This document shows positions 1 through 64,000 of a stretch of 64,000 nucleotides of DNA, one piece after another (position 1 is the first letter of the stretch; each line of letters opens with the position of its first letter). Below the pieces are notes generated by a model. It worked only from the letters and a program-made list of their open reading frames with translations. It was not told where the DNA came from and did no database searches. The stretch lies in NCBI GenBank assembly GCA_017394865.1, contig JAFPWT010000006.1, forward strand, positions 79,763 through 143,762, in the 5' to 3' direction. The translations under genes and the position numbers were made by a program. This DNA comes from Bacteroidales bacterium. GTDB lineage: Bacteria; Bacteroidota; Bacteroidia; Bacteroidales; F082.

Positions 1-606
1 TTTGGCGTTGGCCGGAAGGAGCACGAACGACCTGGCGTCAGCCGGTTCGGTAAGTTCATTCTGCTTACGAACGGGCTTACGCACCACGCCGGCGCGGCTG
101 TGGGCCAGACGAGTGGGGATACGGTAGAGCACCGGGGTGCCGAGCTTCTCGCTCAGGTCGAAGCCAAAGTGAACCATGTCGTAGGCCTCCTGTTGGTTAG
201 AGGGCTCCAGCATCGGGATCATGGCCCAATGGCCGTAGAAGCGGCTGTCCTGTTCATCCTGTGAGGAGAACATGCTGGGGTCGTCGGCAACGACTATGAG
301 GACGCCTTTGGTGCCGATGATGGCAGCGTTCATGAACGGGTCGCCGCAGACGTTCAGGCCCACATGCTTCATGCAGGTCATAGCACGCTTGCCAGCGTAA
401 GCCACGCCGATGGAAGCCTCAAGGGCGGTCTTCTCGTTGGCGCACCAGTTGGCGCGGACACCAAGCTCCTTGGCTTGTTTCGATTTCATCACATATTCCG
501 TAATCTGGGTTGAGGGCGTGCCGGGATAACTGTTGATGGCACTGCCTCCCGCATCGATGAAGCCTTGTGCTATGGCCTCATCTCCGAGTAATAAGATTTT
601 CTCCAT
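1..606 (-). CDS. iorA: Indolepyruvate ferredoxin oxidoreductase, alpha subunit (N-terminal part, cut by window edge)
   Basis: The reading frame starts at 606 with MEKILLLGDEAIAQGF and runs off the left edge, so only about 202 N-terminal residues are present; the family is normally over 500 aa. The visible part is the pyrimidine-binding half of a thiamine-diphosphate enzyme: a YPGTPSTQI segment near residue 29 and the ANEKTALEASIGVAYAGKR segment carrying the conserved Glu, followed by GLNVCGDPFMNAAIIGTKGV. IorA with IorB oxidatively decarboxylates aryl pyruvates such as indolepyruvate to aryl-acetyl-CoA with ferredoxin, in the cytoplasm, during amino-acid fermentation. A good -7 box lies 31 bp upstream of the ATG. 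The downstream partner gene would lie outside the window. Confidence 0.9.
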   Translation of the reverse strand, partial: MEKILLLGDEAIAQGFIDAGGSAINSYPGTPSTQITEYVMKSKQAKELGVRANWCANEKTALEASIGVAYAGKRAMTCMKHVGLNVCGDPFMNAAIIGTKGVLIVVADDPSMFSSQDEQDSRFYGHWAMIPMLEPSNQQEAYDMVHFGFDLSEKLGTPVLYRIPTRLAHSRAGVVRKPVRKQNELTEPADARSFVLLPANAK

Positions 607-637
607 GCTAATTCTTTTGCGTTATGTTGTAAACGCA

Positions 638-645
638 CAAAGATA
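638..645 (-). promoter_or_regulatory. -7 box of iorA
   Basis: CAAAGATA on the + strand reads TATCTTTG on the - strand, a perfect match to the Bacteroidetes -7 consensus TAnnTTTG. It sits 31 bp upstream of the iorA start codon. Confidence 0.75.
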
Positions 646-672
646 AGAAAAAATAAGGTACAAACAACTATT

Positions 673-2295
673 TTACCGAATTATTCTTCGAACGATGACT
701 TTCCCGTCATTCATCCTAGTATAACGGACGATATAGACACCATGCGGCAACAGGTCGTTATCCTTCACGATTCGGCCCATCATGTCATACACAGAGATCT
801 CATAATCGCCCTCTTCCAAGTCAAAAAACTCATCTGACACTCCATCATGGCTTACCGTCCAATGCGCCCGCCAGCCACTTGCAGTAGTAAGGCAATCGGA
901 GCGGAACTCCACACACATGACATTACCCGAAGACGTCACTAGGCCCGGGCTCATGGTATTCCAGCGGCCCAACTGAGGCGCAAATACATTGTCACCATCA
1001 TAGATCCACAGAAAATCGTAATCCGTCTCCAAATTGAAAGCACTGAACTCAAGATTTATAATAGTATTATCATCACTTCTGATAACCCATATAACACGTT
1101 CATCATTCCCGTACTGTTCGTGATTGAGTTCTCCTTCAGTAACGCCTGGTCCACCAAGGTTAATCACCGAGGCATCTTCGTTAATGAGCTTATAATAGTA
1201 GTTCCAGTTCCAATAGGGTCCCGGATCAGTGTGCGACTGGTCGGGGTAATGCTGGTGGCCTCGTATCTGGATGCAGGCGCCTTCGCCGCCCAAGTTATGC
1301 AGTCCTGAGTCTAGTGCAGTGCCATTGTCGAGGGTGTCGGTGCAGAAGGTACGGTTGCCATTGATGGCCTCATAGCGGAAACAGATGTTACGCATCAGGT
1401 CTGCCGACGAGGCATACATCTCCCTAGTGAAAAAACTGATGATATCGCCGTAGGCCTCATGTTCCACTCCGATGGTATAACCGTTGGCGGAACGGGCGTG
1501 CCAAGCCTTGTCTTTCTCACGCACCATCTGCGTCACCTGTCCGTCGTAAGACCGAATCACATAATGTGCCGATACTTGGGCATCGCAGTTCTGAAACCAG
1601 CTGATGCAGCCGGCATAGGAGCCTTCCGTATAGTGGATCACCACGGCGCTCACCTCCTTGGTGCGCGCCTCGTAGTTGCACTCCGCGGCCGGATTCCAGA
1701 TGGCATTGGGATAGTCCGTTTCTTTTGCAAGGGAGACCTCGGTGCCCGAGAGCAATGGATAGTCCTCACCAAAGAGTGCCTTGAGGTCAACACCCATATG
1801 GTCATACACCGAATAAAGCATCATCTTCATGGGCAATTCATCCATCTTCTCGCCTATTGGGAGCTCTGAAAGCTCAATAATGACAGGCATCCAGGCTTCT
1901 GGGGACTTCGAGGTGACACCCATCTGCAAGGCCGTTTTCTCGCAGGCTTTGGCATAAGCCAACACGTTCAAAGTGGGATCATCGAGAATATCTTGTTCGG
2001 AATAGCCTGAGAGCTCCGACACGGTTTTGAGGTTTTCCCTAAAATATCCTTTGCCGTCTCTCACCAGACCCATCATCCCGTAGGCATGGGGCATGGCGGC
2101 GGGATCGTCAGCCGGAACACCATAGTCGGCATCGGTAAGGTGATGGCACTGGGTATTGGTAAACGCTATCGCCCTGAGCAGGCCTTGGGGCAGCGACGGG
2201 CACTGTTCCTCAGCCAGACGGAATACCTCCGTATCCTGTGCCTTCAGCGTAACGAAGAAAAAGAGTATCAAGACAAAAAAGCTGATCTTGCGCAT
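673..2295 (-). CDS. Secreted N-acetylmuramoyl-L-alanine amidase (Amidase_2) with CUB-like and T9SS sorting domains
   Basis: This 540-aa protein begins with a signal peptide ending near LKAQ-D (residue 20). Residues about 25-190 resemble a helical lysozyme-like region, although the usual catalytic Glu position reads AFTNTQ. The zinc amidase domain follows (about 195-370): VVIHYTEG gives H221, GHQHYPD gives H347, and HTDPGP gives D357, the ligand set of AmiD-type Amidase_2 enzymes that cut the bond between muramic acid and the stem peptide. Residues about 375-475 look like a CUB beta-sandwich (YDFLWIYDGDN), and the last 55 residues are a T9SS sorting domain (ISVYDMMGRIV, then VYIVRYT). It is therefore probably exported across the outer membrane. 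Whether it remodels its own wall or attacks other bacteria cannot be told from sequence. Confidence 0.85.
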   Translation of the reverse strand: MRKISFFVLILFFFVTLKAQDTEVFRLAEEQCPSLPQGLLRAIAFTNTQCHHLTDADYGVPADDPAAMPHAYGMMGLVRDGKGYFRENLKTVSELSGYSEQDILDDPTLNVLAYAKACEKTALQMGVTSKSPEAWMPVIIELSELPIGEKMDELPMKMMLYSVYDHMGVDLKALFGEDYPLLSGTEVSLAKETDYPNAIWNPAAECNYEARTKEVSAVVIHYTEGSYAGCISWFQNCDAQVSAHYVIRSYDGQVTQMVREKDKAWHARSANGYTIGVEHEAYGDIISFFTREMYASSADLMRNICFRYEAINGNRTFCTDTLDNGTALDSGLHNLGGEGACIQIRGHQHYPDQSHTDPGPYWNWNYYYKLINEDASVINLGGPGVTEGELNHEQYGNDERVIWVIRSDDNTIINLEFSAFNLETDYDFLWIYDGDNVFAPQLGRWNTMSPGLVTSSGNVMCVEFRSDCLTTASGWRAHWTVSHDGVSDEFFDLEEGDYEISVYDMMGRIVKDNDLLPHGVYIVRYTRMNDGKVIVRRIIR

Positions 2296-2314
2296 GATGC
2301 ATTCTGTTTTCTTG

Positions 2315-2322
2315 CAAAGATA
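2315..2322 (-). promoter_or_regulatory. -7 box of the amidase gene
   Basis: CAAAGATA (+) reads TATCTTTG on the - strand, 20 bp upstream of the amidase ATG. No clear -33 TTTG is seen. It lies in a 76-bp spacer shared with the divergent TonB receptor promoter. Confidence 0.65.
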
Positions 2323-2328
2323 ATTATT

Positions 2329-2361
2329 TTTGACCGATTGCTACTTTTTTTATTATCTTTG
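2329..2361 (+). promoter_or_regulatory. Promoter of the TonB-dependent receptor gene (-33 TTTG, -7 TATCTTTG)
   Basis: A -33 TTTG at 2329-2332 and -7 TATCTTTG at 2354-2361 are separated by 21 bp. The -7 box lies just upstream of an ATG at 2372. This rules out the upstream in-frame TTG at 2330, which overlaps the -33 element. Confidence 0.75.
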
Positions 2362-2371
2362 CAAACTTAAA

Positions 2372-4726
2372 ATGTCTCCTAATATGCAAAGACCACTATT
2401 CCGCCAGTTACTACTTATTATATCCGTTTTGTTCATCAGTTCGTATACCTTCGCTCAGGACAACGACATTAAGGGTTTCGTTTACGAAGAGTCGACTGGA
2501 GAGCCTATCATGTTCTGTAACGTATTTCTCAAAGGAACCACTCTAGGGTGTTCCACCACGGAGAACGGATACTTCAATATCACACGCATCCCCGATGGAA
2601 AGTACACTTTGTACATCACCTGCGTAGGTTATGATACTTTGACGGATCGTATCAGTCTTTCAGGAGGAAAGAGCATCAACAAGAAATACACGTTGAAGGA
2701 GACCAGTCTGACCTTAGAGTCGGTGAGCATCACTGCCGACAAGGTGGAGGCACGGACGGAGACGAAGACTTCGGTGATTACGGTAACGCCCAAGACGATC
2801 ACCAAGATCCCGAGCGTCGGCGGTCAGGCCGACCTTGCGCAATACCTTCAAGTGGTTCCTGGTGTCATCTTCACCGGTGACCAAGGCGGACAGCTTTACA
2901 TCCGCGGTGGTTCCCCCATCCAGAACAAGGTGCTGCTCGACGGCATGGTTATCTACAATCCTTTCCACTCCATCGGGTTGTTCTCGGTGTTCGACACCGA
3001 CATCATACGCAACGCCGATGTCTACACGGGAGGTTTTGGAGCCGAATATGGTGGCCGCATCTCGTCGGTGATGGACATCAGTACCCGTGATGGCAATAAA
3101 CGCCGCTGGTCGGGCAAACTCGGTGCCAGCTGCTTCGGCGCCAAATTGATGCTGGAAGGTCCCATCGTGAAGCCCAAGACCAACGACGATGCCGCTGTCA
3201 CCATGGTATTTTCCGCCAAGAACTCCTATCTGGAACAGACCAGCAGAACGCTTTACAAATACGCCTCTGAAGACGGATTGCCGTTCAACTACTCCGACCT
3301 CTATGGCAAATTCTCCATCAACGCCCCCAACGGCTCCAAGGTGAACCTCTTTGGCTTCTCGTTCAACGACCGAGTCAACAATTACAAGGCGCTGTCTGAT
3401 TTCGGATGGAACTCATGGGGTGCAGGCACCAACTTCCTGGTCATCCCCGGAAAAGCCCCGGTGATGATCGAGGGTAACATCGCCTATTCGAGCTATCTCT
3501 CCCAGATGAAAGAGGCCAACAACCCTGACCGTTTCAGCAAGATCGAAGGCTTCAACATGGGATTCGATTTCAATTATTTCCTCGGGAAAAACACACTGAA
3601 ATATGGCATCGAGATTCAAGGATTCTCCACAAAATATGAGACTTACAGCAACTACGGCGGCTATAAGATCGGAGCCAAGAACTTCTCCACCGAGATCGGC
3701 GCCTATGTGAAATACAAAGCCTCGTTGGGCAAGTTGCTGCTTGAACCCAGCTTCCGCCTGCAGTACTATGCGCATCTCACCGAACTCTCACCGGAGCCCC
3801 GTCTCGCCGTCAAATATAACGTCAACAACAACTTCCGTCTGAAAGCTGCTGCCGGACACTATTCACAAGACTTTGTGGCGGCTACCAGCGACCGCGACGT
3901 CGTCAACCTGTTCTACGGATTCCTCTCGGGCGTCACCAACCTGCCAAACTACTATAACGGCAGCAAGATCAACTCCAGCCTGCAAAAGGCCAACCACTAT
4001 GTTGTCGGCACGGAGATCGACATCACCAACGACTTGACACTGAACCTCGAGGGCTACTGGAAACAATTCACCCAGTTGACCAACCTCAATCGTAACAAAA
4101 TCTATCAAGACAGCGAAGAAAATGCTTTGGAGAACGACTTGATTAAAAAAGACTTCATGGTCGAGACCGGCGACGCCTATGGTTTCGATCTAGCGCTGAA
4201 ATATGAGACTAACCGTTGGTATTTCTGGGGCGTCTATGCTCTGGGCTTCGTCAACAGAAACTACGAAAAATACGATAACGGCACCGTCAATTTGATCAGC
4301 TACCAACCTCACTTCGACCGCCGGCACAATGTCAACCTCATCCTGACCTACACGGCGGGTGACATGAGGGAATGGGAGTTCAGCGGACGCTGGAATTTCG
4401 GAACGGGATTCCCCTTCACACAGGTACAGGGCTTCTATGAGTTCCTTTCCTTCCAAGATGGCATTTATTTCGACTACACCACCACCAACGGCGACCTGGG
4501 CGTGATCTTCGCCGACCTCAACCAAGGACGACTGCCCACCTATCATCGTTTCGACATCGATGCCAAACGAAAGATCTTCTTCGATGAACACACCATCCTT
4601 GAAATCGACTTGGGCGTCACCAACGTTTACAACCGCGCCAATGTGTTCTATGTGGATCTGGTCACCAACCAAACCGTACACCAGCTTCCCATCCTCCCAT
4701 CACTTGGACTGACCCTCTCTTTCTAA
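2372..4726 (+). CDS. TonB-dependent outer membrane receptor with carboxypeptidase-like N-terminal domain
   Basis: I place the start at ATG 2372 (MSPNMQRPLF, 784 aa) because the promoter -7 box ends at 2361; ATG 2384 is the alternative. A signal peptide ends at SSYTFAQ. Next is a carboxypeptidase-regulatory-like beta-sandwich (DIKGFVYEESTGEPI to about residue 115). Then comes a plug domain with the typical VPGVIFTGDQGGQLYIRGG and LLDGMVIYNPFHSIG segments, and a 22-strand-type barrel that ends in aromatic LGLTLSF. Such receptors import large or scarce ligands using TonB energy. No SusD partner is adjacent, so the ligand cannot be inferred. It is followed after 18 bp by a small secreted CpeT-like gene. 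Confidence 0.88.
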   Translation: MSPNMQRPLFRQLLLIISVLFISSYTFAQDNDIKGFVYEESTGEPIMFCNVFLKGTTLGCSTTENGYFNITRIPDGKYTLYITCVGYDTLTDRISLSGGKSINKKYTLKETSLTLESVSITADKVEARTETKTSVITVTPKTITKIPSVGGQADLAQYLQVVPGVIFTGDQGGQLYIRGGSPIQNKVLLDGMVIYNPFHSIGLFSVFDTDIIRNADVYTGGFGAEYGGRISSVMDISTRDGNKRRWSGKLGASCFGAKLMLEGPIVKPKTNDDAAVTMVFSAKNSYLEQTSRTLYKYASEDGLPFNYSDLYGKFSINAPNGSKVNLFGFSFNDRVNNYKALSDFGWNSWGAGTNFLVIPGKAPVMIEGNIAYSSYLSQMKEANNPDRFSKIEGFNMGFDFNYFLGKNTLKYGIEIQGFSTKYETYSNYGGYKIGAKNFSTEIGAYVKYKASLGKLLLEPSFRLQYYAHLTELSPEPRLAVKYNVNNNFRLKAAAGHYSQDFVAATSDRDVVNLFYGFLSGVTNLPNYYNGSKINSSLQKANHYVVGTEIDITNDLTLNLEGYWKQFTQLTNLNRNKIYQDSEENALENDLIKKDFMVETGDAYGFDLALKYETNRWYFWGVYALGFVNRNYEKYDNGTVNLISYQPHFDRRHNVNLILTYTAGDMREWEFSGRWNFGTGFPFTQVQGFYEFLSFQDGIYFDYTTTNGDLGVIFADLNQGRLPTYHRFDIDAKRKIFFDEHTILEIDLGVTNVYNRANVFYVDLVTNQTVHQLPILPSLGLTLSF

Positions 4727-4744
4727 CCGCGCAAAAACAAAACC

Positions 4745-5332
4745 ATGAAAAAGATCCTCCTGCTCCTCACCATCGGTCTGCTAACCCTTAATGTTACCGC
4801 TCAAAAAGATTATTCTGAGAACGACGTTAAACAATTCTATAGGACCATACAAGGAGATTACACTGGGAAACTTGACGACACTATCACGTTATCGCTTCAC
4901 TTCGTCCCCATCTGGGAACGTGAAAAAGACCAGTTCCACTGGCTTTACATGGAAGCCATCAACAACAATACCAAAGAGATCATTGAGCAGAAGATTCTTG
5001 AGATCAAGCCCATTTCCGACATCGCCTTCAGAGTACTGGTATACGACATCTCCGAACCCGAACGCTTTGTGGGAAAATGGGGAAACCGCAACTTCTTTGA
5101 CGGATTCAACACCGGCATCCTGAAGCGGGGCAAGAGGTTCGATTTCATTAAGACCAAGGACTTCGAATACCAAACCAATTGGTATAAAAGAAAAAATCTA
5201 GGATGCTTCCCTTCGGGTGAGCGTGTCCATTTCAAGTTTGTTCAGGAAGACGAGCGGTTTTACGTGAAACGCCTCTTGACGCGGTCGTCAAAACTCAAGG
5301 AGATCGTGTTTGTCAAAATCCCGATTGGCTAA
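4745..5332 (+). CDS. Secreted CpcT/CpeT-like protein
   Basis: This 195-aa protein has a signal peptide (MKKILLLLTIGLLTLNVTAQ). The mature part has the layout of the CpcT/CpeT fold: an N-terminal YRTIQGDYTGKL helix-strand, FHWLYMEAINN, a strand-rich core and LGCFPSGERVHFKF near the end, where the family has its conserved Gly-Cys and Gly-x-x-(x)-C region. In cyanobacteria the family attaches phycobilins. In Bacteroidetes, which lack phycobilisomes, the role is unknown and a lipocalin-like binding role is only a guess. It lies 18 bp behind the TonB receptor and probably shares its transcript. Its 3' end overlaps the convergent fucosidase gene by 20 bp. Confidence 0.55.
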   Translation: MKKILLLLTIGLLTLNVTAQKDYSENDVKQFYRTIQGDYTGKLDDTITLSLHFVPIWEREKDQFHWLYMEAINNNTKEIIEQKILEIKPISDIAFRVLVYDISEPERFVGKWGNRNFFDGFNTGILKRGKRFDFIKTKDFEYQTNWYKRKNLGCFPSGERVHFKFVQEDERFYVKRLLTRSSKLKEIVFVKIPIG

Positions 5333-6647
5333 GTTTGAACACCCAAGCCGCAGTGCTGCGGATATCACCATAACGAAGGCTACCTGTCTCAATGACGAGG
5401 TGGCCTTTTTCGTAACGCCAAGGCAGGGCTTCGTCACAGCCAAGCAGCGTAACGGTCATCTTCTTTGAAGGCTTGTCGATATCCAACACCAACTGTTCAT
5501 CAGGATATTCGAGCGCGATGGCATAGAGTGCATCATTGCCCCGTGTGTAGCACACTTTCGGTTGCGCCACTGTGTCGTTCCTGTAAGGCTGTGAGCCATA
5601 AATGGCTTCGCCATTGATTTCGAGCCATTTGCCAAGATCCAACAGACGTTCCTGCTGGAGCATCGGGATGGTACCGTCAGCAGCGGGACCCACATTGATC
5701 GTCATGCCACCGCCTGCCGCTACCAAGATGACGAAATGGCGGATCAGTTCGTCGGAAGTCAGATAGTTTTCAAGTGGCTCGTTGCGGTTAAGGCCGAAGG
5801 AGCGTCCGATGCCACGACATTCAGCCCAAGGACGATCGTTGAGTTTGGCACGTCCTGTGTATTCTGGGGTTCGGAAACCATGCTGCTGTCCGTTGCCCCA
5901 ACGATCGTTGACGATGGCCTCGTCGCCCACCGTATTGTAATACCAGGAAATCAACTCTGTGGCATGCCACTGCTCCGCGCTGTTGCGCCATTCGCCATCG
6001 GTGAAAAGCACCGTGGGTTTATAGGCAGATACCAGTTCCTTGAACTGTGGAATCATGTGTGTGTCGACATATTCCGCAATGGAGTCGTCAGGGTCTTCAT
6101 ACCAGCAGTGGATCTTACTGGTCCACTCTGGCAGGGAGTAATAAAAGCCCATTTGTAGACCCTGTTTGCGTACGGCTTCCGTCAGTTCACCGCAGATGTC
6201 GCGATGCGGTCCCGTCTCCACGCTGTTCCAACCAGGCGCATATTGGCTTGGCCATAGGCAGTAGCCATCGTGGTGCTTCGAGACGAGGAGGACGTATTTG
6301 GCACCCGATTTCTTGAAAAGTTCCACCCATTCGTCGGGATTCCAAAGTTCGGCTTTCCACATCGGGACAAAGTCCTCGTAACGGAAGTCTTTGCCATACA
6401 CTCGTTCCATGAATTCCTTGCGATTGTCGCTCATCATCAAGCCACGATAAAACCACTCGGCATAACCGTCAGGACTGGCATAGGCAGGCACTGAATAGAG
6501 GCCCCAATGGATGAAGATACCCAACTTGGCATCAGAGAACCACTGCGGATAACCCCGTTGGTTGATGGATTCCCAAGTGGGTTGAACTTGAGCTGACAGG
6601 TTGATGGCGATGAAAGCCAAGGTGAGGATGATAAAGAGTCGTTTCAT
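5313..6647 (-). CDS. Secreted alpha-L-fucosidase, glycoside hydrolase family 29
   Basis: The start is set at ATG 6647 (MKRLFIILTLAF, 444 aa). The upstream in-frame extension lies across the promoter. A signal peptide ends at NLSAQ. The GH29 barrel shows the family signatures: WFSDAKLGIFIHWGLYSVPAY near the N-terminus, AKYVLLVSKHHDGYCLW, GFYYSLPEW, and PTVLFTDGEW, in which the Asp is the expected catalytic nucleophile. GLNRNEP and LLVAAGG-type segments follow. The enzyme removes fucose from glycans such as mucin or plant oligosaccharides in the periplasm or outside. No sulfatase or SusCD genes adjoin it. Confidence 0.9.
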   Translation of the reverse strand: MKRLFIILTLAFIAINLSAQVQPTWESINQRGYPQWFSDAKLGIFIHWGLYSVPAYASPDGYAEWFYRGLMMSDNRKEFMERVYGKDFRYEDFVPMWKAELWNPDEWVELFKKSGAKYVLLVSKHHDGYCLWPSQYAPGWNSVETGPHRDICGELTEAVRKQGLQMGFYYSLPEWTSKIHCWYEDPDDSIAEYVDTHMIPQFKELVSAYKPTVLFTDGEWRNSAEQWHATELISWYYNTVGDEAIVNDRWGNGQQHGFRTPEYTGRAKLNDRPWAECRGIGRSFGLNRNEPLENYLTSDELIRHFVILVAAGGGMTINVGPAADGTIPMLQQERLLDLGKWLEINGEAIYGSQPYRNDTVAQPKVCYTRGNDALYAIALEYPDEQLVLDIDKPSKKMTVTLLGCDEALPWRYEKGHLVIETGSLRYGDIRSTAAWVFKLSQSGF

Positions 6648-6664
6648 GGGATGATGATTTGCGA

Positions 6665-6672
6665 CAAAGATA
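6665..6672 (-). promoter_or_regulatory. -7 box of the fucosidase gene
   Basis: CAAAGATA (+) reads TATCTTTG on the - strand, 18 bp upstream of the fucosidase ATG. The region where a -33 box should lie is occupied by the palindrome at 6679-6706. Confidence 0.7.
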
Positions 6673-6706
6673 AAAAAAGTAGAGACGCACCAAGGCACGT
6701 CTCTAC
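6673..6706 (-). terminator. Palindrome-type intrinsic terminator downstream of the beta-barrel gene
   Basis: On the - strand the inverted repeat GTAGAGACG ... CGTCTCTAC (6679-6706, 10-nt loop) is followed directly by a run of seven T (6673-6679). This is the shape of a Rho-independent terminator for the gene ending at 6728. The arms match a palindrome family found elsewhere in the window. The T-run leads straight into the fucosidase -7 box. Confidence 0.6.
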
Positions 6707-6727
6707 ACATTATTTGTTCAAATGGAA

Positions 6728-7249
6728 TTACAAGTTGTAATAAATTCCGATGCGCGGGCAAGCCAGAGCGCCTTCCAGCAGGAAGCCGTCGGTGCCATAG
6801 ATGTTGTGGTCATAACCGATCTTGCAGAAACGGAAGGCGGCGGTGAATTTTTCCGTCGGGTTCCAAGCAATACCGGGCTGGAGGGTCACTGCATAAGCGC
6901 CATTAGCGTCGAGCAGACCGAAGTCGCCGCAAAGGTCGGCAAACAAAGAGAACTTCTTTCCGATGGTGCCACCCACGTAACGGACGTAAGGCTGCAGGAA
7001 GAGGGTGTTGTTCGTTACCTTGGTTTCAACGCCGAGGATGTCCATCTTGGTCTGGTCATAGTTATAACCAACGCCCAGAGCAATGGTCCACTGCTTGTTG
7101 ATGGTGTAGCCCACTTCAGGAGCGACTGAGAAAGCGGTGTGATTCTTTTCGATCTGAGCACCGATGTTGTTAAGGCCAACCCAAACCTGGGCATTAGCTG
7201 ACATAACACCTGCAAAAACGATTGCGAGAACTAAAACTAATTTTTTCAT
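6728..7249 (-). CDS. Small outer-membrane beta-barrel protein (porin/OmpW-like superfamily)
   Basis: This 173-aa protein begins with a cleavable signal peptide (MKKLVLVLAIVFAGVMSANAQ). The rest alternates short amphipathic strands and turns: VAPEVGYTINKQWTIALGVGYNY, LFLQPYVRYVGG, KFSLFADLCGDFG, TLQPGIAWNPTEKFTAAF. It ends in IGIYYNL, with aromatic residues placed as in a BAM-recognised last strand. The size suggests an eight-stranded barrel. It is 32 bp downstream of the OadA-like gene with no -7 box of its own, so it may be expressed from that promoter. A terminator-like palindrome follows it. No specific function can be assigned. Confidence 0.75.
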   Translation of the reverse strand: MKKLVLVLAIVFAGVMSANAQVWVGLNNIGAQIEKNHTAFSVAPEVGYTINKQWTIALGVGYNYDQTKMDILGVETKVTNNTLFLQPYVRYVGGTIGKKFSLFADLCGDFGLLDANGAYAVTLQPGIAWNPTEKFTAAFRFCKIGYDHNIYGTDGFLLEGALACPRIGIYYNL

Positions 7250-7281
7250 GATTTAAATAATTTAGTTAAACAATAGTATGG

Positions 7282-9048
7282 TTATTTCTCAATAAATGCA
7301 ATGGTTTCACCTTTGGCAACGCGTTTTCCTTGTTCGGCAGTCGCCTCAACGATCTTACCCGGCCAAAGGGCGTAAACGGGTTCCATGCCGTGTTCGCTAT
7401 TGATGGCACAGAGCAGGTCACCTTCTTTATAAACTGTACCTGGAGCAGGAGCAATCGACTTGTCGTCGAAATCGACTTCCCACATCACGATGCCACTCAC
7501 TGGGGCTACGACAGGTTCTGCATTGGGATGGCGCAGGGCACGGAGATCCGGGATCTTGGCTTCGCCGCCAGCTTTCTCGAACTTGGCTTTCATCTTGGCT
7601 TCCAGCTCTTGGTTGAAGCGGCGTTTGGCCTCACCCGACTTGTACTCGCGGTACTGTTTTTCATGCATGGCGAACTCGAAGAGTTCCTCATCGTCCTGAC
7701 CGCGGTCCCAGCCTTCCTTTTCCATCATCTCGATGAAATGTGGTAAGGCATCGGGATAGTTGTCCTGCGGATTGCCCGTGAAGAACTCCAAGCCTTTTTT
7801 CTTGGCCAGCTCCACGATCTCAGGAGCGAGGGTGCCCGGCAGCTTTCCAGCTTTGCCGAGGATCATATCCCAAGCGGCGGGATCGATACTGGTCTCGTAG
7901 CGCGGTTCACCCTTGCTGAGCGCGAATAGGTTCATCAGGGCGATATTCTTGGTGTATTGGCTGAACGGGGTCACCAATGGCGGGTTGCCGAGTTTCGGCC
8001 AGATGTCTTGCACTTCCTGGAAGAGCTCGACAAGCATCTCGTCTTCGGTCAAGGCCGGCAGACCTTGCTTCTCGCGGTTCATGTTGATGGCAGCGTGTAC
8101 CGGCTTGAGGTCGGCCATCAGCGAGCCCATCATGCCACCGGGGAGGCCGCAGCCCACCAATAACGAATTGATATAGCGGTTGCGCGGGTCGATCCAGTAG
8201 CCGAGGAAGTCGTCGATGAAGCTCTGCGTCATGCTGCGAGCAGCCATATAGGTCTTCATGTCGATATCCTTTACGAGGAAGCCAGCGTCCTTCAGCATGG
8301 CTTGAACGCTGATGACATCAGGATGGACGGTACCCCATGACAGCGGCTCCATGGCCACATCGACATAGTCGCAGCCAGCCTTGCAGACCTCAAGCATTGA
8401 AGCCATTGAGAGGCCTGGGGTGGTGTGACCATGATATTGCACCTTGATTTCAGGATGTGATTTCTTGATATGCTCGACGATACGGCCCAAGCTGACAGGA
8501 CGGCCTACACCAGCCATATCCTTGAGCGCGATCTCCTTGGCACCAGCCTCGATGAGCTGGTCGGCGATATGCATATAATATTCAGCAGTATGCACCTGTG
8601 AGTAGGTGATACTCATGGCGGCTTGCGAGATCATGCCAGCCTCATTGGCCCAATGGATGGAAGGGATGATATTGCGCACATCGTTGAGGCCACAGAAGAT
8701 ACGGGTGATGTCGACGCCTTGGGCTTTCTTCACCTTATACATCAGTTGGCGCACGTCGGCCGGAACGGGATTCATGCGGAGTGCATTCAATGCTCTATCC
8801 AGCATATGGCACTCGATACCACCCTTATGCAGTGCTGCCGTAAAAGCTCGGACAGACGGATTCGGATTTTCACCATAGAGCAAGTTAACCTGTTCGGCGG
8901 CGCCGCCGTTGGTCTCCACACGGTCGAAACAGCCCATTTCGATGATCAACGGAGCTATTTTTTCAAGTTGATCCTTACGTGGCACATACTTTCCTGACGA
9001 CTGCCACATGTCGCGATATACCAGACTGAATTTAACTTCTTTCTTCAT
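7282..9048 (-). CDS. OadA/pyruvate carboxylase subunit B-like carboxyltransferase with a degenerate biotinyl domain
   Basis: The start is ATG 9048 (MKKEVKFSLVYRDMWQ, 588 aa); an in-frame TTG at 9072 overlaps the -7 box. The N-terminal barrel has the carboxyltransferase hallmarks: RDMWQS, the metal-site lysine in IALKDMAGVGRP, and YHGHTTPG (HxH). A conserved-carboxylase helical domain follows (FIDDFLGYW, GGMMGSLMADL, GNPPLVTPFSQYT). The last 80 residues are a biotinyl/lipoyl-type barrelled hybrid fold. At the hairpin where AMKM should carry biotin the sequence reads NSEHGMEPVYA, with His in place of the acceptor Lys. Relatives transfer CO2 between biotin and oxaloacetate or pyruvate. Here the domain is either non-biotinylated or serves another carrier. 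Confidence 0.82.
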   Translation of the reverse strand: MKKEVKFSLVYRDMWQSSGKYVPRKDQLEKIAPLIIEMGCFDRVETNGGAAEQVNLLYGENPNPSVRAFTAALHKGGIECHMLDRALNALRMNPVPADVRQLMYKVKKAQGVDITRIFCGLNDVRNIIPSIHWANEAGMISQAAMSITYSQVHTAEYYMHIADQLIEAGAKEIALKDMAGVGRPVSLGRIVEHIKKSHPEIKVQYHGHTTPGLSMASMLEVCKAGCDYVDVAMEPLSWGTVHPDVISVQAMLKDAGFLVKDIDMKTYMAARSMTQSFIDDFLGYWIDPRNRYINSLLVGCGLPGGMMGSLMADLKPVHAAINMNREKQGLPALTEDEMLVELFQEVQDIWPKLGNPPLVTPFSQYTKNIALMNLFALSKGEPRYETSIDPAAWDMILGKAGKLPGTLAPEIVELAKKKGLEFFTGNPQDNYPDALPHFIEMMEKEGWDRGQDDEELFEFAMHEKQYREYKSGEAKRRFNQELEAKMKAKFEKAGGEAKIPDLRALRHPNAEPVVAPVSGIVMWEVDFDDKSIAPAPGTVYKEGDLLCAINSEHGMEPVYALWPGKIVEATAEQGKRVAKGETIAFIEK

Positions 9049-9069
9049 ATTTCCGTTTCTGATACCCTG

Positions 9070-9077
9070 CAAAGATA
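9070..9077 (-). promoter_or_regulatory. -7 box of the OadA-like gene
   Basis: CAAAGATA (+) reads TATCTTTG on the - strand, 21 bp upstream of ATG 9048. It overlaps the in-frame TTG at 9072 and so argues against that start. Confidence 0.75.
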
Positions 9078-9117
9078 GGGACTATCCTCGTAGGTGGTAA
9101 TAAAAACTTTTCAACAA

Positions 9118-10110
9118 TTATCGCTTATCAGCGTGTTTACGGGTTCTTCGGCGGTCTTTTGCCCACAAGCCATACACCTCACTCACGTTACCAGCGGTGG
9201 TGAAGGCATTGATTTCATTTTTACCAAGGAACTCCATGAGTTTCGAGAACTCGTCGTTGGTAAGCAAGGCTTCAAGTTCAATCGACTTCTCATTGGTATA
9301 GCCGCCTATAACCTCATAGAGGGTACAGCCACGGTCAAGATCATCAATGATGTAACGGCGAATGCGGTCGTAGTCCTTGGAGACGATGCAGACACGCTTG
9401 CGTTGGTTTAGGTTGGCCGTGAACATATTCACCACCATGCCATTAATCCAAGTGGCGATGAGGCCGATGACGACCATCTGGAAGGGGTTGATGGCGAAAG
9501 CGGTAAGGCAGATGATGGCGCCTGCCACGCTCACCGACTTGCCCATGTCGAAGTGCAGGTACTTGTTGACGATCTTGGCCAAGATGTCGAGGCCGCCCGT
9601 AGAGGCATTAATGGAAAACATCATGGTTTGTGCCGCACTGAGGATGACCACGCAGCAAAGCAGGTCGAACCACGGGTTGCCCATCACCGAATAGGCCTCA
9701 TCGACAGGAACCCCCATATTCACCAGATAGCCATTGGGCGTTTTGAAGTTTTCCCAAGGGTAGATCCACTCGCAGACCTTGGTCAAGGGACCGAGAATCA
9801 GGGCGCAATACACGGTTTTCAGTCCGAACTCCTTTCCAATAAGGATATAAGCCAATATCAGCAGAATCGCATTGATGATGGTGATCATCCAGGAGAGACT
9901 GATGTTGACACCGATGCCGTTGAAGATGTTGGTCAGCACGATGGAGAGACCCGAGATGGAGCCCACGATCAGTTTGCTGGGGACCAAGAAATAATAGACG
10001 CAGATGGCCGTCATAAACATACCTAAGGTCATAATCAGCAGTTCAACCCAAAACTTTTTGCTGATCAAAGCATGGCCTATTTCTTTGAAAATGTCATTTA
10101 CCTTGCTCAT
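9118..10110 (-). CDS. YitT-family integral membrane protein (DUF161 plus DUF2179)
   Basis: This 330-aa protein opens with MSKVNDIFKEIGHALISKKF. About six hydrophobic segments follow through residue 230 (LIMTLGMFMTAICVYYFLVP, ISGLSIVLTNIF, ILLILAYILIGKEFG, LCCVVILSAAQTMMF, SVAGAIICLTAFAINPFQMVVIGLIATW). The C-terminal 90 residues form the cytoplasmic DUF2179 ferredoxin-like domain (SKDYDRIRRYIIDDLDRGCTLYEVIGGYT). The family is widespread but its transport substrate is not established. A near-consensus -7 box (CGATCTTTG on the - strand) lies about 55 bp upstream. It precedes the OadA-like gene, which has its own promoter. Confidence 0.85.
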   Translation of the reverse strand: MSKVNDIFKEIGHALISKKFWVELLIMTLGMFMTAICVYYFLVPSKLIVGSISGLSIVLTNIFNGIGVNISLSWMITIINAILLILAYILIGKEFGLKTVYCALILGPLTKVCEWIYPWENFKTPNGYLVNMGVPVDEAYSVMGNPWFDLLCCVVILSAAQTMMFSINASTGGLDILAKIVNKYLHFDMGKSVSVAGAIICLTAFAINPFQMVVIGLIATWINGMVVNMFTANLNQRKRVCIVSKDYDRIRRYIIDDLDRGCTLYEVIGGYTNEKSIELEALLTNDEFSKLMEFLGKNEINAFTTAGNVSEVYGLWAKDRRRTRKHADKR

Positions 10111-10297
10111 AAATGATTGATTTATAAAATTTTAACAAATAAAATAACGCTCGTTTTGAGGCGGCAAAGATCGTAATCTTTTTTGAGATAAAAAAGTGTT
10201 TTTGCTTTTTTCTACTGTTAAGATACAGAAATGTATATTATTAATACAATATAAAAATATTTTTATCAATTAATATATTGAATATTTAATTGTTTTA

Positions 10298-10305
10298 TAT
10301 TTTTG
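10298..10305 (+). promoter_or_regulatory. Distal -7 box upstream of the toxin-antitoxin pair
   Basis: TATTTTTG fits TAnnTTTG and lies 26 bp before ATG 10332, the first possible start of the antitoxin frame. Confidence 0.5.
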
Positions 10306-10400
10306 CAAGCGAAACATAAAAGTAGAACACTATGAAAAGCTTGCAAAACAACATTTTAAAAAATGATTGGCCGATAGTGGCCCCAACCACAAAAAACGTT

Positions 10401-10408
10401 TATCTTTG
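10401..10408 (+). promoter_or_regulatory. Proximal -7 box of the toxin-antitoxin operon
   Basis: TATCTTTG is a perfect consensus, 19 bp before ATG 10428. It makes 10428 the preferred antitoxin start. Confidence 0.65.
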
Positions 10409-10427
10409 TCCAAAAATAATCGAAGAG

Positions 10428-10640
10428 ATGAACGAGGAAACTTTTTTGACTGAACTCGAAGAGGAAGAAATGTATCGCAAACTCGAAGAAGAGGGGGTGT
10501 CGCTGAAACCTTATACCATGGAGGAAATCGATGCCATGCTTGAAGAATCAGAACGTGATTTTGAGGCTGGAAGAGTCTTTACCACAGAAGAAGTAATAGA
10601 TTATTGTAAAAAAAGACTGGCCGAATTGGAAAAAGCATGA
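10428..10640 (+). CDS. Antitoxin-like small acidic protein of a ParE/RelE pair
   Basis: The preferred product is 70 aa from ATG 10428 (MNEETFLTELEEEEMYRKLE); the frame is open from ATG 10332, giving up to 102 aa. It is strongly acidic and helical, with an EEIDAMLEESERDFEAGRVFT core like the C-terminal toxin-wrapping part of many short antitoxins (FEAGxxxTxEEV). No DNA-binding domain is recognisable in the short form. Its stop overlaps the toxin start by four bases (ATGA), the usual coupled arrangement. The identification rests mainly on this context and on the acidic tail. Confidence 0.7.
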   Translation: MNEETFLTELEEEEMYRKLEEEGVSLKPYTMEEIDAMLEESERDFEAGRVFTTEEVIDYCKKRLAELEKA

Positions 10641-10948
10641 TAATATCCTGGTCACAGAAAGCCCGTGAGACCGCCAGCAATATTTTGAATTTCATTTTCA
10701 CAGAATTCGGCTCGAAAGCGAGCCAAAAATACCTTCAAAATATCGAAAGAACAACCAAGGTATTAGAATCTAATCCTTACGCTGGCCGAATTGAGCCTTT
10801 ACTAATTGGTTCAAATAACGAATACAGAAGCCTCCTTGTAAACAAGATTAACAAACTCGTTTATCGAATTGACCATGAAACCATTGTGATAGTTGCTCTA
10901 TGGGACACCCGTCGCGAGCCGAAGAAGTTGACTGAGGGGTTGAAATGA
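10637..10948 (+). CDS. RelE/ParE-superfamily toxin
   Basis: This 103-aa basic protein has the ParE/RelE layout: an N-terminal ISWSQKARETASNILNFI helix, the NIERTTKVLESNPYAGR segment, and C-terminal strands EYRSLLVNKINKLVYRI and TIVIVALWDTRREP. The last part matches the family's R-x-L ... Y-R-(I) ... D-x-R-R/Q-x-P pattern. Family members either cut mRNA on the ribosome or poison gyrase; which applies here cannot be read from sequence. ATGA overlap with the upstream acidic gene supports a bicistronic type II toxin-antitoxin unit. The pair is more AT-rich than its neighbours, which suggests horizontal arrival. Confidence 0.88.
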   Translation: MIISWSQKARETASNILNFIFTEFGSKASQKYLQNIERTTKVLESNPYAGRIEPLLIGSNNEYRSLLVNKINKLVYRIDHETIVIVALWDTRREPKKLTEGLK

Positions 10949-10961
10949 ACGGAATAATCTG

Positions 10962-10969
10962 TATTTTTG
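10962..10969 (+). promoter_or_regulatory. -7 box of the ygiQ gene
   Basis: TATTTTTG fits TAnnTTTG and lies 17 bp upstream of the ygiQ start codon. Confidence 0.6.
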
Positions 10970-10986
10970 TAGCCAAATAACAATAA

Positions 10987-12804
10987 ATGACCCTCCTTGA
11001 CTGGCTACCGATCACCAAAAAAGAAACCGACCTGCGCGGGTGGGAAGAGGTGGACATTGTGTTCGTCACGGGTGACGCCTATGTGGACCATCCCGCATTC
11101 GGGGCAGCGGTCATCGGGCGGGTGCTGGAACACGCTGGATTCCGGGTGGCGTTGATTCCACAACCCAACTGGAGGGACGACCTCCGCGACTTCAAGAAAT
11201 TTGGGAAGCCTAGACTGTATTTCGGTGTCTCCGCAGGCTGCATGGACTCGATGGTAAACCACTATACCGCCAACAAACGCCTCCGCAGCAACGACGCTTA
11301 TACTCCAGGCGGGGAGGCAGGCTTCCGTCCCGACAGAGCCAGTGTGGTCTATAGCAACATCTTGAAGAAACTCTATCCCGATGTACCCGTCGTCATCGGC
11401 GGCATCGAGGCCTCGCTACGCCGCGTGACACATTACGACTATTGGGATGACTGCCTGAAACCTTCGATATTGGTAGATTCCCATGCAGATATCGGCGTCT
11501 ACGGCATGGGCGAGCTGACCATGGTGGAAATCGCCAAAGCCATCCAGCAAGGCCGGAAAGTCAACGAACTGACAGATATCCAACAAACCTTTTTCCTTCA
11601 AGACAAAAGCCTTGAATTACCAGCTTTTGAAGGCGAGACCATCGAGCTCGTCTCCCATGAGATCTGCCTGAAGGACAAGAAACGCTATGCTTCCAACTTC
11701 AAGCATATCGAGGAGGAATCGAACAAAAAACACGCCGCCAGATTAATTCAGAACGTCGGCAACCATCGAGTGATCATCAATCCTCCCCTACCAACCTTTA
11801 CCACTGAGCAAATCGATGCCTCGTTCGACCTGCCTTACACCAGACTACCCCATCCGAAATACGCCAAGCGCGGGCCAATACCGGCTTACGAGATGATCAA
11901 GCACTCCATCAATCTTCACCGAGGCTGTTTCGGCGGTTGCGCCTTCTGCACCATCTCGGCCCATCAAGGCAAGTTCGTCGCTTCCAGAAGCAAGGCATCT
12001 ATCATGCGCGAAGTGGAAAAGGTGACCCAGATGGAGGACTTCAAAGGCTACATCAGCGACCTGGGCGGCCCATCGGCCAACATGTACCGGATGCGTGGCA
12101 AGGACGAGAAACTCTGCGAGAAATGCGCCCGTCCCACCTGCCTCCAGCCCACCGTCTGCAAGAACCTCAACACCGACCATCATCCATTGATTGAGATCTA
12201 CCAGGAGGTGGACAAGCATCCGAAGGTCAAGAAAGCCACCGTGGGTTCAGGCATTCGCTACGACCTCTTCCTTCATGACTGTACCCCCGAGGAAAACAAA
12301 GCGATGGGTTACGATGAGTATTTCCGCCAGCTGGTGACCCGACATGTCAGCGGACGTTTGAAAGTGGCTCCCGAACACACCAGCAACGCCGTACTGAAAC
12401 TGATGCGCAAGCCCCCATTCGAGATGTTCGTCAAGCTGAAGAAAAAATTTGATGCCATTAATGAAAAAGAGCATCTCAACCAGCAGCTCATCCCCTATTT
12501 CATCTCTTCGCATCCTGACTGTTATCTGGAGGACATGGCCGATTTAGCCTTGAAAACCAAAGCCTTGGGCTATCATCTGGAGCAAGTACAGGACTTCACC
12601 CCCACCCCGATGACACTGGCCACGGAGATCTATTATTCAGGCTACAATCCCTACACGCTGGAGCCTGTCTTTGTGGCCAAAAGCAAAGAAGAGAAACTCG
12701 CCCAGCAACGCTTCTTTTTCTGGTACAAGCCCGAAAACCGCGAGTGGGTCAAGTCGATGTTGAAAAAAATGGGGCATCCTGAGTGGATCAAAAAAATGTT
12801 GTAA
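10987..12804 (+). CDS. ygiQ: YgiQ-family radical SAM protein
   Basis: This 605-aa protein matches the YgiQ family over its full length. The N-terminal domain has DIVFVTGDAYVDHPAFG and GVSAGCMDSMVNHYT, followed by VVIGGIEASLRRVTHYDYW. The radical SAM core carries RGCFGGCAFCT (CxxxCxxC binding a 4Fe-4S cluster, near 11930-11950). A second cysteine group, CEKCARPTCLQPTVC, lies after it and may bind another metal centre. The C-terminus has FTPTPMTLATEIYYSG. The family's reaction is not settled. It has its own promoter and is followed by a nicotinamidase-like gene whose -7 box overlaps the ygiQ stop codon. Confidence 0.92.
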   Translation: MTLLDWLPITKKETDLRGWEEVDIVFVTGDAYVDHPAFGAAVIGRVLEHAGFRVALIPQPNWRDDLRDFKKFGKPRLYFGVSAGCMDSMVNHYTANKRLRSNDAYTPGGEAGFRPDRASVVYSNILKKLYPDVPVVIGGIEASLRRVTHYDYWDDCLKPSILVDSHADIGVYGMGELTMVEIAKAIQQGRKVNELTDIQQTFFLQDKSLELPAFEGETIELVSHEICLKDKKRYASNFKHIEEESNKKHAARLIQNVGNHRVIINPPLPTFTTEQIDASFDLPYTRLPHPKYAKRGPIPAYEMIKHSINLHRGCFGGCAFCTISAHQGKFVASRSKASIMREVEKVTQMEDFKGYISDLGGPSANMYRMRGKDEKLCEKCARPTCLQPTVCKNLNTDHHPLIEIYQEVDKHPKVKKATVGSGIRYDLFLHDCTPEENKAMGYDEYFRQLVTRHVSGRLKVAPEHTSNAVLKLMRKPPFEMFVKLKKKFDAINEKEHLNQQLIPYFISSHPDCYLEDMADLALKTKALGYHLEQVQDFTPTPMTLATEIYYSGYNPYTLEPVFVAKSKEEKLAQQRFFFWYKPENREWVKSMLKKMGHPEWIKKML

Positions 12805-12809
12805 CTTTG
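12802..12809 (+). promoter_or_regulatory. -7 box of the nicotinamidase-like gene
   Basis: TAACTTTG fits TAnnTTTG, 30 bp upstream of ATG 12839. Its first three bases are the ygiQ stop codon. Confidence 0.65.
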
Positions 12810-12838
12810 CCGCAAAATTCAAAACCTAAAATAGAATT

Positions 12839-13540
12839 ATGAAAAAACAAATTTTCGGAGCCATGATGCTCGTCGCAGCCTTGATAATGACTGGCTGCGG
12901 AAACAATGACGATCCTACCAAAAAAGACGTTAAGAACAAAAAAGAAGTGAAAGTGGAGAAAGAAAATCGCATGCTCATCATCGTCGACCCACAGATCGAC
13001 TTCACCACGGGTAGCTTGGCCACTGCCAAAGGTCCCGAGGCTATGGACCGTCTCGCCCAGGCCATCGACAACGGTGTCTTGGACAAATACACTTGGGTCA
13101 TCGTCACCCAGGACGCCCACCCCACCAACCACTGCTCGTTTGTGGACAACGGCGGTGTGTTTCCTCCTCACTGCGTGCAAGGAACAGAAGGCATGAACGT
13201 CTATCCTCCCCTGCAAAAAGCACTGGAAGACAGCAAATTCAGCGAGTATCACTATATGACCAAAGGTGACTTGGCCGACAAAGAGGAGTTCAGCATTTTC
13301 CAAAACGCCAAAAGCAGTGAAAAACTGACCACCACCATCAAAGAGGTTGACTTCAAGGGTATCGACATCTGCGGTATCGCCACCGACTACTGCGTGTATG
13401 AGACCACCAAGGACCTGATGGCCATCTATCCCGCCAAGCAGATCCGCATCGTCACCAACTGCATCGCCGCCGTCGACGAAAACGACACCAAGCTCGCTGA
13501 CCTGATGAAGGAAAACGGTATTGAGGGAATCACTTTCTAA
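12839..13540 (+). CDS. Nicotinamidase/isochorismatase-family lipoprotein
   Basis: The 233-aa product starts with a lipoprotein signal, MKKQIFGAMMLVAALIMTGC, with the lipidated Cys at 20 followed by GNNDD and a Lys-rich linker to residue 45. The remainder is a complete isochorismatase-fold hydrolase: IIVDPQIDF (catalytic D50), TQDAHPTNH (metal ligands D90, H92, H96), MTKGD (K140) and GIATDYCVYET (nucleophile C183). This is the PncA catalytic set, which hydrolyses nicotinamide to nicotinate. PncA is normally cytoplasmic, so the lipoprotein form implies action in the periplasm or at the cell surface. Acidic residues just after the lipid Cys resemble surface-export signals of Bacteroidetes lipoproteins. 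The substrate could be another amide. Confidence 0.85.
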   Translation: MKKQIFGAMMLVAALIMTGCGNNDDPTKKDVKNKKEVKVEKENRMLIIVDPQIDFTTGSLATAKGPEAMDRLAQAIDNGVLDKYTWVIVTQDAHPTNHCSFVDNGGVFPPHCVQGTEGMNVYPPLQKALEDSKFSEYHYMTKGDLADKEEFSIFQNAKSSEKLTTTIKEVDFKGIDICGIATDYCVYETTKDLMAIYPAKQIRIVTNCIAAVDENDTKLADLMKENGIEGITF

Positions 13541-13556
13541 AGTGGAAAGTTAAGAG

Positions 13557-14675
13557 TTGAGCTTTAGATCGTTTTGTAAGCGGAAAGACATTGAAGTCTC
13601 CTTGAAGCGCTATGGCATTGACGCCCTCAGTGCCATGGCGCAGGGGCTGTTCTGTACCCTCCTTGTCGGCACCATCCTAAACACGTTGGGCGAACAATGC
13701 CACATCGGCTTTCTTAACAAAGTCCTTGTGACCATCGGAAAAGGAGATGCCACTATTGGTTACAGGATTGGAGACTTGGCCTCTGCCATGGTAGGCCCGG
13801 CCATGGCTGTCGCCATCGGCTACGCCTTACACGCCCCAGCATTGGTGCTGTTCTCTCTGATCCCAGTAGGATTTGCCAGCAACGCCCTGGGCGAGGCCGG
13901 TGGTCCCCTTTCCGTATACTTCGTTGCACTCATTGCATCAGAGCTTGGTAAAGCAATATCCAAAGAGACCAAGATCGATATTTTACTGACCCCCATCGTG
14001 ACCATCTTGGGGGGCTTCGGCATAGCCTATCTCATCGCCGCCCCCATCGGACATGCTGCCATGTCCATCGGCGACTTTATCATGTGGGCCACCGAACAAC
14101 GTCCATTCCTCATGGGCATCATCGTCAGCGTGGTCGTGGGCATGGTCCTCACCCTCCCCATCTCTTCCGCAGCCATCTGCGCTGCTTTTGCCCTCACCGG
14201 TCTTGCAGGTGGAGCTGCTGTAGCAGGATGCTGCGCCCAGATGATCGGTTTCGCCGTCATGTCTTTCAAGGAAAACCGCTGGGGAGGTCTGGTTTCCCAA
14301 GGCCTTGGCACCTCGATGCTACAAATGGGCAACATCGTCCGAAACCCCAAGATCTGGATTCCACCCATTATAACCTCCGCCATTACTGGACCCATCGCCA
14401 CCTGTATCTTCAAGTTACAGATGAATGGCGCACCCGTCTCCTCGGGCATGGGCACCTGTGGGATGGTAGGGCCCTTGAGTGTTTGGACCGGCTGGGTTTC
14501 TCCCAGCAAAGCAGCCATCGCCAACGGAGCATCCGCCATCACCCCGAACGCCATGGACTGGATCGGCATGATCCTGATCTGCTTCGTGCTTCCCGCCCTA
14601 CTCACATGGCTGTTCGGCCTTGTGCTGAGAAAAATCGGTTGGATCAAGGAGGGCGACCTTAAAATCGAATGCTGA
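13557..14675 (+). CDS. Orphan PTS EIIC-like permease (PTS_EIIC_2 family)
   Basis: This 372-aa membrane protein resembles the PTS_EIIC_2 family: KRYGIDALSAMAQGLFCTLLVGTILN near the start, GDLASAMVGPAMAVAIGYAL, ALGEAGGPLSVYFVALIASELGK, MGIIVSVVVGMVLTLPISSAAI and GPLSVWTGWV. I count about ten hydrophobic stretches. The only start before the conserved region is TTG 13557, since an in-frame stop lies at 13551-13553. No EIIA, EIIB, HPr or EI gene is near, so phosphorylation-coupled sugar uptake is not supported here. The start codon lies in a 7-bp-period tract. The 3' end overlaps recX by a few bases. Confidence 0.78.
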   Translation: MSFRSFCKRKDIEVSLKRYGIDALSAMAQGLFCTLLVGTILNTLGEQCHIGFLNKVLVTIGKGDATIGYRIGDLASAMVGPAMAVAIGYALHAPALVLFSLIPVGFASNALGEAGGPLSVYFVALIASELGKAISKETKIDILLTPIVTILGGFGIAYLIAAPIGHAAMSIGDFIMWATEQRPFLMGIIVSVVVGMVLTLPISSAAICAAFALTGLAGGAAVAGCCAQMIGFAVMSFKENRWGGLVSQGLGTSMLQMGNIVRNPKIWIPPIITSAITGPIATCIFKLQMNGAPVSSGMGTCGMVGPLSVWTGWVSPSKAAIANGASAITPNAMDWIGMILICFVLPALLTWLFGLVLRKIGWIKEGDLKIEC

Positions 14676-15157
14676 TGCCAACAAAGACCAACAAGCTGCT
14701 CAGCCCGGACCAGGTGCTGGACAAGATGGCCAAATACTGCGCCTATCAGGAACGCTGTGTGAAGGACGTGACGGATAAGCTAAAAACATTCGATATCAGC
14801 CCAAAAGACAAAGACGAAATTCTTAACTATCTGATTGACAATCGTTTTGTCAGCAATGAGCGTTTTGCTAGAGCCTTTGTTCGCGGCAAGATCAACCAAA
14901 GCGGTTGGGGACTGAATAAGATCCGTTTTCATCTGATACAGAAGGGGATCGACAAGGAAATCATCGAGGAATCCCTGCAAGGCGCCGATGAAGAGATGTA
15001 TCGCCTGCGGCTTATCGAAGTCCTGAAGTCAAAGGCCAAGACCGTGAAGGCGGAAAACGACTTCGAAAAAAAGCGTAAACTGGCTGCTTATGCCATGCAA
15101 CGGGGCTTTGAAGCCTCTTTGGTATGGGAGATCTTGAAAGAAGATTTTGAGGATTAA
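14669..15157 (+). CDS. recX: RecX regulatory protein
   Basis: The 162-aa product has the three tandem three-helix repeats of RecX: AKYCAYQERCVKDVTDKLK, ILNYLIDNRFVSNERFARAFVRGKINQSGWG and IRFHLIQKGIDKEIIEESLQ, ending in RKLAAYAMQRGFEASLVWEILKED. RecX modulates RecA filaments, mostly by inhibition, in the cytoplasm. Two starts are possible, ATG 14669 or ATG 14675; the second overlaps the preceding permease stop as TGATG. It is probably co-transcribed with that permease. recA is not in the window. Confidence 0.88.
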   Translation: MLMPTKTNKLLSPDQVLDKMAKYCAYQERCVKDVTDKLKTFDISPKDKDEILNYLIDNRFVSNERFARAFVRGKINQSGWGLNKIRFHLIQKGIDKEIIEESLQGADEEMYRLRLIEVLKSKAKTVKAENDFEKKRKLAAYAMQRGFEASLVWEILKEDFED

Positions 15158-15177
15158 AACGTTTTTTTGTATCTTTG
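15146..15177 (+). promoter_or_regulatory. Promoter of the LytTR regulator gene
   Basis: -33 TTTG at 15146-15149 and -7 TATCTTTG at 15170-15177 with a 20-bp spacer, 17 bp before ATG 15195. The -33 box lies inside the end of recX. Confidence 0.75.
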
Positions 15178-15194
15178 CGCACCAAATTTGAGTC

Positions 15195-16100
15195 ATGAAG
15201 ACCCGGAAACGACTGATCACACAGACACCCGAATGCTTGACTGACCCCACCAGTCAGGTCATCAGCGTCATCATCTCGACGCTGTTTGCGTTGGTGTTCC
15301 TCACAGCATACGTCCCGTTTTCGGAAACGGCATGGTTCCGTGTGGGTTGGTCGAAAGACGGCACTGGAGGTCCAAACTATTTCTTCATCACGCTGGCATT
15401 TGTAGGCGCTGCAACCATATTTCTGGCATTCAGCCGCATACTCATGAACTGGGTGCTCCGAAAAAGCCGGCATTTCCCCTTCTGGCTTTATATCCTGTGG
15501 CTTTTCCTCGAGATCATGATCATCGCAATATGCCACACGCTGATCTCCTATTTTCAAATTCCAGGAAAATCCACTGAATACAGCTTCGCCTATCTTTACG
15601 CGAAAAGCGTCCTCATCAGCTTTATTGCCATAGCGGTACCTTACACCGTCACCACTTTGGCTATCATGCTGAAAGACACGCAACAGCGCCTCATGCTCAC
15701 CAAGAGCGACATGGTGGAATCGGACGATGAGGTGATGCCTGAGCATACCGAGATCATCAACTTGATGGACAACAACGGCAATCTGAAACTGTCGGTAAAA
15801 CTCGACAACCTCTACTACATCAAGGCTGAGGACAACTACATCAACGTGTTTTTCCAACGCGGTGGTGCTATTGCCAGCTACATGCTACGCTGCAAGATGA
15901 AGACCATCGAGGACAACTGCGTGGATTCCAGTTCGTTGATGCGCTGCCACCGTTCTTACATTGTCAACATCAAGAAGGTCAGTGTGTTACACAACGAATC
16001 CGATGGCTTCATCATCGACTTTGAGCGCGAGGGGCTGGAATCGATACCTGTCTCGAAGACCTATTCACAGAAGGTGTTGGAAGCTTTCAACAAGAAATAA
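15195..16100 (+). CDS. Membrane-anchored LytTR-family transcription regulator
   Basis: This 301-aa protein has four predicted membrane segments in residues 20-160 (VISVIISTLFALVFLTAYV, FFITLAFVGAATIFLAF, WLYILWLFLEIMIIAICHTL, SVLISFIAIAVPYTVTTLAIM). A LytTR DNA-binding domain follows in the last 110 residues: LYYIKAEDNYINVFF, MLRCKMKTIEDN and LMRCHRSYIVNIKKV, with VSKTYSQKV at the end. Joining a membrane sensor directly to LytTR gives a one-component regulator without a phosphorylation receiver. Its targets are unknown; it has its own promoter and a strong terminator. Confidence 0.87.
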   Translation: MKTRKRLITQTPECLTDPTSQVISVIISTLFALVFLTAYVPFSETAWFRVGWSKDGTGGPNYFFITLAFVGAATIFLAFSRILMNWVLRKSRHFPFWLYILWLFLEIMIIAICHTLISYFQIPGKSTEYSFAYLYAKSVLISFIAIAVPYTVTTLAIMLKDTQQRLMLTKSDMVESDDEVMPEHTEIINLMDNNGNLKLSVKLDNLYYIKAEDNYINVFFQRGGAIASYMLRCKMKTIEDNCVDSSSLMRCHRSYIVNIKKVSVLHNESDGFIIDFEREGLESIPVSKTYSQKVLEAFNKK

Positions 16101-16102
16101 AG

Positions 16103-16134
16103 AAAGAGCTTTGCCAATCGGCAAAGCTCTTTTT
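16103..16134. terminator. Bidirectional intrinsic terminator between the LytTR gene and fabG
   Basis: A 13-bp perfect stem, AAAGAGCTTTGCC (16103-16115) and GGCAAAGCTCTTT (16120-16132), with an AATC loop, ends in a T-run on the + strand. The A-rich left side gives a weaker T-run for the leftward strand, so it can serve both convergent genes. Confidence 0.85.
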
Positions 16135-16156
16135 CTGCTCGTTTTCAAAAAATGTC

Positions 16157-16903
16157 TTAGCAATTCATGCCGCCACAGCAGTGGATGACCTGACCTGTGA
16201 CATAGGAGGAGAGGTCAGAGGCGAGGAAGAGCGCCACATTGGCGACGTCCTCGGGGGTGCCACCGCGACGCAGCGGGATGAGGTTTTCCCAAGCCTTGCG
16301 GACTTCTTCCGGCAGAGCGTTGGTCATAGCCGTAATGATGAATCCCGGAGCGATGGCATTGTGACGGATGTTACGAACGCCCATCTCCTTGGCGGCACTC
16401 TTGGTGAAGCCAATGATGCCGGCCTTGGAGGCGGAATAGTTGCACTGGTTGGCATTACCTGAAACGCCCACCACCGAACTCATGTTGATGACGCTACCGC
16501 CATTCTGACGCCACATGACGGGCTGAACCGCCTTGGTGAAGTTGAACACCGACTTGAGGTTGACGTTGATGACAGCGTCCCACTGCTCCTCGGTCATGCG
16601 CTTGAGGGCGGTGTCTTTGGTAATGCCGGCGTTGTTGACCAACACGTCGATACGACCGAAGTCCTTGACGACCTCTTCAACCACCTGTTGGGTCTCAGCG
16701 AAGTTGGCAGCATTGGAGGCGTAGGCCTTGGCCTTGATGCCCATGGCCAGAAGCTCCTTTTCCGTCTCCAGCACGAAGTCGCTCAAAGCGATATCGGTGA
16801 AGGCGATGGCGCAACCCTCGCTAGCGAAACGCATGGCGATGGCCTTGCCGATGCCGCGACCGGCACCCGTGATCAAGGCCACCTTGTTTTCTAATAAACC
16901 CAT
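16157..16903 (-). CDS. fabG: 3-oxoacyl-[acyl-carrier-protein] reductase
   Basis: This 248-aa short-chain dehydrogenase has the NADPH-binding ITGAGRGIGKA loop (residues 11-21), NNAGITKD at about 90-97, and the catalytic Ser of NMSSVVG (142-143) with Y156 and K160 in YSASK. The length and the FTKSAAKEMG and NAIAPGFI segments are typical of FabG, which reduces 3-oxoacyl-ACP during fatty-acid elongation. It is the last gene of the fab cluster, 6 bp behind acpP. The C-terminus HCCGGMNC has three Cys residues, but the VTGQVIHxxGGM part is standard. Confidence 0.92.
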   Translation of the reverse strand: MGLLENKVALITGAGRGIGKAIAMRFASEGCAIAFTDIALSDFVLETEKELLAMGIKAKAYASNAANFAETQQVVEEVVKDFGRIDVLVNNAGITKDTALKRMTEEQWDAVINVNLKSVFNFTKAVQPVMWRQNGGSVINMSSVVGVSGNANQCNYSASKAGIIGFTKSAAKEMGVRNIRHNAIAPGFIITAMTNALPEEVRKAWENLIPLRRGGTPEDVANVALFLASDLSSYVTGQVIHCCGGMNC

Positions 16904-16909
16904 GATGAA

Positions 16910-17149
16910 TTATTTGTTGGTGTATTCCTCAATGAGTTTGTAGAGGTCGGAGATAGTCTGAATCTTCTCAGTATCAGTATCTTCGAACTTCAAATTGAAC
17001 TCACGCTCGAGTTCCATGGAGAGCTCGACGACGTCCAGTGAGTCGGCGCCCAGGTCGTTGGTGAGGTTCTTGTCAGGAGTGATTTCGTCTTCGGCGATGC
17101 CGAGTTTCGAAGCGACGATGCTTCTTACTTTGTCTTGAATTGTTGCCAT
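16910..17149 (-). CDS. acpP: Acyl carrier protein
   Basis: This 79-aa acidic four-helix protein carries the phosphopantetheine attachment motif GADSLD with Ser37, followed by VVELSMELEREFNLKF and the closing SDLYKLIEEY helix. It is the standard carrier of fatty-acid synthesis. It lies between fabZ (34 bp upstream) and fabG (6 bp downstream), matching a single leftward operon. Confidence 0.95.
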   Translation of the reverse strand: MATIQDKVRSIVASKLGIAEDEITPDKNLTNDLGADSLDVVELSMELEREFNLKFEDTDTEKIQTISDLYKLIEEYTNK

Positions 17150-17183
17150 AGTTTTAAAGATGTTTAATTGTTAGTTTATTCAG

Positions 17184-17612
17184 TTATTTGTTTCGTGTAT
17201 CAGGAAGAAGGGCGAAAGAGAGTTCGCCACGGACGCACATCTTGCCGCCCACGCTGAGTTTGGCGGAGCAGATGTAGATGTTGGCACGGTGCACATCGAG
17301 GGTGGCTTCCACTTCGACAGTGTCGCCAGGACGAACACTATTCTTAAAACGCACTTTATCGATGCCAGTGTAGAAGGTCAGCTTGCCGATGAGGTCGTCC
17401 TTCATCAGCAAAGCGCACGATTGGGCCATGATCTCACAAAGGATGACGCCCGGGACGATGGGCTCGCCTGGAAAATGGCCTTGCAGGAAATACTCATCGC
17501 CGGTCACGTGGTACTTGGAATGACACACATGGTTCTCGTCGAGGTACATCTCATCGACCAGGAGCATGGGCTCGCGGTGCGGGAGATACTGTTTGATTTC
17601 TTCTCTGTTCAT
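17184..17612 (-). CDS. fabZ: 3-hydroxyacyl-[acyl-carrier-protein] dehydratase FabZ
   Basis: The 142-aa hot-dog-fold protein has YLPHREPMLLVDEM at the start and the active-site helix QGHFPGEPIVPGVILCEIMAQ with H46 and E60, the FabZ catalytic pair. KVRFKNSVRPGDTVEVEA is the usual second conserved segment. It dehydrates 3-hydroxyacyl-ACP. It lies between fabF and acpP in the leftward cluster. The spacer to fabF is an 8-bp-period tract. Confidence 0.9.
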   Translation of the reverse strand: MNREEIKQYLPHREPMLLVDEMYLDENHVCHSKYHVTGDEYFLQGHFPGEPIVPGVILCEIMAQSCALLMKDDLIGKLTFYTGIDKVRFKNSVRPGDTVEVEATLDVHRANIYICSAKLSVGGKMCVRGELSFALLPDTRNK

Positions 17613-17619
17613 TATTGTT

Positions 17620-17651
17620 GATTTGTCGATTTGTTGAGTTGTTGAGTTGTT
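17620..17651. repeat. Octanucleotide-period tract between fabF and fabZ
   Basis: Four consecutive 8-mers, GATTTGTC, GATTTGTT, GAGTTGTT and GAGTTGTT, fill most of the spacer just upstream of fabZ (leftward). Confidence 0.75.
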
Positions 17652-17659
17652 TTTATTCC

Positions 17660-17687
17660 ACCTCTAACCTTTAACCTCTCACCTTTC
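17660..17687. repeat. Heptanucleotide-period tract spanning the fabF stop codon
   Basis: Four 7-mers, ACCTCTA, ACCTTTA, ACCTCTC and ACCTTTC, run across the 3' end of fabF. The fabF stop codon (17671-17673) and the codons for its last residues RKVRG lie inside the tract. Confidence 0.75.
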
Positions 17688-18912
17688 TAATTGCTACGCA
17701 GGCATTGTGACCACCGAAGCCGAGGGAGTTGGAGATGGCAATGTCGAGGTCTACTTTGACAGCTTTGTTAGGCGTATAGTCGAGGTCGCATTCCGGATCG
17801 GGCTCGTCGAGGCCGATGGTCGGTGGGATGATGCCCGTGTTGAGGGCCATCACCGTGGCTACCAACTCGATACCGCCGGCGGCGCCGAGGGCGTGTCCCA
17901 TCTCTGATTTGGTGGAGCTGATATGGGCACGACGAGCTTCTTCCTCACCCATCGCGATCTTGATGGCCTTGGTCTCACCGCTGTCGTTCATCGGGGTACC
18001 CGTACCGTGAGCGTTGATATACAGCGACTCACCCGCTTTATAGCCAGCTTGGTCAAGGGCTTGCTTGATGGCCATGCTCTGGGTGGTGCCATCCGGACGC
18101 GGGGCAGTGCTATGGTAGGCGTCACAGCTATTGCCATAGCCACAGACTTCAGCATAGATCTTGGCGCCACGCTGTTTGGCGTGTTCGTATTCTTCAAGGA
18201 GCAGAATGCCAGCGCCTTCAGCGATGACAAATCCCGCGCGATTCTTATTAAACGGCAGGGAGGCTCTCAGCGGATCCTCGGCCTTGGTCAGCGCCTTGCA
18301 GTTAGCGAAGCCACCGATGGAGACAGGGTTGATACCCGCCTCTGAGCCACCAGCGATGATGGCATCGGCATAGCCATGCATGATGGCACGGTAAGCCTCA
18401 CCGATAGAGTGAGTGCCTGTAGCACAAGCCGTTACGATAGGAACACAGGGGCCTTGGGCGTTGTAACGAATAGCGACGCTACCCGAGGCCATATTGCCGA
18501 TCATGGTGGGGATCATGAGGGGTGATATCCAACGTGCCCCCTCATCATGGTATCTGATAACGCCATCCATGATGGTGTCGAAGCCACCGATTCCCGAGCC
18601 GATATAGACACCTAAACGGCTGGGATCCATCTGCATATCCTCGTTGCCTCTCATGGCCTGCGCAGCGGCAGCCATGGCATACACGGCAAAACGGTCGTTA
18701 CGTTTGACAAAGCCTTTGTCGACACCAGCCTCAATAGGATCGAAGTCCTTCAACTCGGCGGCGATCTTCACCGGGAGATCGATGGTGTCGAACGATTTGA
18801 TTGGGGCAATACCGCACACCCCATTAATTAAATTATTCCACGTGGTTTCAACGTCGTTGCCTACCGGCGTAACGACACCCAAACCTGTTATGACTACTCT
18901 TCTTAATTCCAT
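17671..18912 (-). CDS. fabF: 3-oxoacyl-[acyl-carrier-protein] synthase II
   Basis: The 413-aa condensing enzyme starts MELRRVVITGLGVVTPVGND. It holds the Cys-His-His triad: C163 in VTACATGTHSIGEA, H302 in NAHGTGTPMND, and H340 in KSEMGHALGAAGG. The thiolase-fold GFGGHNACVA segment near the end completes the family pattern. FabF extends acyl-ACP chains with malonyl-ACP and often sets the membrane's temperature response. It follows fabH by 112 bp and precedes fabZ. Its last five codons and its stop are built from a 7-bp-period repeat. Confidence 0.94.
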   Translation of the reverse strand: MELRRVVITGLGVVTPVGNDVETTWNNLINGVCGIAPIKSFDTIDLPVKIAAELKDFDPIEAGVDKGFVKRNDRFAVYAMAAAAQAMRGNEDMQMDPSRLGVYIGSGIGGFDTIMDGVIRYHDEGARWISPLMIPTMIGNMASGSVAIRYNAQGPCVPIVTACATGTHSIGEAYRAIMHGYADAIIAGGSEAGINPVSIGGFANCKALTKAEDPLRASLPFNKNRAGFVIAEGAGILLLEEYEHAKQRGAKIYAEVCGYGNSCDAYHSTAPRPDGTTQSMAIKQALDQAGYKAGESLYINAHGTGTPMNDSGETKAIKIAMGEEEARRAHISSTKSEMGHALGAAGGIELVATVMALNTGIIPPTIGLDEPDPECDLDYTPNKAVKVDLDIAISNSLGFGGHNACVAIRKVRG

Positions 18913-18923
18913 TAAAACTATCC

Positions 18924-18951
18924 GTTTTCAGTTTTCAACTTTCAACTTTAA
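18924..18951. repeat. Heptanucleotide-period tract upstream of fabF
   Basis: Four 7-mers, GTTTTCA, GTTTTCA, ACTTTCA and ACTTTAA, lie 12 bp upstream of the fabF start codon (leftward). Confidence 0.7.
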
Positions 18952-18992
18952 CTCGTTTCACTTCGTTGAGGGCGGAGTTACCTCCCTCCGGT

Positions 18993-19016
18993 CGGTGAGC
19001 CCTTCGGGGTTCGCCG
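18993..19016. repeat. Hairpin with TTCG loop in the fabH-fabF spacer
   Basis: CGGTGAGCCC (18993-19002) and GGGTTCGCCG (19007-19016) can pair over all ten positions, two as G-U, when read as + strand RNA, closing a TTCG tetraloop. Read as the fab transcript (- strand) two positions mismatch. No T-run follows, so it is not a clear terminator. Confidence 0.5.
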
Positions 19017-19024
19017 TTCCACTT

Positions 19025-19978
19025 TTAGAACTCCCACTCCCACCAGCAAGCGGCAGAGACGAATCCAGCGCCGAAAGCACTCATCACGATTTTGTCGCCC
19101 TGATGTATCTTATTGTCTCTCAGCATCTCATCAAGCATAATCGGAATGCTTGCTGAGGAGGTGTTGCCGTATTTTTCGATCACGGTGGGGTATTTCTCTT
19201 CGGGACCGCCCACAATAGTACGGATGCCTTCGATGATACGCTTGTTGGCTTGATGAAGCAAGAACCAATTGATGTCGTCAGCAGTGAGGTGGGCACGGTT
19301 CAAGATAGTCTGAATGTCCTTGGCCGATTCCGACACAGCGGTGCGAAACAGTTCCTTGCCTTTCATTACAAGGGGTTGTCCTTTCACGTAAGTGCTCTCG
19401 AAAGGTGTGGTCTCCATACCTCTTTCATAGTACAGTACGTCGCGGTCGGAGATCATGGTGAGGTTCACATCTTTAAAGGCATTGCCTTCGGTGAGCACCA
19501 CGGCGCCGGCGCCATCGCCGAACAGCACGCTGCAGTCGCGTTCATGCCAGTTGCAGTATTTGGTAGGCTCCTCAGCGCAGAGGATCAGGATGTTCTTGGC
19601 GTGGCCCGATTTCATCATGCTGTCGGCCAGCATCAAGGCGTTGACGAATCCGGCGCAAGCCACATTAATATCGAGACCCGCGCAGGTCAGGCCAATGCGT
19701 TTCTGGACGATGCAGCTCAGTCCCGGGGTGATATGGCGGTTGGCCACATTCGAGACCAGGAGGAAGTCAATTTGATCAGGACGGAGACCCGAGGCCTTGA
19801 TAGCCTTGATCGAGGCGTCCACTGCCAGATCATAGAGATCTTCTGTTGATAATAGGTGACGGGTTTTTATTCCGGTACGCGTGGTGATCCACGTGTCGTT
19901 GGTATCTAAAAATTTTGCCAAGTCGTCGTTACTGACGGTCATCGACGGAATGGCGCTTCCAGTTCCAATAATTTTCAT
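19025..19978 (-). CDS. fabH: 3-oxoacyl-[acyl-carrier-protein] synthase III
   Basis: The 317-aa product starts MKIIGTGSAIPSMTVSNDDL. It has the FabH Cys-His-Asn triad: C108 in INVACAGF, H242 in LLHQANKRI and N272 in YGNTSSASIP, plus TRTGIKTRH and DGAGAVVL. It primes fatty-acid synthesis by condensing an acyl-CoA with malonyl-ACP in the cytoplasm. It is the first gene of the leftward fab cluster and has a good -7 box about 46 bp upstream. Confidence 0.93.
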   Translation of the reverse strand: MKIIGTGSAIPSMTVSNDDLAKFLDTNDTWITTRTGIKTRHLLSTEDLYDLAVDASIKAIKASGLRPDQIDFLLVSNVANRHITPGLSCIVQKRIGLTCAGLDINVACAGFVNALMLADSMMKSGHAKNILILCAEEPTKYCNWHERDCSVLFGDGAGAVVLTEGNAFKDVNLTMISDRDVLYYERGMETTPFESTYVKGQPLVMKGKELFRTAVSESAKDIQTILNRAHLTADDINWFLLHQANKRIIEGIRTIVGGPEEKYPTVIEKYGNTSSASIPIMLDEMLRDNKIHQGDKIVMSAFGAGFVSAACWWEWEF

Positions 19979-20024
19979 AGTCTAAAAAATTTTTTGCTCG
20001 TTTTTGAAAAACATAAAAACGATG

Positions 20025-20032
20025 CAAAAGTA
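20025..20032 (-). promoter_or_regulatory. -7 box of the fab cluster
   Basis: CAAAAGTA (+) reads TACTTTTG on the - strand, fitting TAnnTTTG, 46 bp upstream of the fabH ATG. Confidence 0.65.
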
Positions 20033-20100
20033 TCTCGACTTCACATGTCCTGTTGAAAAAGGTGGTTATTGTGGTTCAAAAGTGGCGAAAAACGCTATTT

Positions 20101-20199
20101 AGGGGTGAAAATGGTCAAATTTTGGGGTGAAAAATGGGATTTTTTTGAAAATAGGGATTTCGAATTGCGGTAAAAACCGTAATTTTGGGGGCGAAATGG
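20101..20199. promoter_or_regulatory. Repeated GGGGTGAAAATGG elements and near-palindrome before the AraC-type gene
   Basis: Three related elements precede the gene: AGGGGTGAAAATGG (20101-20114), TGGGGTGAAAAATGG (20123-20137) and GGGGGCGAAATGG (20187-20199, covering the ATG). Between them, ATTGCGGT (20164-20171) and ACCGTAAT (20176-20183) form a one-mismatch inverted repeat adjoining a possible -7 box TAATTTTG (20180-20187). They could be operator sites in the fabH/AraC divergent spacer. Confidence 0.4.
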
Positions 20200-21308
20200 G
20201 TGATAATTTTTGGACTATATTATGCTTTTCGTTCAACCTGGTCTACATTGTGACCGCTCTATATGGTTGGTTGTTGAAGCGGTTCTTTGTGCCTGAGGCC
20301 TACAGGCATGATGTCAAGGAGTTGTATCCAGCCCGGCGTTCGGTGGCAGGCTTCTATCTTTTGCAGCTTTTTGAGCTCCCCTATTTAATAAAAGTGTGTC
20401 AACCCGAGGCTTTGTTTTACGTGAATGGCGCGGGGTTGTTGGTCTTTTCGTCGTTCATGCTGGTGATGGTGGAGAACTACTTCTATCAAAAGGGGTACTC
20501 CATCCGCAAGCGACTGCTGTTTCTATTTCCGATGTGGGCCTGTTGGGTAGCCTTGATCATTCCCGTTTTCGAGAAGAGTCTGTTTACGCCTGATTACCAG
20601 CTGATTATGACCATCGTGGTGTTGGTGGTGTTTACAGGATACATGTTTATGCTTGACCGGTTCCGTCGTCGGTTGATGCGACGTGTGCGAGAGTTGGACG
20701 AGGATGAGTATTCCAACGAGGAAGACTTCCCGGTGAAGTTTGCCAAGAGTGTGCGGTTGTTGCCGCTGGCACTCTGTTTGATGCTGGTCGTCAATTTCCT
20801 GCTTAACGATGTCACAGTCAAGATGATACGCGATATCATCTTCACGGTAGTTGATGTATGGTTTGCCATTTACACCCTCAATCCGCACCGAAAGCTCAAG
20901 CAGATGCCCAAGGAGCTCCAGGTAGAAGAGGTGGAAAAAGAGGAGGTTCCAACGCATCGCCGAGTCACCGATGAGCAGGCTAAAGAGATGGAAGCCAAAA
21001 TGTTGGAGTTGATCAAGAGTGAAAAGCTCTATTTGGAGGATCACTTCACGCTTACCGACCTGGTGAAGCGGATGAACACCAACAAAACCTATCTGAGCGA
21101 GGTGATTGCCCATAGTGAGTATGGATCTTTTTACCAGTTAATCAACACTTTACGCATCGACCATGCCTGTTGGATGTTGGGTGAGGACCCCACCCTCAAG
21201 ATGGAGCAAGTCGCTTTGGCTTCAGGTTTTTCCTCCGGCAGTGCTTTTTCCCAGGTCTTCAAACGCATAAAAGGCGTTTCTCCTTCGGAGTATTTGCGAG
21301 AAAAATAG
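20196..21308 (+). CDS. Membrane-bound AraC-family transcription regulator
   Basis: I prefer ATG 20196 (MGDNFWTILCFSFNL, 370 aa); GTG 20127 would add 23 residues of unlikely composition. Six hydrophobic segments occupy residues about 5-225. A Glu/Lys-rich linker then leads to a C-terminal AraC helix-turn-helix domain (about 275-370): LYLEDHFTLTDLVKRMNTNKTYLSEVI, LRIDHACWMLGEDPTLKMEQVALASGFSSGSAFSQVFKRIKG and SPSEYL. This is a one-component membrane regulator of the type common in Bacteroidetes. It is divergent from the fab cluster. The next gene downstream encodes a stand-alone T9SS domain, with a 32-nt palindrome between. Confidence 0.87.
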   Translation: MGDNFWTILCFSFNLVYIVTALYGWLLKRFFVPEAYRHDVKELYPARRSVAGFYLLQLFELPYLIKVCQPEALFYVNGAGLLVFSSFMLVMVENYFYQKGYSIRKRLLFLFPMWACWVALIIPVFEKSLFTPDYQLIMTIVVLVVFTGYMFMLDRFRRRLMRRVRELDEDEYSNEEDFPVKFAKSVRLLPLALCLMLVVNFLLNDVTVKMIRDIIFTVVDVWFAIYTLNPHRKLKQMPKELQVEEVEKEEVPTHRRVTDEQAKEMEAKMLELIKSEKLYLEDHFTLTDLVKRMNTNKTYLSEVIAHSEYGSFYQLINTLRIDHACWMLGEDPTLKMEQVALASGFSSGSAFSQVFKRIKGVSPSEYLREK

Positions 21309-21329
21309 CAATTCGTTGTAAATCAGTGA

Positions 21330-21361
21330 TTTTATTCTGCGTCAATTGACGCAGAATAAAA
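21330..21361. repeat. Perfect 32-nt palindrome
   Basis: TTTTATTCTGCGTCAA (21330-21345) is followed at once by its exact reverse complement (21346-21361), with no spacer. It is not followed by a T-run, so it looks more like a protein-binding site or recombination site than a terminator. It lies 22 bp after the AraC-type gene. Confidence 0.85.
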
Positions 21362-21390
21362 CGATTTTGGCGGAGAATAAAACGATTTTG
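21353..21390 (+). repeat. 17-bp direct repeat overlapping the palindrome
   Basis: AGAATAAAACGATTTTG occurs at 21353-21369 and again at 21374-21390, a 21-bp period (two helical turns). The first copy shares its start with the right arm of the palindrome. The spacing is typical of regulator binding on one face of DNA. Confidence 0.8.
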
Positions 21391-21454
21391 ACTTAGCATA
21401 AAGAAAAAGCCGTTTTGATTTTGGATTTTTGCCACCTATTTTAAAAAGAAAAGT

Positions 21455-22108
21455 ATGACAACTATTCAGATCATTGGAATCGTCGTAGTGGCCTTGTTGG
21501 GCCTCTACGTGTTTTATTGCATTTACGATCTTGAGAAATTCAACAAGAAGAAAGACCGTCATACCAAGAACAAAGTCTTCGCTGTACTGCTGACCATCGC
21601 GGCGCTCTTCGCGGGGCAACAGGCTTTCGCCAACATCTACATCCCACAGAACAATAAGGAATATGCCATCGCCTACGCCGGCAACCAAACCGAAATGCCG
21701 CTGAACTTCAAGGCTGTTACGAATGGTTCTTATACCTTAACGGTGAATCCTGAGGACTTGGAGATGAACTATCTCCACCTGATTGATCACTTGACGGGTG
21801 CCGATATCAACCTGCTGGTCACCCCGAGTTACACCTTCACAGCCAAGACCACCGACTACGCCTCACGCTTCAAGCTGGTGTTCAACGGCAATAGCGCTGA
21901 AGGCAACGACGACTTCGCTTTCATCGATGGCAACGGTAATATCATCGTCAATGGTTCCGGAATGGGTCAAATCATCGACATGATGGGGCGCGTCATTACG
22001 AACGTAGAGACGTCATATGTCTCCACAAACGGCATGGCACCTGGTGTTTATGTGTTACGTTTGATCAACGGAGAAAATGTAAAGACACAGAAGATCGTCA
22101 TTAAATAA
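21455..22108 (+). CDS. Stand-alone T9SS C-terminal domain protein
   Basis: The 217-aa product has an N-terminal membrane segment (IIGIVVVALLGLYVFYCIYD), a charged stretch, then a second hydrophobic segment that resembles a signal peptide (KVFAVLLTIAALFAGQQAFA). From IYIPQNNKEYAI to the end (about residues 67-217) it is homologous to the last 150 residues of the giant proteins at 23.7, 33.0 and 36.8 kb. These share LHLIDHLTGADINLL, PSYTFTAKTTDYASRFKLVF and the sorting domain ending TQKIVIK. It is thus the tail of a giant T9SS substrate without its body, either a deletion derivative or a small secreted form. A decayed GTAGAGAC palindrome lies in frame at 22004-22026. Confidence 0.75.
   Translation: MTTIQIIGIVVVALLGLYVFYCIYDLEKFNKKKDRHTKNKVFAVLLTIAALFAGQQAFANIYIPQNNKEYAIAYAGNQTEMPLNFKAVTNGSYTLTVNPEDLEMNYLHLIDHLTGADINLLVTPSYTFTAKTTDYASRFKLVFNGNSAEGNDDFAFIDGNGNIIVNGSGMGQIIDMMGRVITNVETSYVSTNGMAPGVYVLRLINGENVKTQKIVIK
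22004..22026. repeat. Decayed in-frame copy of the GTAGAGACG palindrome
   Basis: GTAGAGAC and GTCTCCAC flank a 7-nt centre. Compared with the 28-nt copies it is 5 nt shorter with one arm change. It sits at the same point of the sorting domain as the copy at 36591-36618, just before VST.GMAPGVYVLRLING or its equivalent. Confidence 0.65.
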
Positions 22109-22143
22109 TAATCGTTTTATTTTTCCAAAATAAGGTTATTTTA

Positions 22144-22151
22144 TATCTTTG
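22144..22151 (+). promoter_or_regulatory. -7 box of the first AAA ATPase gene
   Basis: TATCTTTG, 21 bp upstream of ATG 22173. It overlaps the in-frame TTG at 22149 and so excludes that start. Confidence 0.75.
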
Positions 22152-22172
22152 CGGAAATTTAAACGCAGTTTT

Positions 22173-23618
22173 ATGAGTAGAATCATCGGTAGAAAACAGG
22201 AAATAGAAGAGCTTCAAGAGCTTTACCGTAGCGGTAAGGCAGAGTTTGTGGCTGTGTATGGTCGCCGTCGTGTGGGCAAGACCTATCTCATCGACGAGAC
22301 CTTAGGTGACCACATCACTTTCAGACATGCTGGACTGTCGCCTGTCGACGACAACAATAAGCAGAATTTGATGAAAGACCAGTTGCAGCATTTCTATCAC
22401 TCGCTGTTGTCACATGGTATGAAAAAAAGCCACCAGCCCACATCGTGGTTGGAAGCCTTCTATATGCTACAGGTGCATCTTCAAAATATCGACGATGGTT
22501 CCAGACAGGTGGTGTTCATCGACGAATTGCCCTGGATGGACACACCTCGCTCCAAGTTCATCATGGCTTTGGAAGGCTTTTGGAACGGCTGGGCCTGTCA
22601 TCGCCACAACCTGATGCTGGTGGTCTGCGGCAGCGCCAACTCCTGGATGCTCGACAATCTGGTGAACAACCACGGTGGACTCTATGGCCGTGTCACCTAC
22701 GAAATCAAGCTTTCTCCCTTCACGCTCAAAGAGTGTGAGGCCTATTTCAAGAGCCTGGACATCAAACTGTCGCGATACGACATTGTTCAGAGTTATATGA
22801 TGCTTGGCGGTATTCCCTTTTATCTGAACTATTTCAAACGCGGTCTCAGCCTGGCCCAGAATATCGACCATCTGTTTTTTGCTCCCAATGCAAAATTGCG
22901 CAACGAATATGACCGCCTCTTTGCCTCGGTCTTCAGCAATCCCGAGGACATGAAGCGAATTGTGAAACTGTTGAGTACCCGGCATTCAGGCTATACCCGC
23001 CAGGAGATTCTGGCGAAGACGGGCATGGACAGCAGCGGAGCAGCCACCAAGATGCTCAACGCATTGCAAACCAGCAACTTTATATTGAAGTATCTGCCTT
23101 TTGGCAAGGGAAAACGAGAGGAAGCCTATAAACTGACAGACCCTTTCTGCCTGTTTTATCTCCGTTGGGTAGAAGGTCATGATCATCTGAATCCCGACTT
23201 TTGGATGCTCAACATGACTTCGCAGCCAGTGATTAGTTGGCGGGGCATTGCCTTCGAAGAGGTGTGCCTGACGCATATCCCGCAGATCAAGGCTGCACTG
23301 GGTGTTTCTGGTGTTTCATCCGAGCAGTCGGCATGGGCAGTGAAGGGCGATGACGATACGGAAGGCACTCAAATCGACTTGCTTATCAATCGCAAGGACA
23401 ATGTTGTCAACCTTTGCGAAATGAAGTTCTACGGAGATACCTTCTCGGTTACGAAAGCCTACGATCGCAAGCTGGCTCACCGCCAGATTTTGCTCTCCGA
23501 GATGGTTAACCGCCGCACAGTCATTCATCCGGTACTGATCACCACCTATGGATTAACCTACAATGAATATAGCGGAGTTTTCATGCACATATTGACGCTG
23601 GACGATTTATTCCAATAA
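22173..23618 (+). CDS. AAA ATPase with DUF234-type nuclease-like C-terminus
   Basis: The 481-aa product starts MSRIIGRKQEIEELQELYRS. Walker A is GRRRVGKTYLID, and the Walker B-like segment is QVVFIDELPWMDTP. A winged-helix-like middle part (SGYTRQEILAKTGMDSSGAATKML) is followed by FCLFYLRWVEGH. The C-terminal region has GTQIDLLINRKDNVVNLCEMKFY, the D...(E/C)xK-type pattern of PD-(D/E)xK folds seen in DUF234 proteins. These ATPases are abundant, mobile and poorly understood in Bacteroidetes. It has its own promoter and stands 42 bp before the first giant surface-protein gene. Confidence 0.83.
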   Translation: MSRIIGRKQEIEELQELYRSGKAEFVAVYGRRRVGKTYLIDETLGDHITFRHAGLSPVDDNNKQNLMKDQLQHFYHSLLSHGMKKSHQPTSWLEAFYMLQVHLQNIDDGSRQVVFIDELPWMDTPRSKFIMALEGFWNGWACHRHNLMLVVCGSANSWMLDNLVNNHGGLYGRVTYEIKLSPFTLKECEAYFKSLDIKLSRYDIVQSYMMLGGIPFYLNYFKRGLSLAQNIDHLFFAPNAKLRNEYDRLFASVFSNPEDMKRIVKLLSTRHSGYTRQEILAKTGMDSSGAATKMLNALQTSNFILKYLPFGKGKREEAYKLTDPFCLFYLRWVEGHDHLNPDFWMLNMTSQPVISWRGIAFEEVCLTHIPQIKAALGVSGVSSEQSAWAVKGDDDTEGTQIDLLINRKDNVVNLCEMKFYGDTFSVTKAYDRKLAHRQILLSEMVNRRTVIHPVLITTYGLTYNEYSGVFMHILTLDDLFQ

Positions 23619-23660
23619 GATACCATGATAGATAAATATAAACAAATAACAACAGATACA

Positions 23661-26600
23661 ATGAAGCAAACCAAACTCAACATCATTTCGGCATTGCTGT
23701 TTGTGGCGGCAATGGCCATTGAGACCAGTGCCTGGGCGCAGGACTTCTCCATCGAAGCGACGTACAACAGCAGCACACACAAGACCCTGTTCACCATCGA
23801 GCGCAGCGGCAGCAGTCTGCCACAGCAGACCATCAAATACCGTACGGTGAACCTCTCGGCATACGCGGGAGTGCATTACACCGCAGTGAGCAACACCTAT
23901 ACCTTCCCTGAAAACATTACTAGCGTGCAGGTAGAGGTTAGCGAATACTCTACAAGCAGCAATGCCTTCCAATTCCAGAATGGCACCACCCGCAGCTACC
24001 GCTTCGAGGTACTCGACGTCAACGGCTTCCAGCTGGCATACAAGGATCGCAGCATGACCACGGGTACTAGTGTGCCTTCCTCTGGTGCATACAATGTGAA
24101 GGACGTGACCATTTATTCGGACGAATACTGGGCTGATGACGGAGGTTACGATGATAACGGTTTCAAGTCGGTGTTAAGTTCTCATTATTTCAACAATGCC
24201 GCACCTAAGGAATACTTCCAGTTGGTCGGTGCTGAGTTGCGCATGACCTTAACCATGCAAGCCAAAGAAGAGGACGACGCATACCAATATCTGCAAATCC
24301 TATTCAACGACACCGTTAACTGTGACAATAGGAATAAATGTGACAATGGCGATCCTGGAAACCAAGTACGCTCAATTTACATGGCTGGCTTTGAGATAAA
24401 AAGCGGTGTAACGTATAGCACATATAAAAGCTACACCTTCCCCGTCATCTCTGCTGGCAATAACGAAGGTGCTAGCAATCCTTGGGGATACGGCAGCGAC
24501 TTTCCTCTTGATTTACAAAAATTCAACACCCAAACCGTCATCAACTTTCGCGCCGATGATGGGCGTCTCATTCTCCCGCTGGCGAATTTCAACAAGCTCG
24601 TACTTCGCTTGAACGCCTCCGGCAGCAGCGGCAGCGACAAATGGTGGGCCAAGAATGTCGTCGCTCACATCCAGGCTGTAGAGGCAAACAAGCCGACGCT
24701 CATCAACGGCACCGACGGCATCACCGTCTCAGCTGGCCCTTACGTCAAAGGCAACACCTTCTATATCAGCGTGCCGTTTAGCGAGATTGTGCATGTTTCA
24801 GGAGGATCCAAACAGTTGAACACCTCCTGGGGCAACGTTACCTACGTGTCGGGCGACTACACCAATGTAATTACCTTCGAAGGTACCATCAATACAACAG
24901 CAGGTACCACCTTGGCAATAACCGGCATCAATAATTGTATGTTTAACGACTTGGCAGGTAACTACGATAACTTCAGTACCAGCAGCTTCAACAAGACCTT
25001 CAATGGCGTCACCTGCACTGAGAGCTACACCCTCGAAGCCGCCAACACCGAATTCACAGGTCTAGCTGATGAGTATGTGCTTAGCAACAATGGTCCCATC
25101 CAGCCGCACCCAACGGTGTATTTCTATAAAGGTAAGAAGGAGAGTGCCAACAAGGTGCAACTCACCGAAAACACTAACTACACCTTGTCGTGGGCCAACA
25201 ACAATACTGCGGGCAACGGAAGAGTCACTGCCACAGGAACGGGTATCTACACTGGTTCTGCCAGCACCACCTTCCCCATCCGCTGGAGCACCTACACCGT
25301 CAGTTTCCATGAAAACGGAAGCACAGCCATACCTGCCACGGGAACAATGAGCGATCAAGCCTTCCAATATGGTGTGGCGCAGAACCTCACCGCCAACGCC
25401 TTCAGCCGTGAGGGCTTCACCTTTGCCGGATGGAACACTGAACCTGATGGCAACGGCACCGCCTACAGCAATGAACAGTCGCTTCTCAGACTCACCCCCA
25501 CTGACGGCGCCGTCATAGACCTCTACGCACAGTGGGCCCTCATTCCTTGGACAGGCAGCGGCGACAACGCCAACGACCCTTACATTATTCTATACGCCAG
25601 CCAACTCGACCTGTTGGCAACCAACGTGAACAGCGGCAACAACTACAGCGGCAAGTTCTTCAAGTTGGACGCCGACATCACCTACGCCCACACCACCCTC
25701 TGGAACGATGCCACCAGCACCGAGAACAACTATACCGCTATTGGTACTTCAACCAATAATTTCAGAGGCACCTTCGACGGCGACAACCATACCATCAGCG
25801 GCATCCGTATCTACAATACCGATGATAATCAAGGTCTTTTCGGCTATGCCGATTATGCTACCATCAAAAACGTCATTCTCACCGACGCCCGTATCACGTG
25901 CTACAATGATGTCGGTGGCATAGCAGGCTATATCGATTACGCCACCACCATTCAAAGCTGTCTTGTCAGCAATGCAGCCATCACAGGTAATAATAAAGTC
26001 GGTGCTGTTGTGGGCTTTAAATATAGTAGCACCGATCATCTTATCTACAACTACTACCTTGGCTGCATTGTCAAAAAAGGCAGCACCACTTACTATACAG
26101 GTATTGGCCTTGGTCAACCACAGGGTGACTATGTAAACGAGGTGGCAAGTCTCCACACCCTCAGCCTAAGTGATAATATCACCGCCAGCGGCGAGAGCGT
26201 CGTGATTGACAACGTCACCTACTACGCTCACCTGAGCACCATCACCTTGGGCTATACCGGCGCAGTGGACGCTGGCTATAACGTAAACTACCAATACAAC
26301 GACGGCACGGCCCACGCGGTGGTGGGCAACACCTTCAAGATGCCTGGAGCCGATGTCACTGTGAGCAGCACCTTCACCGATGTGTGGGGCATCGCTGACG
26401 GCGCCGACGGTTCACAGGAGCATCCCTATATCATCTCCGACACCACCGGCCTCAACGTATTGGCCCAATGCGTGAACGGCACCCATGGCCACACCGCCAA
26501 CAGTTTCAACGGCAAGTTCTTCAAGCTGGGCGCCGATATCACCTACAGCCACACCACCGACTGGGACGATGCCACCAGCACCGAGAACAACTACACTGCT

Positions 26601-29600
26601 ATCGGCAATGGTTCACATTTCTTCCGCGGCACCTTCGACGGCGACGGCCATACCATCAGTGGCATACGTATCTATAAGCCCACCGACGAGTATCAGGGGC
26701 TCTTCGGCTTTATCGACAATGGCACTATGAAGAATCTAGCTATTGCCGATGCCCGAATCACTGGTGATAAGAACAGTGGCGGTATCACAGGTCAGTCACA
26801 AAACGGCGATATCATGAGCTGCCATGTAGCCAACAATGTAATCATACATTCTACACACCTCAATGCCAAGTATCACGGTGGCATCGTGGGATTGATGAAT
26901 GATGGTTCGATAGTGATTGGCTGCATCAGTGAAGCTAGCCTCACCATGGTTAATAATATGCCTAACAACTTGGGTGGCATTGTAGGCTATTTAAGTGCTG
27001 GTACTGTCGAAGATTGCCTTTTTACCGGTACCGTTCCAGATGGTTCATGGTGTGGTGCCATCGCCGGTTATATATACGAGGGTCTTGCAAACTTCACCAA
27101 CAACTACTACACCACCGATGGCATTGGCGGCGTGAACGGCAGTGACTGCGACGGTGCCCGTCGTGCACGCACCATCACCTTGGGTGAGAATGTCGGCATT
27201 GCAGGCGACCAGACGGCATACGACGTGAGCGGCCTCACCGCCTTTGGCACCACCGCCCTCAGCTACAATAACGGCACCTCCACTACCATCTACAGCGGTG
27301 CCACGCAAACCGTCACGCTGAGCGACGCCGCGCCACAGGGCTGCGTCGTTACCAGCTACAGTCTGAACGGCACTCCGCTTGCCGGCAACAGCTTCACCAT
27401 GCCCGACAGCGACGTCACCGTGAGCGCCACTATAGGAGTGCCCTATATCGACGCCGACGGCAACGAGCGAATATGCACCGACTACACCCTCATCGAGAGC
27501 AGTACGGGCAGCACCGTCATACTCGGCGCCGTAGGAACGGAGACATGGTATGCCGTCTGCGGCAATGTGAATATCACTGTTTCTGACGATAAGGCTATCA
27601 AGACCTATGGAGCCGTTCATCTGATTCTGATGGATGGCGCCACGCTCACCGTGGGAGGGCAATATCCCATTTTTGCTTCCGGTAGCCTCAGCATCTACGG
27701 CCAGAGCCTCGGCACAGGAAGCCTCACGGCAAGCGGAAGCGGTTCGGCCATATATGTATATGATGGTACCCTGACCATCAACGGCGGCATTGTCACCGCC
27801 ACATCTTCCACCGGCAGTGGCATTTGGGCCAATAATGCCATCACTATCAATGGCGGCAACGTCAGTGCCAGCGGTAACGGCATCCAGGCTATCGGCACCC
27901 TCACCCTTGGTTGGCACAACGCCTCCGACCGTATTTATGCCAGCAGCTATTATGGCTATAGTGGTGTCGCGGTCAAGAGCGGCCAGTACCTCAGCGACGG
28001 CACGGCGGGTTATAGCGGCACCCTCAGCACCACTCAGGTGAACGCCCTCGCCGGCAAGACCCTGCAGCCCGCCTTTGCGCTGACGTTGCCGAAATACGTC
28101 AACGCCACCTCAGGAGCGCTCGTACAGGAAGGTCACACCGCCTATGCACAGGCTGGCGCCAATGTCACCATCGCCGGCGAAGGCTGCACCATCACGAATG
28201 TCACCGTGGGCGGCGAAGCAGCCACCGACAACGGCGACGGCACCTGGAGTTTCATCATGCCTGCCAACGATGTCACCGTGAGCGCCACAGTAACCGCAAT
28301 CGACTTCACCACCGGCCACGCCGGCACCGAGGGCGACCCATACATCATCATGTATCGCTCCCAGCTCGACCTGCTGGCTACCCGCGTGAACGGCGGCGAA
28401 TCCTACGACGGCAAGTTCTTGAAGCTTGGTGCCGACATCGCTTACGACCCGAATGACCTTGACGACAATGGCGAGAACTACACTGCCATAGGCACTAAGG
28501 TTAATAATTACAGATATTTCAATGGTTCCTTCGACGGAGACGGCCACATCGTCAGTGGCATCCGCATCAACAAGACGGGCCAAACCGATGCCGATAAAAA
28601 GCAGGGGCTCTTCGGTTATGTATATAACGCTTTCATCAAAAACGTCGTACTTAGCGACGCCAGCATCACTGGCTACACACAGGTTGGCGGCATCGTGGGA
28701 GACATTTTTTTTAATAACACCATACAGAACTGCCTTGTGTTGAATTCACATATTACCGCAGCTAATAATACTACTAATAAAGGTGCCATTGCCGGCTTTT
28801 ATACTTCCTCTCTTACCCTCACCGACAACTACTACTACAACTGCACTGTGGATGGTGTCTCCACCAATGTAGGTGTCGGCGGCAATAGTGTCTCCGACAG
28901 CGACGGCGCCCGCTGCGTCAACAAGCTCACCTTGTGCGAGCACGTCAGCACCACGCCGGCAGCGGCAGTCACCTACCAGGGCAAAGGTTATTACCTGCCA
29001 GGCACCAGCGTCACGCTGAGCGTCGAGGAGGGCTACACCCTCAACGACAGCTACTCCGTGAAGGACGCCAACAACAACGACATCACCCTCACTGGCGGCG
29101 ACACCTTCGAGATGCCTGCAAGCGATGTCACCGTGAGCACCGATATCACCATCGCCACCATGGATGGCAGCGGCACCGAGGACGACCCGTGGATTATCAT
29201 GTACCGCAGCCAGATGGACCAGTTGGCTATAAGTGAAATCAACAACGGCGAATACTACCAGTTGGGCAGAGATCTCACCTACAGCTATGAAGGCCTTAGT
29301 GAGACCGAGAGCAACTACACACCAATCCGCGTTAACGAGGGCGGTCACTTTGACGGTGCAGGCCATACCATCAGTGGCATACGCATCTATCCTTATGACG
29401 ATTTTTATGATGTCAACAAAGGACTTTTCAGTTTAAACTATGGTACCGTGAAGAATGTCACCCTCACCGATGCTATAATCACAGGCGAGGACTATGTCGG
29501 TGGTATTGTGGGAAGCAATACTAAAAACGGCCTCATCGATAGTTGCCACGTCACCAGCACCGTCATCATCAAGGCTTATGGCTATTCATCAGATTACCAC

Positions 29601-31175
29601 GGCGGTATCTCGGGTGATAATGCTGGCGATGTAGGTAAGATACCATCCATTCGTAACTGTACCAGTGCTGCCACCATCACCAACAACGGGTATGAAAATT
29701 GTATTGATTACGGCGGCATCGTGGGCGAAAATGTCGGTGGTATTGTCAGTGGATGCACAGTCTATGAAGCCAATATTACAGCCACTGATGTTGCCGGTGG
29801 TATCGTGGGGTATAATTATTGGTGTTGTGATTTTGAGGATCCCGTCGTCGAAAACTGCGTCGTCATAGGTTGCACCATAGTTGGCAAAGAGGCAGGAGCC
29901 ATTAGCTGTAATAGTGGTTCTGCCATATTCAACCATAACTATTACTACAATTGCACTGCCAACGGCAACACTACCGACATCGGTACTATGAATGGCGACA
30001 TCACAGAGAACGACGGCGCTGTGCCAGCCACTGCCGTCAGTCGCACCATTACAGGCTATGGCGACAGCACCGAGAGCGACCATTGGGCCTTCATCGCCTC
30101 TCCAATGGATTGCGTCATGACGCCTCACCACGTGCAAGGCCTCATGACCACGCCGGCGGAGCACTATGACCTCTACCGCTTCAACCAGGATGCCGACCTT
30201 GAATGGCAGAACTACAAGGCTCATACGGGCGACTTCAACATTGAAAACGGCAAAGGCTACCTCTATGCCAGCAAGGAAGACGTCACCCTCACTTTCCTCG
30301 GAACACCGAACAGCGACGATGCCGTTAATGTATCCCTGTCCTACACCGAAGGCAAGCCTCTGGCGGGCTTCAACCTAGTGGGCAACCCGTTTGCGGAGAA
30401 TGCCACCCTCAACAAGAGCTATTACAGCATGAACGCCGCAGGCACAGGCCTCGTGGCCACAGCAACGGATGGCTCAACACCGATTGCCCCCTGCACCGGT
30501 GTGATTGTGCAAGCTACCGAAGCCAACCAGTCGGTGACTTTCACTAAAGTGACGCGTGGCGAAACATCAACCGGCAACGGTAGCCTGAACATTGCCCTTG
30601 GGCAAGCTCAGGGTACGATGATCGACAACGCCATCGTCAGCTTCGACGAAGGCAGTCAACTCAACAAGTTCTATTTCGGCGAGCAGAACGCCAATATTTA
30701 TATTCTTCAAGATGGCAAAGAATACGCCATCGTCAGCGCTGAAGCCAAAGGCGAGGTACCAGTCAATTTCAAGGCCAAGAAAAACGGCGAGTACACCTTG
30801 ACGGTTTCACCAACTTTCCACTCTCCACTTTCCACTCTCCACTTAATCGACAACCTCACCGGCGCCGATATTGACCTGCTCCAAACCCCGAGCTACACCT
30901 TCAACGCCCGCACCTCCGACTACGCCTCGCGCTTCAAGCTGGTGTTCAACGCTAACGGTGCTGAAGGCAACGACGACTTCGCCTTCATTGACGGCAATGG
31001 CAACCTCATCGTCAACGGCTCCGGCATCGTCCAGATCATCGACATAATGGGCCACGTCCTCGTCACCCGCGACGCCAACGACCGCATCGGCATCGAAGGC
31101 CTCGTCGGCGGGGTATATGTGTTAAGATTCATTAATGGAGAGAATGTAAAAACGCAAAAAATTGTTGTAAAATAA
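23661..31175 (+). CDS. Giant T9SS-exported surface protein with Calx-beta, InlB-type and GLUG repeats
   Basis: I place the start at ATG 23661 (MKQTKLNIISALLF, 2504 aa), which opens a signal peptide ending SAWAQ; ATG 23625 is also in frame. An N-terminal Calx-beta-like domain (FTIERSGSSLPQQTIKYRTV) is followed by a Bacteroides/Listeria-type repeat (YTVSFHENGSTAIPATGTMS, near 25.3 kb). Four GLUG modules start near 25.56, 26.40, 28.32 and 29.16 kb, each opening with D/HPYII..S and containing FDGDGHTISGIRI. A short beta-helix lies at 27.5-28.0 kb. A conserved FIASPM...YDLYRFNQ...GKGYLYAS domain and a T9SS sorting domain ending TQKIVVK close the protein. It is probably an adhesin or glycan-binding surface fibre. 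Confidence 0.85.
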   Translation: MKQTKLNIISALLFVAAMAIETSAWAQDFSIEATYNSSTHKTLFTIERSGSSLPQQTIKYRTVNLSAYAGVHYTAVSNTYTFPENITSVQVEVSEYSTSSNAFQFQNGTTRSYRFEVLDVNGFQLAYKDRSMTTGTSVPSSGAYNVKDVTIYSDEYWADDGGYDDNGFKSVLSSHYFNNAAPKEYFQLVGAELRMTLTMQAKEEDDAYQYLQILFNDTVNCDNRNKCDNGDPGNQVRSIYMAGFEIKSGVTYSTYKSYTFPVISAGNNEGASNPWGYGSDFPLDLQKFNTQTVINFRADDGRLILPLANFNKLVLRLNASGSSGSDKWWAKNVVAHIQAVEANKPTLINGTDGITVSAGPYVKGNTFYISVPFSEIVHVSGGSKQLNTSWGNVTYVSGDYTNVITFEGTINTTAGTTLAITGINNCMFNDLAGNYDNFSTSSFNKTFNGVTCTESYTLEAANTEFTGLADEYVLSNNGPIQPHPTVYFYKGKKESANKVQLTENTNYTLSWANNNTAGNGRVTATGTGIYTGSASTTFPIRWSTYTVSFHENGSTAIPATGTMSDQAFQYGVAQNLTANAFSREGFTFAGWNTEPDGNGTAYSNEQSLLRLTPTDGAVIDLYAQWALIPWTGSGDNANDPYIILYASQLDLLATNVNSGNNYSGKFFKLDADITYAHTTLWNDATSTENNYTAIGTSTNNFRGTFDGDNHTISGIRIYNTDDNQGLFGYADYATIKNVILTDARITCYNDVGGIAGYIDYATTIQSCLVSNAAITGNNKVGAVVGFKYSSTDHLIYNYYLGCIVKKGSTTYYTGIGLGQPQGDYVNEVASLHTLSLSDNITASGESVVIDNVTYYAHLSTITLGYTGAVDAGYNVNYQYNDGTAHAVVGNTFKMPGADVTVSSTFTDVWGIADGADGSQEHPYIISDTTGLNVLAQCVNGTHGHTANSFNGKFFKLGADITYSHTTDWDDATSTENNYTAIGNGSHFFRGTFDGDGHTISGIRIYKPTDEYQGLFGFIDNGTMKNLAIADARITGDKNSGGITGQSQNGDIMSCHVANNVIIHSTHLNAKYHGGIVGLMNDGSIVIGCISEASLTMVNNMPNNLGGIVGYLSAGTVEDCLFTGTVPDGSWCGAIAGYIYEGLANFTNNYYTTDGIGGVNGSDCDGARRARTITLGENVGIAGDQTAYDVSGLTAFGTTALSYNNGTSTTIYSGATQTVTLSDAAPQGCVVTSYSLNGTPLAGNSFTMPDSDVTVSATIGVPYIDADGNERICTDYTLIESSTGSTVILGAVGTETWYAVCGNVNITVSDDKAIKTYGAVHLILMDGATLTVGGQYPIFASGSLSIYGQSLGTGSLTASGSGSAIYVYDGTLTINGGIVTATSSTGSGIWANNAITINGGNVSASGNGIQAIGTLTLGWHNASDRIYASSYYGYSGVAVKSGQYLSDGTAGYSGTLSTTQVNALAGKTLQPAFALTLPKYVNATSGALVQEGHTAYAQAGANVTIAGEGCTITNVTVGGEAATDNGDGTWSFIMPANDVTVSATVTAIDFTTGHAGTEGDPYIIMYRSQLDLLATRVNGGESYDGKFLKLGADIAYDPNDLDDNGENYTAIGTKVNNYRYFNGSFDGDGHIVSGIRINKTGQTDADKKQGLFGYVYNAFIKNVVLSDASITGYTQVGGIVGDIFFNNTIQNCLVLNSHITAANNTTNKGAIAGFYTSSLTLTDNYYYNCTVDGVSTNVGVGGNSVSDSDGARCVNKLTLCEHVSTTPAAAVTYQGKGYYLPGTSVTLSVEEGYTLNDSYSVKDANNNDITLTGGDTFEMPASDVTVSTDITIATMDGSGTEDDPWIIMYRSQMDQLAISEINNGEYYQLGRDLTYSYEGLSETESNYTPIRVNEGGHFDGAGHTISGIRIYPYDDFYDVNKGLFSLNYGTVKNVTLTDAIITGEDYVGGIVGSNTKNGLIDSCHVTSTVIIKAYGYSSDYHGGISGDNAGDVGKIPSIRNCTSAATITNNGYENCIDYGGIVGENVGGIVSGCTVYEANITATDVAGGIVGYNYWCCDFEDPVVENCVVIGCTIVGKEAGAISCNSGSAIFNHNYYYNCTANGNTTDIGTMNGDITENDGAVPATAVSRTITGYGDSTESDHWAFIASPMDCVMTPHHVQGLMTTPAEHYDLYRFNQDADLEWQNYKAHTGDFNIENGKGYLYASKEDVTLTFLGTPNSDDAVNVSLSYTEGKPLAGFNLVGNPFAENATLNKSYYSMNAAGTGLVATATDGSTPIAPCTGVIVQATEANQSVTFTKVTRGETSTGNGSLNIALGQAQGTMIDNAIVSFDEGSQLNKFYFGEQNANIYILQDGKEYAIVSAEAKGEVPVNFKAKKNGEYTLTVSPTFHSPLSTLHLIDNLTGADIDLLQTPSYTFNARTSDYASRFKLVFNANGAEGNDDFAFIDGNGNLIVNGSGIVQIIDIMGHVLVTRDANDRIGIEGLVGGVYVLRFINGENVKTQKIVVK
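30813..30844. repeat. In-frame heptanucleotide-period tract in the giant gene
   Basis: ACTTTCC and ACTCTCC alternate for four units (30813-30840) plus ACTT. They encode TFHSPLST where the paralogues read EDLEMNY or EGMEMDY just before LHLIDNLTG, so the tract replaced about seven codons with eight and kept the frame. Confidence 0.75.
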
Positions 31176-31193
31176 TTTAAAACCAATCATAAA

Positions 31194-31478
31194 ATGAAAA
31201 AATTAGCAATCACTTTAGCAATTGTTCTTGGAATGACCCTCAGTGTTTCGGCGCAGTGGGGTGGCGGACTGTTTCAACGCGGCGCTGTCAGCGACGAGGA
31301 ATACTATGGCGCAAGCTATGATTACCAGACCCGTACCGACGGACTCCTCAACTTGCCCTCACAGCATGGAACATCCAACGACGAGCAGGCGCCCCTCGGC
31401 GGCGGTGCCTTGCTGCTCATCGGCTTTGGTGCGGCTTATGCGGTGAAAAAACAATCGTTCAAAAAAATGTCGGATTGA
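31194..31478 (+). CDS. Small exported protein with C-terminal APLGGGALLLIGFGAAY anchor
   Basis: This 94-aa protein has a signal peptide (MKKLAITLAIVLGMTLSVSAQ), a short polar middle (RGAVSDEEYYGASYDYQTRT), and a C-terminal Gly-rich hydrophobic segment APLGGGALLLIGFGAAY followed by basic KKQSFKK. A hydrophobic segment plus basic end after a Pro-rich start is the layout of C-terminal protein-sorting tails. It recalls the PID-CTERM type of Bacteroidetes, but I cannot confirm that family. It lies 18 bp behind the giant gene and is likely co-transcribed. Fragments of the same tail occur at 42.6 and 44.3 kb. Confidence 0.6.
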   Translation: MKKLAITLAIVLGMTLSVSAQWGGGLFQRGAVSDEEYYGASYDYQTRTDGLLNLPSQHGTSNDEQAPLGGGALLLIGFGAAYAVKKQSFKKMSD

Positions 31479-31489
31479 TAAAATATTTG

Positions 31490-31497
31490 TATCTTTG
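31490..31497 (+). promoter_or_regulatory. -7 box of the second AAA ATPase gene
   Basis: TATCTTTG, 44 bp upstream of ATG 31542. Confidence 0.7.
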
Positions 31498-31503
31498 CAA
31501 CCG

Positions 31504-31518
31504 CCATTAAGTTAATGG
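31504..31518. promoter_or_regulatory. Palindrome at the 5' end of the second ATPase transcript
   Basis: CCATTAA-G-TTAATGG is a perfect inverted repeat around one base, starting 6 bp after the -7 box, so it overlaps the expected transcription start. It may be an operator. Confidence 0.45.
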
Positions 31519-31541
31519 GCGTTTAATTAGAGTTGTTCGAT

Positions 31542-32858
31542 ATGAAATTCTACGACAGGGAAAAGGAACTGGAAATACTCCAAACCAACTGGAATCAAAC
31601 CACCAACAGGGGGCGACTGACGGTGCTCATCGGACGTCGTCGCATTGGGAAGACCACACTATTGGGAAAGAGTGCAGAAGACGCCAGACAGCCTTTGCTT
31701 TATCTCTACGTCTCGAAAGACAACGAGAGGGTGCTGACAGGCAAGTTCCAGGATGCCGCCGAGCAAGCGCTGGGGTTGCAAATATTCGGTCGTTTGGAAA
31801 CCTTTGCCCAATTCTTCGAGCAGGTGTTGAGATATGGACAGCAGCACCATTTCACACTGGTGTTCGACGAGTTCCAGAATTTCATCAAGGTAAATCCGGC
31901 CATTCCCAGTCACATTCAGGACCTCTGGGACCGCTATCATGAAAAGGTGAAGGTGAATATGGTGGCCTGCGGCAGCATCTACAACATGATGCACAAGATC
32001 TTCGACAACGAGGACGAGCCGCTTTATGGCCGTCAGGACTGCCGTATGAACATGCTGCCGTTCCGCATCAGCGTGCTGAAGCAGATTCTTCACGACCACA
32101 ACCCCAAGTACACTTCGGAAGATTTGCTCTGTCTTTACATGCTGACCGGCGGCGTAGCCAAGTATGTGGCTTGGCTGATGAACGCCAAGGCGACCACCAA
32201 GGCGAAGATGCTCCGTTGGGTGACGCAGGCAGGCTCGCCCTATCTCAGCGAAGGCACGGAACTGATCATCTCGGAATTCGGCAAGGACTACACCAACTAC
32301 CTGAGCATCCTCCAGTTGGTGGCTTCGGGCATGACGAAACAGAGCGAGATTGACGGCGCTCTCGGCAAGAACACAGGGGCCTTCCTCGACAATCTGGAGA
32401 CGGAATACAGCTATCTCCATCATAAGCAGCCCATGTTCAGCAAGCCCAACGGGAGGAACTCGCGATGGCAGCTTGACGACTGCTTCCTGCGGTTCTGGTT
32501 CCGCTTCATCCTGCGCAACCAGGCTCTGGTAGAAATGGAGCGCAACGACCTGTTGCTTGAGATTGTGGGGCGCGACTATGAGCGGTACTCGGGCCTCGTG
32601 CTTGAACAGTACTTCCGCCAGAAATGGATGGAAGAGGAACGGGTGACCCTGGTGGGCAACTACTGGGATCGCAACGGCCAGAATGAGATAGACCTGATTG
32701 CCTTAAACGACATTGACAAGACCGCAGTCGTGGCAGAGATCAAGCGGCAGCGAAAGAAATTCAACCCCAACGAACTTGCCGAAAAGGCAGCTGCCCTCTG
32801 CAAGGATCTGGCGAAATACAGCGTCCGACAAATCGGACTTTCAATGGAAGATATGTAA
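31542..32858 (+). CDS. AAA ATPase with DUF234-type C-terminus (second copy, divergent subfamily)
   Basis: The start is ATG 31542 (MKFYDREKELEILQTN, 438 aa). Walker A is IGRRRIGKTTLLGKS and Walker B-like is FTLVFDEFQNFIKVNP. GSIYNMMHKIF, a helix-turn-helix-like LVASGMTKQSEIDGAL, and FLRFWFRFILRN follow. NEIDLIALNDIDKTAVVAEIKRQRKKF gives the ExD...ExK nuclease-like pattern at the C-terminus. It shares the architecture of the gene at 22173 but little sequence, so it is not a recent duplicate. It sits between two giant T9SS genes and has its own promoter and operator-like palindrome. Confidence 0.83.
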   Translation: MKFYDREKELEILQTNWNQTTNRGRLTVLIGRRRIGKTTLLGKSAEDARQPLLYLYVSKDNERVLTGKFQDAAEQALGLQIFGRLETFAQFFEQVLRYGQQHHFTLVFDEFQNFIKVNPAIPSHIQDLWDRYHEKVKVNMVACGSIYNMMHKIFDNEDEPLYGRQDCRMNMLPFRISVLKQILHDHNPKYTSEDLLCLYMLTGGVAKYVAWLMNAKATTKAKMLRWVTQAGSPYLSEGTELIISEFGKDYTNYLSILQLVASGMTKQSEIDGALGKNTGAFLDNLETEYSYLHHKQPMFSKPNGRNSRWQLDDCFLRFWFRFILRNQALVEMERNDLLLEIVGRDYERYSGLVLEQYFRQKWMEEERVTLVGNYWDRNGQNEIDLIALNDIDKTAVVAEIKRQRKKFNPNELAEKAAALCKDLAKYSVRQIGLSMEDM

Positions 32859-32873
32859 AAACAGATACAACAG

Positions 32874-32996
32874 ATGAACAGAAAGCAAACCCTCTACAAA
32901 GTCCTTGTGGCGATCATGATTTTCGTTGGTATGGCCTTCGGGCAACAGGCCATGGCCGAGTGGAGGCCCTCAATTGACATTATATATAAACAATGA
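32874..32996 (+). CDS. 40-aa signal-peptide-only ORF overlapping the next gene
   Basis: ATG 32874 opens a 40-codon frame, MNRKQTLYKVLVAIMIFVGM and onward, that reads as a full signal peptide (FGQQAMA-EW) followed by only about 13 residues and TGA. Its stop overlaps the start of the 1235-aa gene as ATGA (32993-32996). The GQQAMA end resembles GQQAFA in the protein at 21455. It may be a coupling leader for translation of the giant gene, or the remains of a secreted protein whose body was lost. Confidence 0.5.
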   Translation: MNRKQTLYKVLVAIMIFVGMAFGQQAMAEWRPSIDIIYKQ

Positions 32997-35900
32997 GCAA
33001 AACAGCAAAAACAACAAAGCACAATAATAGCCTAGCTCGAACGGTCATGACACTGTTCATGATGCTGGCGATGACACTAACGGCATCGGCCACGGACTTC
33101 ATCACCGATGTGATGGTTCTCGGCGACGATAACAAAACTTCGTTCTACAGCCAGTTAAGCGAACTCACGGCACAGGGCTGGATCGACATTAACTATGACT
33201 TGAACGAGTCCTGCGGCGCCGGCACCGACTACATCCACCTGCTCTATAAAAAACAGAGCAGCTCGGGCAACACTGGCGTGCCCATCACCGACTTCTACAT
33301 CAGGACAGGCAAATATCCCCCCGGCAGCCTAACCCACGGAGGACGCACCTACTATCTTGTTCCATACGATGGAAGTGACGATTTCATAGATAGTGAAGGA
33401 GACCTGAACAACCATGCAGGTGGCGACTACATCCACCTCTACTACACCAAGGATGCCTTGGCGAACAGCCACGGAGTCACTGGCATTACCTTCAACACCA
33501 CCCAAAGCGGTGCCGTGGGCGCAAACGGCGGCGGCACCGGTTACGACCTCAACGAAGGCTGCGGCTCCCAGTCCGCCTACGTCTATATGCACATCGCCAC
33601 CACCTCGGGGGCAAACGTGGTGACGTTGAGTTCGGGCAGTGGAAACGTACAACTCCAAAACGGTCATATACTCACAGGCACGGGCGGCGAAGACACCCGA
33701 GTCACCATCACCGACGGTGCCACGGTGACCTTGAACGGCGTGAACATCACCGCCATCGCCAATGACTATAACCACATGTGGCCAGGCATCAATTGTTTGG
33801 GCAACGCCGTCATCGTCTTGGGTGGCGGCACAACAAACACCATAAGAGGGGGAGATAATAGTTCCGGCATCTACGTACCTGAAAACGAGACCCTCACCAT
33901 CCAAGGCAGCGGAACACTCAACGTCACTGGCGGTTCTAATGGTGCGGGCATCGGCAGCAACTTTATTCAATCCTCTTGTGGCAACATTACTATCAACAGT
34001 GGCACTGTCAACGCCGCTGGCGGCAATTATGCTGCGGGTATTGGCAGCAGCCACGGCAGCAATTCCTCTTGCGGCAACATCACCATCAACGGCGGCTCCG
34101 TCACAGCCACTGGCGGTACTCGTGGTGCGGGTATCGGCAGCGGTGAATACAAATCCTCTTGCGGCAGCATTTTTATCAACGGCGGCACCGTCACAGCCAC
34201 TGGCGGAGAAAATGCTGCGGGTATCGGCAGCGGCTTCAACAATTCCTCTTGCGGCAGCATCTCTATTACCCAAGGCGTGACCCGCGTCACCGCCACAAAA
34301 GGCTCCGGATGCAACAACGCCATCGGTGCTGGCTATAATAGCAGCTGCCAATCCGTCACCATCGGCGGCGTGGAGACAGGCTCCATCACACAAAGTCCCT
34401 TCACCACCTTCCCCTACACGGTCGCCTTCAATGCCAACGGCGGCACAGGCACCATGACCAACATGAACTTCATGTATAACGTGGCACAAAACCTCACAGC
34501 CAATGCCTTCACCAACGGGGGACGTCAGTTCTTAGGATGGGCCACTTCGGCCAACGGGCAAAAAGTCTATAACGATGGGCAGAGCGTGAGCAACTTGACA
34601 CAGACTGCAGGTGCCACCGTGACGTTATACGCGAAATGGGCAAACACGGTAACACTGACACAACAAATCGGAGAAGTGCTGCTCCAAAACGGTGAAACGC
34701 TTACTGGTACGGGGGGCCAAAACACCCGCGTCAAAATTGCCGACGGCGCCACGGTGACCTTCAGCGGCGTGAACATCACCGCCATTGTCGATGACGAAGA
34801 CCACATTTGGCCAGGCATCAATTGTTTGGGCAACGCCGTCATCGTCTTGGGTGGCGGCACCACAAACACCATAAATGGTGGATATTACAGTTCCGGCATC
34901 TACGTGCCTGAAAACAAGACCCTCACCATCCAAGGCAGCGGAACGCTCAATGCTACTGGCGGAAAACATGGTGCGGGTATCGGCGGCGGCCGCAAATCCT
35001 CTTGCGGCAACATCACCATCAGCGGCGGCTCCGTCACAGCCACTGGCGATTTTGGTACTGCGGGTATCGGAAGCGGCTACTACCAATCCTCTTGCGGCAA
35101 CATTACCATCAATGGCGGCACCGTCACAGCCAATGGCGGTGATTATTCTGCGGGTATCGGCAGCGGTAGAAACTACTCCCCTTGCGGGAGCATCTCTATT
35201 ACCCAAGGCGTGACTCGCGTCACCGCCACAAAAGGCTACAATTGCGACAATGCCATCGGCGCGAGCATTAATAGCAGCTGCCAGTCCGTCACCATCGGCG
35301 GCGTGGAGACAGGCTCCATCACACAAAGTCCCTTCACCACCTTTCCCTACACTGTCGCCTTCAATGCCAACGGCGGCACGGGCACCATGGCCAACCAGGT
35401 TTTCATGTACAACGTGGCACAGCCCCTTTCCGCCAATTCCTTCACCTGTACAGGCTACACGAAGGATGGATGGGCCACCACACTTAACGGACCGAAGGTG
35501 TATAACGACGGGCAGAGCGTAACCAACCTGACGGAAACCACCGTGACACTCTATGCAAGATGGAATGCCCTCAAGGCCATCGCCGGCTACGGCGAAAGCA
35601 CCACCAGCGGATGGAATTTGATAGCCTTGCCCATCGAGGGAAGCATCGCAGCCGAAGCCGTGGGCAACATCTTCAGTGCGGCGGAATACGACCTCTACCG
35701 CTTCAACCAAAACGCGGAACAGGAATGGGAGAATTGGAAAAGCCATGCCAACAACGACGACCACTACCACTTCAACCTTGAGAGCGGTCGCGGCTATCTC
35801 TACGCCAGCCAAGCCTACACCACCTTGGTGTTCTGCGGAACGCCATATAGTGGTAATGGCCAAGTGACGCTACACAAGACCGATGGCGCTCGATTGGGAG

Positions 35901-36700
35901 GATGGAACCTCATCGGCAACCCCTTCATCACGTCCAAGACCATCGGCGGCAAGCCATTCTACCGCATGAACGAACTCGGCACCGAAATCATCGCCGCCGC
36001 CAATCCCACCATCGCCGCCATGGAAGGCATCTTCGTGGTGGCCAACACGAACGGCGAAACCATAACCTTCGCCGATCCTACGAGAGGCCGCGAGAGCGAG
36101 GAACGCATCATCATCAACCTTTGCAACAACAACACCGCCGTCATCGACCGTGCCATCGTGCGCCTCGGCGAGGGCGAGGCACTGCCCAAAATGCAAATCC
36201 GCGACAACAACACAAAGATTTATTTATCGCAGGGCGGCAAGGACTACGCCATCGCCAACGCCGAAACCACAGGCGAAATCCCCATCAGTTTCAAGCCCTC
36301 GGAAAACGGCACTTACATCATTTCGGTAAATCCCGAAGGCATGGAGATGGACTATTTGCATTTGATTGACAATCTAACTGGCATGGATGTTAACCTACTG
36401 GCTTCACCTTCTTACACCTTCAATGCCAAAACTACGGATTATGCCTCCCGTTTCAAATTAGTGTTTTCCGCCAATGGAAACGCTGACAGCGAAGAGGTCC
36501 CCTTTGCCTTCCTCAGCAACGGCAACATCATCGTCAATGGTGACGGAATCGTCCAGGTGATTGACATGATGGGACAGATTATCGTTCAACGTAGAGACGG
36601 TGCATGCACCGTCTCTACAGACGCAATGGCCCCCGGCGTGTATGTGTTGCGGTTGATTAACGGCGATAAAGTAAAGACACAAAAAATTGTCATCCAATAA
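32993..36700 (+). CDS. T9SS-exported surface protein with duplicated beta-helix and InlB-type repeats
   Basis: This 1235-aa protein has a signal peptide (TVMTLFMMLAMTLTASA). An N-terminal domain contains ITDVMVLGDDNKTSF and DYIHLLYKK, repeated as DYIHLYYTK. Two near-identical halves follow. Each has a TLTIQGSGTLN start, many GAGIGSG-SSCGNITI-NGGTVTA turns of a right-handed beta-helix, and a VAFNANGGTGTM...LYAKW InlB-type module. The conserved WNLIALPIEG...YDLYRFNQ...GRGYLYAS domain and a T9SS tail (TQKIVIQ) end it. A 28-nt GTAGAGACG palindrome is inserted in frame in the sorting domain. It is probably an adhesin or glycan-binding protein. The terminator at 36731 ends the unit. Confidence 0.83.
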   Translation: MSKTAKTTKHNNSLARTVMTLFMMLAMTLTASATDFITDVMVLGDDNKTSFYSQLSELTAQGWIDINYDLNESCGAGTDYIHLLYKKQSSSGNTGVPITDFYIRTGKYPPGSLTHGGRTYYLVPYDGSDDFIDSEGDLNNHAGGDYIHLYYTKDALANSHGVTGITFNTTQSGAVGANGGGTGYDLNEGCGSQSAYVYMHIATTSGANVVTLSSGSGNVQLQNGHILTGTGGEDTRVTITDGATVTLNGVNITAIANDYNHMWPGINCLGNAVIVLGGGTTNTIRGGDNSSGIYVPENETLTIQGSGTLNVTGGSNGAGIGSNFIQSSCGNITINSGTVNAAGGNYAAGIGSSHGSNSSCGNITINGGSVTATGGTRGAGIGSGEYKSSCGSIFINGGTVTATGGENAAGIGSGFNNSSCGSISITQGVTRVTATKGSGCNNAIGAGYNSSCQSVTIGGVETGSITQSPFTTFPYTVAFNANGGTGTMTNMNFMYNVAQNLTANAFTNGGRQFLGWATSANGQKVYNDGQSVSNLTQTAGATVTLYAKWANTVTLTQQIGEVLLQNGETLTGTGGQNTRVKIADGATVTFSGVNITAIVDDEDHIWPGINCLGNAVIVLGGGTTNTINGGYYSSGIYVPENKTLTIQGSGTLNATGGKHGAGIGGGRKSSCGNITISGGSVTATGDFGTAGIGSGYYQSSCGNITINGGTVTANGGDYSAGIGSGRNYSPCGSISITQGVTRVTATKGYNCDNAIGASINSSCQSVTIGGVETGSITQSPFTTFPYTVAFNANGGTGTMANQVFMYNVAQPLSANSFTCTGYTKDGWATTLNGPKVYNDGQSVTNLTETTVTLYARWNALKAIAGYGESTTSGWNLIALPIEGSIAAEAVGNIFSAAEYDLYRFNQNAEQEWENWKSHANNDDHYHFNLESGRGYLYASQAYTTLVFCGTPYSGNGQVTLHKTDGARLGGWNLIGNPFITSKTIGGKPFYRMNELGTEIIAAANPTIAAMEGIFVVANTNGETITFADPTRGRESEERIIINLCNNNTAVIDRAIVRLGEGEALPKMQIRDNNTKIYLSQGGKDYAIANAETTGEIPISFKPSENGTYIISVNPEGMEMDYLHLIDNLTGMDVNLLASPSYTFNAKTTDYASRFKLVFSANGNADSEEVPFAFLSNGNIIVNGDGIVQVIDMMGQIIVQRRDGACTVSTDAMAPGVYVLRLINGDKVKTQKIVIQ
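33620..35560 (+). repeat. Tandem duplication of about 1 kb within the 1235-aa protein gene
   Basis: The stretch from about 33.62 to 34.64 kb is repeated from about 34.65 to 35.56 kb. Blocks around 33781 and 34811, and around 34342 and 35275, are almost identical for 60-75 nt at a time. The central GAGIGSG turns differ more in number and sequence. Confidence 0.75.
36591..36618. repeat. 28-nt GTAGAGACG palindrome inserted in a T9SS sorting domain
   Basis: A perfect 28-nt palindrome with outer arms GTAGAGACG and CGTCTCTAC. It is translated in frame as the RRDGACTVST region of the 1235-aa protein, a segment without counterpart in the giant protein at 23.7 kb. Confidence 0.9.
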
Positions 36701-36730
36701 CCACCTCTGGTTATCTAATATGTTTGAAAA

Positions 36731-36760
36731 AATCCGTCAAGATGCTTGGCGGATTATTTT
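36731..36760 (+). terminator. Intrinsic terminator after the 1235-aa protein gene
   Basis: AATCCGTCAAG (36731-36741) pairs with CTTGGCGGATT (36745-36755), with one G-U pair, over an ATG loop, and ATTTT follows. Confidence 0.75.
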
Positions 36761-36792
36761 GCAACCATCTTATTATCAATCCATTATTTTTG

Positions 36793-36800
36793 TAATTTTG
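36793..36800 (+). promoter_or_regulatory. -7 box of the 1877-aa protein gene
   Basis: TAATTTTG fits TAnnTTTG, 44 bp upstream of ATG 36845 and just after the preceding terminator. Confidence 0.6.
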
Positions 36801-36844
36801 CGCCCTCAAAAAATAAAGATTAAAAAAATAATAAGAGATCGAGA

Positions 36845-39800
36845 ATGAAACTTCTACCAAGAATGAAAAACAACATAACCAGGGCAGCTGTCATGCTGCT
36901 GCTTACATTTATGGCCTCCGCCACGGCGTGGGCTGATCCCGACCTCGTCATCCGTTCGGCAGCCGATTGGAACACCTTCGCTGACAATGTCAACAACGGC
37001 ACGTCTTATCAAGGTCAGACTGTGGTTTTGGCCGCAGACATCAGTGTAACAACGATGGTGGGCATCAATACTCAACCCTTCGATGGAACCTTCGACGGTT
37101 GCGGACACACGCTCAATCTCAACCTCACAAACGGTGGCTATTACACTGCCCCTTTCAGTAAAATACAAGGAGCTACCATCAAAAATCTTAAGACAACTGG
37201 AACGGTGACCGGTGGTATGCATTGCTCCGGACTTGTGGGCATAGCGTTCCTAACCAACCTCATTCAAAACTGCGAAGTGGCGGTTTCAGTGGTTTGCAGC
37301 GGTGGCAATCACTCTCACTGCGGCGGTATTGTAGGACACGGTGGGGACTCAAACACCACAATCCGCGACTGTCTCTTTTCGGGCAGTATAGAAGGTGCCA
37401 CCCAAAAAACAGGCATCATCTATGGTTGGGCCAACAATGGCACACATACCCTCATCAATTGCCTGGCAGCTGGCACTTACATCAATTGCGGTGGATTGGA
37501 CATCATACAGCCAAGAGGAACTGTCAATGTCTCCAACTGTTACAAGACGCAGAACGTCGGTAATTATGGCACCTACACCACTGCTACTGGCGAAACGCTG
37601 AGAGCCCTGCTCGGCGACGGCTGGGAGGTGAGCGGCAACAATGTGGTGCCGGTGATGGTCAACAGCTTTGAGGTGCCGAACGTATCATATTTTGCCTACA
37701 ACACGACGACACAGACATTTGAAACACTTACGGCGAATGTTTGCAGGATAGTCACCTCCAGCACCACAACGATGGGAGTTGCCAATACCGAGACGTGGTA
37801 TGTGGTGAACAACACCGTCACCGTGAACAGCAGCCGTATCGAGGTGCTCGGCACGGTGAATTTGATTCTTGCCGACGGCAAGACATTCAGGGCCGAAAAA
37901 GGTCTCCATGTGCCCGATGGCGTGACCCTCAACATCTACGGCCAGAGCAGCGGCACAGGCAAACTCTTCTGCGCCTCTGAGGCAGACTATCTTGCCGGTA
38001 TTGGCGGCAACAATGACGAAACAAGCGGCACCATCAACATCCATAGTGGCAGAATTGAGGCATACGGCAACTATCTGTCGGCGGCCATTGGCGGTGGTCG
38101 CGCCGCCAATGGCGGTACTACAACCATCTATGGCGGCACAGTCAATGCCACAGGCGGCACCTATGGCGCAGGCATTGGCGGCGGTGCAAACGGTAACGGT
38201 GGCACCATTACTATCATCGGTGGCACGGTCATAGCCCAAGCAGGAACCGTGGACGGAAATGACAACAGCCAGGCCATCGGCTCTGGTGCCATTGGTTCTG
38301 GTGGTACCCTGATGCTTGGTGACATGAAAGTGTACGCCAGTGCGGAAGCCACAAATCCCGTTACATACGCCAACCGCGTAAGCACCTGCCATTCCAAATA
38401 CGCGAAACTTGTGCCATGCACCGACCATAACTACGTCAACGGCGTATGTAACTATTGCGGTGCCATGCCCAACGTTCCTGTGACGTATCTTGCTTATCAG
38501 ACGACGACACATACATTTGCGGAGCAGACGGTGAGCGAAACCACGTTGGTCGATGAATTTACCACAACGATGGGGGCCGACAACACCGAGACGTGGTACG
38601 CAGTGAGAAGAGGCGTTTCAAACGACAACCGCATCGAGGTCAGGGGTACGGTACACTTGATTCTCTGCGACGGCAAGACGCTGACCGCCTCGAAAGGCAT
38701 CACTGTCAATAACGGCAACACATTGATCATCTACGGGCAGAGCGGCGGCACCGGTGCGCTGAATGCCACAGGCTTTGAGGCAGGTGGTAACATTTACGAA
38801 TGTGCAGCCATAGGAAGCACAGGACGCACATCTCTTGGAGATATTACCATTCATGGAGGTCGTATCACTGCCACTGGCGTTGCATGGACGGCAGGCATTG
38901 GCGGTGGTATCGGCAGTGGCGAAGGCTCGATTACTATCTATGGAGGTACCATCAACGCCACAGGCAACAGCGGAAACTCAGAGGCCATCGGCCACGGTGC
39001 CGACGGTGCCAATGTCACAAGAACCCTTATCGACGGACTACGCGTGACCACTGGCAGCAATACGACTCCTGTTGCGTATAGCGACCGATTATCAGGTCTT
39101 AGTCAAAAAGTAGCCAGAGTTGAGCCTTGTACGGAGCACCATACCACCACCGATCATTGCGACTATTGCGGCATCACCTGCTACGCTGTCGCTTACGACG
39201 GCAACAATGCCACAAACGGAACAGTTCCCGTTCCCAACACGACCTATCTACCTGGTGCGACGGTTACTGTGCTTGGCAATACGGCTAATCTGGAACGCAC
39301 GGGCTACACCTTCGCCGGATGGAATACCAAGGCCAACGGCAGCGGCACCACCTACACCGCTGGTGCGACCTTCACCATCAATGGCACCACCACGCTCTAC
39401 GCCAAGTGGGCACCCATTACCTATACCGTCCGCTTCCATAAGAACCACGACGATGCGACTGGCACAATGAGCGACTTGACGCTGACTTATGATGTCGCAC
39501 AACCTCTCACCACCAATGCCTTCATCCGCAATGGCTATGCCTTAGTGGGATGGAGCACCATCGCCAACGGTACAGTGGCCTATACCGACGGTCAGAGCGT
39601 AAGCAATCTCGCCACCGAGCAGAATGTCGTGGTCAACCTCTATGCCCAGTGGACCGAACTCTACACCATCGGCTACGACCTCGCTGGCGGCAGCGTAGCG
39701 ACACCCAACCCCACTACCTACACAGTATTGAGCAATGCCATCACTCTCGTCAATCCTACCCGCGAAGGCTACACCTTCACGGGATGGACGGGCACCGGCC

Positions 39801-42478
39801 TCACCGAGCCGACGATGACGGTCACCATTCCTGCCGGCTCCACGGGCAACCGAGAATACACCGCCACTTGGATAATGACCTCGATGACACTGAGGAACAC
39901 CGCCGACAACAGCGCAATCATTGCCGAAGCCAACGAAAAGTTGCTTGAAAGTGTAACTCTCGCCGATCGCACTCTCTACCGCAACGGCGACTGGAACACG
40001 CTCGTCCTGCCTTTTAACCTCAACAGTCTCACAGGCACACCGCTCCAGAGATTCAAATTGAAGACGCTCTCAAGTTCGACCTACAGCGACGGTACACTCA
40101 CGATGAACTTCGCAGACGCCTCAACCATCGAGGCTGGCAAGCCCTACATCGTAAGATATGAAGAAGCCGACCTCGTCATCAGTTCTACTGCCGACTGGAA
40201 CAGCTTTGTCAATAAAGTAAAAAATGGCACAACTTACCAAGGCAAGATAGTGAAACTCGCCGCCGACATCACTATTTCTCAAGAGGTGGGCACATACAAC
40301 AAGTTTTTCAAGGGTACTTTTGACGGTGGCGGACATACGCTGACCCTCAACATCACATACACTAACGCTAATAGTTGCTTGGGACCTTTCCGCTACATCG
40401 AAGGTGCCACAATTAAAAACCTCTTTGTTGATGGAACCATCACCTCAATGGGCCATGGTATTAGCGGCTTAGTGGGATCTTCCAGAGGGACGGTAACCAT
40501 TTCAAACTGCGTAGTCAGTGCCAGCATCACCAGCACCATGAGCAACGATGAAGGCAGAAATGGCGGCTTTGTCGGAGAGATAAGGACTGGTAGTGTCACC
40601 ATCAACAACTGTGCATTTAATGGGAGACTGCTTGGTCCAAATTGCACAACAAATGGCGGTTTCATAGGAGATAAATATGACTCCAGTTACCCTGCCGTGT
40701 TCAACAACTGCTTGTTTGCTCCTTCCCAAGTCACCATGGGTTCCTCCAATAGCGGTACATACATCAACACGAAATACAACAACCCTGTCAACACTACATT
40801 CAACAACAGCTATTATAAAACACAATTCGGCTCAAAGCAGGGAACAAAAACTACTTATACAGGCACAGCGCTTAAAAATCAGCTTGGCAATGGCTGGGAA
40901 GTTGTCAATGGCGATGTGGTGCCGAAGATGGAGAGAACCCCCAGCAACATCGTGAATCCCGTGTTCACCAATGTCACCATCAACGAAGCCACAACCAATG
41001 TTAGCACCACCTACGCCGACTTCATCGGCAGCTATGCGCCTTTTAACAATGATGCTCTGCTTCTCGATGCCCTCAACCCCAACGGAGACGCACAACATGC
41101 CGCCCTCAACATTACCGCCCCCACCGCACCAACGGGCTTCACCTTTGGCGGCTGGTACTCCGACGCCGAACTAACGGCTCCTGTCACTACCATCCCCTTT
41201 GCCACCAACGGCACGGTCACGCTCTATGCCAAATGGATACCCACGCTCACCGTGGCAGGTTACGGCACAGGCACCGACAAATGGGTGTTTATCGCCTCAC
41301 CGGTTGCGGGAAGCATCGCACCTGATGATGTCGTCAACCTTTTAGGCTCGCAGATTTCCGAAAATCCTGTGTTGTACAATTACGACCTCTACCGCTTCAA
41401 CCAAAGCCCCGCCATGAGCAACGACGGTCGTTACTTGGAATGGGAAAACTATCACCAGCACAACACACAGCAAGATCCTTTCCTGTTGGTTAATGGCCAA
41501 GGCTACCTCTATGCCCGGCAGAACAATGTCAACCTGTTTTTCAATGGCACGTTGAACACTGGCAATGTGATGAGCGTAAACCTTGACTACGATGGAAGCG
41601 CACGGCTCAAAGGCTACAACCTCGTGGGCAACCCGTTCCCGTGCGAGGCCTACGTCAACAGGCCGTTCTACAGGATGAACGATGCAGGCAACAACATTGA
41701 ACCCGTGGCGAACTATGATTCCTACACTCCAACCACCATCCCACCCTACACCGGCATCATCGTGAAAGCCGACGGAGCCAACGAGAGCGTCACCTTCAGC
41801 ACGTCGGCACCTGCAACCTCGACAGGCAACCACGGCAACCTCGCCATTACTTTGTCGCAACAGACAGAAACCACTCGTGGCAGTTCCACAACGGTAACCC
41901 ACGACAAGGCTTTCGTCAGTTTCAACGAAGGCAGTCGGTTGGGGAAATTCTATTTCGGCGAACAGAACGGCAACATCTATATCCCGCAGGGCGGTGAGGA
42001 ATATGCTATCGTTTCCGTTGGTGGTAGAGACGCAATGCATTGCGTCTCTACAGAGATTCCGGTCAATTTCAAGGCCACGAAGGACGGCACCTACACCCTC
42101 ACGGTGAATCCCGAGGAAACGGAGATGGCCTATCTGCACTTGATCGACAACCTCACGGGCACCAACGTGGACCTGCTCCAGACCCCGAGCTACACCTTCG
42201 AGGGCAAGACCACCGACTACGCCTCGCGTTTCAAATTGGTGTTCAGCGCACGGAAGAGCATCGAGGAGATTGGCGATGAAGGTTTCGCGTTCATCCACGA
42301 TGGCGAGATCATCATCGAGGCTGATGGCATCATCCAGGTGATTGACATGCTGGGCCGTGTCCTTGTCAACCGCGATGCCAACGAGCGCATCACCACCGAC
42401 GGCCTCGTCGGCGGGGTATATGTATTGAGATTAATTAATGGCGAAATTGTGAAGACGCAAAAAATTGTTGTGAAATAA
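36845..42478 (+). CDS. Giant T9SS-exported surface protein with GLUG-like, beta-helix and InlB-type repeats
   Basis: This 1877-aa protein has a signal peptide (MLLLTFMASATAWA). A GLUG-like module (DLVIRSAADWNTFADNVNNG, FDGTFDGCGHTL) recurs near 40.17 kb as DLVISSTADWNSFVNKVKNG. Two beta-helix blocks (37.8-38.35 and 38.63-39.05 kb) are each followed by a short Cys/His motif (HNYVNGVCNYCG; HHTTTDHCDYCG) that looks like a half zinc ribbon. InlB-type modules lie at 39.2-39.87 kb. The FIASPVAG...YDLYRFNQ...GQGYLYAR domain and T9SS tail (TQKIVVK) end the protein. A 28-nt palindrome is inserted in frame at 42024. A remnant of the small tail gene follows. It is a likely adhesin, with modules shared among the three giant genes. 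Confidence 0.83.
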   Translation: MKLLPRMKNNITRAAVMLLLTFMASATAWADPDLVIRSAADWNTFADNVNNGTSYQGQTVVLAADISVTTMVGINTQPFDGTFDGCGHTLNLNLTNGGYYTAPFSKIQGATIKNLKTTGTVTGGMHCSGLVGIAFLTNLIQNCEVAVSVVCSGGNHSHCGGIVGHGGDSNTTIRDCLFSGSIEGATQKTGIIYGWANNGTHTLINCLAAGTYINCGGLDIIQPRGTVNVSNCYKTQNVGNYGTYTTATGETLRALLGDGWEVSGNNVVPVMVNSFEVPNVSYFAYNTTTQTFETLTANVCRIVTSSTTTMGVANTETWYVVNNTVTVNSSRIEVLGTVNLILADGKTFRAEKGLHVPDGVTLNIYGQSSGTGKLFCASEADYLAGIGGNNDETSGTINIHSGRIEAYGNYLSAAIGGGRAANGGTTTIYGGTVNATGGTYGAGIGGGANGNGGTITIIGGTVIAQAGTVDGNDNSQAIGSGAIGSGGTLMLGDMKVYASAEATNPVTYANRVSTCHSKYAKLVPCTDHNYVNGVCNYCGAMPNVPVTYLAYQTTTHTFAEQTVSETTLVDEFTTTMGADNTETWYAVRRGVSNDNRIEVRGTVHLILCDGKTLTASKGITVNNGNTLIIYGQSGGTGALNATGFEAGGNIYECAAIGSTGRTSLGDITIHGGRITATGVAWTAGIGGGIGSGEGSITIYGGTINATGNSGNSEAIGHGADGANVTRTLIDGLRVTTGSNTTPVAYSDRLSGLSQKVARVEPCTEHHTTTDHCDYCGITCYAVAYDGNNATNGTVPVPNTTYLPGATVTVLGNTANLERTGYTFAGWNTKANGSGTTYTAGATFTINGTTTLYAKWAPITYTVRFHKNHDDATGTMSDLTLTYDVAQPLTTNAFIRNGYALVGWSTIANGTVAYTDGQSVSNLATEQNVVVNLYAQWTELYTIGYDLAGGSVATPNPTTYTVLSNAITLVNPTREGYTFTGWTGTGLTEPTMTVTIPAGSTGNREYTATWIMTSMTLRNTADNSAIIAEANEKLLESVTLADRTLYRNGDWNTLVLPFNLNSLTGTPLQRFKLKTLSSSTYSDGTLTMNFADASTIEAGKPYIVRYEEADLVISSTADWNSFVNKVKNGTTYQGKIVKLAADITISQEVGTYNKFFKGTFDGGGHTLTLNITYTNANSCLGPFRYIEGATIKNLFVDGTITSMGHGISGLVGSSRGTVTISNCVVSASITSTMSNDEGRNGGFVGEIRTGSVTINNCAFNGRLLGPNCTTNGGFIGDKYDSSYPAVFNNCLFAPSQVTMGSSNSGTYINTKYNNPVNTTFNNSYYKTQFGSKQGTKTTYTGTALKNQLGNGWEVVNGDVVPKMERTPSNIVNPVFTNVTINEATTNVSTTYADFIGSYAPFNNDALLLDALNPNGDAQHAALNITAPTAPTGFTFGGWYSDAELTAPVTTIPFATNGTVTLYAKWIPTLTVAGYGTGTDKWVFIASPVAGSIAPDDVVNLLGSQISENPVLYNYDLYRFNQSPAMSNDGRYLEWENYHQHNTQQDPFLLVNGQGYLYARQNNVNLFFNGTLNTGNVMSVNLDYDGSARLKGYNLVGNPFPCEAYVNRPFYRMNDAGNNIEPVANYDSYTPTTIPPYTGIIVKADGANESVTFSTSAPATSTGNHGNLAITLSQQTETTRGSSTTVTHDKAFVSFNEGSRLGKFYFGEQNGNIYIPQGGEEYAIVSVGGRDAMHCVSTEIPVNFKATKDGTYTLTVNPEETEMAYLHLIDNLTGTNVDLLQTPSYTFEGKTTDYASRFKLVFSARKSIEEIGDEGFAFIHDGEIIIEADGIIQVIDMLGRVLVNRDANERITTDGLVGGVYVLRLINGEIVKTQKIVVK
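42024..42051. repeat. 28-nt GTAGAGACG palindrome, in-frame copy in the 1877-aa protein
   Basis: A perfect 28-nt palindrome with arms GTAGAGACGC and GCGTCTCTAC. It encodes GRDAMHCVST, an insert in the IVSVGG...EIPVNFKA segment that the paralogues lack. The position differs from the copies at 22004 and 36591. Confidence 0.9.
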
Positions 42479-42480
42479 GG

Positions 42481-42559
42481 GCATCCGCCTTTGGCGGATG
42501 CTAGCTCTGTAGAACGAGAAACCATCAGCTACAGAGCTAGCATCCCCTAGCGGGGATGC
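42481..42559. repeat. Composite of three hairpins after the 1877-aa protein gene
   Basis: GCATCCGCC/GGCGGATGC (42481-42501) and GCATCCCC/GGGGATGC (42540-42559) are compact hairpins at either end. Between them GGATGCTAGCTCTGTAG (42496-42512) and its exact reverse complement (42529-42545) form a 17-bp stem with a 16-nt loop. The element begins 3 bp after the stop codon. Either the two small hairpins or the central stem can form. It resembles a small palindromic mobile element more than a simple terminator. Confidence 0.7.
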
Positions 42560-42694
42560 TGTAATCCGCTTTTGAGCCTGTCCGGTACCCACGGCGAGAC
42601 CAACGATCAAGGTGCACCCTTAGGCAGCGGTGCCTTGCTGCTCATTGGCTTTGGCGCCGCCTACTTCGTGGGCAAGAAACGCAAAGAGGAATAA
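42551..42694 (+). pseudogene. Remnant of the small APLGGG-tail protein gene
   Basis: The frame open from 42551 to the stop at 42692 reads LSLSGTHGETNDQ, then GAPLGSGALLLIGFGAAY and VGKKRKEE. This matches the C-terminal half of the 94-aa protein at 31194 (NLPSQHGTSNDEQ, then APLGGGALLLIGFGAAY). The signal-peptide half is missing and there is no ATG in frame; a TTG at 42572 is the only start-like codon. It occupies the same place behind a giant gene as the intact copy. Confidence 0.7.
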
Positions 42695-42757
42695 CAGTAC
42701 GCTGTTTTCCAACATCGAAAGGCCGCCAAGCACGACTGGTGAGGGAGGTGGAATAAC

Positions 42758-44098
42758 TCAAAGAAACATCGTCATCGCCACTGGCAACAAGGTTGTGGCT
42801 CCGTCCTTACGATAGTCTTTTGTGTAAACTAAGTATCGCTCGCCCACACGGCTGGAAAACTTCTCGCAGAATGCATCCAGAGACGCATGGCTCTTATAGC
42901 CCGACGACTTCACCTCCAGCGGCCACAGTTTGGCCCCTCTTGACAGCAGGAAATCCACCTCATAGTTGTGTTTTCCGCTCTCTGTAGGCCAAGTATGGTA
43001 AAAAAGCCTGTTACCTGTAGCTGTCAGCACCTGTGCCACAATATTCTCATACACATAGCCCAGGTCTGCCGACAGCTTGTCGCTCAACAACTTCTGGTAA
43101 ATCACGTTCTCCGTCACATCCTTGTCCCAGAATGCCAGTGTGATAAACAATCCCGTATCGTTCAGGAACATTTTGTAGCGTCCCATATCCTCATGCAGCG
43201 ACAGCCCCACATTTGGGTCATCAGCATGATGCGAGAAAAGCACCACTTTCGAGTCCTCCATGTCCTGAAGCAACTCTTCCACCCGATCCTGCTTACCTTG
43301 CTCAATCACACTCGAAATTTGATAGCGTGAGGCATTCTTGTTCAGTTGGGCAGGTACGGCATAAAACATCCTCGTGGCCTTTCCTGTAGGGTCAATCTTG
43401 CGGAAATCGTCAGCATACAACTCGATGATCTCGCGCTTCACCATATCCACAGCGCTCAGGTTGTTTGTGTCCAGATATTCGTTCACCGCCTGTGGCATAC
43501 CACCCACCAGCATATACAGCCGGAAATCTCGCAGCAACTTGCGCATCACCCCATCGCCCAGCGGACGTTTAGCTTCGTAAGCCTCGCGTAGCAAATCTAC
43601 CGTCACCGTGTCTCCCAGTGCCCAGCGGAACTCCTCGTAGTCCATCGGATACATCTCAATCCTAGTCTCCTCGCTTGGAATGCGGATTTTCTTCGTTTTT
43701 TTCTTGATAGAAATCAGCGAGCCCGTCTCGATATAGTCATAGCGATGGTCTTTCACAAGCTTTTTAATAGCCTGCCGAGCCAACGGGCAATCCTGTACCT
43801 CGTCGAAGATAATTACTGACTTTCGCGGTGTAAGCCTGGTATTGTAATGATACTGAAGTTGGAACAGCAGATCATCCAAGTCTGATATATCCTCGAACAA
43901 ATCTTTCACCTCCTGGTCCGCTTCCGTGAAATCTATCAAAATATATGACTCATATTCCCTCTTGGCGAACTCCTCTGCCAAAGTCGATTTGCCTACACGT
44001 CTGGCACCTTTTATCAGGAGGGCGGTTTTCCCGTCACGCTCCTGTTTCCACTGTAACATCTTCTCGTACAGCTTTCTTCTGAATATTCTTTCTGCCAT
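42758..44098 (-). CDS. AAA ATPase (AAA_14) with DUF4143 nuclease-like C-terminus
   Basis: The start is ATG 44098 (MAERIFRRKLYEKMLQWKQE, 446 aa), fixed by a strong promoter just upstream. Walker A is IKGARRVGKSTLAEEF, Walker B is KSVIIFDEVQDCP, and ETGSLISIKKK follows as sensor 1. The C-terminal DUF4143 part shows LGYVYENIVAQVL and NYEVDFLLSRGAKLWPLEVKSSGYKSH, the E-x(n)-D...ExK pattern of PD-(D/E)xK folds. This family is common and mobile in anaerobic bacteria; its function is unknown. Three 15-bp iterons lie in and above its promoter. It points back toward the giant genes. Confidence 0.87.
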   Translation of the reverse strand: MAERIFRRKLYEKMLQWKQERDGKTALLIKGARRVGKSTLAEEFAKREYESYILIDFTEADQEVKDLFEDISDLDDLLFQLQYHYNTRLTPRKSVIIFDEVQDCPLARQAIKKLVKDHRYDYIETGSLISIKKKTKKIRIPSEETRIEMYPMDYEEFRWALGDTVTVDLLREAYEAKRPLGDGVMRKLLRDFRLYMLVGGMPQAVNEYLDTNNLSAVDMVKREIIELYADDFRKIDPTGKATRMFYAVPAQLNKNASRYQISSVIEQGKQDRVEELLQDMEDSKVVLFSHHADDPNVGLSLHEDMGRYKMFLNDTGLFITLAFWDKDVTENVIYQKLLSDKLSADLGYVYENIVAQVLTATGNRLFYHTWPTESGKHNYEVDFLLSRGAKLWPLEVKSSGYKSHASLDAFCEKFSSRVGERYLVYTKDYRKDGATTLLPVAMTMFL

Positions 44099-44119
44099 AT
44101 CAGTTCGGTTTTGACGGTG

Positions 44120-44150
44120 CAAAGATATCACTTTTGCCGAAATTCTCAAA
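44120..44150 (-). promoter_or_regulatory. Promoter of the DUF4143 ATPase gene
   Basis: On the - strand, -33 TTTG (44147-44150) and -7 TATCTTTG (44120-44127) are separated by exactly 19 bp, 22 bp above ATG 44098. The first iteron fills the spacer. Confidence 0.85.
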
Positions 44151-44211
44151 ATTTATTTTATTAAAATTGCCGAATATCTCACAATTTCATGCTATATTGC
44201 CGAAATTCTCA
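44134..44211 (-). promoter_or_regulatory. Three TGAGAATTTCGGCAA iterons at the DUF4143 ATPase promoter
   Basis: On the + strand TTGCCGAAATTCTCA occurs at 44134-44148 and 44197-44211, with a two-mismatch copy at 44167-44181. Centres are 33 and 30 bp apart, close to three helical turns. The first covers the promoter spacer, suggesting repression by a bound protein. Confidence 0.7.
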
Positions 44212-44247
44212 TCTTTTAAAATCACTATTTTGCCCATTTCCTCATAA

Positions 44248-44376
44248 TATTTCAATAATGTCCAGACTCCCCTCGGCGGCGGTGCCTTGTTGCTCATTGG
44301 CTTTAGCGCCGCCTACCTCGTGGGCAAGAACTTCCGCTCCTCCACCAGGGAGCGGAGGCCTTTTTTTGAGGTATAA
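44248..44376 (+). pseudogene. Second remnant of the APLGGG-tail protein gene
   Basis: The frame from 44248 to the stop at 44374 reads NNVQ, then TPLGGGALLLIGFSAAY, then LVGKNFRSS. Only the tail motif matches the 94-aa protein; there is no start codon or signal peptide. A CCGCTCC/GGAGCGG hairpin and a run of seven T lie at its end, so the tail's native terminator may have been carried along. Confidence 0.65.
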
Positions 44377-44408
44377 CTTGGACAATTCCCATGGTTGGAA
44401 AAAAGTTT

Positions 44409-44416
44409 TATCTTTG
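44409..44416 (+). promoter_or_regulatory. -7 box in front of the truncated ATPase
   Basis: TATCTTTG, 20 bp before ATG 44436. It is probably an intact promoter left in front of a gene fragment. Confidence 0.6.
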
Positions 44417-44435
44417 TAGGCAAATTATTTGCGTC

Positions 44436-44516
44436 ATGGGGTTTTTCATCAATGTCGGAAACGCTGGGTTCCAAAGAGTCCTCAACAGCGAGTATGTGTG
44501 GGACCTCTATGGATAG
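44436..44516 (+). pseudogene. N-terminal fragment of an AAA-ATPase-like (DUF1703-type) gene
   Basis: The 26-codon frame opens MGFFINVGNAGFQRVLNSE and stops at TAG 44514. It resembles the conserved start of Bacteroidetes AAA-ATPase-like/DUF1703 proteins, which read MG-x-(Y/F)-(L/I)N-x-GN-x-GF-x-x-x-(L/R)NSE-x-(Y/F)VDK. Similarity ends after about 20 codons, where the sequence runs into the 3' end of the leftward fimbrillin-like fragment. A good promoter remains in front. The assignment is from motif memory over a short stretch. Confidence 0.5.
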
Positions 44517-45211
44517 CTAAAGGTTCCCAAGTCGTATATCTTGCCGGCCTCGAAGGTGACGTTTGATTTCGTCTTTTGTTTAAAAGGCGTATATTTACGA
44601 TACTCAAACGCGCTAACACTGAATTCGTCGTATTCACCCGGGGCGATGCATATATACAAAACTTTATCACTCGCCATGATAGAATGAGAATAGTCACCAC
44701 TAGCACCAACATTTATAGTATTGACGGGCTCGGGGTTCGATGAGATTAGTTCTCCTGTTGAGGTGTCGAGCTCAAACGTTCCTGCCAGATTTCCACCAAA
44801 TGCCAATATTCTAAAATAACCAACCCAAGCACCAGTTGCACGGATTTTCAGGATGGCGCACAGGTTGTGGAACTGAAGGCTCTCGCCTTCTGTTACGGCG
44901 TATGCAAGGGGGGCAGCTGGGTCCCATGATGCTCTAAGGCCTCCGCTTCCGCTCCCCCAATTATCGCTCCACTGGTAATCGGGAATTGTCACGCCTGAGA
45001 TGAAGTCGACGTCGAGGGTAATGTTGTCATCTCTGAAAGGACTGATGGCATAGAACCCGTTGTCGTTCGCAGCTGCACCGGAGAAGGTAGCCGTTGCGCC
45101 GCCCGATGCGGTGGTGAACCGCTTTTTTGAGTTCTTGGTGCTGAGGATGCTAATTTGATCGCCGGCGGAAAAGCTTACTTCCATTGTGTAGGGGTCAAGC
45201 GTGGTGCGCAC
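44507..45211 (-). pseudogene. 5'-truncated fimbrillin-like (Mfa-type) protein gene
   Basis: From GTG 45211 the frame gives 234 aa: RTTLDPYTMEVSFSAGDQIS, a beta-sandwich with YAISPFRDDN and LAYAVTEGESLQFHNLCAILKI, and the closing VTFEAGKIYDLGTFSYP. This is the layout of fimbrillin-family domains (T+TLD...W..GD.I; F.N..A.LK; AGKIY.LG). It has no signal peptide or lipobox and no plausible start upstream in the same frame, so the 5' part has been lost. Upstream, in another frame, PILSYGQSTQKYTDANATYS is readable, perhaps the missing part out of frame. It is probably non-functional. Confidence 0.6.
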
Positions 45212-45298
45212 TTGTTCCTCAACGTGGTGGAATAGGTGGCGTTGGCATCGGTATATTTCTGCGTGGACTGGCCGTAGGAAAGGATGGGCACCATTGTC

Positions 45299-45452
45299 GG
45301 ATGCCTACGGCATCCCATATCCACACATCCACATCATCCGCATGTCTACGTCATCCATACGTCCACACATCCATATCATTCATACGTCCATGTCAACATT
45401 GGGCCCCGTAGGGGCCATACAACGGTAGCCAGCCATTTCAATGGCTGGCTTT
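45299..45452. repeat. Cluster of hairpins and degenerate short repeats
   Basis: GGATGCC/GGCATCC (45299-45315), GGCCCC/GGGGCC (45402-45416) and AGCCAGCCATT/AATGGCTGGCT (45427-45450) are three separate hairpins. Between the first two lies a low-complexity stretch with near repeats such as CATCCATACGTCCA (45352-45365) and CATTCATACGTCCA (45377-45390). I see no gene here. The last hairpin may help terminate the leftward gene ending at 45465, but it lacks a T-run on that strand. Confidence 0.5.
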
Positions 45453-45464
45453 CGTCATATGATA

Positions 45465-47921
45465 TCACATCCCACCCATGCCCTGCGGGGCACCTTGTGA
45501 GTCATCGGCGCCTTGTTTGGCCATCTGTTCGAGTTCCATCTTACCGAAGCGGAAGGTCACACCGACTGAGACGCTACGGCTGTTGTATTTGGAGCTGGAA
45601 ATGGATTCCACGTATGGGCTGTAGTTGCTCTCGCCCCATCGGTTGGTATTGAAAATATCGTTGGCGTTGACAAAGACCGACATCTTACGGTCGAAGAAAT
45701 CAGCCTTGAGGCCGGCGTTGACACCGAAACGGGAACCCCACTCGTAAAAGAGAGAAGGCGTAGGCGAGCTATAGTAACTCGAAGCCGTCACCTCCAGCCT
45801 ATTCCACAACTTCGTCCAGAGATTCAAGCTGAAAGCATAGGCCCAGTCATTGAACTTGTACTCTTGTCCGCCAAACACCGTTTCAATATCCGAATTGTAG
45901 AGGTTGGCAGAGAAACGCAAGTTGAAGAAGCCGCTCGGGCGGTACATCATGTTGCAGGAAATGCCCAGCTGTTGGGTCTTGCCCACGTTGACGGGATAGC
46001 TGTAAGGCACCACACGGCCATATAAAGGATGATAGACGGACATTTGTATCGTGCTGACCTCGTTCGACTTGCCACGATAGTAGGCGGACAAGCCCACCGA
46101 TCCGAAGTTCATGAAATACTTGGTCCAACCTGCCTCAACCGAATTGGTATAAACACGGTCTAGGTTGGGGTTGCCCGTACTGAACTCGTCCTCATCGTAG
46201 AGGGGGAAGCTGCTCAGCGAATTCGCATCGGGAGCGGCTATACGGCGTGTATAGCTCAAATTGAAGTTGTGCATCGACTCAGTTCTATAGGACAGATGCA
46301 GTGAAGGCCTAATGCTGAAGAAGGATTTCGAAAAATTGTACTGGGTCGAGTCAACGTAGGTGCCTCCTACCAGCTCATGGCAGAAACGGATGCCTGGCTT
46401 CACGGTGAAGTTACCAAACTTATGCTGGACGGTGATGAAAGCATCGTTGGTCAGGGTAGTGAATGTAGCATCGTAGGTACGGAAAGCATCGTTCACCCAG
46501 TTGTCTTCACCCACCAAGGTGTCGTTGACACTAAGCACCTTTTCAGGGCTGTAGCCCGTGTTCCATCCTACCGAGATTTCGCCGTTTTCAGAATAGGGAC
46601 GGTTGTAAACCACTTCCACTTCACCGCCCGTGCTACGTCTGGACTGGGTGGAATTGATGGCCCTACGGTATTCAACAGGAAGGGTGAAGCGGCGATCGAC
46701 CAAACCTGAGCCTTTAAAGCCCCAGCTCATGGCATTGGCACTCACGGAAAGGTTATGCCCGTTGTTGTCAAACTTATGCTGATAATACAGGCCGCCATTA
46801 ACAAAGAAACTATTGTTGTCAGAGGTGGTATGGGTACCATAGTCTACCAACGAAGGTGTGGCAAAGGGAATGCCGTTGGCATCCAAGAACTCCTCCCTAA
46901 AGGAATACCTATTGCTCTCGCTACTGCTCCAGTCAGGCCATCCGCTCACCCAGACATTCAGGCTATTGGCCGTATCAATTTCATAATCAAGGCTGAAATA
47001 GCCACCCGTATTGTAACTGTTGCTCTGGTATATCGAAGAATCGATTTCGTGGTTGGCAAGGATATGGTTATCGCCAAACAGATTTTGATCTATTGCGCCA
47101 TTACCCTTCCAGATGGAATAGCCGCCATTAAGATAGGCATTGAAGGTCAACTTGTCATTGGACCAGACATACGACATCCACGGGGTAACTGAGGGACGGG
47201 TGGAGCCGTTCACACCAAAACTGAAAAACTCGTTCTTCTGTACCTTGGCATTGGTCACAATGTTGATGATGCCGTCGGCCTTGGAGCCATAGCGTGCCGA
47301 GGGGTTGGTGATGACTTCCACATGGTCGACGCTGTTGGCCGGCATGGTCTGGATGTAGGTCTTCAGGCTTTCGGCAGTCATGTGCGAAGGCTTGTCGTTG
47401 ATCCACACCTCCACGCTTGAAGTGCCGCGCAAGGTGATGTTGCCTTCCACATCGACACTCACGCCAGGGGCGTTCTGCAAGGCATCGGACAGGGTACCCG
47501 TCTGGATACTCGGATCTTCCGCCGTATTATACATGGTCTTCTCCCCTTCCACGGCAAACAAGGGACGTTTCTCTGAAATCACCACTTCATCAAGTCGGGT
47601 AGTGCCTGCCTTCAATTTCAAGGTACCCACGTTCACGTCGCCCTTTACCGTTACCGGCATGGAGAACGTTTCATAGCCGATGGCCGAGACCTTCAGGGTC
47701 ATCTCCCCTTTGGGCACCATTTGAAGCGTAAAAGCGCCCTTGTCGTCGGAAGCCGCGCCACTCACAAAGGCCGAGTCGGCCACACGGAACAAGCCCACAT
47801 TCACGAAGGGAACACCTTGGTTATTAGACTCATCGATGATTTTTCCAGAGACATTGCTTTGAGCAAACACCGAAGAAACAGTGATGAAAGCAAGAGCGAG
47901 AGAAAGAAGCAGTTTTTTCAT
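45465..47921 (-). CDS. TonB-dependent receptor-like outer membrane barrel (OMP_b-brl_3 type)
   Basis: This 818-aa protein has a signal peptide (LALAFITVSSVFAQ). A carboxypeptidase-like domain (SNVSGKIIDESNNQGVPFVN) and a plug-like domain (LSDALQNAPGVSVDVEGNITLRG, SVEVWINDKPS, ITNPSARYGSKADGIINIVTN) follow. The large barrel ends in SVSVGVTFRFGKMELEQMAK plus a Gly/Met-rich tail. Such proteins lacking SusD partners are common outer-membrane receptors or assembly factors in Bacteroidetes; the ligand is unknown. The 5' leader is about 100 nt and contains two inverted repeats. The barrel is followed after the last strand by about 17 polar residues, slightly unusual because BAM signals normally sit at the very end. 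Confidence 0.87.
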   Translation of the reverse strand: MKKLLLSLALAFITVSSVFAQSNVSGKIIDESNNQGVPFVNVGLFRVADSAFVSGAASDDKGAFTLQMVPKGEMTLKVSAIGYETFSMPVTVKGDVNVGTLKLKAGTTRLDEVVISEKRPLFAVEGEKTMYNTAEDPSIQTGTLSDALQNAPGVSVDVEGNITLRGTSSVEVWINDKPSHMTAESLKTYIQTMPANSVDHVEVITNPSARYGSKADGIINIVTNAKVQKNEFFSFGVNGSTRPSVTPWMSYVWSNDKLTFNAYLNGGYSIWKGNGAIDQNLFGDNHILANHEIDSSIYQSNSYNTGGYFSLDYEIDTANSLNVWVSGWPDWSSSESNRYSFREEFLDANGIPFATPSLVDYGTHTTSDNNSFFVNGGLYYQHKFDNNGHNLSVSANAMSWGFKGSGLVDRRFTLPVEYRRAINSTQSRRSTGGEVEVVYNRPYSENGEISVGWNTGYSPEKVLSVNDTLVGEDNWVNDAFRTYDATFTTLTNDAFITVQHKFGNFTVKPGIRFCHELVGGTYVDSTQYNFSKSFFSIRPSLHLSYRTESMHNFNLSYTRRIAAPDANSLSSFPLYDEDEFSTGNPNLDRVYTNSVEAGWTKYFMNFGSVGLSAYYRGKSNEVSTIQMSVYHPLYGRVVPYSYPVNVGKTQQLGISCNMMYRPSGFFNLRFSANLYNSDIETVFGGQEYKFNDWAYAFSLNLWTKLWNRLEVTASSYYSSPTPSLFYEWGSRFGVNAGLKADFFDRKMSVFVNANDIFNTNRWGESNYSPYVESISSSKYNSRSVSVGVTFRFGKMELEQMAKQGADDSQGAPQGMGGM

Positions 47922-47945
47922 TGTTTTAGGTATTGACGTTGTAAT

Positions 47946-48030
47946 AACTAAATTTTTAGTTTTATAGTATTCGGGATTGAAAATATTTTTTGTTTGTAGT
48001 GTATTAGTAAACTAGTACGCTGCAAAAGTA
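47946..48030 (-). promoter_or_regulatory. Promoter and leader with two inverted repeats for the barrel gene
   Basis: The -7 box TACTTTTG (- strand) is at 48023-48030. GTATTAGT-AA-ACTAGTAC (48001-48018, one mismatch) overlaps the expected start of transcription, and AACTAAA-TT-TTTAGTT (47946-47961) lies in the leader. They could be an operator and a leader hairpin. Confidence 0.5.
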
Positions 48031-48086
48031 CGGCTTTTTTTGTTCGTGTCAAGAAAAAAATGATATTTTTTGAAAAAAAACTGTAA

Positions 48087-49319
48087 TTATTGCTGAATCA
48101 GCATGTTACAAAACGCTTCCACTTCGCCTTTGGACCAATTGGGATTGGCGTTGATGTAGCAGGCACCACATTCAATCACGCCAGTGATGCGCCAGTCTTG
48201 GTAAACCAGTCCATCGATAACAATTGCTGCATGGACGGGATTGGGGTGCAACAGCGCATCTTCGGTCATCCGTCTGAACAAGATGGTGGCTTCGGGCATC
48301 AATCCGATTAAGATGGCTGTGAAGGTTCCTTCTTTATAAGGACCACTGTCCATTCGCTTAATCAAGGGTTTCCCTCCCAGCACGGCCGAACTAATGGCAG
48401 GACCGACTTCCGTTGTTTTTTTCAAGGTGTAAAGCATGAGATCAGTGGTATCTGCCGACCATCGATACACCAAAGAATCATTGTCTTCCACCTTTGTCGT
48501 CTCCAGAAAACGTTCCTTATCCGAAACCCTAATCCAGTGATCAACCTCCCAAATTTCAAGGCTGCCCTTTGTGGTCAGATCACCTTCCGCCCGTTCGTAG
48601 TTGATGGTTTCTCCAACCAGTTTCAGATGCGAAGCAAAAAGATAACCACACCAAACATCCAAGCCCAAATACACGACCATCATGGCGATGATGAACCATT
48701 TCTGATTCTTATAGAAAACCGGTTTCTTTTCTGTAGGGGTTCCTATGGCTTCTAATTGACGAACAATCTCATCGCAAGGTTTTGTTTTAAAGCGAATTTC
48801 CCAGATTCCAACGATGATGACAAATACCATCACAATCCCAAGTAATAGCATGGCCACACCTAAATTGGCTACCCCTTTCCCAATCATCGACATAAGGAAT
48901 CCACCAACCGCGATCATGACCGTTGAATAATTAAGAATCAAAAAGAGCGAGAAGAGTCTCTTAAAACCACGAGCATGATTGGACAGGGTCAACAAATCTT
49001 CGTTTTCTAACGTCTTAAGTTGTAGTTTCCTGGTCAGTAATAGTTCGATGATCAGACCTGCTAAGCAAAATGTCACCCAGAACACCTTTGCCGAAAAACC
49101 ACCATCCAAATCCCAATTGATGAATACCAGTCCAAGAAACGCCATCAATGGGTATGAAATCACTTGTAGCCAACGATAACGTTTATAGAAATCCACGCTA
49201 TGTTTGACAGAGGACTTCATAAGCCTGTCATTGACAATCTCCTGTTGGTCGAGTTGCTCTTTCAGCGTTTCATATTGTGCCTTTAGTTGTTCTAATTCGT
49301 TCAGATTATTGTTTTCCAT
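48087..49319 (-). CDS. Membrane protein encoded behind an ECF sigma factor, possible sigma-regulator
   Basis: This 410-aa protein starts with a coiled-coil-like segment (NELEQLKAQYETLKEQLDQQE). Hydrophobic segments follow at about 50-95 (VISYPLMAFLGLVFINW, VTFCLAGLIIELLL), 120-175 (FSLFLILNYSTVMIAVGGFL, LGVAMLLLGIVMVFVIIVGI) and 210-235 (KWFIIAMMVVYLGLDVWCGYLFA). The C-terminal 175 residues would be extracytoplasmic. It starts 12 bp after the sigma factor gene, the normal place for an anti-sigma factor. No zinc-finger anti-sigma or FecR domain is visible. The function is inferred from position only. Confidence 0.6.
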   Translation of the reverse strand: MENNNLNELEQLKAQYETLKEQLDQQEIVNDRLMKSSVKHSVDFYKRYRWLQVISYPLMAFLGLVFINWDLDGGFSAKVFWVTFCLAGLIIELLLTRKLQLKTLENEDLLTLSNHARGFKRLFSLFLILNYSTVMIAVGGFLMSMIGKGVANLGVAMLLLGIVMVFVIIVGIWEIRFKTKPCDEIVRQLEAIGTPTEKKPVFYKNQKWFIIAMMVVYLGLDVWCGYLFASHLKLVGETINYERAEGDLTTKGSLEIWEVDHWIRVSDKERFLETTKVEDNDSLVYRWSADTTDLMLYTLKKTTEVGPAISSAVLGGKPLIKRMDSGPYKEGTFTAILIGLMPEATILFRRMTEDALLHPNPVHAAIVIDGLVYQDWRITGVIECGACYINANPNWSKGEVEAFCNMLIQQ

Positions 49320-49331
49320 GATGAATCCCTT

Positions 49332-49820
49332 TCATTGTTTTTTGGACATTTGAACCAGTTTTTCCTTGATGCGTGCCAGCCTCACCCCTACATTATTAGG
49401 TGTGATACCGATGATGGCCCCGATTTCATCGTAGGGGATGCCTTCGAGCCAGAGCAGCACGAGGCTGCGGTCGATCAGCTCCAATTGTGAGATGAGGTCG
49501 TGGAGTTTGCGCACCTGCTGCGTCTTGGGGTCATCGGCCTCAAAGGGGTCGATATCGACCGTCAGCGGCACCGTCTCGATACGACGACGTTCCTTCTTGT
49601 CCTGGTTGATGGCTGTGTTCAAGGCCACACGATAGACCCATGTGCGCGCACTGCTTCGGCCTTCGTAATGATCGAAGCCGTTCCAAAGCCGGATCAACAC
49701 CTCTTGAAACAGGTCCTCCACTTCGGTCTTGTTATGCGAAAACATATAACACACCGTGTAGATGGTCCGCTTATGCTCACGCACCAAAAGTTCAAACTGA
49801 TGTTCCTTGTCGTTGTTCAT
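49332..49820 (-). CDS. ECF-type RNA polymerase sigma factor
   Basis: This 162-aa protein has sigma region 2 (FELLVREHKRTIYTVCYMFS, EDLFQEVLIRLWNGFDHYEG, ARTWVYRVALNTAINQ) and region 4 (LHDLISQLELIDRSLVLLWLEGIPYDEIGAIIGITPNNVGVRLARIKEKL). There is nothing between them beyond a short linker, as in ECF sigma factors. It probably controls itself and the membrane-protein gene 12 bp downstream. No TAnnTTTG box is seen in front, which fits transcription from a sigma-specific promoter. Confidence 0.9.
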   Translation of the reverse strand: MNNDKEHQFELLVREHKRTIYTVCYMFSHNKTEVEDLFQEVLIRLWNGFDHYEGRSSARTWVYRVALNTAINQDKKERRRIETVPLTVDIDPFEADDPKTQQVRKLHDLISQLELIDRSLVLLWLEGIPYDEIGAIIGITPNNVGVRLARIKEKLVQMSKKQ

Positions 49821-49874
49821 AATGCGTTTTTCGTTGCAACGTTCATCATGTTAGACAACGAAGGAAAGGAAAAC

Positions 49875-51500
49875 TTACATCACAGTAACAAATTTTGTTA
49901 AAATATCGTTTTTGGTTTCGATTCGAATCAGATACAAGCCCTTTTCGAATCCACTGAAATCCTGGCTGACCACATCGCCATGGGCAACGCTTTCGAACAC
50001 CTTTTCACCTATTAAGTTAAAGATGGCGACATGTTGAATGTTTTCAGCCTCGATGGTCACACGGCCTTGGGTGGGATTGGGATAGACCTTGGCAGATTGG
50101 TCTTCAACTTCTGCAACGGCTGTGCAGTCTTCGATGATATTGGTGAACTGCTCATGCCAGGCAGTGTTTTCATAAGCCGAAACGCATCCGCAAGGCACCA
50201 CAAGGGTGGTACTGCCAAAGTCGCCAAAGGGATAGTTGCCGAGTTCAGGAGGGGTTTCCGACAAAATGATCGCCTCCTTAAAGCCCGAGCAACTGGCGAA
50301 AGCAAAATTACTCACAGAAGCCAGTTTTTCAGGAAGTGTCAGTGAGCCATCAAAGCCACGACAGTCCTCAAAGGCGCTGGAGCCAATGGTCCTAACGGAA
50401 TTGGGGATGACCAGTGATCCGGTAAAGCCTTGGCATCCCTCAAAAGTCCAGTTTAGTATGTTTGGCAACGACTCGCTAAGGGTCAAGGTACCGTCAAAAC
50501 CCGTACAATTGGCAAAAGCCGATTCGCCGAGTTGATTCACCGTATTGGGAATGACCAAGGAGCCTGTCAGTCCGGTACAGCCCTCGAATGCATACGCACC
50601 GATAGAGGTGATTTGTTCGGGAATCACCAATTCGCCTGAAAGCGTGCTGCAAAAATAAAAGGCATCGTCGCCAATACGGGTTACCTCGTCAGGAATGACT
50701 GTGTTTTGGCATCCTGTGATCATCTCGTTCCAGTCCGTTTTAATGATGGCATTGCAGCCGTTTCGGGAATCATACACCGGATTGCTACTTTCAACGACAA
50801 TTTCGGTCAATGCAGCACATCCGCCAAACGGATTCACGCCGATGAGGCCTACTGAACCCGGAATGGTAATGGAGGTTAAACCTGTAAAGAAAAACGAATA
50901 GCCCCCAATGAAAGAGACTGAACTCGGGATCGTAATGGAGGTCAACCCAGTACAACGGTTGAAAGCATCTTCAGCGATGGAAGTAACCGTATTCGGGATG
51001 GTGGAGTTTTTGCAGCCAAATTTGAGTTCATTGGTATAGGTGCGGATCACCGCATTGCAGTTATCGCGCGAGTCGTAATCCTCGTTGGCAGGATCGACCA
51101 CAAAGCCATCGATGCCTTCACAACCATAGAATGGCGTATAGCCGATATCCTCGACCGAGGCTGGAATAGTGATAACACCGGTGAACCCACACTTATCAAA
51201 AGCATCGTCGCCAATCTCTTTTATGGTATTCGGGAGGACCAAAGCACCCGTTAGTCCCGTGCAATAGGCAAAGGCATAGCTGTCGATGATGGTGACCGTA
51301 TAAGGATTGCCGTTATAATAGGCCACGGTCGGGATGTTGAGCGTTCCCGTTGCATCGTAACCGTCCACGTGACCCGTCACCGTCACCGTGACGTCATCGT
51401 AATTGATCGAGTATTCCAAGTCACCGTAGGTGAAATCCTGGGCGTTCAGCATGGTTGCGCCAAAGGCGAATGCCACCAGCAAAAGTAAAGCTTTTTTCAT
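49875..51500 (-). CDS. Secreted BspA-type leucine-rich-repeat protein with T9SS sorting domain
   Basis: The start is ATG 51500 (MKKALLLLVAFAFGATMLNA, 541 aa), because the upstream frame runs through the promoter. After the signal peptide and a short strand domain (FTYGDLEYSINYDDVTVTVTG) come about twelve LRR_5 units of the I..SVxxIGxxAFxxCxxLT type, for example SITIPSSVSFIGGYSFFFTGLT. Two longer interruptions contain DSRDNCNAVI and DSRNGCNAII. The last 80 residues are a T9SS domain (VYPNPTQGRVTIE, LIGEKVFE, GLYLIRIETKN). BspA-type proteins bind host matrix or other cells. Confidence 0.88.
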   Translation of the reverse strand: MKKALLLLVAFAFGATMLNAQDFTYGDLEYSINYDDVTVTVTGHVDGYDATGTLNIPTVAYYNGNPYTVTIIDSYAFAYCTGLTGALVLPNTIKEIGDDAFDKCGFTGVITIPASVEDIGYTPFYGCEGIDGFVVDPANEDYDSRDNCNAVIRTYTNELKFGCKNSTIPNTVTSIAEDAFNRCTGLTSITIPSSVSFIGGYSFFFTGLTSITIPGSVGLIGVNPFGGCAALTEIVVESSNPVYDSRNGCNAIIKTDWNEMITGCQNTVIPDEVTRIGDDAFYFCSTLSGELVIPEQITSIGAYAFEGCTGLTGSLVIPNTVNQLGESAFANCTGFDGTLTLSESLPNILNWTFEGCQGFTGSLVIPNSVRTIGSSAFEDCRGFDGSLTLPEKLASVSNFAFASCSGFKEAIILSETPPELGNYPFGDFGSTTLVVPCGCVSAYENTAWHEQFTNIIEDCTAVAEVEDQSAKVYPNPTQGRVTIEAENIQHVAIFNLIGEKVFESVAHGDVVSQDFSGFEKGLYLIRIETKNDILTKFVTVM

Positions 51501-51522
51501 ATTCAAAAGGTTTTCGTAGGGG

Positions 51523-51530
51523 CAAAGATA
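51523..51530 (-). promoter_or_regulatory. -7 box of the leucine-rich-repeat gene
   Basis: CAAAGATA (+) reads TATCTTTG on the - strand, 22 bp above ATG 51500. Confidence 0.75.
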
Positions 51531-51551
51531 ATAAAATTCCGCAATTTTCCA

Positions 51552-51559
51552 TACCTTTG
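51552..51559 (+). promoter_or_regulatory. -7 box of prfB
   Basis: TACCTTTG fits TAnnTTTG, 28 bp upstream of ATG 51588, in a short divergent spacer. Confidence 0.7.
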
Positions 51560-51587
51560 CACCCAAAATTAACACATACTATTCACC

Positions 51588-52701
51588 ATGATCACTTTAG
51601 ACCAACAAAAAGAATTATGTAAGAGGGTTGAGGCCTTGAGGAGGTATCTTTGACGTGGACCGTCGTACCATAGAGGCCCAAGAATTAGATGAGAAGACCC
51701 AAGACCCGCAGTTTTGGGCGGATCCCAAAGCCGCCGAAGCCACCATGAAGAAGGTGCGCGAGGTGAAAGGCTGGCTCAACGGCTACAAGAAGGCTGAAGA
51801 TGCCTACAACGACTTGGCGGTGTTGTTCGATTTTGCCAAGGAAGGCGAAGCCACCGAGGAAGAGGTGGATGCCCAGTATGCCGAAGCCTTGAAGATTGTG
51901 GAAGACCTGGAATTCAAGAACATGCTTCAGGAAGAAGCCGACCCGATGAGCGCAGTGCTGAAGATCAACGCGGGTGCAGGCGGCACCGAGGCCCAAGACT
52001 GGGCCCAGATGCTGATGCGCATGTACATGCGTTATGCCGAAAACCACAAGTACAAGCTCACTATTTCCAACTTACTCGAAGCTGAGGATGCCGGCATCAA
52101 GCAGGTGACGATGAAACTCGAAGGCGAATATGCCTACGGTTACCTGAAAGGCGAGAACGGCGTACACCGTCTGGTACGTGTAAGTCCTTACAATGCCCAA
52201 GGCAAACGCATGACTTCGTTCGCCTCGGTATTTGTCACGCCTTTGATTGACGACACCATCGAGATTGTGGTGGAGCAGTCGAGGTTGTCGTGGGACACCT
52301 TCCGCAGCGGCGGTGCCGGTGGACAGAACGTCAACAAGGTGGAGTCGGGCGTGCGCCTGCGTTACCAATACAAAGACCCTTACACCGGCGAGGAGGAAGA
52401 GATCTTGATTGAGAATACCGAGACCCGTGACCAGCCCAAGAACAAGGAGAACGCTTTGCGCCTCTTGAAGTCACAACTCTACGACCGCGAGATGCGTCAC
52501 CGCATGGAGGAGCAGAACAAGATCGAGGCCGGCAAGTTGAAGATCGAGTGGGGTTCACAGATTCGTTCCTACGTGTTTGACGACCGACGTGTGAAAGACC
52601 ACCGCACCAACTACCAGACTTCGGATGTTCAAGGGGTCATGGATGGGAATATTGATGCTTTCTTAAAGGCGTGGCTGATGGAATTTGGAGGGAAGAAATA
52701 A
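51588..52701 (+). CDS. prfB: Peptide chain release factor 2, with programmed +1 frameshift
   Basis: ATG 51588 opens MITLDQQKELCKRVEALRRYL and meets an in-frame TGA at 51651-51653. The bases around it, AGGAGGTATCTTTGAC, are the classical RF2 autoregulatory site: an SD-like AGGAGG, the slippery CTT and TGA followed by C. Shifting +1 after CTT reads GAC GTG GAC CGT and joins the 348-codon frame, for a total of 370 aa. The body has GAGGTEAQDWAQMLMRMY, and the peptidyl-hydrolysis motif GGAGGQNVNKVES. RF2 ends translation at UGA and UAA. Low RF2 makes ribosomes pause at the UGA and shift, so the gene senses its own product. Confidence 0.95.
51642..51655 (+). promoter_or_regulatory. Programmed +1 frameshift site of prfB
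   Basis: AGG-TAT-CTT-TGA-C: the SD-like AGGAGG (51639-51644) lies 3 nt before the slippery CTT (51648-51650), and TGA 51651-51653 is followed by C, the weakest stop context. The layout is the same as in E. coli prfB. Confidence 0.92.
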
Positions 52702-52710
52702 TTTTAAAGA

Positions 52711-52738
52711 AGTCAGAAGACAGAAGTAAGAAGTAAGA
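52711..52738. repeat. Heptanucleotide-period tract before cstA
   Basis: Four 7-mers, AGTCAGA, AGACAGA, AGTAAGA and AGTAAGA, end 2 bp before the cstA ATG and so occupy the place of the ribosome-binding site. Confidence 0.75.
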
Positions 52739-52740
52739 AG

Positions 52741-54423
52741 ATGATTACGTTTTTTATAGCGTTAGCCGTACTGATCTTAGGCTATTTGATCTATGGTAAA
52801 TTCGTGGAGAAGCTCTTTGGAGCGGATCCCCATAGGGCTACGCCGGCCACCACCATGGCTGACGGTGTGGACTATGTGCCGATGAAGCCTTGGAGGATCT
52901 TCTTGATCCAATTTTTGAATATCGCCGGTGTAGGCCCCATCATCGGTGCCATCATGGGCGCCAAGTTTGGCACAGCATCGTTTTTGTGGATCGTGTTGGG
53001 CAGCATCTTCGCCGGTGCTGTTCACGACTATTTGTCTGGCATGATCTCCTTGCGCGACAAAGGTGCGAGTCTGCCGGAAATCCACGGAACTTATTTAGGC
53101 AACGGTGCCAAACAGATCATGCGTGCCTTTACCATCATCCTGATGATTTTGGTTGGTGTGGTGTTCGTCAACACGCCTGCCACCCTGATAGACCAGAATT
53201 TCTCAAGAACCCTATTCGGCCAACTGAAAGAAAAGAATGTCACGTTTGACGAAGAAAAAGGGACGGCGTTAGTCGACGGTAAAGCGGCATCGTTCTGCAT
53301 CAACGACACGCCAGTGGCCTCCGACACACTCGCTGCAACGCTGAAGAAAATCCCCATGAGGAATGTGGACGACATCGCGATTCAAGCCGGCGAAAATAAG
53401 GCGGATGTCACCATTACCACTTCCCCAAAAACCAATTGGACGCTTTACATCTGCATCATTGCCATTCTACTTTATTACTTGATAGCCACCTTATTGCCCA
53501 TCGACAAACTCATTGGCAAAATCTACCCCATCTTCGGCATTTTGCTTCTCGGCATGGCCGTGGCCATCTTTATCGCGTTCTTGGTTTACAGGCCCGAAAT
53601 CCCCGAGCTGTGGTACGGCTTGCAGAACCGTCATCCCGACGCAGCCCACAACCCCATTTTCCCGATGATGTTTATTTCGATTGCCTGCGGTGCCATTTCG
53701 GGCTTCCACGCTACGCAGTCGCCTTTAATGGCACGTTGCATGGTCAATGAAAAACAAGGCCGCCCGATTTTCTACGGTGCCATGATCACGGAAGGCGTAG
53801 TTGCCCTCATTTGGGCTGCTGCTGCAGCCTATTTCTTCGGCCCCGACAGCGTGGCTGACGTCAGCGGAAAGAGCGGCGCCGCCATCGTGGGCATCATCGC
53901 CAACACTTGGTTCCCCAAGGCCATTGCTATCATCACTATTCTCGGTGTCATCAGTGCCGCTGTCACCTCCGGCGACACCGCCTTGCGCTCGGCGCGACTC
54001 ATCATCGCCGACTTCATGCACTACGACCAAAAGCCCATCAAAAACCGTCTGATGATCGCCCTTCCAATGTTTGCCGCCACGGGCGTCATCCTCGTCTACA
54101 GCATCGCCGACGCGAAAGGCTTCGACATAATTTGGCGCTACTTCGCCTGGGCCAACCAAGTCCTGGCCACCGTAACACTTTGGGCCATAACGGTTTATAT
54201 TGCCAAAAACAAAGGCAAGTTGTGGCATCTCGTCACCCTCATTCCCGCCCTGTTTATGACCATGGTGACAGGTTGCTTCCTCTTCGTGGCCAAGGCTGCT
54301 GACGGAGGTTTAGGTTCCGTGTTGCCGAGACCGGTGGGTTATGGTATCGGCGCAGCAATCACCTTGATCGCTTTGGTGGCCTTTATCATCTGGAATGTCA
54401 AAAGGAAAAAGAATTTGGCTTGA
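52741..54423 (+). CDS. cstA: Carbon starvation protein A-type peptide/pyruvate transporter
   Basis: This 560-aa protein has many membrane segments. It carries the CstA signatures KPWRIFLIQFLNIAGVGPIIGAIMG, FLWIVLGSIFAGAVHDYLSGMISLRDKGASLPEI and SGFHATQSPLMARC, then VTSGDTALRSARLIIAD. A hydrophilic insert of about 80 residues (RTLFGQLKEKNVTFDEEKGT to TTSPKTNW) between membrane segments is probably periplasmic. Family members import peptides or pyruvate when carbon is scarce. It follows prfB by 40 bp, filled by a 7-bp-period tract, and precedes the ABC-F gene by 3 bp. Confidence 0.9.
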   Translation: MITFFIALAVLILGYLIYGKFVEKLFGADPHRATPATTMADGVDYVPMKPWRIFLIQFLNIAGVGPIIGAIMGAKFGTASFLWIVLGSIFAGAVHDYLSGMISLRDKGASLPEIHGTYLGNGAKQIMRAFTIILMILVGVVFVNTPATLIDQNFSRTLFGQLKEKNVTFDEEKGTALVDGKAASFCINDTPVASDTLAATLKKIPMRNVDDIAIQAGENKADVTITTSPKTNWTLYICIIAILLYYLIATLLPIDKLIGKIYPIFGILLLGMAVAIFIAFLVYRPEIPELWYGLQNRHPDAAHNPIFPMMFISIACGAISGFHATQSPLMARCMVNEKQGRPIFYGAMITEGVVALIWAAAAAYFFGPDSVADVSGKSGAAIVGIIANTWFPKAIAIITILGVISAAVTSGDTALRSARLIIADFMHYDQKPIKNRLMIALPMFAATGVILVYSIADAKGFDIIWRYFAWANQVLATVTLWAITVYIAKNKGKLWHLVTLIPALFMTMVTGCFLFVAKAADGGLGSVLPRPVGYGIGAAITLIALVAFIIWNVKRKKNLA

Positions 54424-54426
54424 TCT

Positions 54427-56391
54427 ATGATCTCCGTCCAGAACCTCAGCATGCACTTCACCGGTGACGACCTGTTCACCGACATCACCTTCCTGATTCG
54501 GGAGAAGGACAGGATCGGTTTGGTCGGCCACAACGGTGCCGGCAAGACCACTTTGCTTAAGCTCATCTGCGGACTGGAACAACCCTCAAAAGGCGATGTC
54601 ATCGTGCCTGAAGGTCTCACCATCGGCTACCTGCCTCAGGAAAAGAATGTCAACAGCCCCAATACGGTATTGGACGAAGCCATGACGGCTTTCGACGAAT
54701 ATCACCAGCTGGAATGGGAGGTGGAGCAGTTGCAAAAGGCCATGATGGAGCGCACCGACTACGAGAGCCGCGAATACCAACGCCTGATTGAGCATCTCAA
54801 CGTCCTCAACGACCGTCTGAACATGATGGGAGGCAACGCCATCGAGGGTGAGGCCGAACGTATTTTGGTCGGTTTGGGCTTTGAGCACGACGACATGCAA
54901 CGACCCATGCGTGAGTTCAGCAACGGCTGGCAAATGCGCGTGGAACTAGCCAAGATCCTGCTTAGAAAACCCAATTTACTGCTTTTGGATGAGCCCACCA
55001 ACCACCTCGACATCGAGTCCATCCAATGGCTAGAAGGCTTCCTAAAGTCCTATTACGGCGCCATCTTGATGGTCTCGCACGATAGGGCTTTCTTGGACAA
55101 CATCACCGTCCGCACCATCGAGATCAGCAATGGCAAGATCTACGACTACAAGGCTTCTTACTCCGATTATGTGGCTTTGCGCGAGGAGCGAGTGGACATG
55201 CAGCGCAACGCCTACAACAACCAGCAGCGCGAGATCAAGGAGATTGAAGCCTTTATTGAAAGGTTCCGCTACAAAGCCACCAAGGCCAAGCAGGTGCAGA
55301 GCCGTGTGAAACTCCTTGAGAAAATGGACGAAATTGTCGTCGATGACATCGACAAAACTGCCATCCACTTCCGTTTTCCGCCTGCGCCCCACTCTGGTAA
55401 AGTGACCTTGGAACTCAACCATGTTGGTAAAGCCTATGGCGATCAAGTCATCCTCAAAGACGTTAATCTACTGATCCCCAGAGGCGAGAAAATCGCTTTC
55501 GTAGGCCGCAACGGCGAAGGCAAGTCCACCCTGTCGAAGATCATCTGCGGAGTGCTCGACCATGAAGGTGAGGTAAAACTCGGCCATGAGGTCAAGATTG
55601 GTTATTATGCCCAGAACCAGCAGGATATGCTCGACATGAACAAGACCGTGTTCGAGACCTTGGACGATGTAGCGGTCGGCGACATGCGTCTGAAAGTGAA
55701 GGCTCTGCTGGGTGCTTTCCTGTTCCGCGGCGACGACATCGACAAGAAAGTAAAGGTGCTCTCTGGCGGTGAAAAAGCCCGTTTGTCGCTAGCCAAGATG
55801 CTCCTCTTCCCCACTAACTTGCTGGTCTTGGACGAACCCACTAACCATTTGGACATGCTCTCGAAGGACATCCTGAAGAACGCTCTGATCCAATATGACG
55901 GTACCCTGATCATCGTCTCCCACGACCGCGACTTCCTTCAGGGCTTGACCAATAAGGTCTACGAGTTCCGCAAACCCAACATCAAGGAATACATCGGCGA
56001 CATCTACGACTTCCTGGAGCAGAAGAACCTCAACCACCTGAAGGAACTTGAGATCGCCGCCAAACAGCAGCCACAGAAACCCATCGCCGAGCCTGTCTCG
56101 CAAAACAAGATCAACTATGAGCGCAAGAAGCAGATCGATGCCAGGTTGCGCAAGGTAGATAAGGAAATCCAGCGTTTGGAGGATGCCATCGGCAAACTTG
56201 AAACTGAATTGGCCGAGCAAGATGCCATCATGGCCAATCCTTCGCAGCACCCTGAAATCAAGATTGACAACGACTGGTACTGGGCCTACGGTAAAAAGAA
56301 AGAAGAACTCCAGCGATTAATGGATGATTGGGGTGAACGTCAAGTTGAAAGAGAAGAGGTGATGGCGGAGTACGAGAAAAAAGAAACCTAA
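54427..56391 (+). CDS. ABC-F family ATPase (ribosome-associated type)
   Basis: This 654-aa cytoplasmic protein has two ABC domains and no membrane segment. The first has Walker A GHNGAGKTTLLKL, signature FSNGWQMRVELAKILL and LLLLDEPTNHLD. The linker is the charged helical FIERFRYKATKAKQVQSR. The second has Walker A GRNGEGKSTLSKI, signature LSGGEKARLSLAKML and LVLDEPTNHLD. A C-terminal coiled coil (INYERKKQIDARLRKVDKEI) follows. ABC-F proteins act on the ribosome, some giving antibiotic resistance; this one looks like a housekeeping Uup/EttA-like member. It starts 3 bp after cstA and is probably co-transcribed. Confidence 0.9.
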   Translation: MISVQNLSMHFTGDDLFTDITFLIREKDRIGLVGHNGAGKTTLLKLICGLEQPSKGDVIVPEGLTIGYLPQEKNVNSPNTVLDEAMTAFDEYHQLEWEVEQLQKAMMERTDYESREYQRLIEHLNVLNDRLNMMGGNAIEGEAERILVGLGFEHDDMQRPMREFSNGWQMRVELAKILLRKPNLLLLDEPTNHLDIESIQWLEGFLKSYYGAILMVSHDRAFLDNITVRTIEISNGKIYDYKASYSDYVALREERVDMQRNAYNNQQREIKEIEAFIERFRYKATKAKQVQSRVKLLEKMDEIVVDDIDKTAIHFRFPPAPHSGKVTLELNHVGKAYGDQVILKDVNLLIPRGEKIAFVGRNGEGKSTLSKIICGVLDHEGEVKLGHEVKIGYYAQNQQDMLDMNKTVFETLDDVAVGDMRLKVKALLGAFLFRGDDIDKKVKVLSGGEKARLSLAKMLLFPTNLLVLDEPTNHLDMLSKDILKNALIQYDGTLIIVSHDRDFLQGLTNKVYEFRKPNIKEYIGDIYDFLEQKNLNHLKELEIAAKQQPQKPIAEPVSQNKINYERKKQIDARLRKVDKEIQRLEDAIGKLETELAEQDAIMANPSQHPEIKIDNDWYWAYGKKKEELQRLMDDWGERQVEREEVMAEYEKKET

Positions 56392-56405
56392 TCATAGGCT
56401 ATTTG

Positions 56406-58496
56406 CTATTTCTTTCTGATCAATACGATCATATCCTTGCTACTATCATCAAAGCCGAAATAGCTAACTCTCATATCAATATACCCGTTTTTATCTGTAC
56501 CAACATATCCTTCTTTAGCTTGCATTGTTTTCACCATAATAATACTGTATTTAGAAGTGATATCCCCACCATTCTTCAAAGTGAACTTCATGTAATACTC
56601 TGGCAAAAAGTCACATTCATATATATATTGATATTTTATTACATCTCCATTGGGCAAATTAATACTTCCCGAGGATTTATTTTTGAACAAACTTTCAGAA
56701 AAAGAAATAGTAACCTTGTAATCATAACTGCCCATTCCAGAAGTTGGCTTATTTTTATTGGGATCAGTAGCTCCAGATCCCCCCGATCCTGTTGAAGAAT
56801 TATTACTCCCTTTATTACCACCAGATGGCTTATTTGAAACATTCGGCTTCTGATTAATAGATGGCTCTCGATTAGGTTGTTTCTTTTCCTCTGCAGCTTT
56901 CAACAAAGCCTCTTTGGTGAGCTCTCCATCACGTTTTGTCACCTCTCTTGCTAACTGCAACACTTCAGCACCTGTTAGTTTTTTCTCGTTTGCCACCGAA
57001 GATATAATACAAGCTGCACGCGGAGCAGCAAAGGAGGTACCGTACTTATCTTTCCCCTCATACGTAAAATCAGAAATATCCACCCTCGTTACCCAGGGAT
57101 CATAATGACCAGTTTCAATTTCATTAGAATATGTACTTACAAAACGTACCATATCTTGAGCATTACGCCTATTTGTGTCATATTTAACAATCAAATCCTG
57201 TTGATTGTTACGATTCGCCTTATCATACTCTTTTTTGTAATCCTCCTCTATTTTCTTAAAGTGAGCAACTCTCTCTTCTTCCCCTGCGGATACGATCAAA
57301 AAATGCTTATCCATGATTTCCAATTCGTCAGGGTCAAGATTCTTTCGCAAATAAGAAATAATCGCCGCATCAAATTCTTTCACACCATTATTACCAGCAG
57401 ACTTAACAACAACAAAATCCTTCCCCTGTAATGGTTTAACAACCTCAATATAGCTTTTCATACTATTTAAAAATCTCTCTTGGTAGTCTTCTCTCTCTTC
57501 TACAGTAGCCGAATCCCAGTAATATCTTTCTGAATCTTCTCGCTGACGCAAATATGGCCCAAACGACATATTAATGAAAATAGGCCCATGGTTAGGTGAC
57601 GAAAGAATATCGTGTATAGCAAAAGCCGAGTTGTCCGCAGACATGGAATTCCATTTCTTTTTAATATTCATCCTTTTTCCGTCCTTTGTGCCAATATTGT
57701 AAGGTTTTATTGGAATTGTATTATCGCATTCCTGCATGGCAAATTGAACAATTAATCCATGAGCTGTTGTGTCATTCAAATCTGACTTATCTGAATAAAA
57801 GTTATCCAAAATATAGTTATTCACAGCACATGGAAAGGAAACAATATTCGGATACGCCCAATCAACACCAGTTTTTTGTTGTATCTTTTTGAGAAAGTTT
57901 TGCACATAATCAGCCGGAACTTCCACTAAATAATAACCGTCTTCAGGAATTTGCGCCACGATTTTCCCACCCGACGACTTGATGTCTCTTTGAGCATCTT
58001 TGTATGAGATTCCTTTTTCAAACCACACACACACCTGTCCTTCGATGGCTTCAATGGAATAGGGAGTCCCGTCCTCATCCATCATGTTAACAACAACCAC
58101 TTGAGGATACTCTCCTTTGAATGCAAACATCTCTGGTGAACTCTGTCTATGTGAGAGCAGAACTATCACCAGCACCAACGCCACAACAAACAAGGCTCCG
58201 CCTACTGAACCCAATATTACAGGTAAGGCGTTGGATTTTTTTGGTTGCGGGATTGGTGAAAAATAGCTCTGCCACGGAATGGAGGTATGGCCTAACTTTA
58301 CCGTGTCGTAAGTTTGCAGTTGGGTCTCGCCGAACACACGTCTACCACTCACAAACGTGCCATTGGAGCTATTCAAATCCACGATGGTGTAAGTACCATC
58401 ATCGTGTTGCACAATCTGACAATGATTCCGTCCAACATACGGATCATCAAGCTTGATGTCGTTGTTGGAACTTCTACCTATTGTAACTACCCTCAT
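56406..58496 (-). CDS. FHA - transmembrane - subtilisin-like (S8) protease fusion
   Basis: This 696-aa protein has an N-terminal FHA domain (residues 1-75: TIGRSSNNDIKLDD, GRNHCQIV, LNSSNGTFVSG). A basic PQPKKSN stretch leads into one membrane segment (91-115), predicting a cytoplasmic FHA and an extracytoplasmic remainder. Residues about 165-216 look like an I9-type propeptide (IPEDGYYLVEVP...VDWAYPN). The subtilase core follows with D231 (NNYILDNF), H246 (TTAHGLIV), oxyanion Asn in KSAGNNG and nucleophile S488 in YGTSFAAPRAA. The Asp-His spacing of 15 is short for the family. A Ser/Gly/Asn-rich linker and a beta-rich end domain close it. The closest neighbours are kinases and other FHA proteins, so its protease may be governed by phosphothreonine binding. 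Confidence 0.8.
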   Translation of the reverse strand: MRVVTIGRSSNNDIKLDDPYVGRNHCQIVQHDDGTYTIVDLNSSNGTFVSGRRVFGETQLQTYDTVKLGHTSIPWQSYFSPIPQPKKSNALPVILGSVGGALFVVALVLVIVLLSHRQSSPEMFAFKGEYPQVVVVNMMDEDGTPYSIEAIEGQVCVWFEKGISYKDAQRDIKSSGGKIVAQIPEDGYYLVEVPADYVQNFLKKIQQKTGVDWAYPNIVSFPCAVNNYILDNFYSDKSDLNDTTAHGLIVQFAMQECDNTIPIKPYNIGTKDGKRMNIKKKWNSMSADNSAFAIHDILSSPNHGPIFINMSFGPYLRQREDSERYYWDSATVEEREDYQERFLNSMKSYIEVVKPLQGKDFVVVKSAGNNGVKEFDAAIISYLRKNLDPDELEIMDKHFLIVSAGEEERVAHFKKIEEDYKKEYDKANRNNQQDLIVKYDTNRRNAQDMVRFVSTYSNEIETGHYDPWVTRVDISDFTYEGKDKYGTSFAAPRAACIISSVANEKKLTGAEVLQLAREVTKRDGELTKEALLKAAEEKKQPNREPSINQKPNVSNKPSGGNKGSNNSSTGSGGSGATDPNKNKPTSGMGSYDYKVTISFSESLFKNKSSGSINLPNGDVIKYQYIYECDFLPEYYMKFTLKNGGDITSKYSIIMVKTMQAKEGYVGTDKNGYIDMRVSYFGFDDSSKDMIVLIRKK

Positions 58497-58552
58497 GACA
58501 TTTACTATTTACAAACGCCGCTTCCAACAACCCCACGTAACGGCTTTATACA

Positions 58553-59971
58553 CTAATTTTTACTCTTATTAAACCTCTTCAAATTCTTCATGAAGTCATC
58601 GGGGCCTTTGATGGACACGCGCTGGCCGTAATACACTTCGGCAGCGTCAGCGATCTCCTTGACGAAGGAGGTGCAGCTGTAATTGTAGAAATAGTATGAC
58701 GGCGTTGAGTTTCTTAATTCATCGAGCTTTGATAGCGCTTGATTGATTTGCATGTCAGTAACATAAATAGAGCAACTATCGGTGGCATAGCCTTTCAGCC
58801 AACTGTGGTCAACAATACTCCCTTCGGAATCAAACAATTCGCCATCTTGAGAGCCAAAGCCCCAATAGCCACCATATCGGAGTCCGACAAAGACATGACC
58901 CGTTTTGCTTTTTTCACCTCTCCTGGTCCTATCGCCGCGGCTCCACTTGTAGAACGTAATCTTGTTGTTAGCTGGTGCTTGTTGGTAATACCAAATAGAC
59001 CCTTGGCTTTGATAAATCTCGCTAGGAGCGTTCATGACGTAAGGCGTAATTCTACCTTGGGTTCCTACAGGGGTATTTCTATGTTGCGACGCACTGTAAG
59101 CCGGCACCGAAATTTTGTATTTCTGACGAGGAGCCAATGTCACTTCTTGACGTTCGGTAACCACCAGATTTTGGGCATCCAGCGCTTCCGATTCGATCAT
59201 TGAACCTTGGTCGACCACCACGCTCAATGCTTTGTCAGTATTGTTTTTCAGATAAAGATCCACCATGTAATGGTTATCGGAGCTTGAGGTCGAAGCCCAG
59301 ATATTACGGGACTCCACAAGCACTTCGTTCTTCACCATACGGCGGAACAAACAAATCGGGGTGGTGTCAATGTGCATTTTCAGGTCATGCAAAGGCCTGA
59401 CCACAAGCAGATGCTCATAAGAATAGTCACAAGAATGATAGTATTCTGCAAGGTCGGCTGATGCCTCCGCAATCAACTTTGCTCCTCCAGTGCCTTCAAC
59501 CTTTTTGAGGTCTTTCATTTGCGACTCTTTTTTCAGCAAGGCATTTTCCAGTGTGGTAGCTCTGGGTACATTGATCGTCGCAGGCTCGTACTCGCACATA
59601 TCGATAGTCGTTTTGCCCCAGTTCAGCCACAAGAAGACCGCCACAACTGCCGCTATCAGCAGCACGCCGCCCACACTGATCAGGATGGCGGGCAGTGCAT
59701 TCGATTTGTGTTTTTGGGGTGTAGGAATAGGAGTGAAGTAACTCATCCAAGAGATATTGGAATTACCGACGGTCACACTGTCGGAAGGTTGCAGCTGGGA
59801 TTCGCCATAAATGCGGTTGCCGTTTACAAAAGTGCCATTGGTGCTGTTAAGATCCACAATGGAGTATGTCCCGTTGTCTTGTTGCACAATCTGACAATGG
59901 TGCCGCCCAACGTACGGGTCGTCGAGTTTAATGTCGTTGCTTGAACTTCTACCTATTGTAATTATTCTCAT
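58553..59971 (-). CDS. FHA - transmembrane - permuted papain/NlpC-like domain protein
   Basis: This 472-aa protein has the same FHA domain as its neighbour (residues 1-75: TIGRSSSNDIKLDD, GRHHCQIV, LNSTNGTFVNG) and the same PKxKSNALP-type junction into a membrane segment (93-116). Residues 120-330 are a beta-rich part with HYMVDLYLKNNTDKALSVVV and APRQKYKISVPAYS. The last 130 residues contain SKTGHVFVGLRYGGYWGFGS (H359) and, about 70 residues later, YNYSCTSFVKEIADAAE (C433). His before Cys is the order of circularly permuted NlpC/P60-type cysteine hydrolases. The enzyme assignment is inference; the FHA assignment is firm. It lies between the MORN protein and the FHA-subtilase. Confidence 0.75.
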   Translation of the reverse strand: MRIITIGRSSSNDIKLDDPYVGRHHCQIVQQDNGTYSIVDLNSTNGTFVNGNRIYGESQLQPSDSVTVGNSNISWMSYFTPIPTPQKHKSNALPAILISVGGVLLIAAVVAVFLWLNWGKTTIDMCEYEPATINVPRATTLENALLKKESQMKDLKKVEGTGGAKLIAEASADLAEYYHSCDYSYEHLLVVRPLHDLKMHIDTTPICLFRRMVKNEVLVESRNIWASTSSSDNHYMVDLYLKNNTDKALSVVVDQGSMIESEALDAQNLVVTERQEVTLAPRQKYKISVPAYSASQHRNTPVGTQGRITPYVMNAPSEIYQSQGSIWYYQQAPANNKITFYKWSRGDRTRRGEKSKTGHVFVGLRYGGYWGFGSQDGELFDSEGSIVDHSWLKGYATDSCSIYVTDMQINQALSKLDELRNSTPSYYFYNYSCTSFVKEIADAAEVYYGQRVSIKGPDDFMKNLKRFNKSKN

Positions 59972-59986
59972 GATATTCTGTTTTTA

Positions 59987-61543
59987 TTACTGTTTATTAT
60001 CACCTTGCCAATAGCCCGATGAGATGACATCACCTGCATTAGAAATAAAGACGCCATAGCCCGAGCGTTCGCCATATTCAAAATCACCGTACCACATGTC
60101 ACCCTTATAGGTCCATATCAGCATGCCTTTTCCGTGGGCTTTTCCGTTTCTGGTCTCGCCCACATAATAGCAACCGGAAGAATAGTCATAGCACTTGAAC
60201 ATCAAGTTTTTGTTCTCTGAATCGGCGGGATAGGTTTGAATATGGTTATCGTTGGAAAAGCGTCCGTCATAAATCAGGTGGCCGTAAGAATCGTAGCATC
60301 TTCCCGCACCTGATTTTACATTGTTGCTCCATTCTCCAACATAGAATGTGCTACGCTCACAATTCTTGACACTCTTTCCTTTTGCCGCGATATAGATACC
60401 GACACCGTCTCTGGATCCTGCATTCCAACTACCGATATAGCGTGCACCGTTATTCCAAGAATACATGCCCAGTCCTGAACGATTTCCGTTCTTGAGTTGA
60501 CCTTTGTACGACCCATCCGATCCATAGTCTTGCGATGCGTGGTCCTTACAACGCGACAGTGCATTTCTCCAATAGTCTTGGACGATCGCGTCACCGCTCT
60601 TGTTGCCGATGTAAATATCGGTTTCATAAATCATACGGTCTTCATGCCAGATTTGGAACGTATAATTGCCCGGGATAAAAAAGCCTTGGGTGGAACTGCC
60701 GTAACTTGACAGCTGGAGGTTGTTGTCCTTGCCTGTCATTACCAAGAATGAATCCATGAATGTATATCGGGAAGAGTTGGAAGAGACTTTCAACTTGCCA
60801 TTAGGATCGAAGATTTTACATGATATGGTAACTGCTTCAGGCATATCAAGTATTCCATCGTAAACAATTCTTGGCGTCAGGAACTTCAAGTCAGCAGCAT
60901 AAATCGCTGAGCCAAAGCCACTCAAGACATTATCATTGTCATCGAGGTTTGCAAATTCAACCCTTCGGATGTTCATATAGGCTGTTTGTCGTGCCTGTTT
61001 CCGCAGTTCTTCCCTTCTTTTGTTGTCGCGGTCAACGATTTTCTTTCTTTGTGCCTTAACTTTATTAATATGATCAGCTGGCGCTGAAGTACCTTGATAT
61101 GTAATCAAATAGTTTAAGCAATCCCCTTCTTCTGCGCTGCTGGACATACACCAATTAAACAAATCTCTCTCTGCGTTTTTGTCGTACGAACTTGACTTTT
61201 GCTTATTACCCCCTTTATGTTGATTCGCTTCCGCAGAATGCATCCCGCGAGGATACTTTTTCAAGTATTTATCGTAGTTACCAGCCAGTTGGCATTCCAA
61301 GAAAAGTTTATCATCCGCAATTTTATTATTACAATCCGCAATTTTAGCATTGACGTCTTTATAACCTTTACAGCCATCCTTTCTTTCATTAAGGAACTTA
61401 AAAGTATTTAAAGCACTTTGGTATTTTTTTGCATTGTAATCTTTCATTGCGGCATCATACAAAACAGAGCAATCCTGTTTCTGCGCCAGACTAGCCAGAG
61501 AAAAAAGATAAAAGGCTGCAATTAAAAGTAAAACTCTTTTCAT
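59987..61543 (-). CDS. Periplasmic MORN-repeat protein of the FHA/kinase cluster
   Basis: This 518-aa protein has a signal peptide (LLLIAAFYLFSLASLAQ). A TPR-like helical start (SVLYDAAMKDYNAKKYQSALNTFKFLN) is followed by a charged coiled region (KAQRKKIVDRDNKRREELRKQ), and a beta-sandwich (GNYTFQIWHEDRMIYETDIYIG). About six MORN units then run from residue 365 to the end, for example GSYKGQLKNGNRSGLGMYSW, ARYIGSWNAGSRDGVGIY, FYVGEWSNNVKSGAGRCY and DMWYGDFEYGERSGYGVF. MORN repeats bind proteins or lipids as scaffolds. Being exported, it could meet the extracytoplasmic parts of the FHA proteins and kinase. It starts 23 bp after the kinase gene. Confidence 0.8.
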   Translation of the reverse strand: MKRVLLLIAAFYLFSLASLAQKQDCSVLYDAAMKDYNAKKYQSALNTFKFLNERKDGCKGYKDVNAKIADCNNKIADDKLFLECQLAGNYDKYLKKYPRGMHSAEANQHKGGNKQKSSSYDKNAERDLFNWCMSSSAEEGDCLNYLITYQGTSAPADHINKVKAQRKKIVDRDNKRREELRKQARQTAYMNIRRVEFANLDDNDNVLSGFGSAIYAADLKFLTPRIVYDGILDMPEAVTISCKIFDPNGKLKVSSNSSRYTFMDSFLVMTGKDNNLQLSSYGSSTQGFFIPGNYTFQIWHEDRMIYETDIYIGNKSGDAIVQDYWRNALSRCKDHASQDYGSDGSYKGQLKNGNRSGLGMYSWNNGARYIGSWNAGSRDGVGIYIAAKGKSVKNCERSTFYVGEWSNNVKSGAGRCYDSYGHLIYDGRFSNDNHIQTYPADSENKNLMFKCYDYSSGCYYVGETRNGKAHGKGMLIWTYKGDMWYGDFEYGERSGYGVFISNAGDVISSGYWQGDNKQ

Positions 61544-61566
61544 TTATTTCAGTTTAAAATTAACTA

Positions 61567-63048
61567 TTATGGCCTCAACTGAACAGCAATGGCACTCCCG
61601 TTTTCAGATTGGCGTAAGACATTATCGATCAAAGTGATTTTTTCTTTTTGATCTATATAGTAAATATTGTTCTCAACATCATCTATTTGCAAAGCAAGAA
61701 ATTCTCTTAACTCGTCATTCACGCTCCGCTTTGCTCGCTCCAATTCTGTTCTATACGATGAGAGTTCGTGCTTAAACATTGGAATAAGTCCCGACTTTTT
61801 GAAATCAGGATCTTGTTCATCCTGCTCTATTTCTTTCAGTTTGTCCAGAGCCTGAATAATGAAAAACTTATTACCCACATTCCCGTCTTTATCTTTGACA
61901 ATACTACCAATAGCCCTGTCACAATCCTGAACTTTCTTATTATACGACTGCCTGAACCTCTCCATTCTTGCTTCGTCAACCACCTCCTGCTTATCATCGG
62001 CACGGTTATTAACGACCACGGCGACCGTGACGCCGATCACCAGCATGAAGAAGACTCCCAGTAGTATCCATAGCCAAGCCAAGCTTTTCTTTCGTGGAGC
62101 TTCAGAAACTGGTACAGGCCCTTGTGGAGGAACACCTTGTGGAGAGCGGCCTTGCGGACCATACATATCAACGGGTGCCGTCATAGCCTCACCGCCCAGC
62201 AAGTCATACATGAAGTCGCTCACTGTCTGATAACGGTCTTCCGGCTTCAGTTCCATGGCCTTCATGATGGTTCCACTGACCTTCTCTGAAATATCGGGAA
62301 ACAGTTCTCTCGGTGATTTCAGCGGTTCCATCATTCGGGTGGTGGCGTCGATGGGTTTCACGCCCGTCAACAGGAAATAGAACACGCCGCCCAAAGCATA
62401 GATGTCAGTGTAGTTTCCCTTCTTGCTCGTTGTGGAATACTGCTCCAACGGGGCATAACCTTGGGTGAGTATGGCGGTTTGGTTTTGAACCTCGTCATGA
62501 ACAAACTCTCTGGCCGAACCAAAGTCAATCAAGACCACACGATTGTCGGGAGTGATGATCACGTTGTCGGGTTTGATGTCGCGGTGAAGGATGTGCTTGC
62601 TGTGGATATACGACACGGCTTCCGCCAGCTGTCCCATGCAATTCACGGCGTCCATGAACGACATTTTGCCTTCCGTCTCGATTTTCTGCTGCAGGGTGAT
62701 GCCTGGGACGAACTCCATCACGATGTACGAAGTGTTGTTCTCATCGAAGATATCGATCACTCTGACCACATGGGGGTTGTTCAGCGAGACCAGGGTGCGT
62801 GCCTCGTCAGCGAAACGCTTTTTCAATTTGGCGTATCTGGCAGGATCGATGTCCTGCAGATATACCGTGCTCCTGTCAGGGTCTCTGACGCATTTTCCGC
62901 TGATAAAAAACTCTTTGACCGCATAATGAACGTTTAGTTCAACATGACGCACAAAGTAGGTTATTCCGAAGCCGCCGGCACCGATGACTTTCTCCACAAC
63001 ATATCGTCCACCGCCAAAGGTCTTCCCTATTTCCAAAGTATTGCTCAT
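61567..63048 (-). CDS. Hanks-type Ser/Thr protein kinase with one membrane segment
   Basis: This 493-aa protein has a complete kinase domain (about 15-285): glycine loop VIGAGGFGITYF (22-28), K45 in YAVKEFF, HRDIKPDNV with D157, LIDFGSAREF with the DFG at 175-177, GYAPLEQY as the P+1 region, and DIYALGGVFYFLLTG. A Pro/Gly-rich juxtamembrane stretch ending PRKKS leads to a membrane helix (323-346). The extracytoplasmic part of about 147 residues is largely helical (ERFRQSYNKKVQDCDRAI, MFKHELSSYRTELERAKRSV). This sensor differs from PASTA kinases. Likely partners are the three FHA proteins beside it. Confidence 0.92.
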   Translation of the reverse strand: MSNTLEIGKTFGGGRYVVEKVIGAGGFGITYFVRHVELNVHYAVKEFFISGKCVRDPDRSTVYLQDIDPARYAKLKKRFADEARTLVSLNNPHVVRVIDIFDENNTSYIVMEFVPGITLQQKIETEGKMSFMDAVNCMGQLAEAVSYIHSKHILHRDIKPDNVIITPDNRVVLIDFGSAREFVHDEVQNQTAILTQGYAPLEQYSTTSKKGNYTDIYALGGVFYFLLTGVKPIDATTRMMEPLKSPRELFPDISEKVSGTIMKAMELKPEDRYQTVSDFMYDLLGGEAMTAPVDMYGPQGRSPQGVPPQGPVPVSEAPRKKSLAWLWILLGVFFMLVIGVTVAVVVNNRADDKQEVVDEARMERFRQSYNKKVQDCDRAIGSIVKDKDGNVGNKFFIIQALDKLKEIEQDEQDPDFKKSGLIPMFKHELSSYRTELERAKRSVNDELREFLALQIDDVENNIYYIDQKEKITLIDNVLRQSENGSAIAVQLRP

Positions 63049-63094
63049 GACACAATATTACAATTCCGGATACAAAAATGATTTCGAGTTTTTT

Positions 63095-63721
63095 TTATAA
63101 CATGTAAGATACCAAAACGAGACCGAAGATCAAGTTATAGATAACGTAGACCACAGAGAACACCACGGTAATAATGCTCAATGCCAGGCCTGCTTTCAAC
63201 ATGCCGGTACCTCTATAATTTCCGCGACGTGCCTTGCCCAAGCCCGTTGCTGACAAAATCAAGCCAATGACACCCATTATAAATGCTATGATTACCAAGG
63301 CAAAGCCAAAATAAGCAGGTTCAGGATTCCATGTGGAACTTAACGTGCAGAGCAAAAAGCCCACTAAGAAGAAGAATAAGCCCAACGCTCCGAGAATCAA
63401 ACCACCAGGTGATGCAGTGCGGACTTCACCATCAGGAGTATTACCACCCGGGGGGATACTGCCACCAACAAGATTGATAACGCTACTCCAGTCGAGCTGT
63501 GCCGAGTCGGCGAACATGATTCTGTCGCCATATTTGACTTGTCTCGACGAATTGTGTAACAACTGGCCGTTCACGGTTGTGCCGTGTGTGCTCTTGTCAA
63601 TCAGCGTATACGTACGGTCCGGGTTAACAAACAATTCCGCATGGAAGCGGCTTACTCTGTCTGTTCTGTCAAGAATCACGATGTCATTTTGTGATGATCT
63701 TCCGATAGAAATCTTATTCAT
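63095..63721 (-). CDS. FHA-domain membrane protein
   Basis: This 208-aa protein starts with an FHA domain (residues 1-80: KISIGRSSQNDIVILDRTDRVSRFHAEL, LIDKSTHGTTVNGQLLH). Unlike its neighbours it has the canonical SRFH. A short Pro/Gly linker is followed by three hydrophobic segments (LILGALGLFFFLVGFLLCTL, YFGFALVIIAFIMGVIGLIL, LALSIITVVFSVVYVIYNLI). The last two resemble DUF4190-type membrane regions. It has no enzyme domain and may recruit phosphorylated proteins to the membrane. It lies between the two kinases in the same direction. Confidence 0.82.
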   Translation of the reverse strand: MNKISIGRSSQNDIVILDRTDRVSRFHAELFVNPDRTYTLIDKSTHGTTVNGQLLHNSSRQVKYGDRIMFADSAQLDWSSVINLVGGSIPPGGNTPDGEVRTASPGGLILGALGLFFFLVGFLLCTLSSTWNPEPAYFGFALVIIAFIMGVIGLILSATGLGKARRGNYRGTGMLKAGLALSIITVVFSVVYVIYNLIFGLVLVSYML

Positions 63722-63759
63722 AATTCAAATTTTTTAATTAATACTATATTAAATTCATT

Positions 63760-64000
63760 TTATCTTCTTCTACGCATATAATTTGTGATGGCTCTTTTGA
63801 ACTCTTCGCACGACTGGTAGCGCTGTGAGGGCAGTTTGGCCAGGGCATGCTCGACGATCATTTGAAGCTCATCACTGATGGGCGGGTAATATTTTTTCAT
63901 TTGCGGGGTGGGGTCGTTTTGGATTTTGTTTTTGATTTCGCTCAACGCCTCCCGCACGTTTGGGTTTTGCGAGGTGAAGGGCAAGGTTCCCGTAAGCATC
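63760..64000 (-). CDS. Ser/Thr protein kinase, C-terminal fragment (cut by window edge)
   Basis: The visible 80 residues read MLTGTLPFTS at the edge, then ISDELQMIVEHALAKLPSQRYQSCEEFKRAITNYMRRRR to the stop. This is the end of a Hanks kinase C-lobe: the L.TG..PF segment after the helix F region, and the A..K.P..R......F motif before the last helix. The start lies beyond 64000. It stops right after the kinase domain with no membrane segment, so it is probably a soluble kinase and the first gene seen of the leftward cluster. Confidence 0.85.
   Translation of the reverse strand, partial: MLTGTLPFTSQNPNVREALSEIKNKIQNDPTPQMKKYYPPISDELQMIVEHALAKLPSQRYQSCEEFKRAITNYMRRRR

Follow-up and report, generated by a model that had tools for sequence, protein, structure and literature searches.

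The window analysed, a 64,000-nucleotide stretch from an uncultured gut-type Bacteroidales genome, closes with six consecutive leftward genes separated by gaps of 15–56 bp (Table 1). All six genes of the original prediction were recovered in place on the minus strand; the sixth frame is cut by the window edge, with which the contig end coincides exactly. Because the contig stops there, the block in the window is only part of an island. FHA domains were found by Pfam in three of the encoded proteins (E = 2e-19, 7e-21 and 6e-17), and promoter and terminator scans were at chance level.

Table 1. Genes of the kinase/FHA block, from the contig end leftward.
Feature	Position	Strand	Remarks
Cut Hanks-type kinase, C-terminal 79 residues	63760..64000	-	Truncated by contig end
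FHA protein with three TM helices, 208 aa	63095..63721	-	DUF4190 match below its cut-off
Hanks-type Ser/Thr kinase, TM near residue 320, 493 aa	61567..63048	-	C-terminal region beyond the membrane
Exported MORN protein, 518 aa	59987..61543	-	Signal-peptide-like N terminus; likely kinase partner
FHA-TM protein with candidate permuted papain/NlpC-P60 domain, 472 aa	58553..59971	-	Outer region orphan
FHA-TM-subtilase, 696 aa	56406..58496	-	Fervidolysin-type prodomain and outer subtilase

The block had been described as AT-richer than its left neighbours, and its GC content is indeed 0.434, compared with 0.480–0.540 in all 196 leftward windows of the same size (step 250). In 9/13 relatives examined, the site beside an ABC-F gene holds a different gene; the neighbour gene directly follows ABC-F in 9/13 and is displaced by about 7 kb in one more. 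Because the block is AT-rich and the site is filled otherwise in nine relatives, it looks inserted here, which agrees with the proposed transfer as a unit.

Two of the FHA proteins had been predicted to share one N-terminal module. We found 62% identity over residues 1–128, with KSNALP in both, and a DNA identity between the two genes that falls from 0.73–0.90 (30-nt bins, first 150 nt) to 0.40–0.50 at about nt 331–416. In the 696-aa protein, Pfam identifies a fervidolysin-type prodomain (E = 1e-8) and Peptidase_S8 (E = 1e-5, 25.3 bits relative to a cut-off of 21.8), with catalytic residues at the expected places: Asp231, His246, Asn369 and GTS 486–488. Its sole predicted helix, at residue 88, follows the N-terminal FHA domain, and as judged by this predicted topology the subtilase region would lie outside the inner membrane. 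Subtilase homologues with FHA domains are present in loci L165, L157, L149 and L152. Across the order, the protein matches 21 of 393 genomes, nearly all via FHA; outer-part matches, its own genome aside, come only from G517 and G177, starting at residue 123–126.

For the 472-aa protein, a permuted papain-like fold had been suggested. The His-before-Cys order was recognized by eye, while the fold is a candidate, PF13387 (Lnb_N/DUF4105) matching only below threshold (E = 0.003 in a domain-only scan, 17.6 bits vs the cut-off of 22.2) over a segment that covers the Cys box. Homology searches with the outer region returned no homologue. Permuted NlpC/P60 enzymes (DUF4105/Lnb, YiiX, LRAT, TseH) have the same order of His and Cys and are linked to lipid or acyl substrates in a 2026 paper (PMC12994826, in excerpt), from which the window candidate differs by scoring below the Pfam cut-off and by its fusion to FHA-TM. 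Because of this link the original label of protease is doubtful; the domain, if real, may by analogy act on lipids or acyl groups.

The 493-aa protein matches Pkinase with E = 6e-40 and retains the HRD and DFG motifs, which are invariant in kinase alignment A1; the PASTA kinase model NF033483 scores 187.8 bits against a cut-off of 450. The closest kinase (74%) is that of G100, and in the kinase tree the window clusters with G100 and G111 (99/97). This tree omits L061 and L063, whose kinases fall below its 44% identity limit, and it contains L059 without a T7SS-like label, though an ATPase is present on the L059 contig. The C-terminal region of the 493-aa kinase is related to the kinases of L061 and L063. 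By BLASTP, the cut kinase is 58–63% identical to kinases of L172, L161, L147, L162 and L175; the nearest relatives of the FHA-3TM protein are in L069, L058 and L139.

The 518-aa protein comprises a signal-peptide-like N terminus, a weakly BamD-like N-terminal part, a middle domain and MORN repeats. In 9/9 cases found, a MORN-type exported protein is encoded −4 to 35 bp after a kinase gene; 16 of 223 kinase genes themselves have MORN repeats as their C-terminal part, and the middle domain is fused to kinases in L146 and L171. Because of this adjacency and these fusions, the MORN protein is likelier to be detachable kinase-ectodomain material than the scaffold originally envisaged.

We define a Bacteroidales kinase/PP2C/FHA island as a locus with a Ser/Thr kinase and at least two FHA genes, both of which the window block contains, and take a PP2C gene as a further mark. 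Selecting loci by the presence of a kinase and two FHA genes gave 62, the window included; the count excludes loci that lack a kinase or have fewer than two FHA genes, together with the same-contig copies L139, L140, L166, L174 and L177. Since the collection started from FHA and kinase searches, the presence of these two is built in, which does not hold for PP2C, enzyme domains or gene order. The set recurs as an association, with PP2C in 51/62 loci, a TM kinase in 60/62 and an FHA-TM protein in 56/62. The FTSK, PP2C, KIN and FHA models match 0 of 107 genes in the 13 ABC-F neighbour loci. In the window genome, neither a PP2C_2 match nor further FHA genes were found in the assembly, which is 73% complete and whose contig ends inside the island.

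The pairing of FHA-TM anchors with different outer hydrolases, also part of the original prediction, recurs in 19 of the 62 loci. By outer domain, the anchors are of subtilase (5), trypsin-like (13, one degenerate) and retropepsin-like (2) type, plus the papain candidate (1). The H, D and S columns are retained in 12/13 trypsin-type proteins, and a recognised FHA-tethered hydrolase is absent from 43/62 loci. An FHA-TM-trypsin query across the order gives no association test, because ordinary DegP-like proteases (306/393 genomes) swamp the matches. TIGR03354 (T6SS-associated Fha/TagH) scores 31.7, 36.6 and 31.0 bits on the three window FHA proteins, the cut-off being 120.25. The name "VWAF", used for an ECD-TM-FHA protein, was dropped, since Pfam shows no vWA domain in the two members scanned.

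The original statement that no described system has this set is too strong, because STK/PP2C/FHA clusters are widespread in Bacteroidales and named T7SS variants of Gram-positive bacteria also have kinase, phosphatase and FHA genes together (PMC11217815, in excerpt, covering Bacillota and Actinomycetota and ATPases of four NTPase domains). Among the former, a gut Bacteroidales operon in Parabacteroides distasonis (NZ_OY725779.1) has FHA, FHA, PP2C and kinase genes in a row and, unlike the window block, no annotated FHA-tethered enzyme. T7SSc, d, e and others combine, as here, a TM Ser/Thr kinase with an outer part, a phosphatase and FHA proteins (PMC11217815, in excerpt). Their FtsK-type ATPase and/or WXG100-like proteins are found in 11/62 collected loci and were not seen in the window genome. 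In contrast to the Gram-positive systems, the ATPases of the Bacteroidota relatives consist of three FtsK domains with one Walker A motif, in the middle domain; no membrane helix is predicted outside the ATPase part, and FHA-TM-enzyme anchors are present. Mobile T7SS-like loci have been predicted in Bacteroidetes and other lineages, with solo WXG proteins and a YueA-like ATPase in which just the middle of three FtsK/HerA domains is active (PMC3482391, in excerpt). The ATPases of the relatives are built likewise; kinase, PP2C and FHA partners are unmentioned in that excerpt, whereas the loci collected here have them.

Based on these observations, we propose, with confidence slightly better than even, that the block is part of an apparently inserted Bacteroidales kinase/PP2C/FHA island that acts as a trans-envelope signalling device. 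Its membrane kinase, together with the exported MORN product of the next gene, would use its C-terminal region to sense a cue outside the inner membrane. The kinase would phosphorylate threonines of island partners, and a PP2C, expected to be encoded past the contig end, would remove these phosphates. By binding the phosphothreonines, cytoplasmic FHA domains would cluster or position the single-pass anchors, gating or recruiting their periplasmic halves. These would be swappable enzymes: here the subtilase and a possible lipid- or acyl-acting permuted papain-like domain.

Instead of responding to phosphorylation, the FHA-TM modules could be constitutive, phospho-independent tethers, their enzymes serving envelope maintenance and merely sharing an operon with kinases. 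The window anchors both have VGRxH in place of the VSRxH found in the first FHA domain of each of the four subtilase relatives, a difference that may weaken phosphothreonine binding, and EssC of T7SSb is said to have FHA domains that lack the phosphothreonine site and interact with a pseudokinase (PMC11217815, in excerpt). We nevertheless consider this unlikely: the other FHA core residues (GR, RxH, NG) are intact in all five rows of alignment A3, the window kinase is not degenerate in HRD or DFG, and PP2C accompanies most loci. Less probable still is a toxin/antitoxin or antiphage module of the kinase-kinase-phosphatase (KKP) type. KKP clusters are reported in Bacteroidetes as well and share two kinases, a PP2C and an FHA domain with the loci collected here, most of which have kinases with PP2C and FHA genes; however, in the described KKP one kinase has a cold-shock domain and one is fused to FHA (PMC11341870, in excerpt), and the complete window kinase, the other being cut, has neither domain, the block having membrane-spanning parts and outer enzymes instead. 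Among five window proteins searched against the Padloc library, the kinase alone gave matches (35 families), the best 25 of 35 being mostly PD-T4-6 kinases, matched generically over the kinase domain; a relative's PP2C gave one match, PDC-M21C (E = 1e-10).

Alternatively, the block might serve to regulate a T7SS-like locus for toxin secretion, of which the three-domain FtsK ATPase, WXG100 proteins and toxins would lie beyond the contig end. Mycosins are thought to process secreted proteins, and the FHA-TM-subtilase would by analogy do likewise; it has an intact triad and a membrane anchor, with the protease part predicted outside. Its layout is unlike that of T7SSa mycosins, which have an N-terminal signal peptide and a C-terminal TM anchor. 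The 11 loci with T7SS-like genes (three-domain FtsK ATPase and/or WXG100) speak for this reading, the related ATPase being rare in genome samples (1/393 order genomes at E<=1e-30; with another query, 9/173 family genomes at E<=1e-20). So does the fact that the closest homologues lie in T7SS-like loci for the subtilase region (L157, L165), the kinase C-terminal region (L061, L063) and the cut kinase (top two, L172 and L161), and that in G100 the contig with the kinase also carries, farther along, an ATPase of this kind and a WXG100-like protein. Against it, the window genome (73% complete, contig cut) yields no T7SS-like ATPase at E<=1e-20 or 1e-30, G111 has nothing T7SS-like in C21:10000-44993, and the subtilase homologue L149 is free of T7SS-like genes across 21 kb. 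Moreover, L161, L165, L172 and L175 carry the ATPase between two kinases, where the window has only the FHA-3TM gene; an upstream ATPase, as in L145, L173 and L057, would still fit. In sum, the closest kinase relatives argue against a T7SS link in the window genome, and we regard this reading as improbable, if somewhat less so than constitutive tethering.

If the trans-envelope signalling device is real, Ser/Thr phosphorylation would have a direct inside-to-outside route to periplasmic hydrolysis that bypasses transcription, and the natural domain swaps, one tether with various enzymes, could serve as a test set. More speculatively, and with considerable doubt, Bacteroidales may use a general "FHA tether" strategy, in which a single cytoplasmic FHA-TM module is joined to other enzymes and to periplasmic proteases of different catalytic classes (subtilase, trypsin-like, retropepsin-like), and a cytoplasmic Thr-kinase/PP2C circuit switches periplasmic proteolysis; in some lineages a T7SS-like toxin exporter of Bacteroidota would be under the control of this circuit, and the FHA-subtilase would be its processing protease. 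The T7SS-like relatives would then bring phospho-controlled T7SS-type export to a Gram-negative phylum, with outer-membrane passage as a question.

The window genome has one FtsK, ordinary-looking, that scores above the PF01580 cut-off, and WXG models match none of the window genes from 44000 to the cut contig end. The best NCBIfam matches of the relatives' ATPases are EccC/EssC models, below their cut-offs. In the lone order-level genome with an FHA-FtsK-type ATPase, WXG-type genes are present and a kinase is absent on the 8.7-kb contig, which does not support a fixed ATPase-kinase link. Five family genomes (G142, G085, G060, G083, G114) have the ATPase and no FHA match in the 14–18 kb fetched; in G142 and G085 a kinase gene adjoins it. 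Proteins of 616–687 aa beside WXG100 genes were considered as EssB-like; by eye, polymorphic toxins fit better, with a common N-terminal part and a variable C-terminal part.

The six consecutive leftward genes proposed at the window edge are borne out on the minus strand, with intergenic gaps of 15–56 bp (Table). The window edge coincides with the end of contig C16; in this 73%-complete assembly the only FHA matches are the block's three domains, and PP2C_2 has no match. The block is also AT-richer than its left neighbours, as had been noted, with a GC content of 0.434 versus 0.480–0.540 in 196 equal-length windows leftward. It is adjoined, convergently and 14 bp off, by an ABC-F ATPase gene that matches in 37 of 40 genomes of the genus, counting the window's own. 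We compared the DNA downstream of ABC-F from 13 of 36 relatives: in nine, ABC-F is directly followed by one shared convergent gene (about 590 aa); in another, genes spanning about 7 kb lie between the two; and three have different neighbours. FTSK, PP2C, KIN and FHA models matched none of the 107 genes in these 13 loci. The 590-aa gene has no match in the window genome, which carries little weight at 73% completeness. We propose that the block was probably inserted at a variable site, with one end visible at ABC-F, and that this site may be a hot spot.

Matches to the 472-aa FHA-TM protein occur in 24 of the 149 genomes of the family, its own among them, and those listed outside its own genome all fall within residues 1–161. 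A kinase-alignment scan of named genomes, from the best 80 of 132 relatives, gave 79 loci; these, other collected loci and the window formed a set of 62, each with at least one kinase and at least two FHA genes, after removal of same-contig copies. Kinase and FHA genes are present by construction, the loci having been found via FHA and kinase queries; PP2C, hydrolases and T7SS-like genes are free of this constraint. PP2C is encoded in 51 of the loci and a TM kinase in 60; 56 have an FHA-TM protein and 24 have one of ECD-TM-FHA layout. FHA-tethered hydrolases, of varied type, occur in 19, and T7SS-like genes in 11. The island is real, recurrent and modular, and is a variant of STK/PP2C/FHA signalling, which qualifies the claim that no described system has this gene set. 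What sets it apart is the exchange of outer enzymes carried by an FHA tether; its mechanism is one that we infer. Among the open-licence papers listed (T7SS in Bacteroidota, FHA/PP2C/kinase neighbourhoods, FHA-subtilisin/trypsin, MORN kinases, periplasmic proteases), titles, abstract starts and passages gave no description of FHA-tethered periplasmic proteases or of this island, which does not imply absence in print.

The common N-terminal module noted in the two enzyme-bearing FHA proteins holds, at 62% identity over residues 1–128. Because elsewhere in the collected set the module's top match reaches about 54%, the two look, from sequence comparison, like copies made within the locus and joined to different outer parts. 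DNA identity falls from 0.73–0.90 over the first 150 nt to 0.40–0.50 at about nt 331–416. Both window anchors carry VGRxH, as does the second FHA domain of L157; the first FHA domains of four subtilase relatives carry VSRxH.

Sixty-seven FHA-TM proteins extend far beyond their first helix, a count that includes redundant copies and six many-helix proteins. Their outer domains comprise 5 subtilases, 13 trypsin-like, 2 retropepsin-like and 1 papain-like candidate. Asp231, His246 and Asn369 are invariant in all five subtilases, and GTS, the motif that bears the catalytic serine, is present in four; the fifth (L152) is short. Twelve of the 13 trypsin-type proteins retain the H, D and S columns, L062 being without the serine motif; Pfam Trypsin_2 is above cut-off in all three scanned (L129, L133, L070), and the remaining ten assignments are based on models built in this analysis. 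Within the genus, loci L064–L074 encode a trypsin-type protein in 10 of 11 cases (absent only from L073). Both retropepsin-type proteins (L146, L171) are confirmed by the Pfam aspartyl protease model. The papain-like candidate matches only Lnb_N, below threshold, and passages of PMC12994826 link permuted NlpC/P60 enzymes, the Lnb_N family among them, to lipids and acyl groups; we therefore do not retain the term protease for it. One further outer part matches DUF4836. Five proteins of 827–971 aa combine two or three FHA domains with several near-end TM helices; those of L127, L130, L131 and L132 adjoin kinase or FHA genes, and at a guess these proteins are possibly FHA-ABC transporters.

Each of the nine exported MORN-type proteins found (window included; some N-terminal matches are weak, E up to 0.002) is encoded downstream of a kinase, at a distance of −4 to 35 bp. 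MORN repeats also occur in 16 of 223 kinase genes (L060 and L140 being one gene), behind a TM helix in 15, and in L146 and L171 the middle domain of the window MORN protein occurs as a kinase fusion. Together, these arrangements suggest that the MORN protein serves the kinase as a detachable ectodomain or as a ligand.

FtsK-type ATPase genes lie near WXG100-like genes in 10 of the 62 loci, with WXG100-like genes alone in L150. The tabulated clusters interleave a three-domain FtsK ATPase (with an N-terminal FHA in several), WXG100-like proteins and polymorphic-toxin-like genes with kinase/FHA genes. Twelve three-FtsK-domain ATPases, eight from T7SS-like loci and four from ATPase loci (L117, its third domain split, L122, L123 and L125), each have a single Walker A motif, which sits in the middle one of the three. 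EccC/EssC models were the best NCBIfam matches for two scanned ATPases, below cut-offs; WXG100 Pfam matches of three proteins were sub-threshold (E 1e-3 to 1e-5), and a fourth, in L057, had no Pfam match. These genes fit a 2012 description of mobile T7SS versions whose ATPase has three FtsK domains (PMC3482391), and their association with kinase/PP2C/FHA genes is reminiscent of variants in Gram-positive bacteria (PMC11217815). In a 46-kinase tree, six changes are needed to account for the T7SS-like label of 9 rows, and well-supported branches force at least four of them; the label is nevertheless clustered to some degree (11 of 500 shuffles gave a count as low). The window falls together with G100 and G111 (99/97), both plain-type islands, although G100 has an ATPase of this T7SS-like kind farther along the same contig. 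Given this distribution, a link of the window's own island to T7SS-like machinery is unlikely.

Coordinates of the block and of features in the window and in loci of relatives
Locus	Position	Strand	Feature
Window	64000-56406	minus	In order: kinase end (79 residues), FHA-3TM, kinase-TM, exported MORN protein, FHA-TM-papain-like candidate, FHA-TM-subtilase
Window	23625-31175	plus	Very long open frame, 2516 aa
Window	32993-36700	plus	Very long open frame, 1235 aa
Window	36845-42478	plus	Very long open frame, 1877 aa
L165	788-6321		T7SS-like cluster, uncultured Bacteroidales
L172	1380-8271		T7SS-like cluster, uncultured Bacteroidales
L161	1823-7734		T7SS-like cluster, uncultured Bacteroidales
L175	3505-9059		T7SS-like cluster, uncultured Bacteroidales
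L061	9366-14358		T7SS-like cluster, uncultured Bacteroidales
L057	110-8306		T7SS-like cluster, uncultured Bacteroidales
L057	5959-6222		Fourth WXG100-like protein
L142	7576-9306		FHA-TM protein, outer part DUF4836 (E 9e-17)
L127	4703-7570		Multi-FHA protein
L130	5131-8046		Multi-FHA protein
L128	6682-9525		Multi-FHA protein
L132	3600-6449		Multi-FHA protein
L131	1605-4088		Multi-FHA protein
L258 (genome G110)	2032-9191		About 7 kb of other genes separating ABC-F from its usual neighbour
L248 (genome G148)	90-3119		ABC-F (97% identical) with reverse-oriented prfA after it; differs from the window
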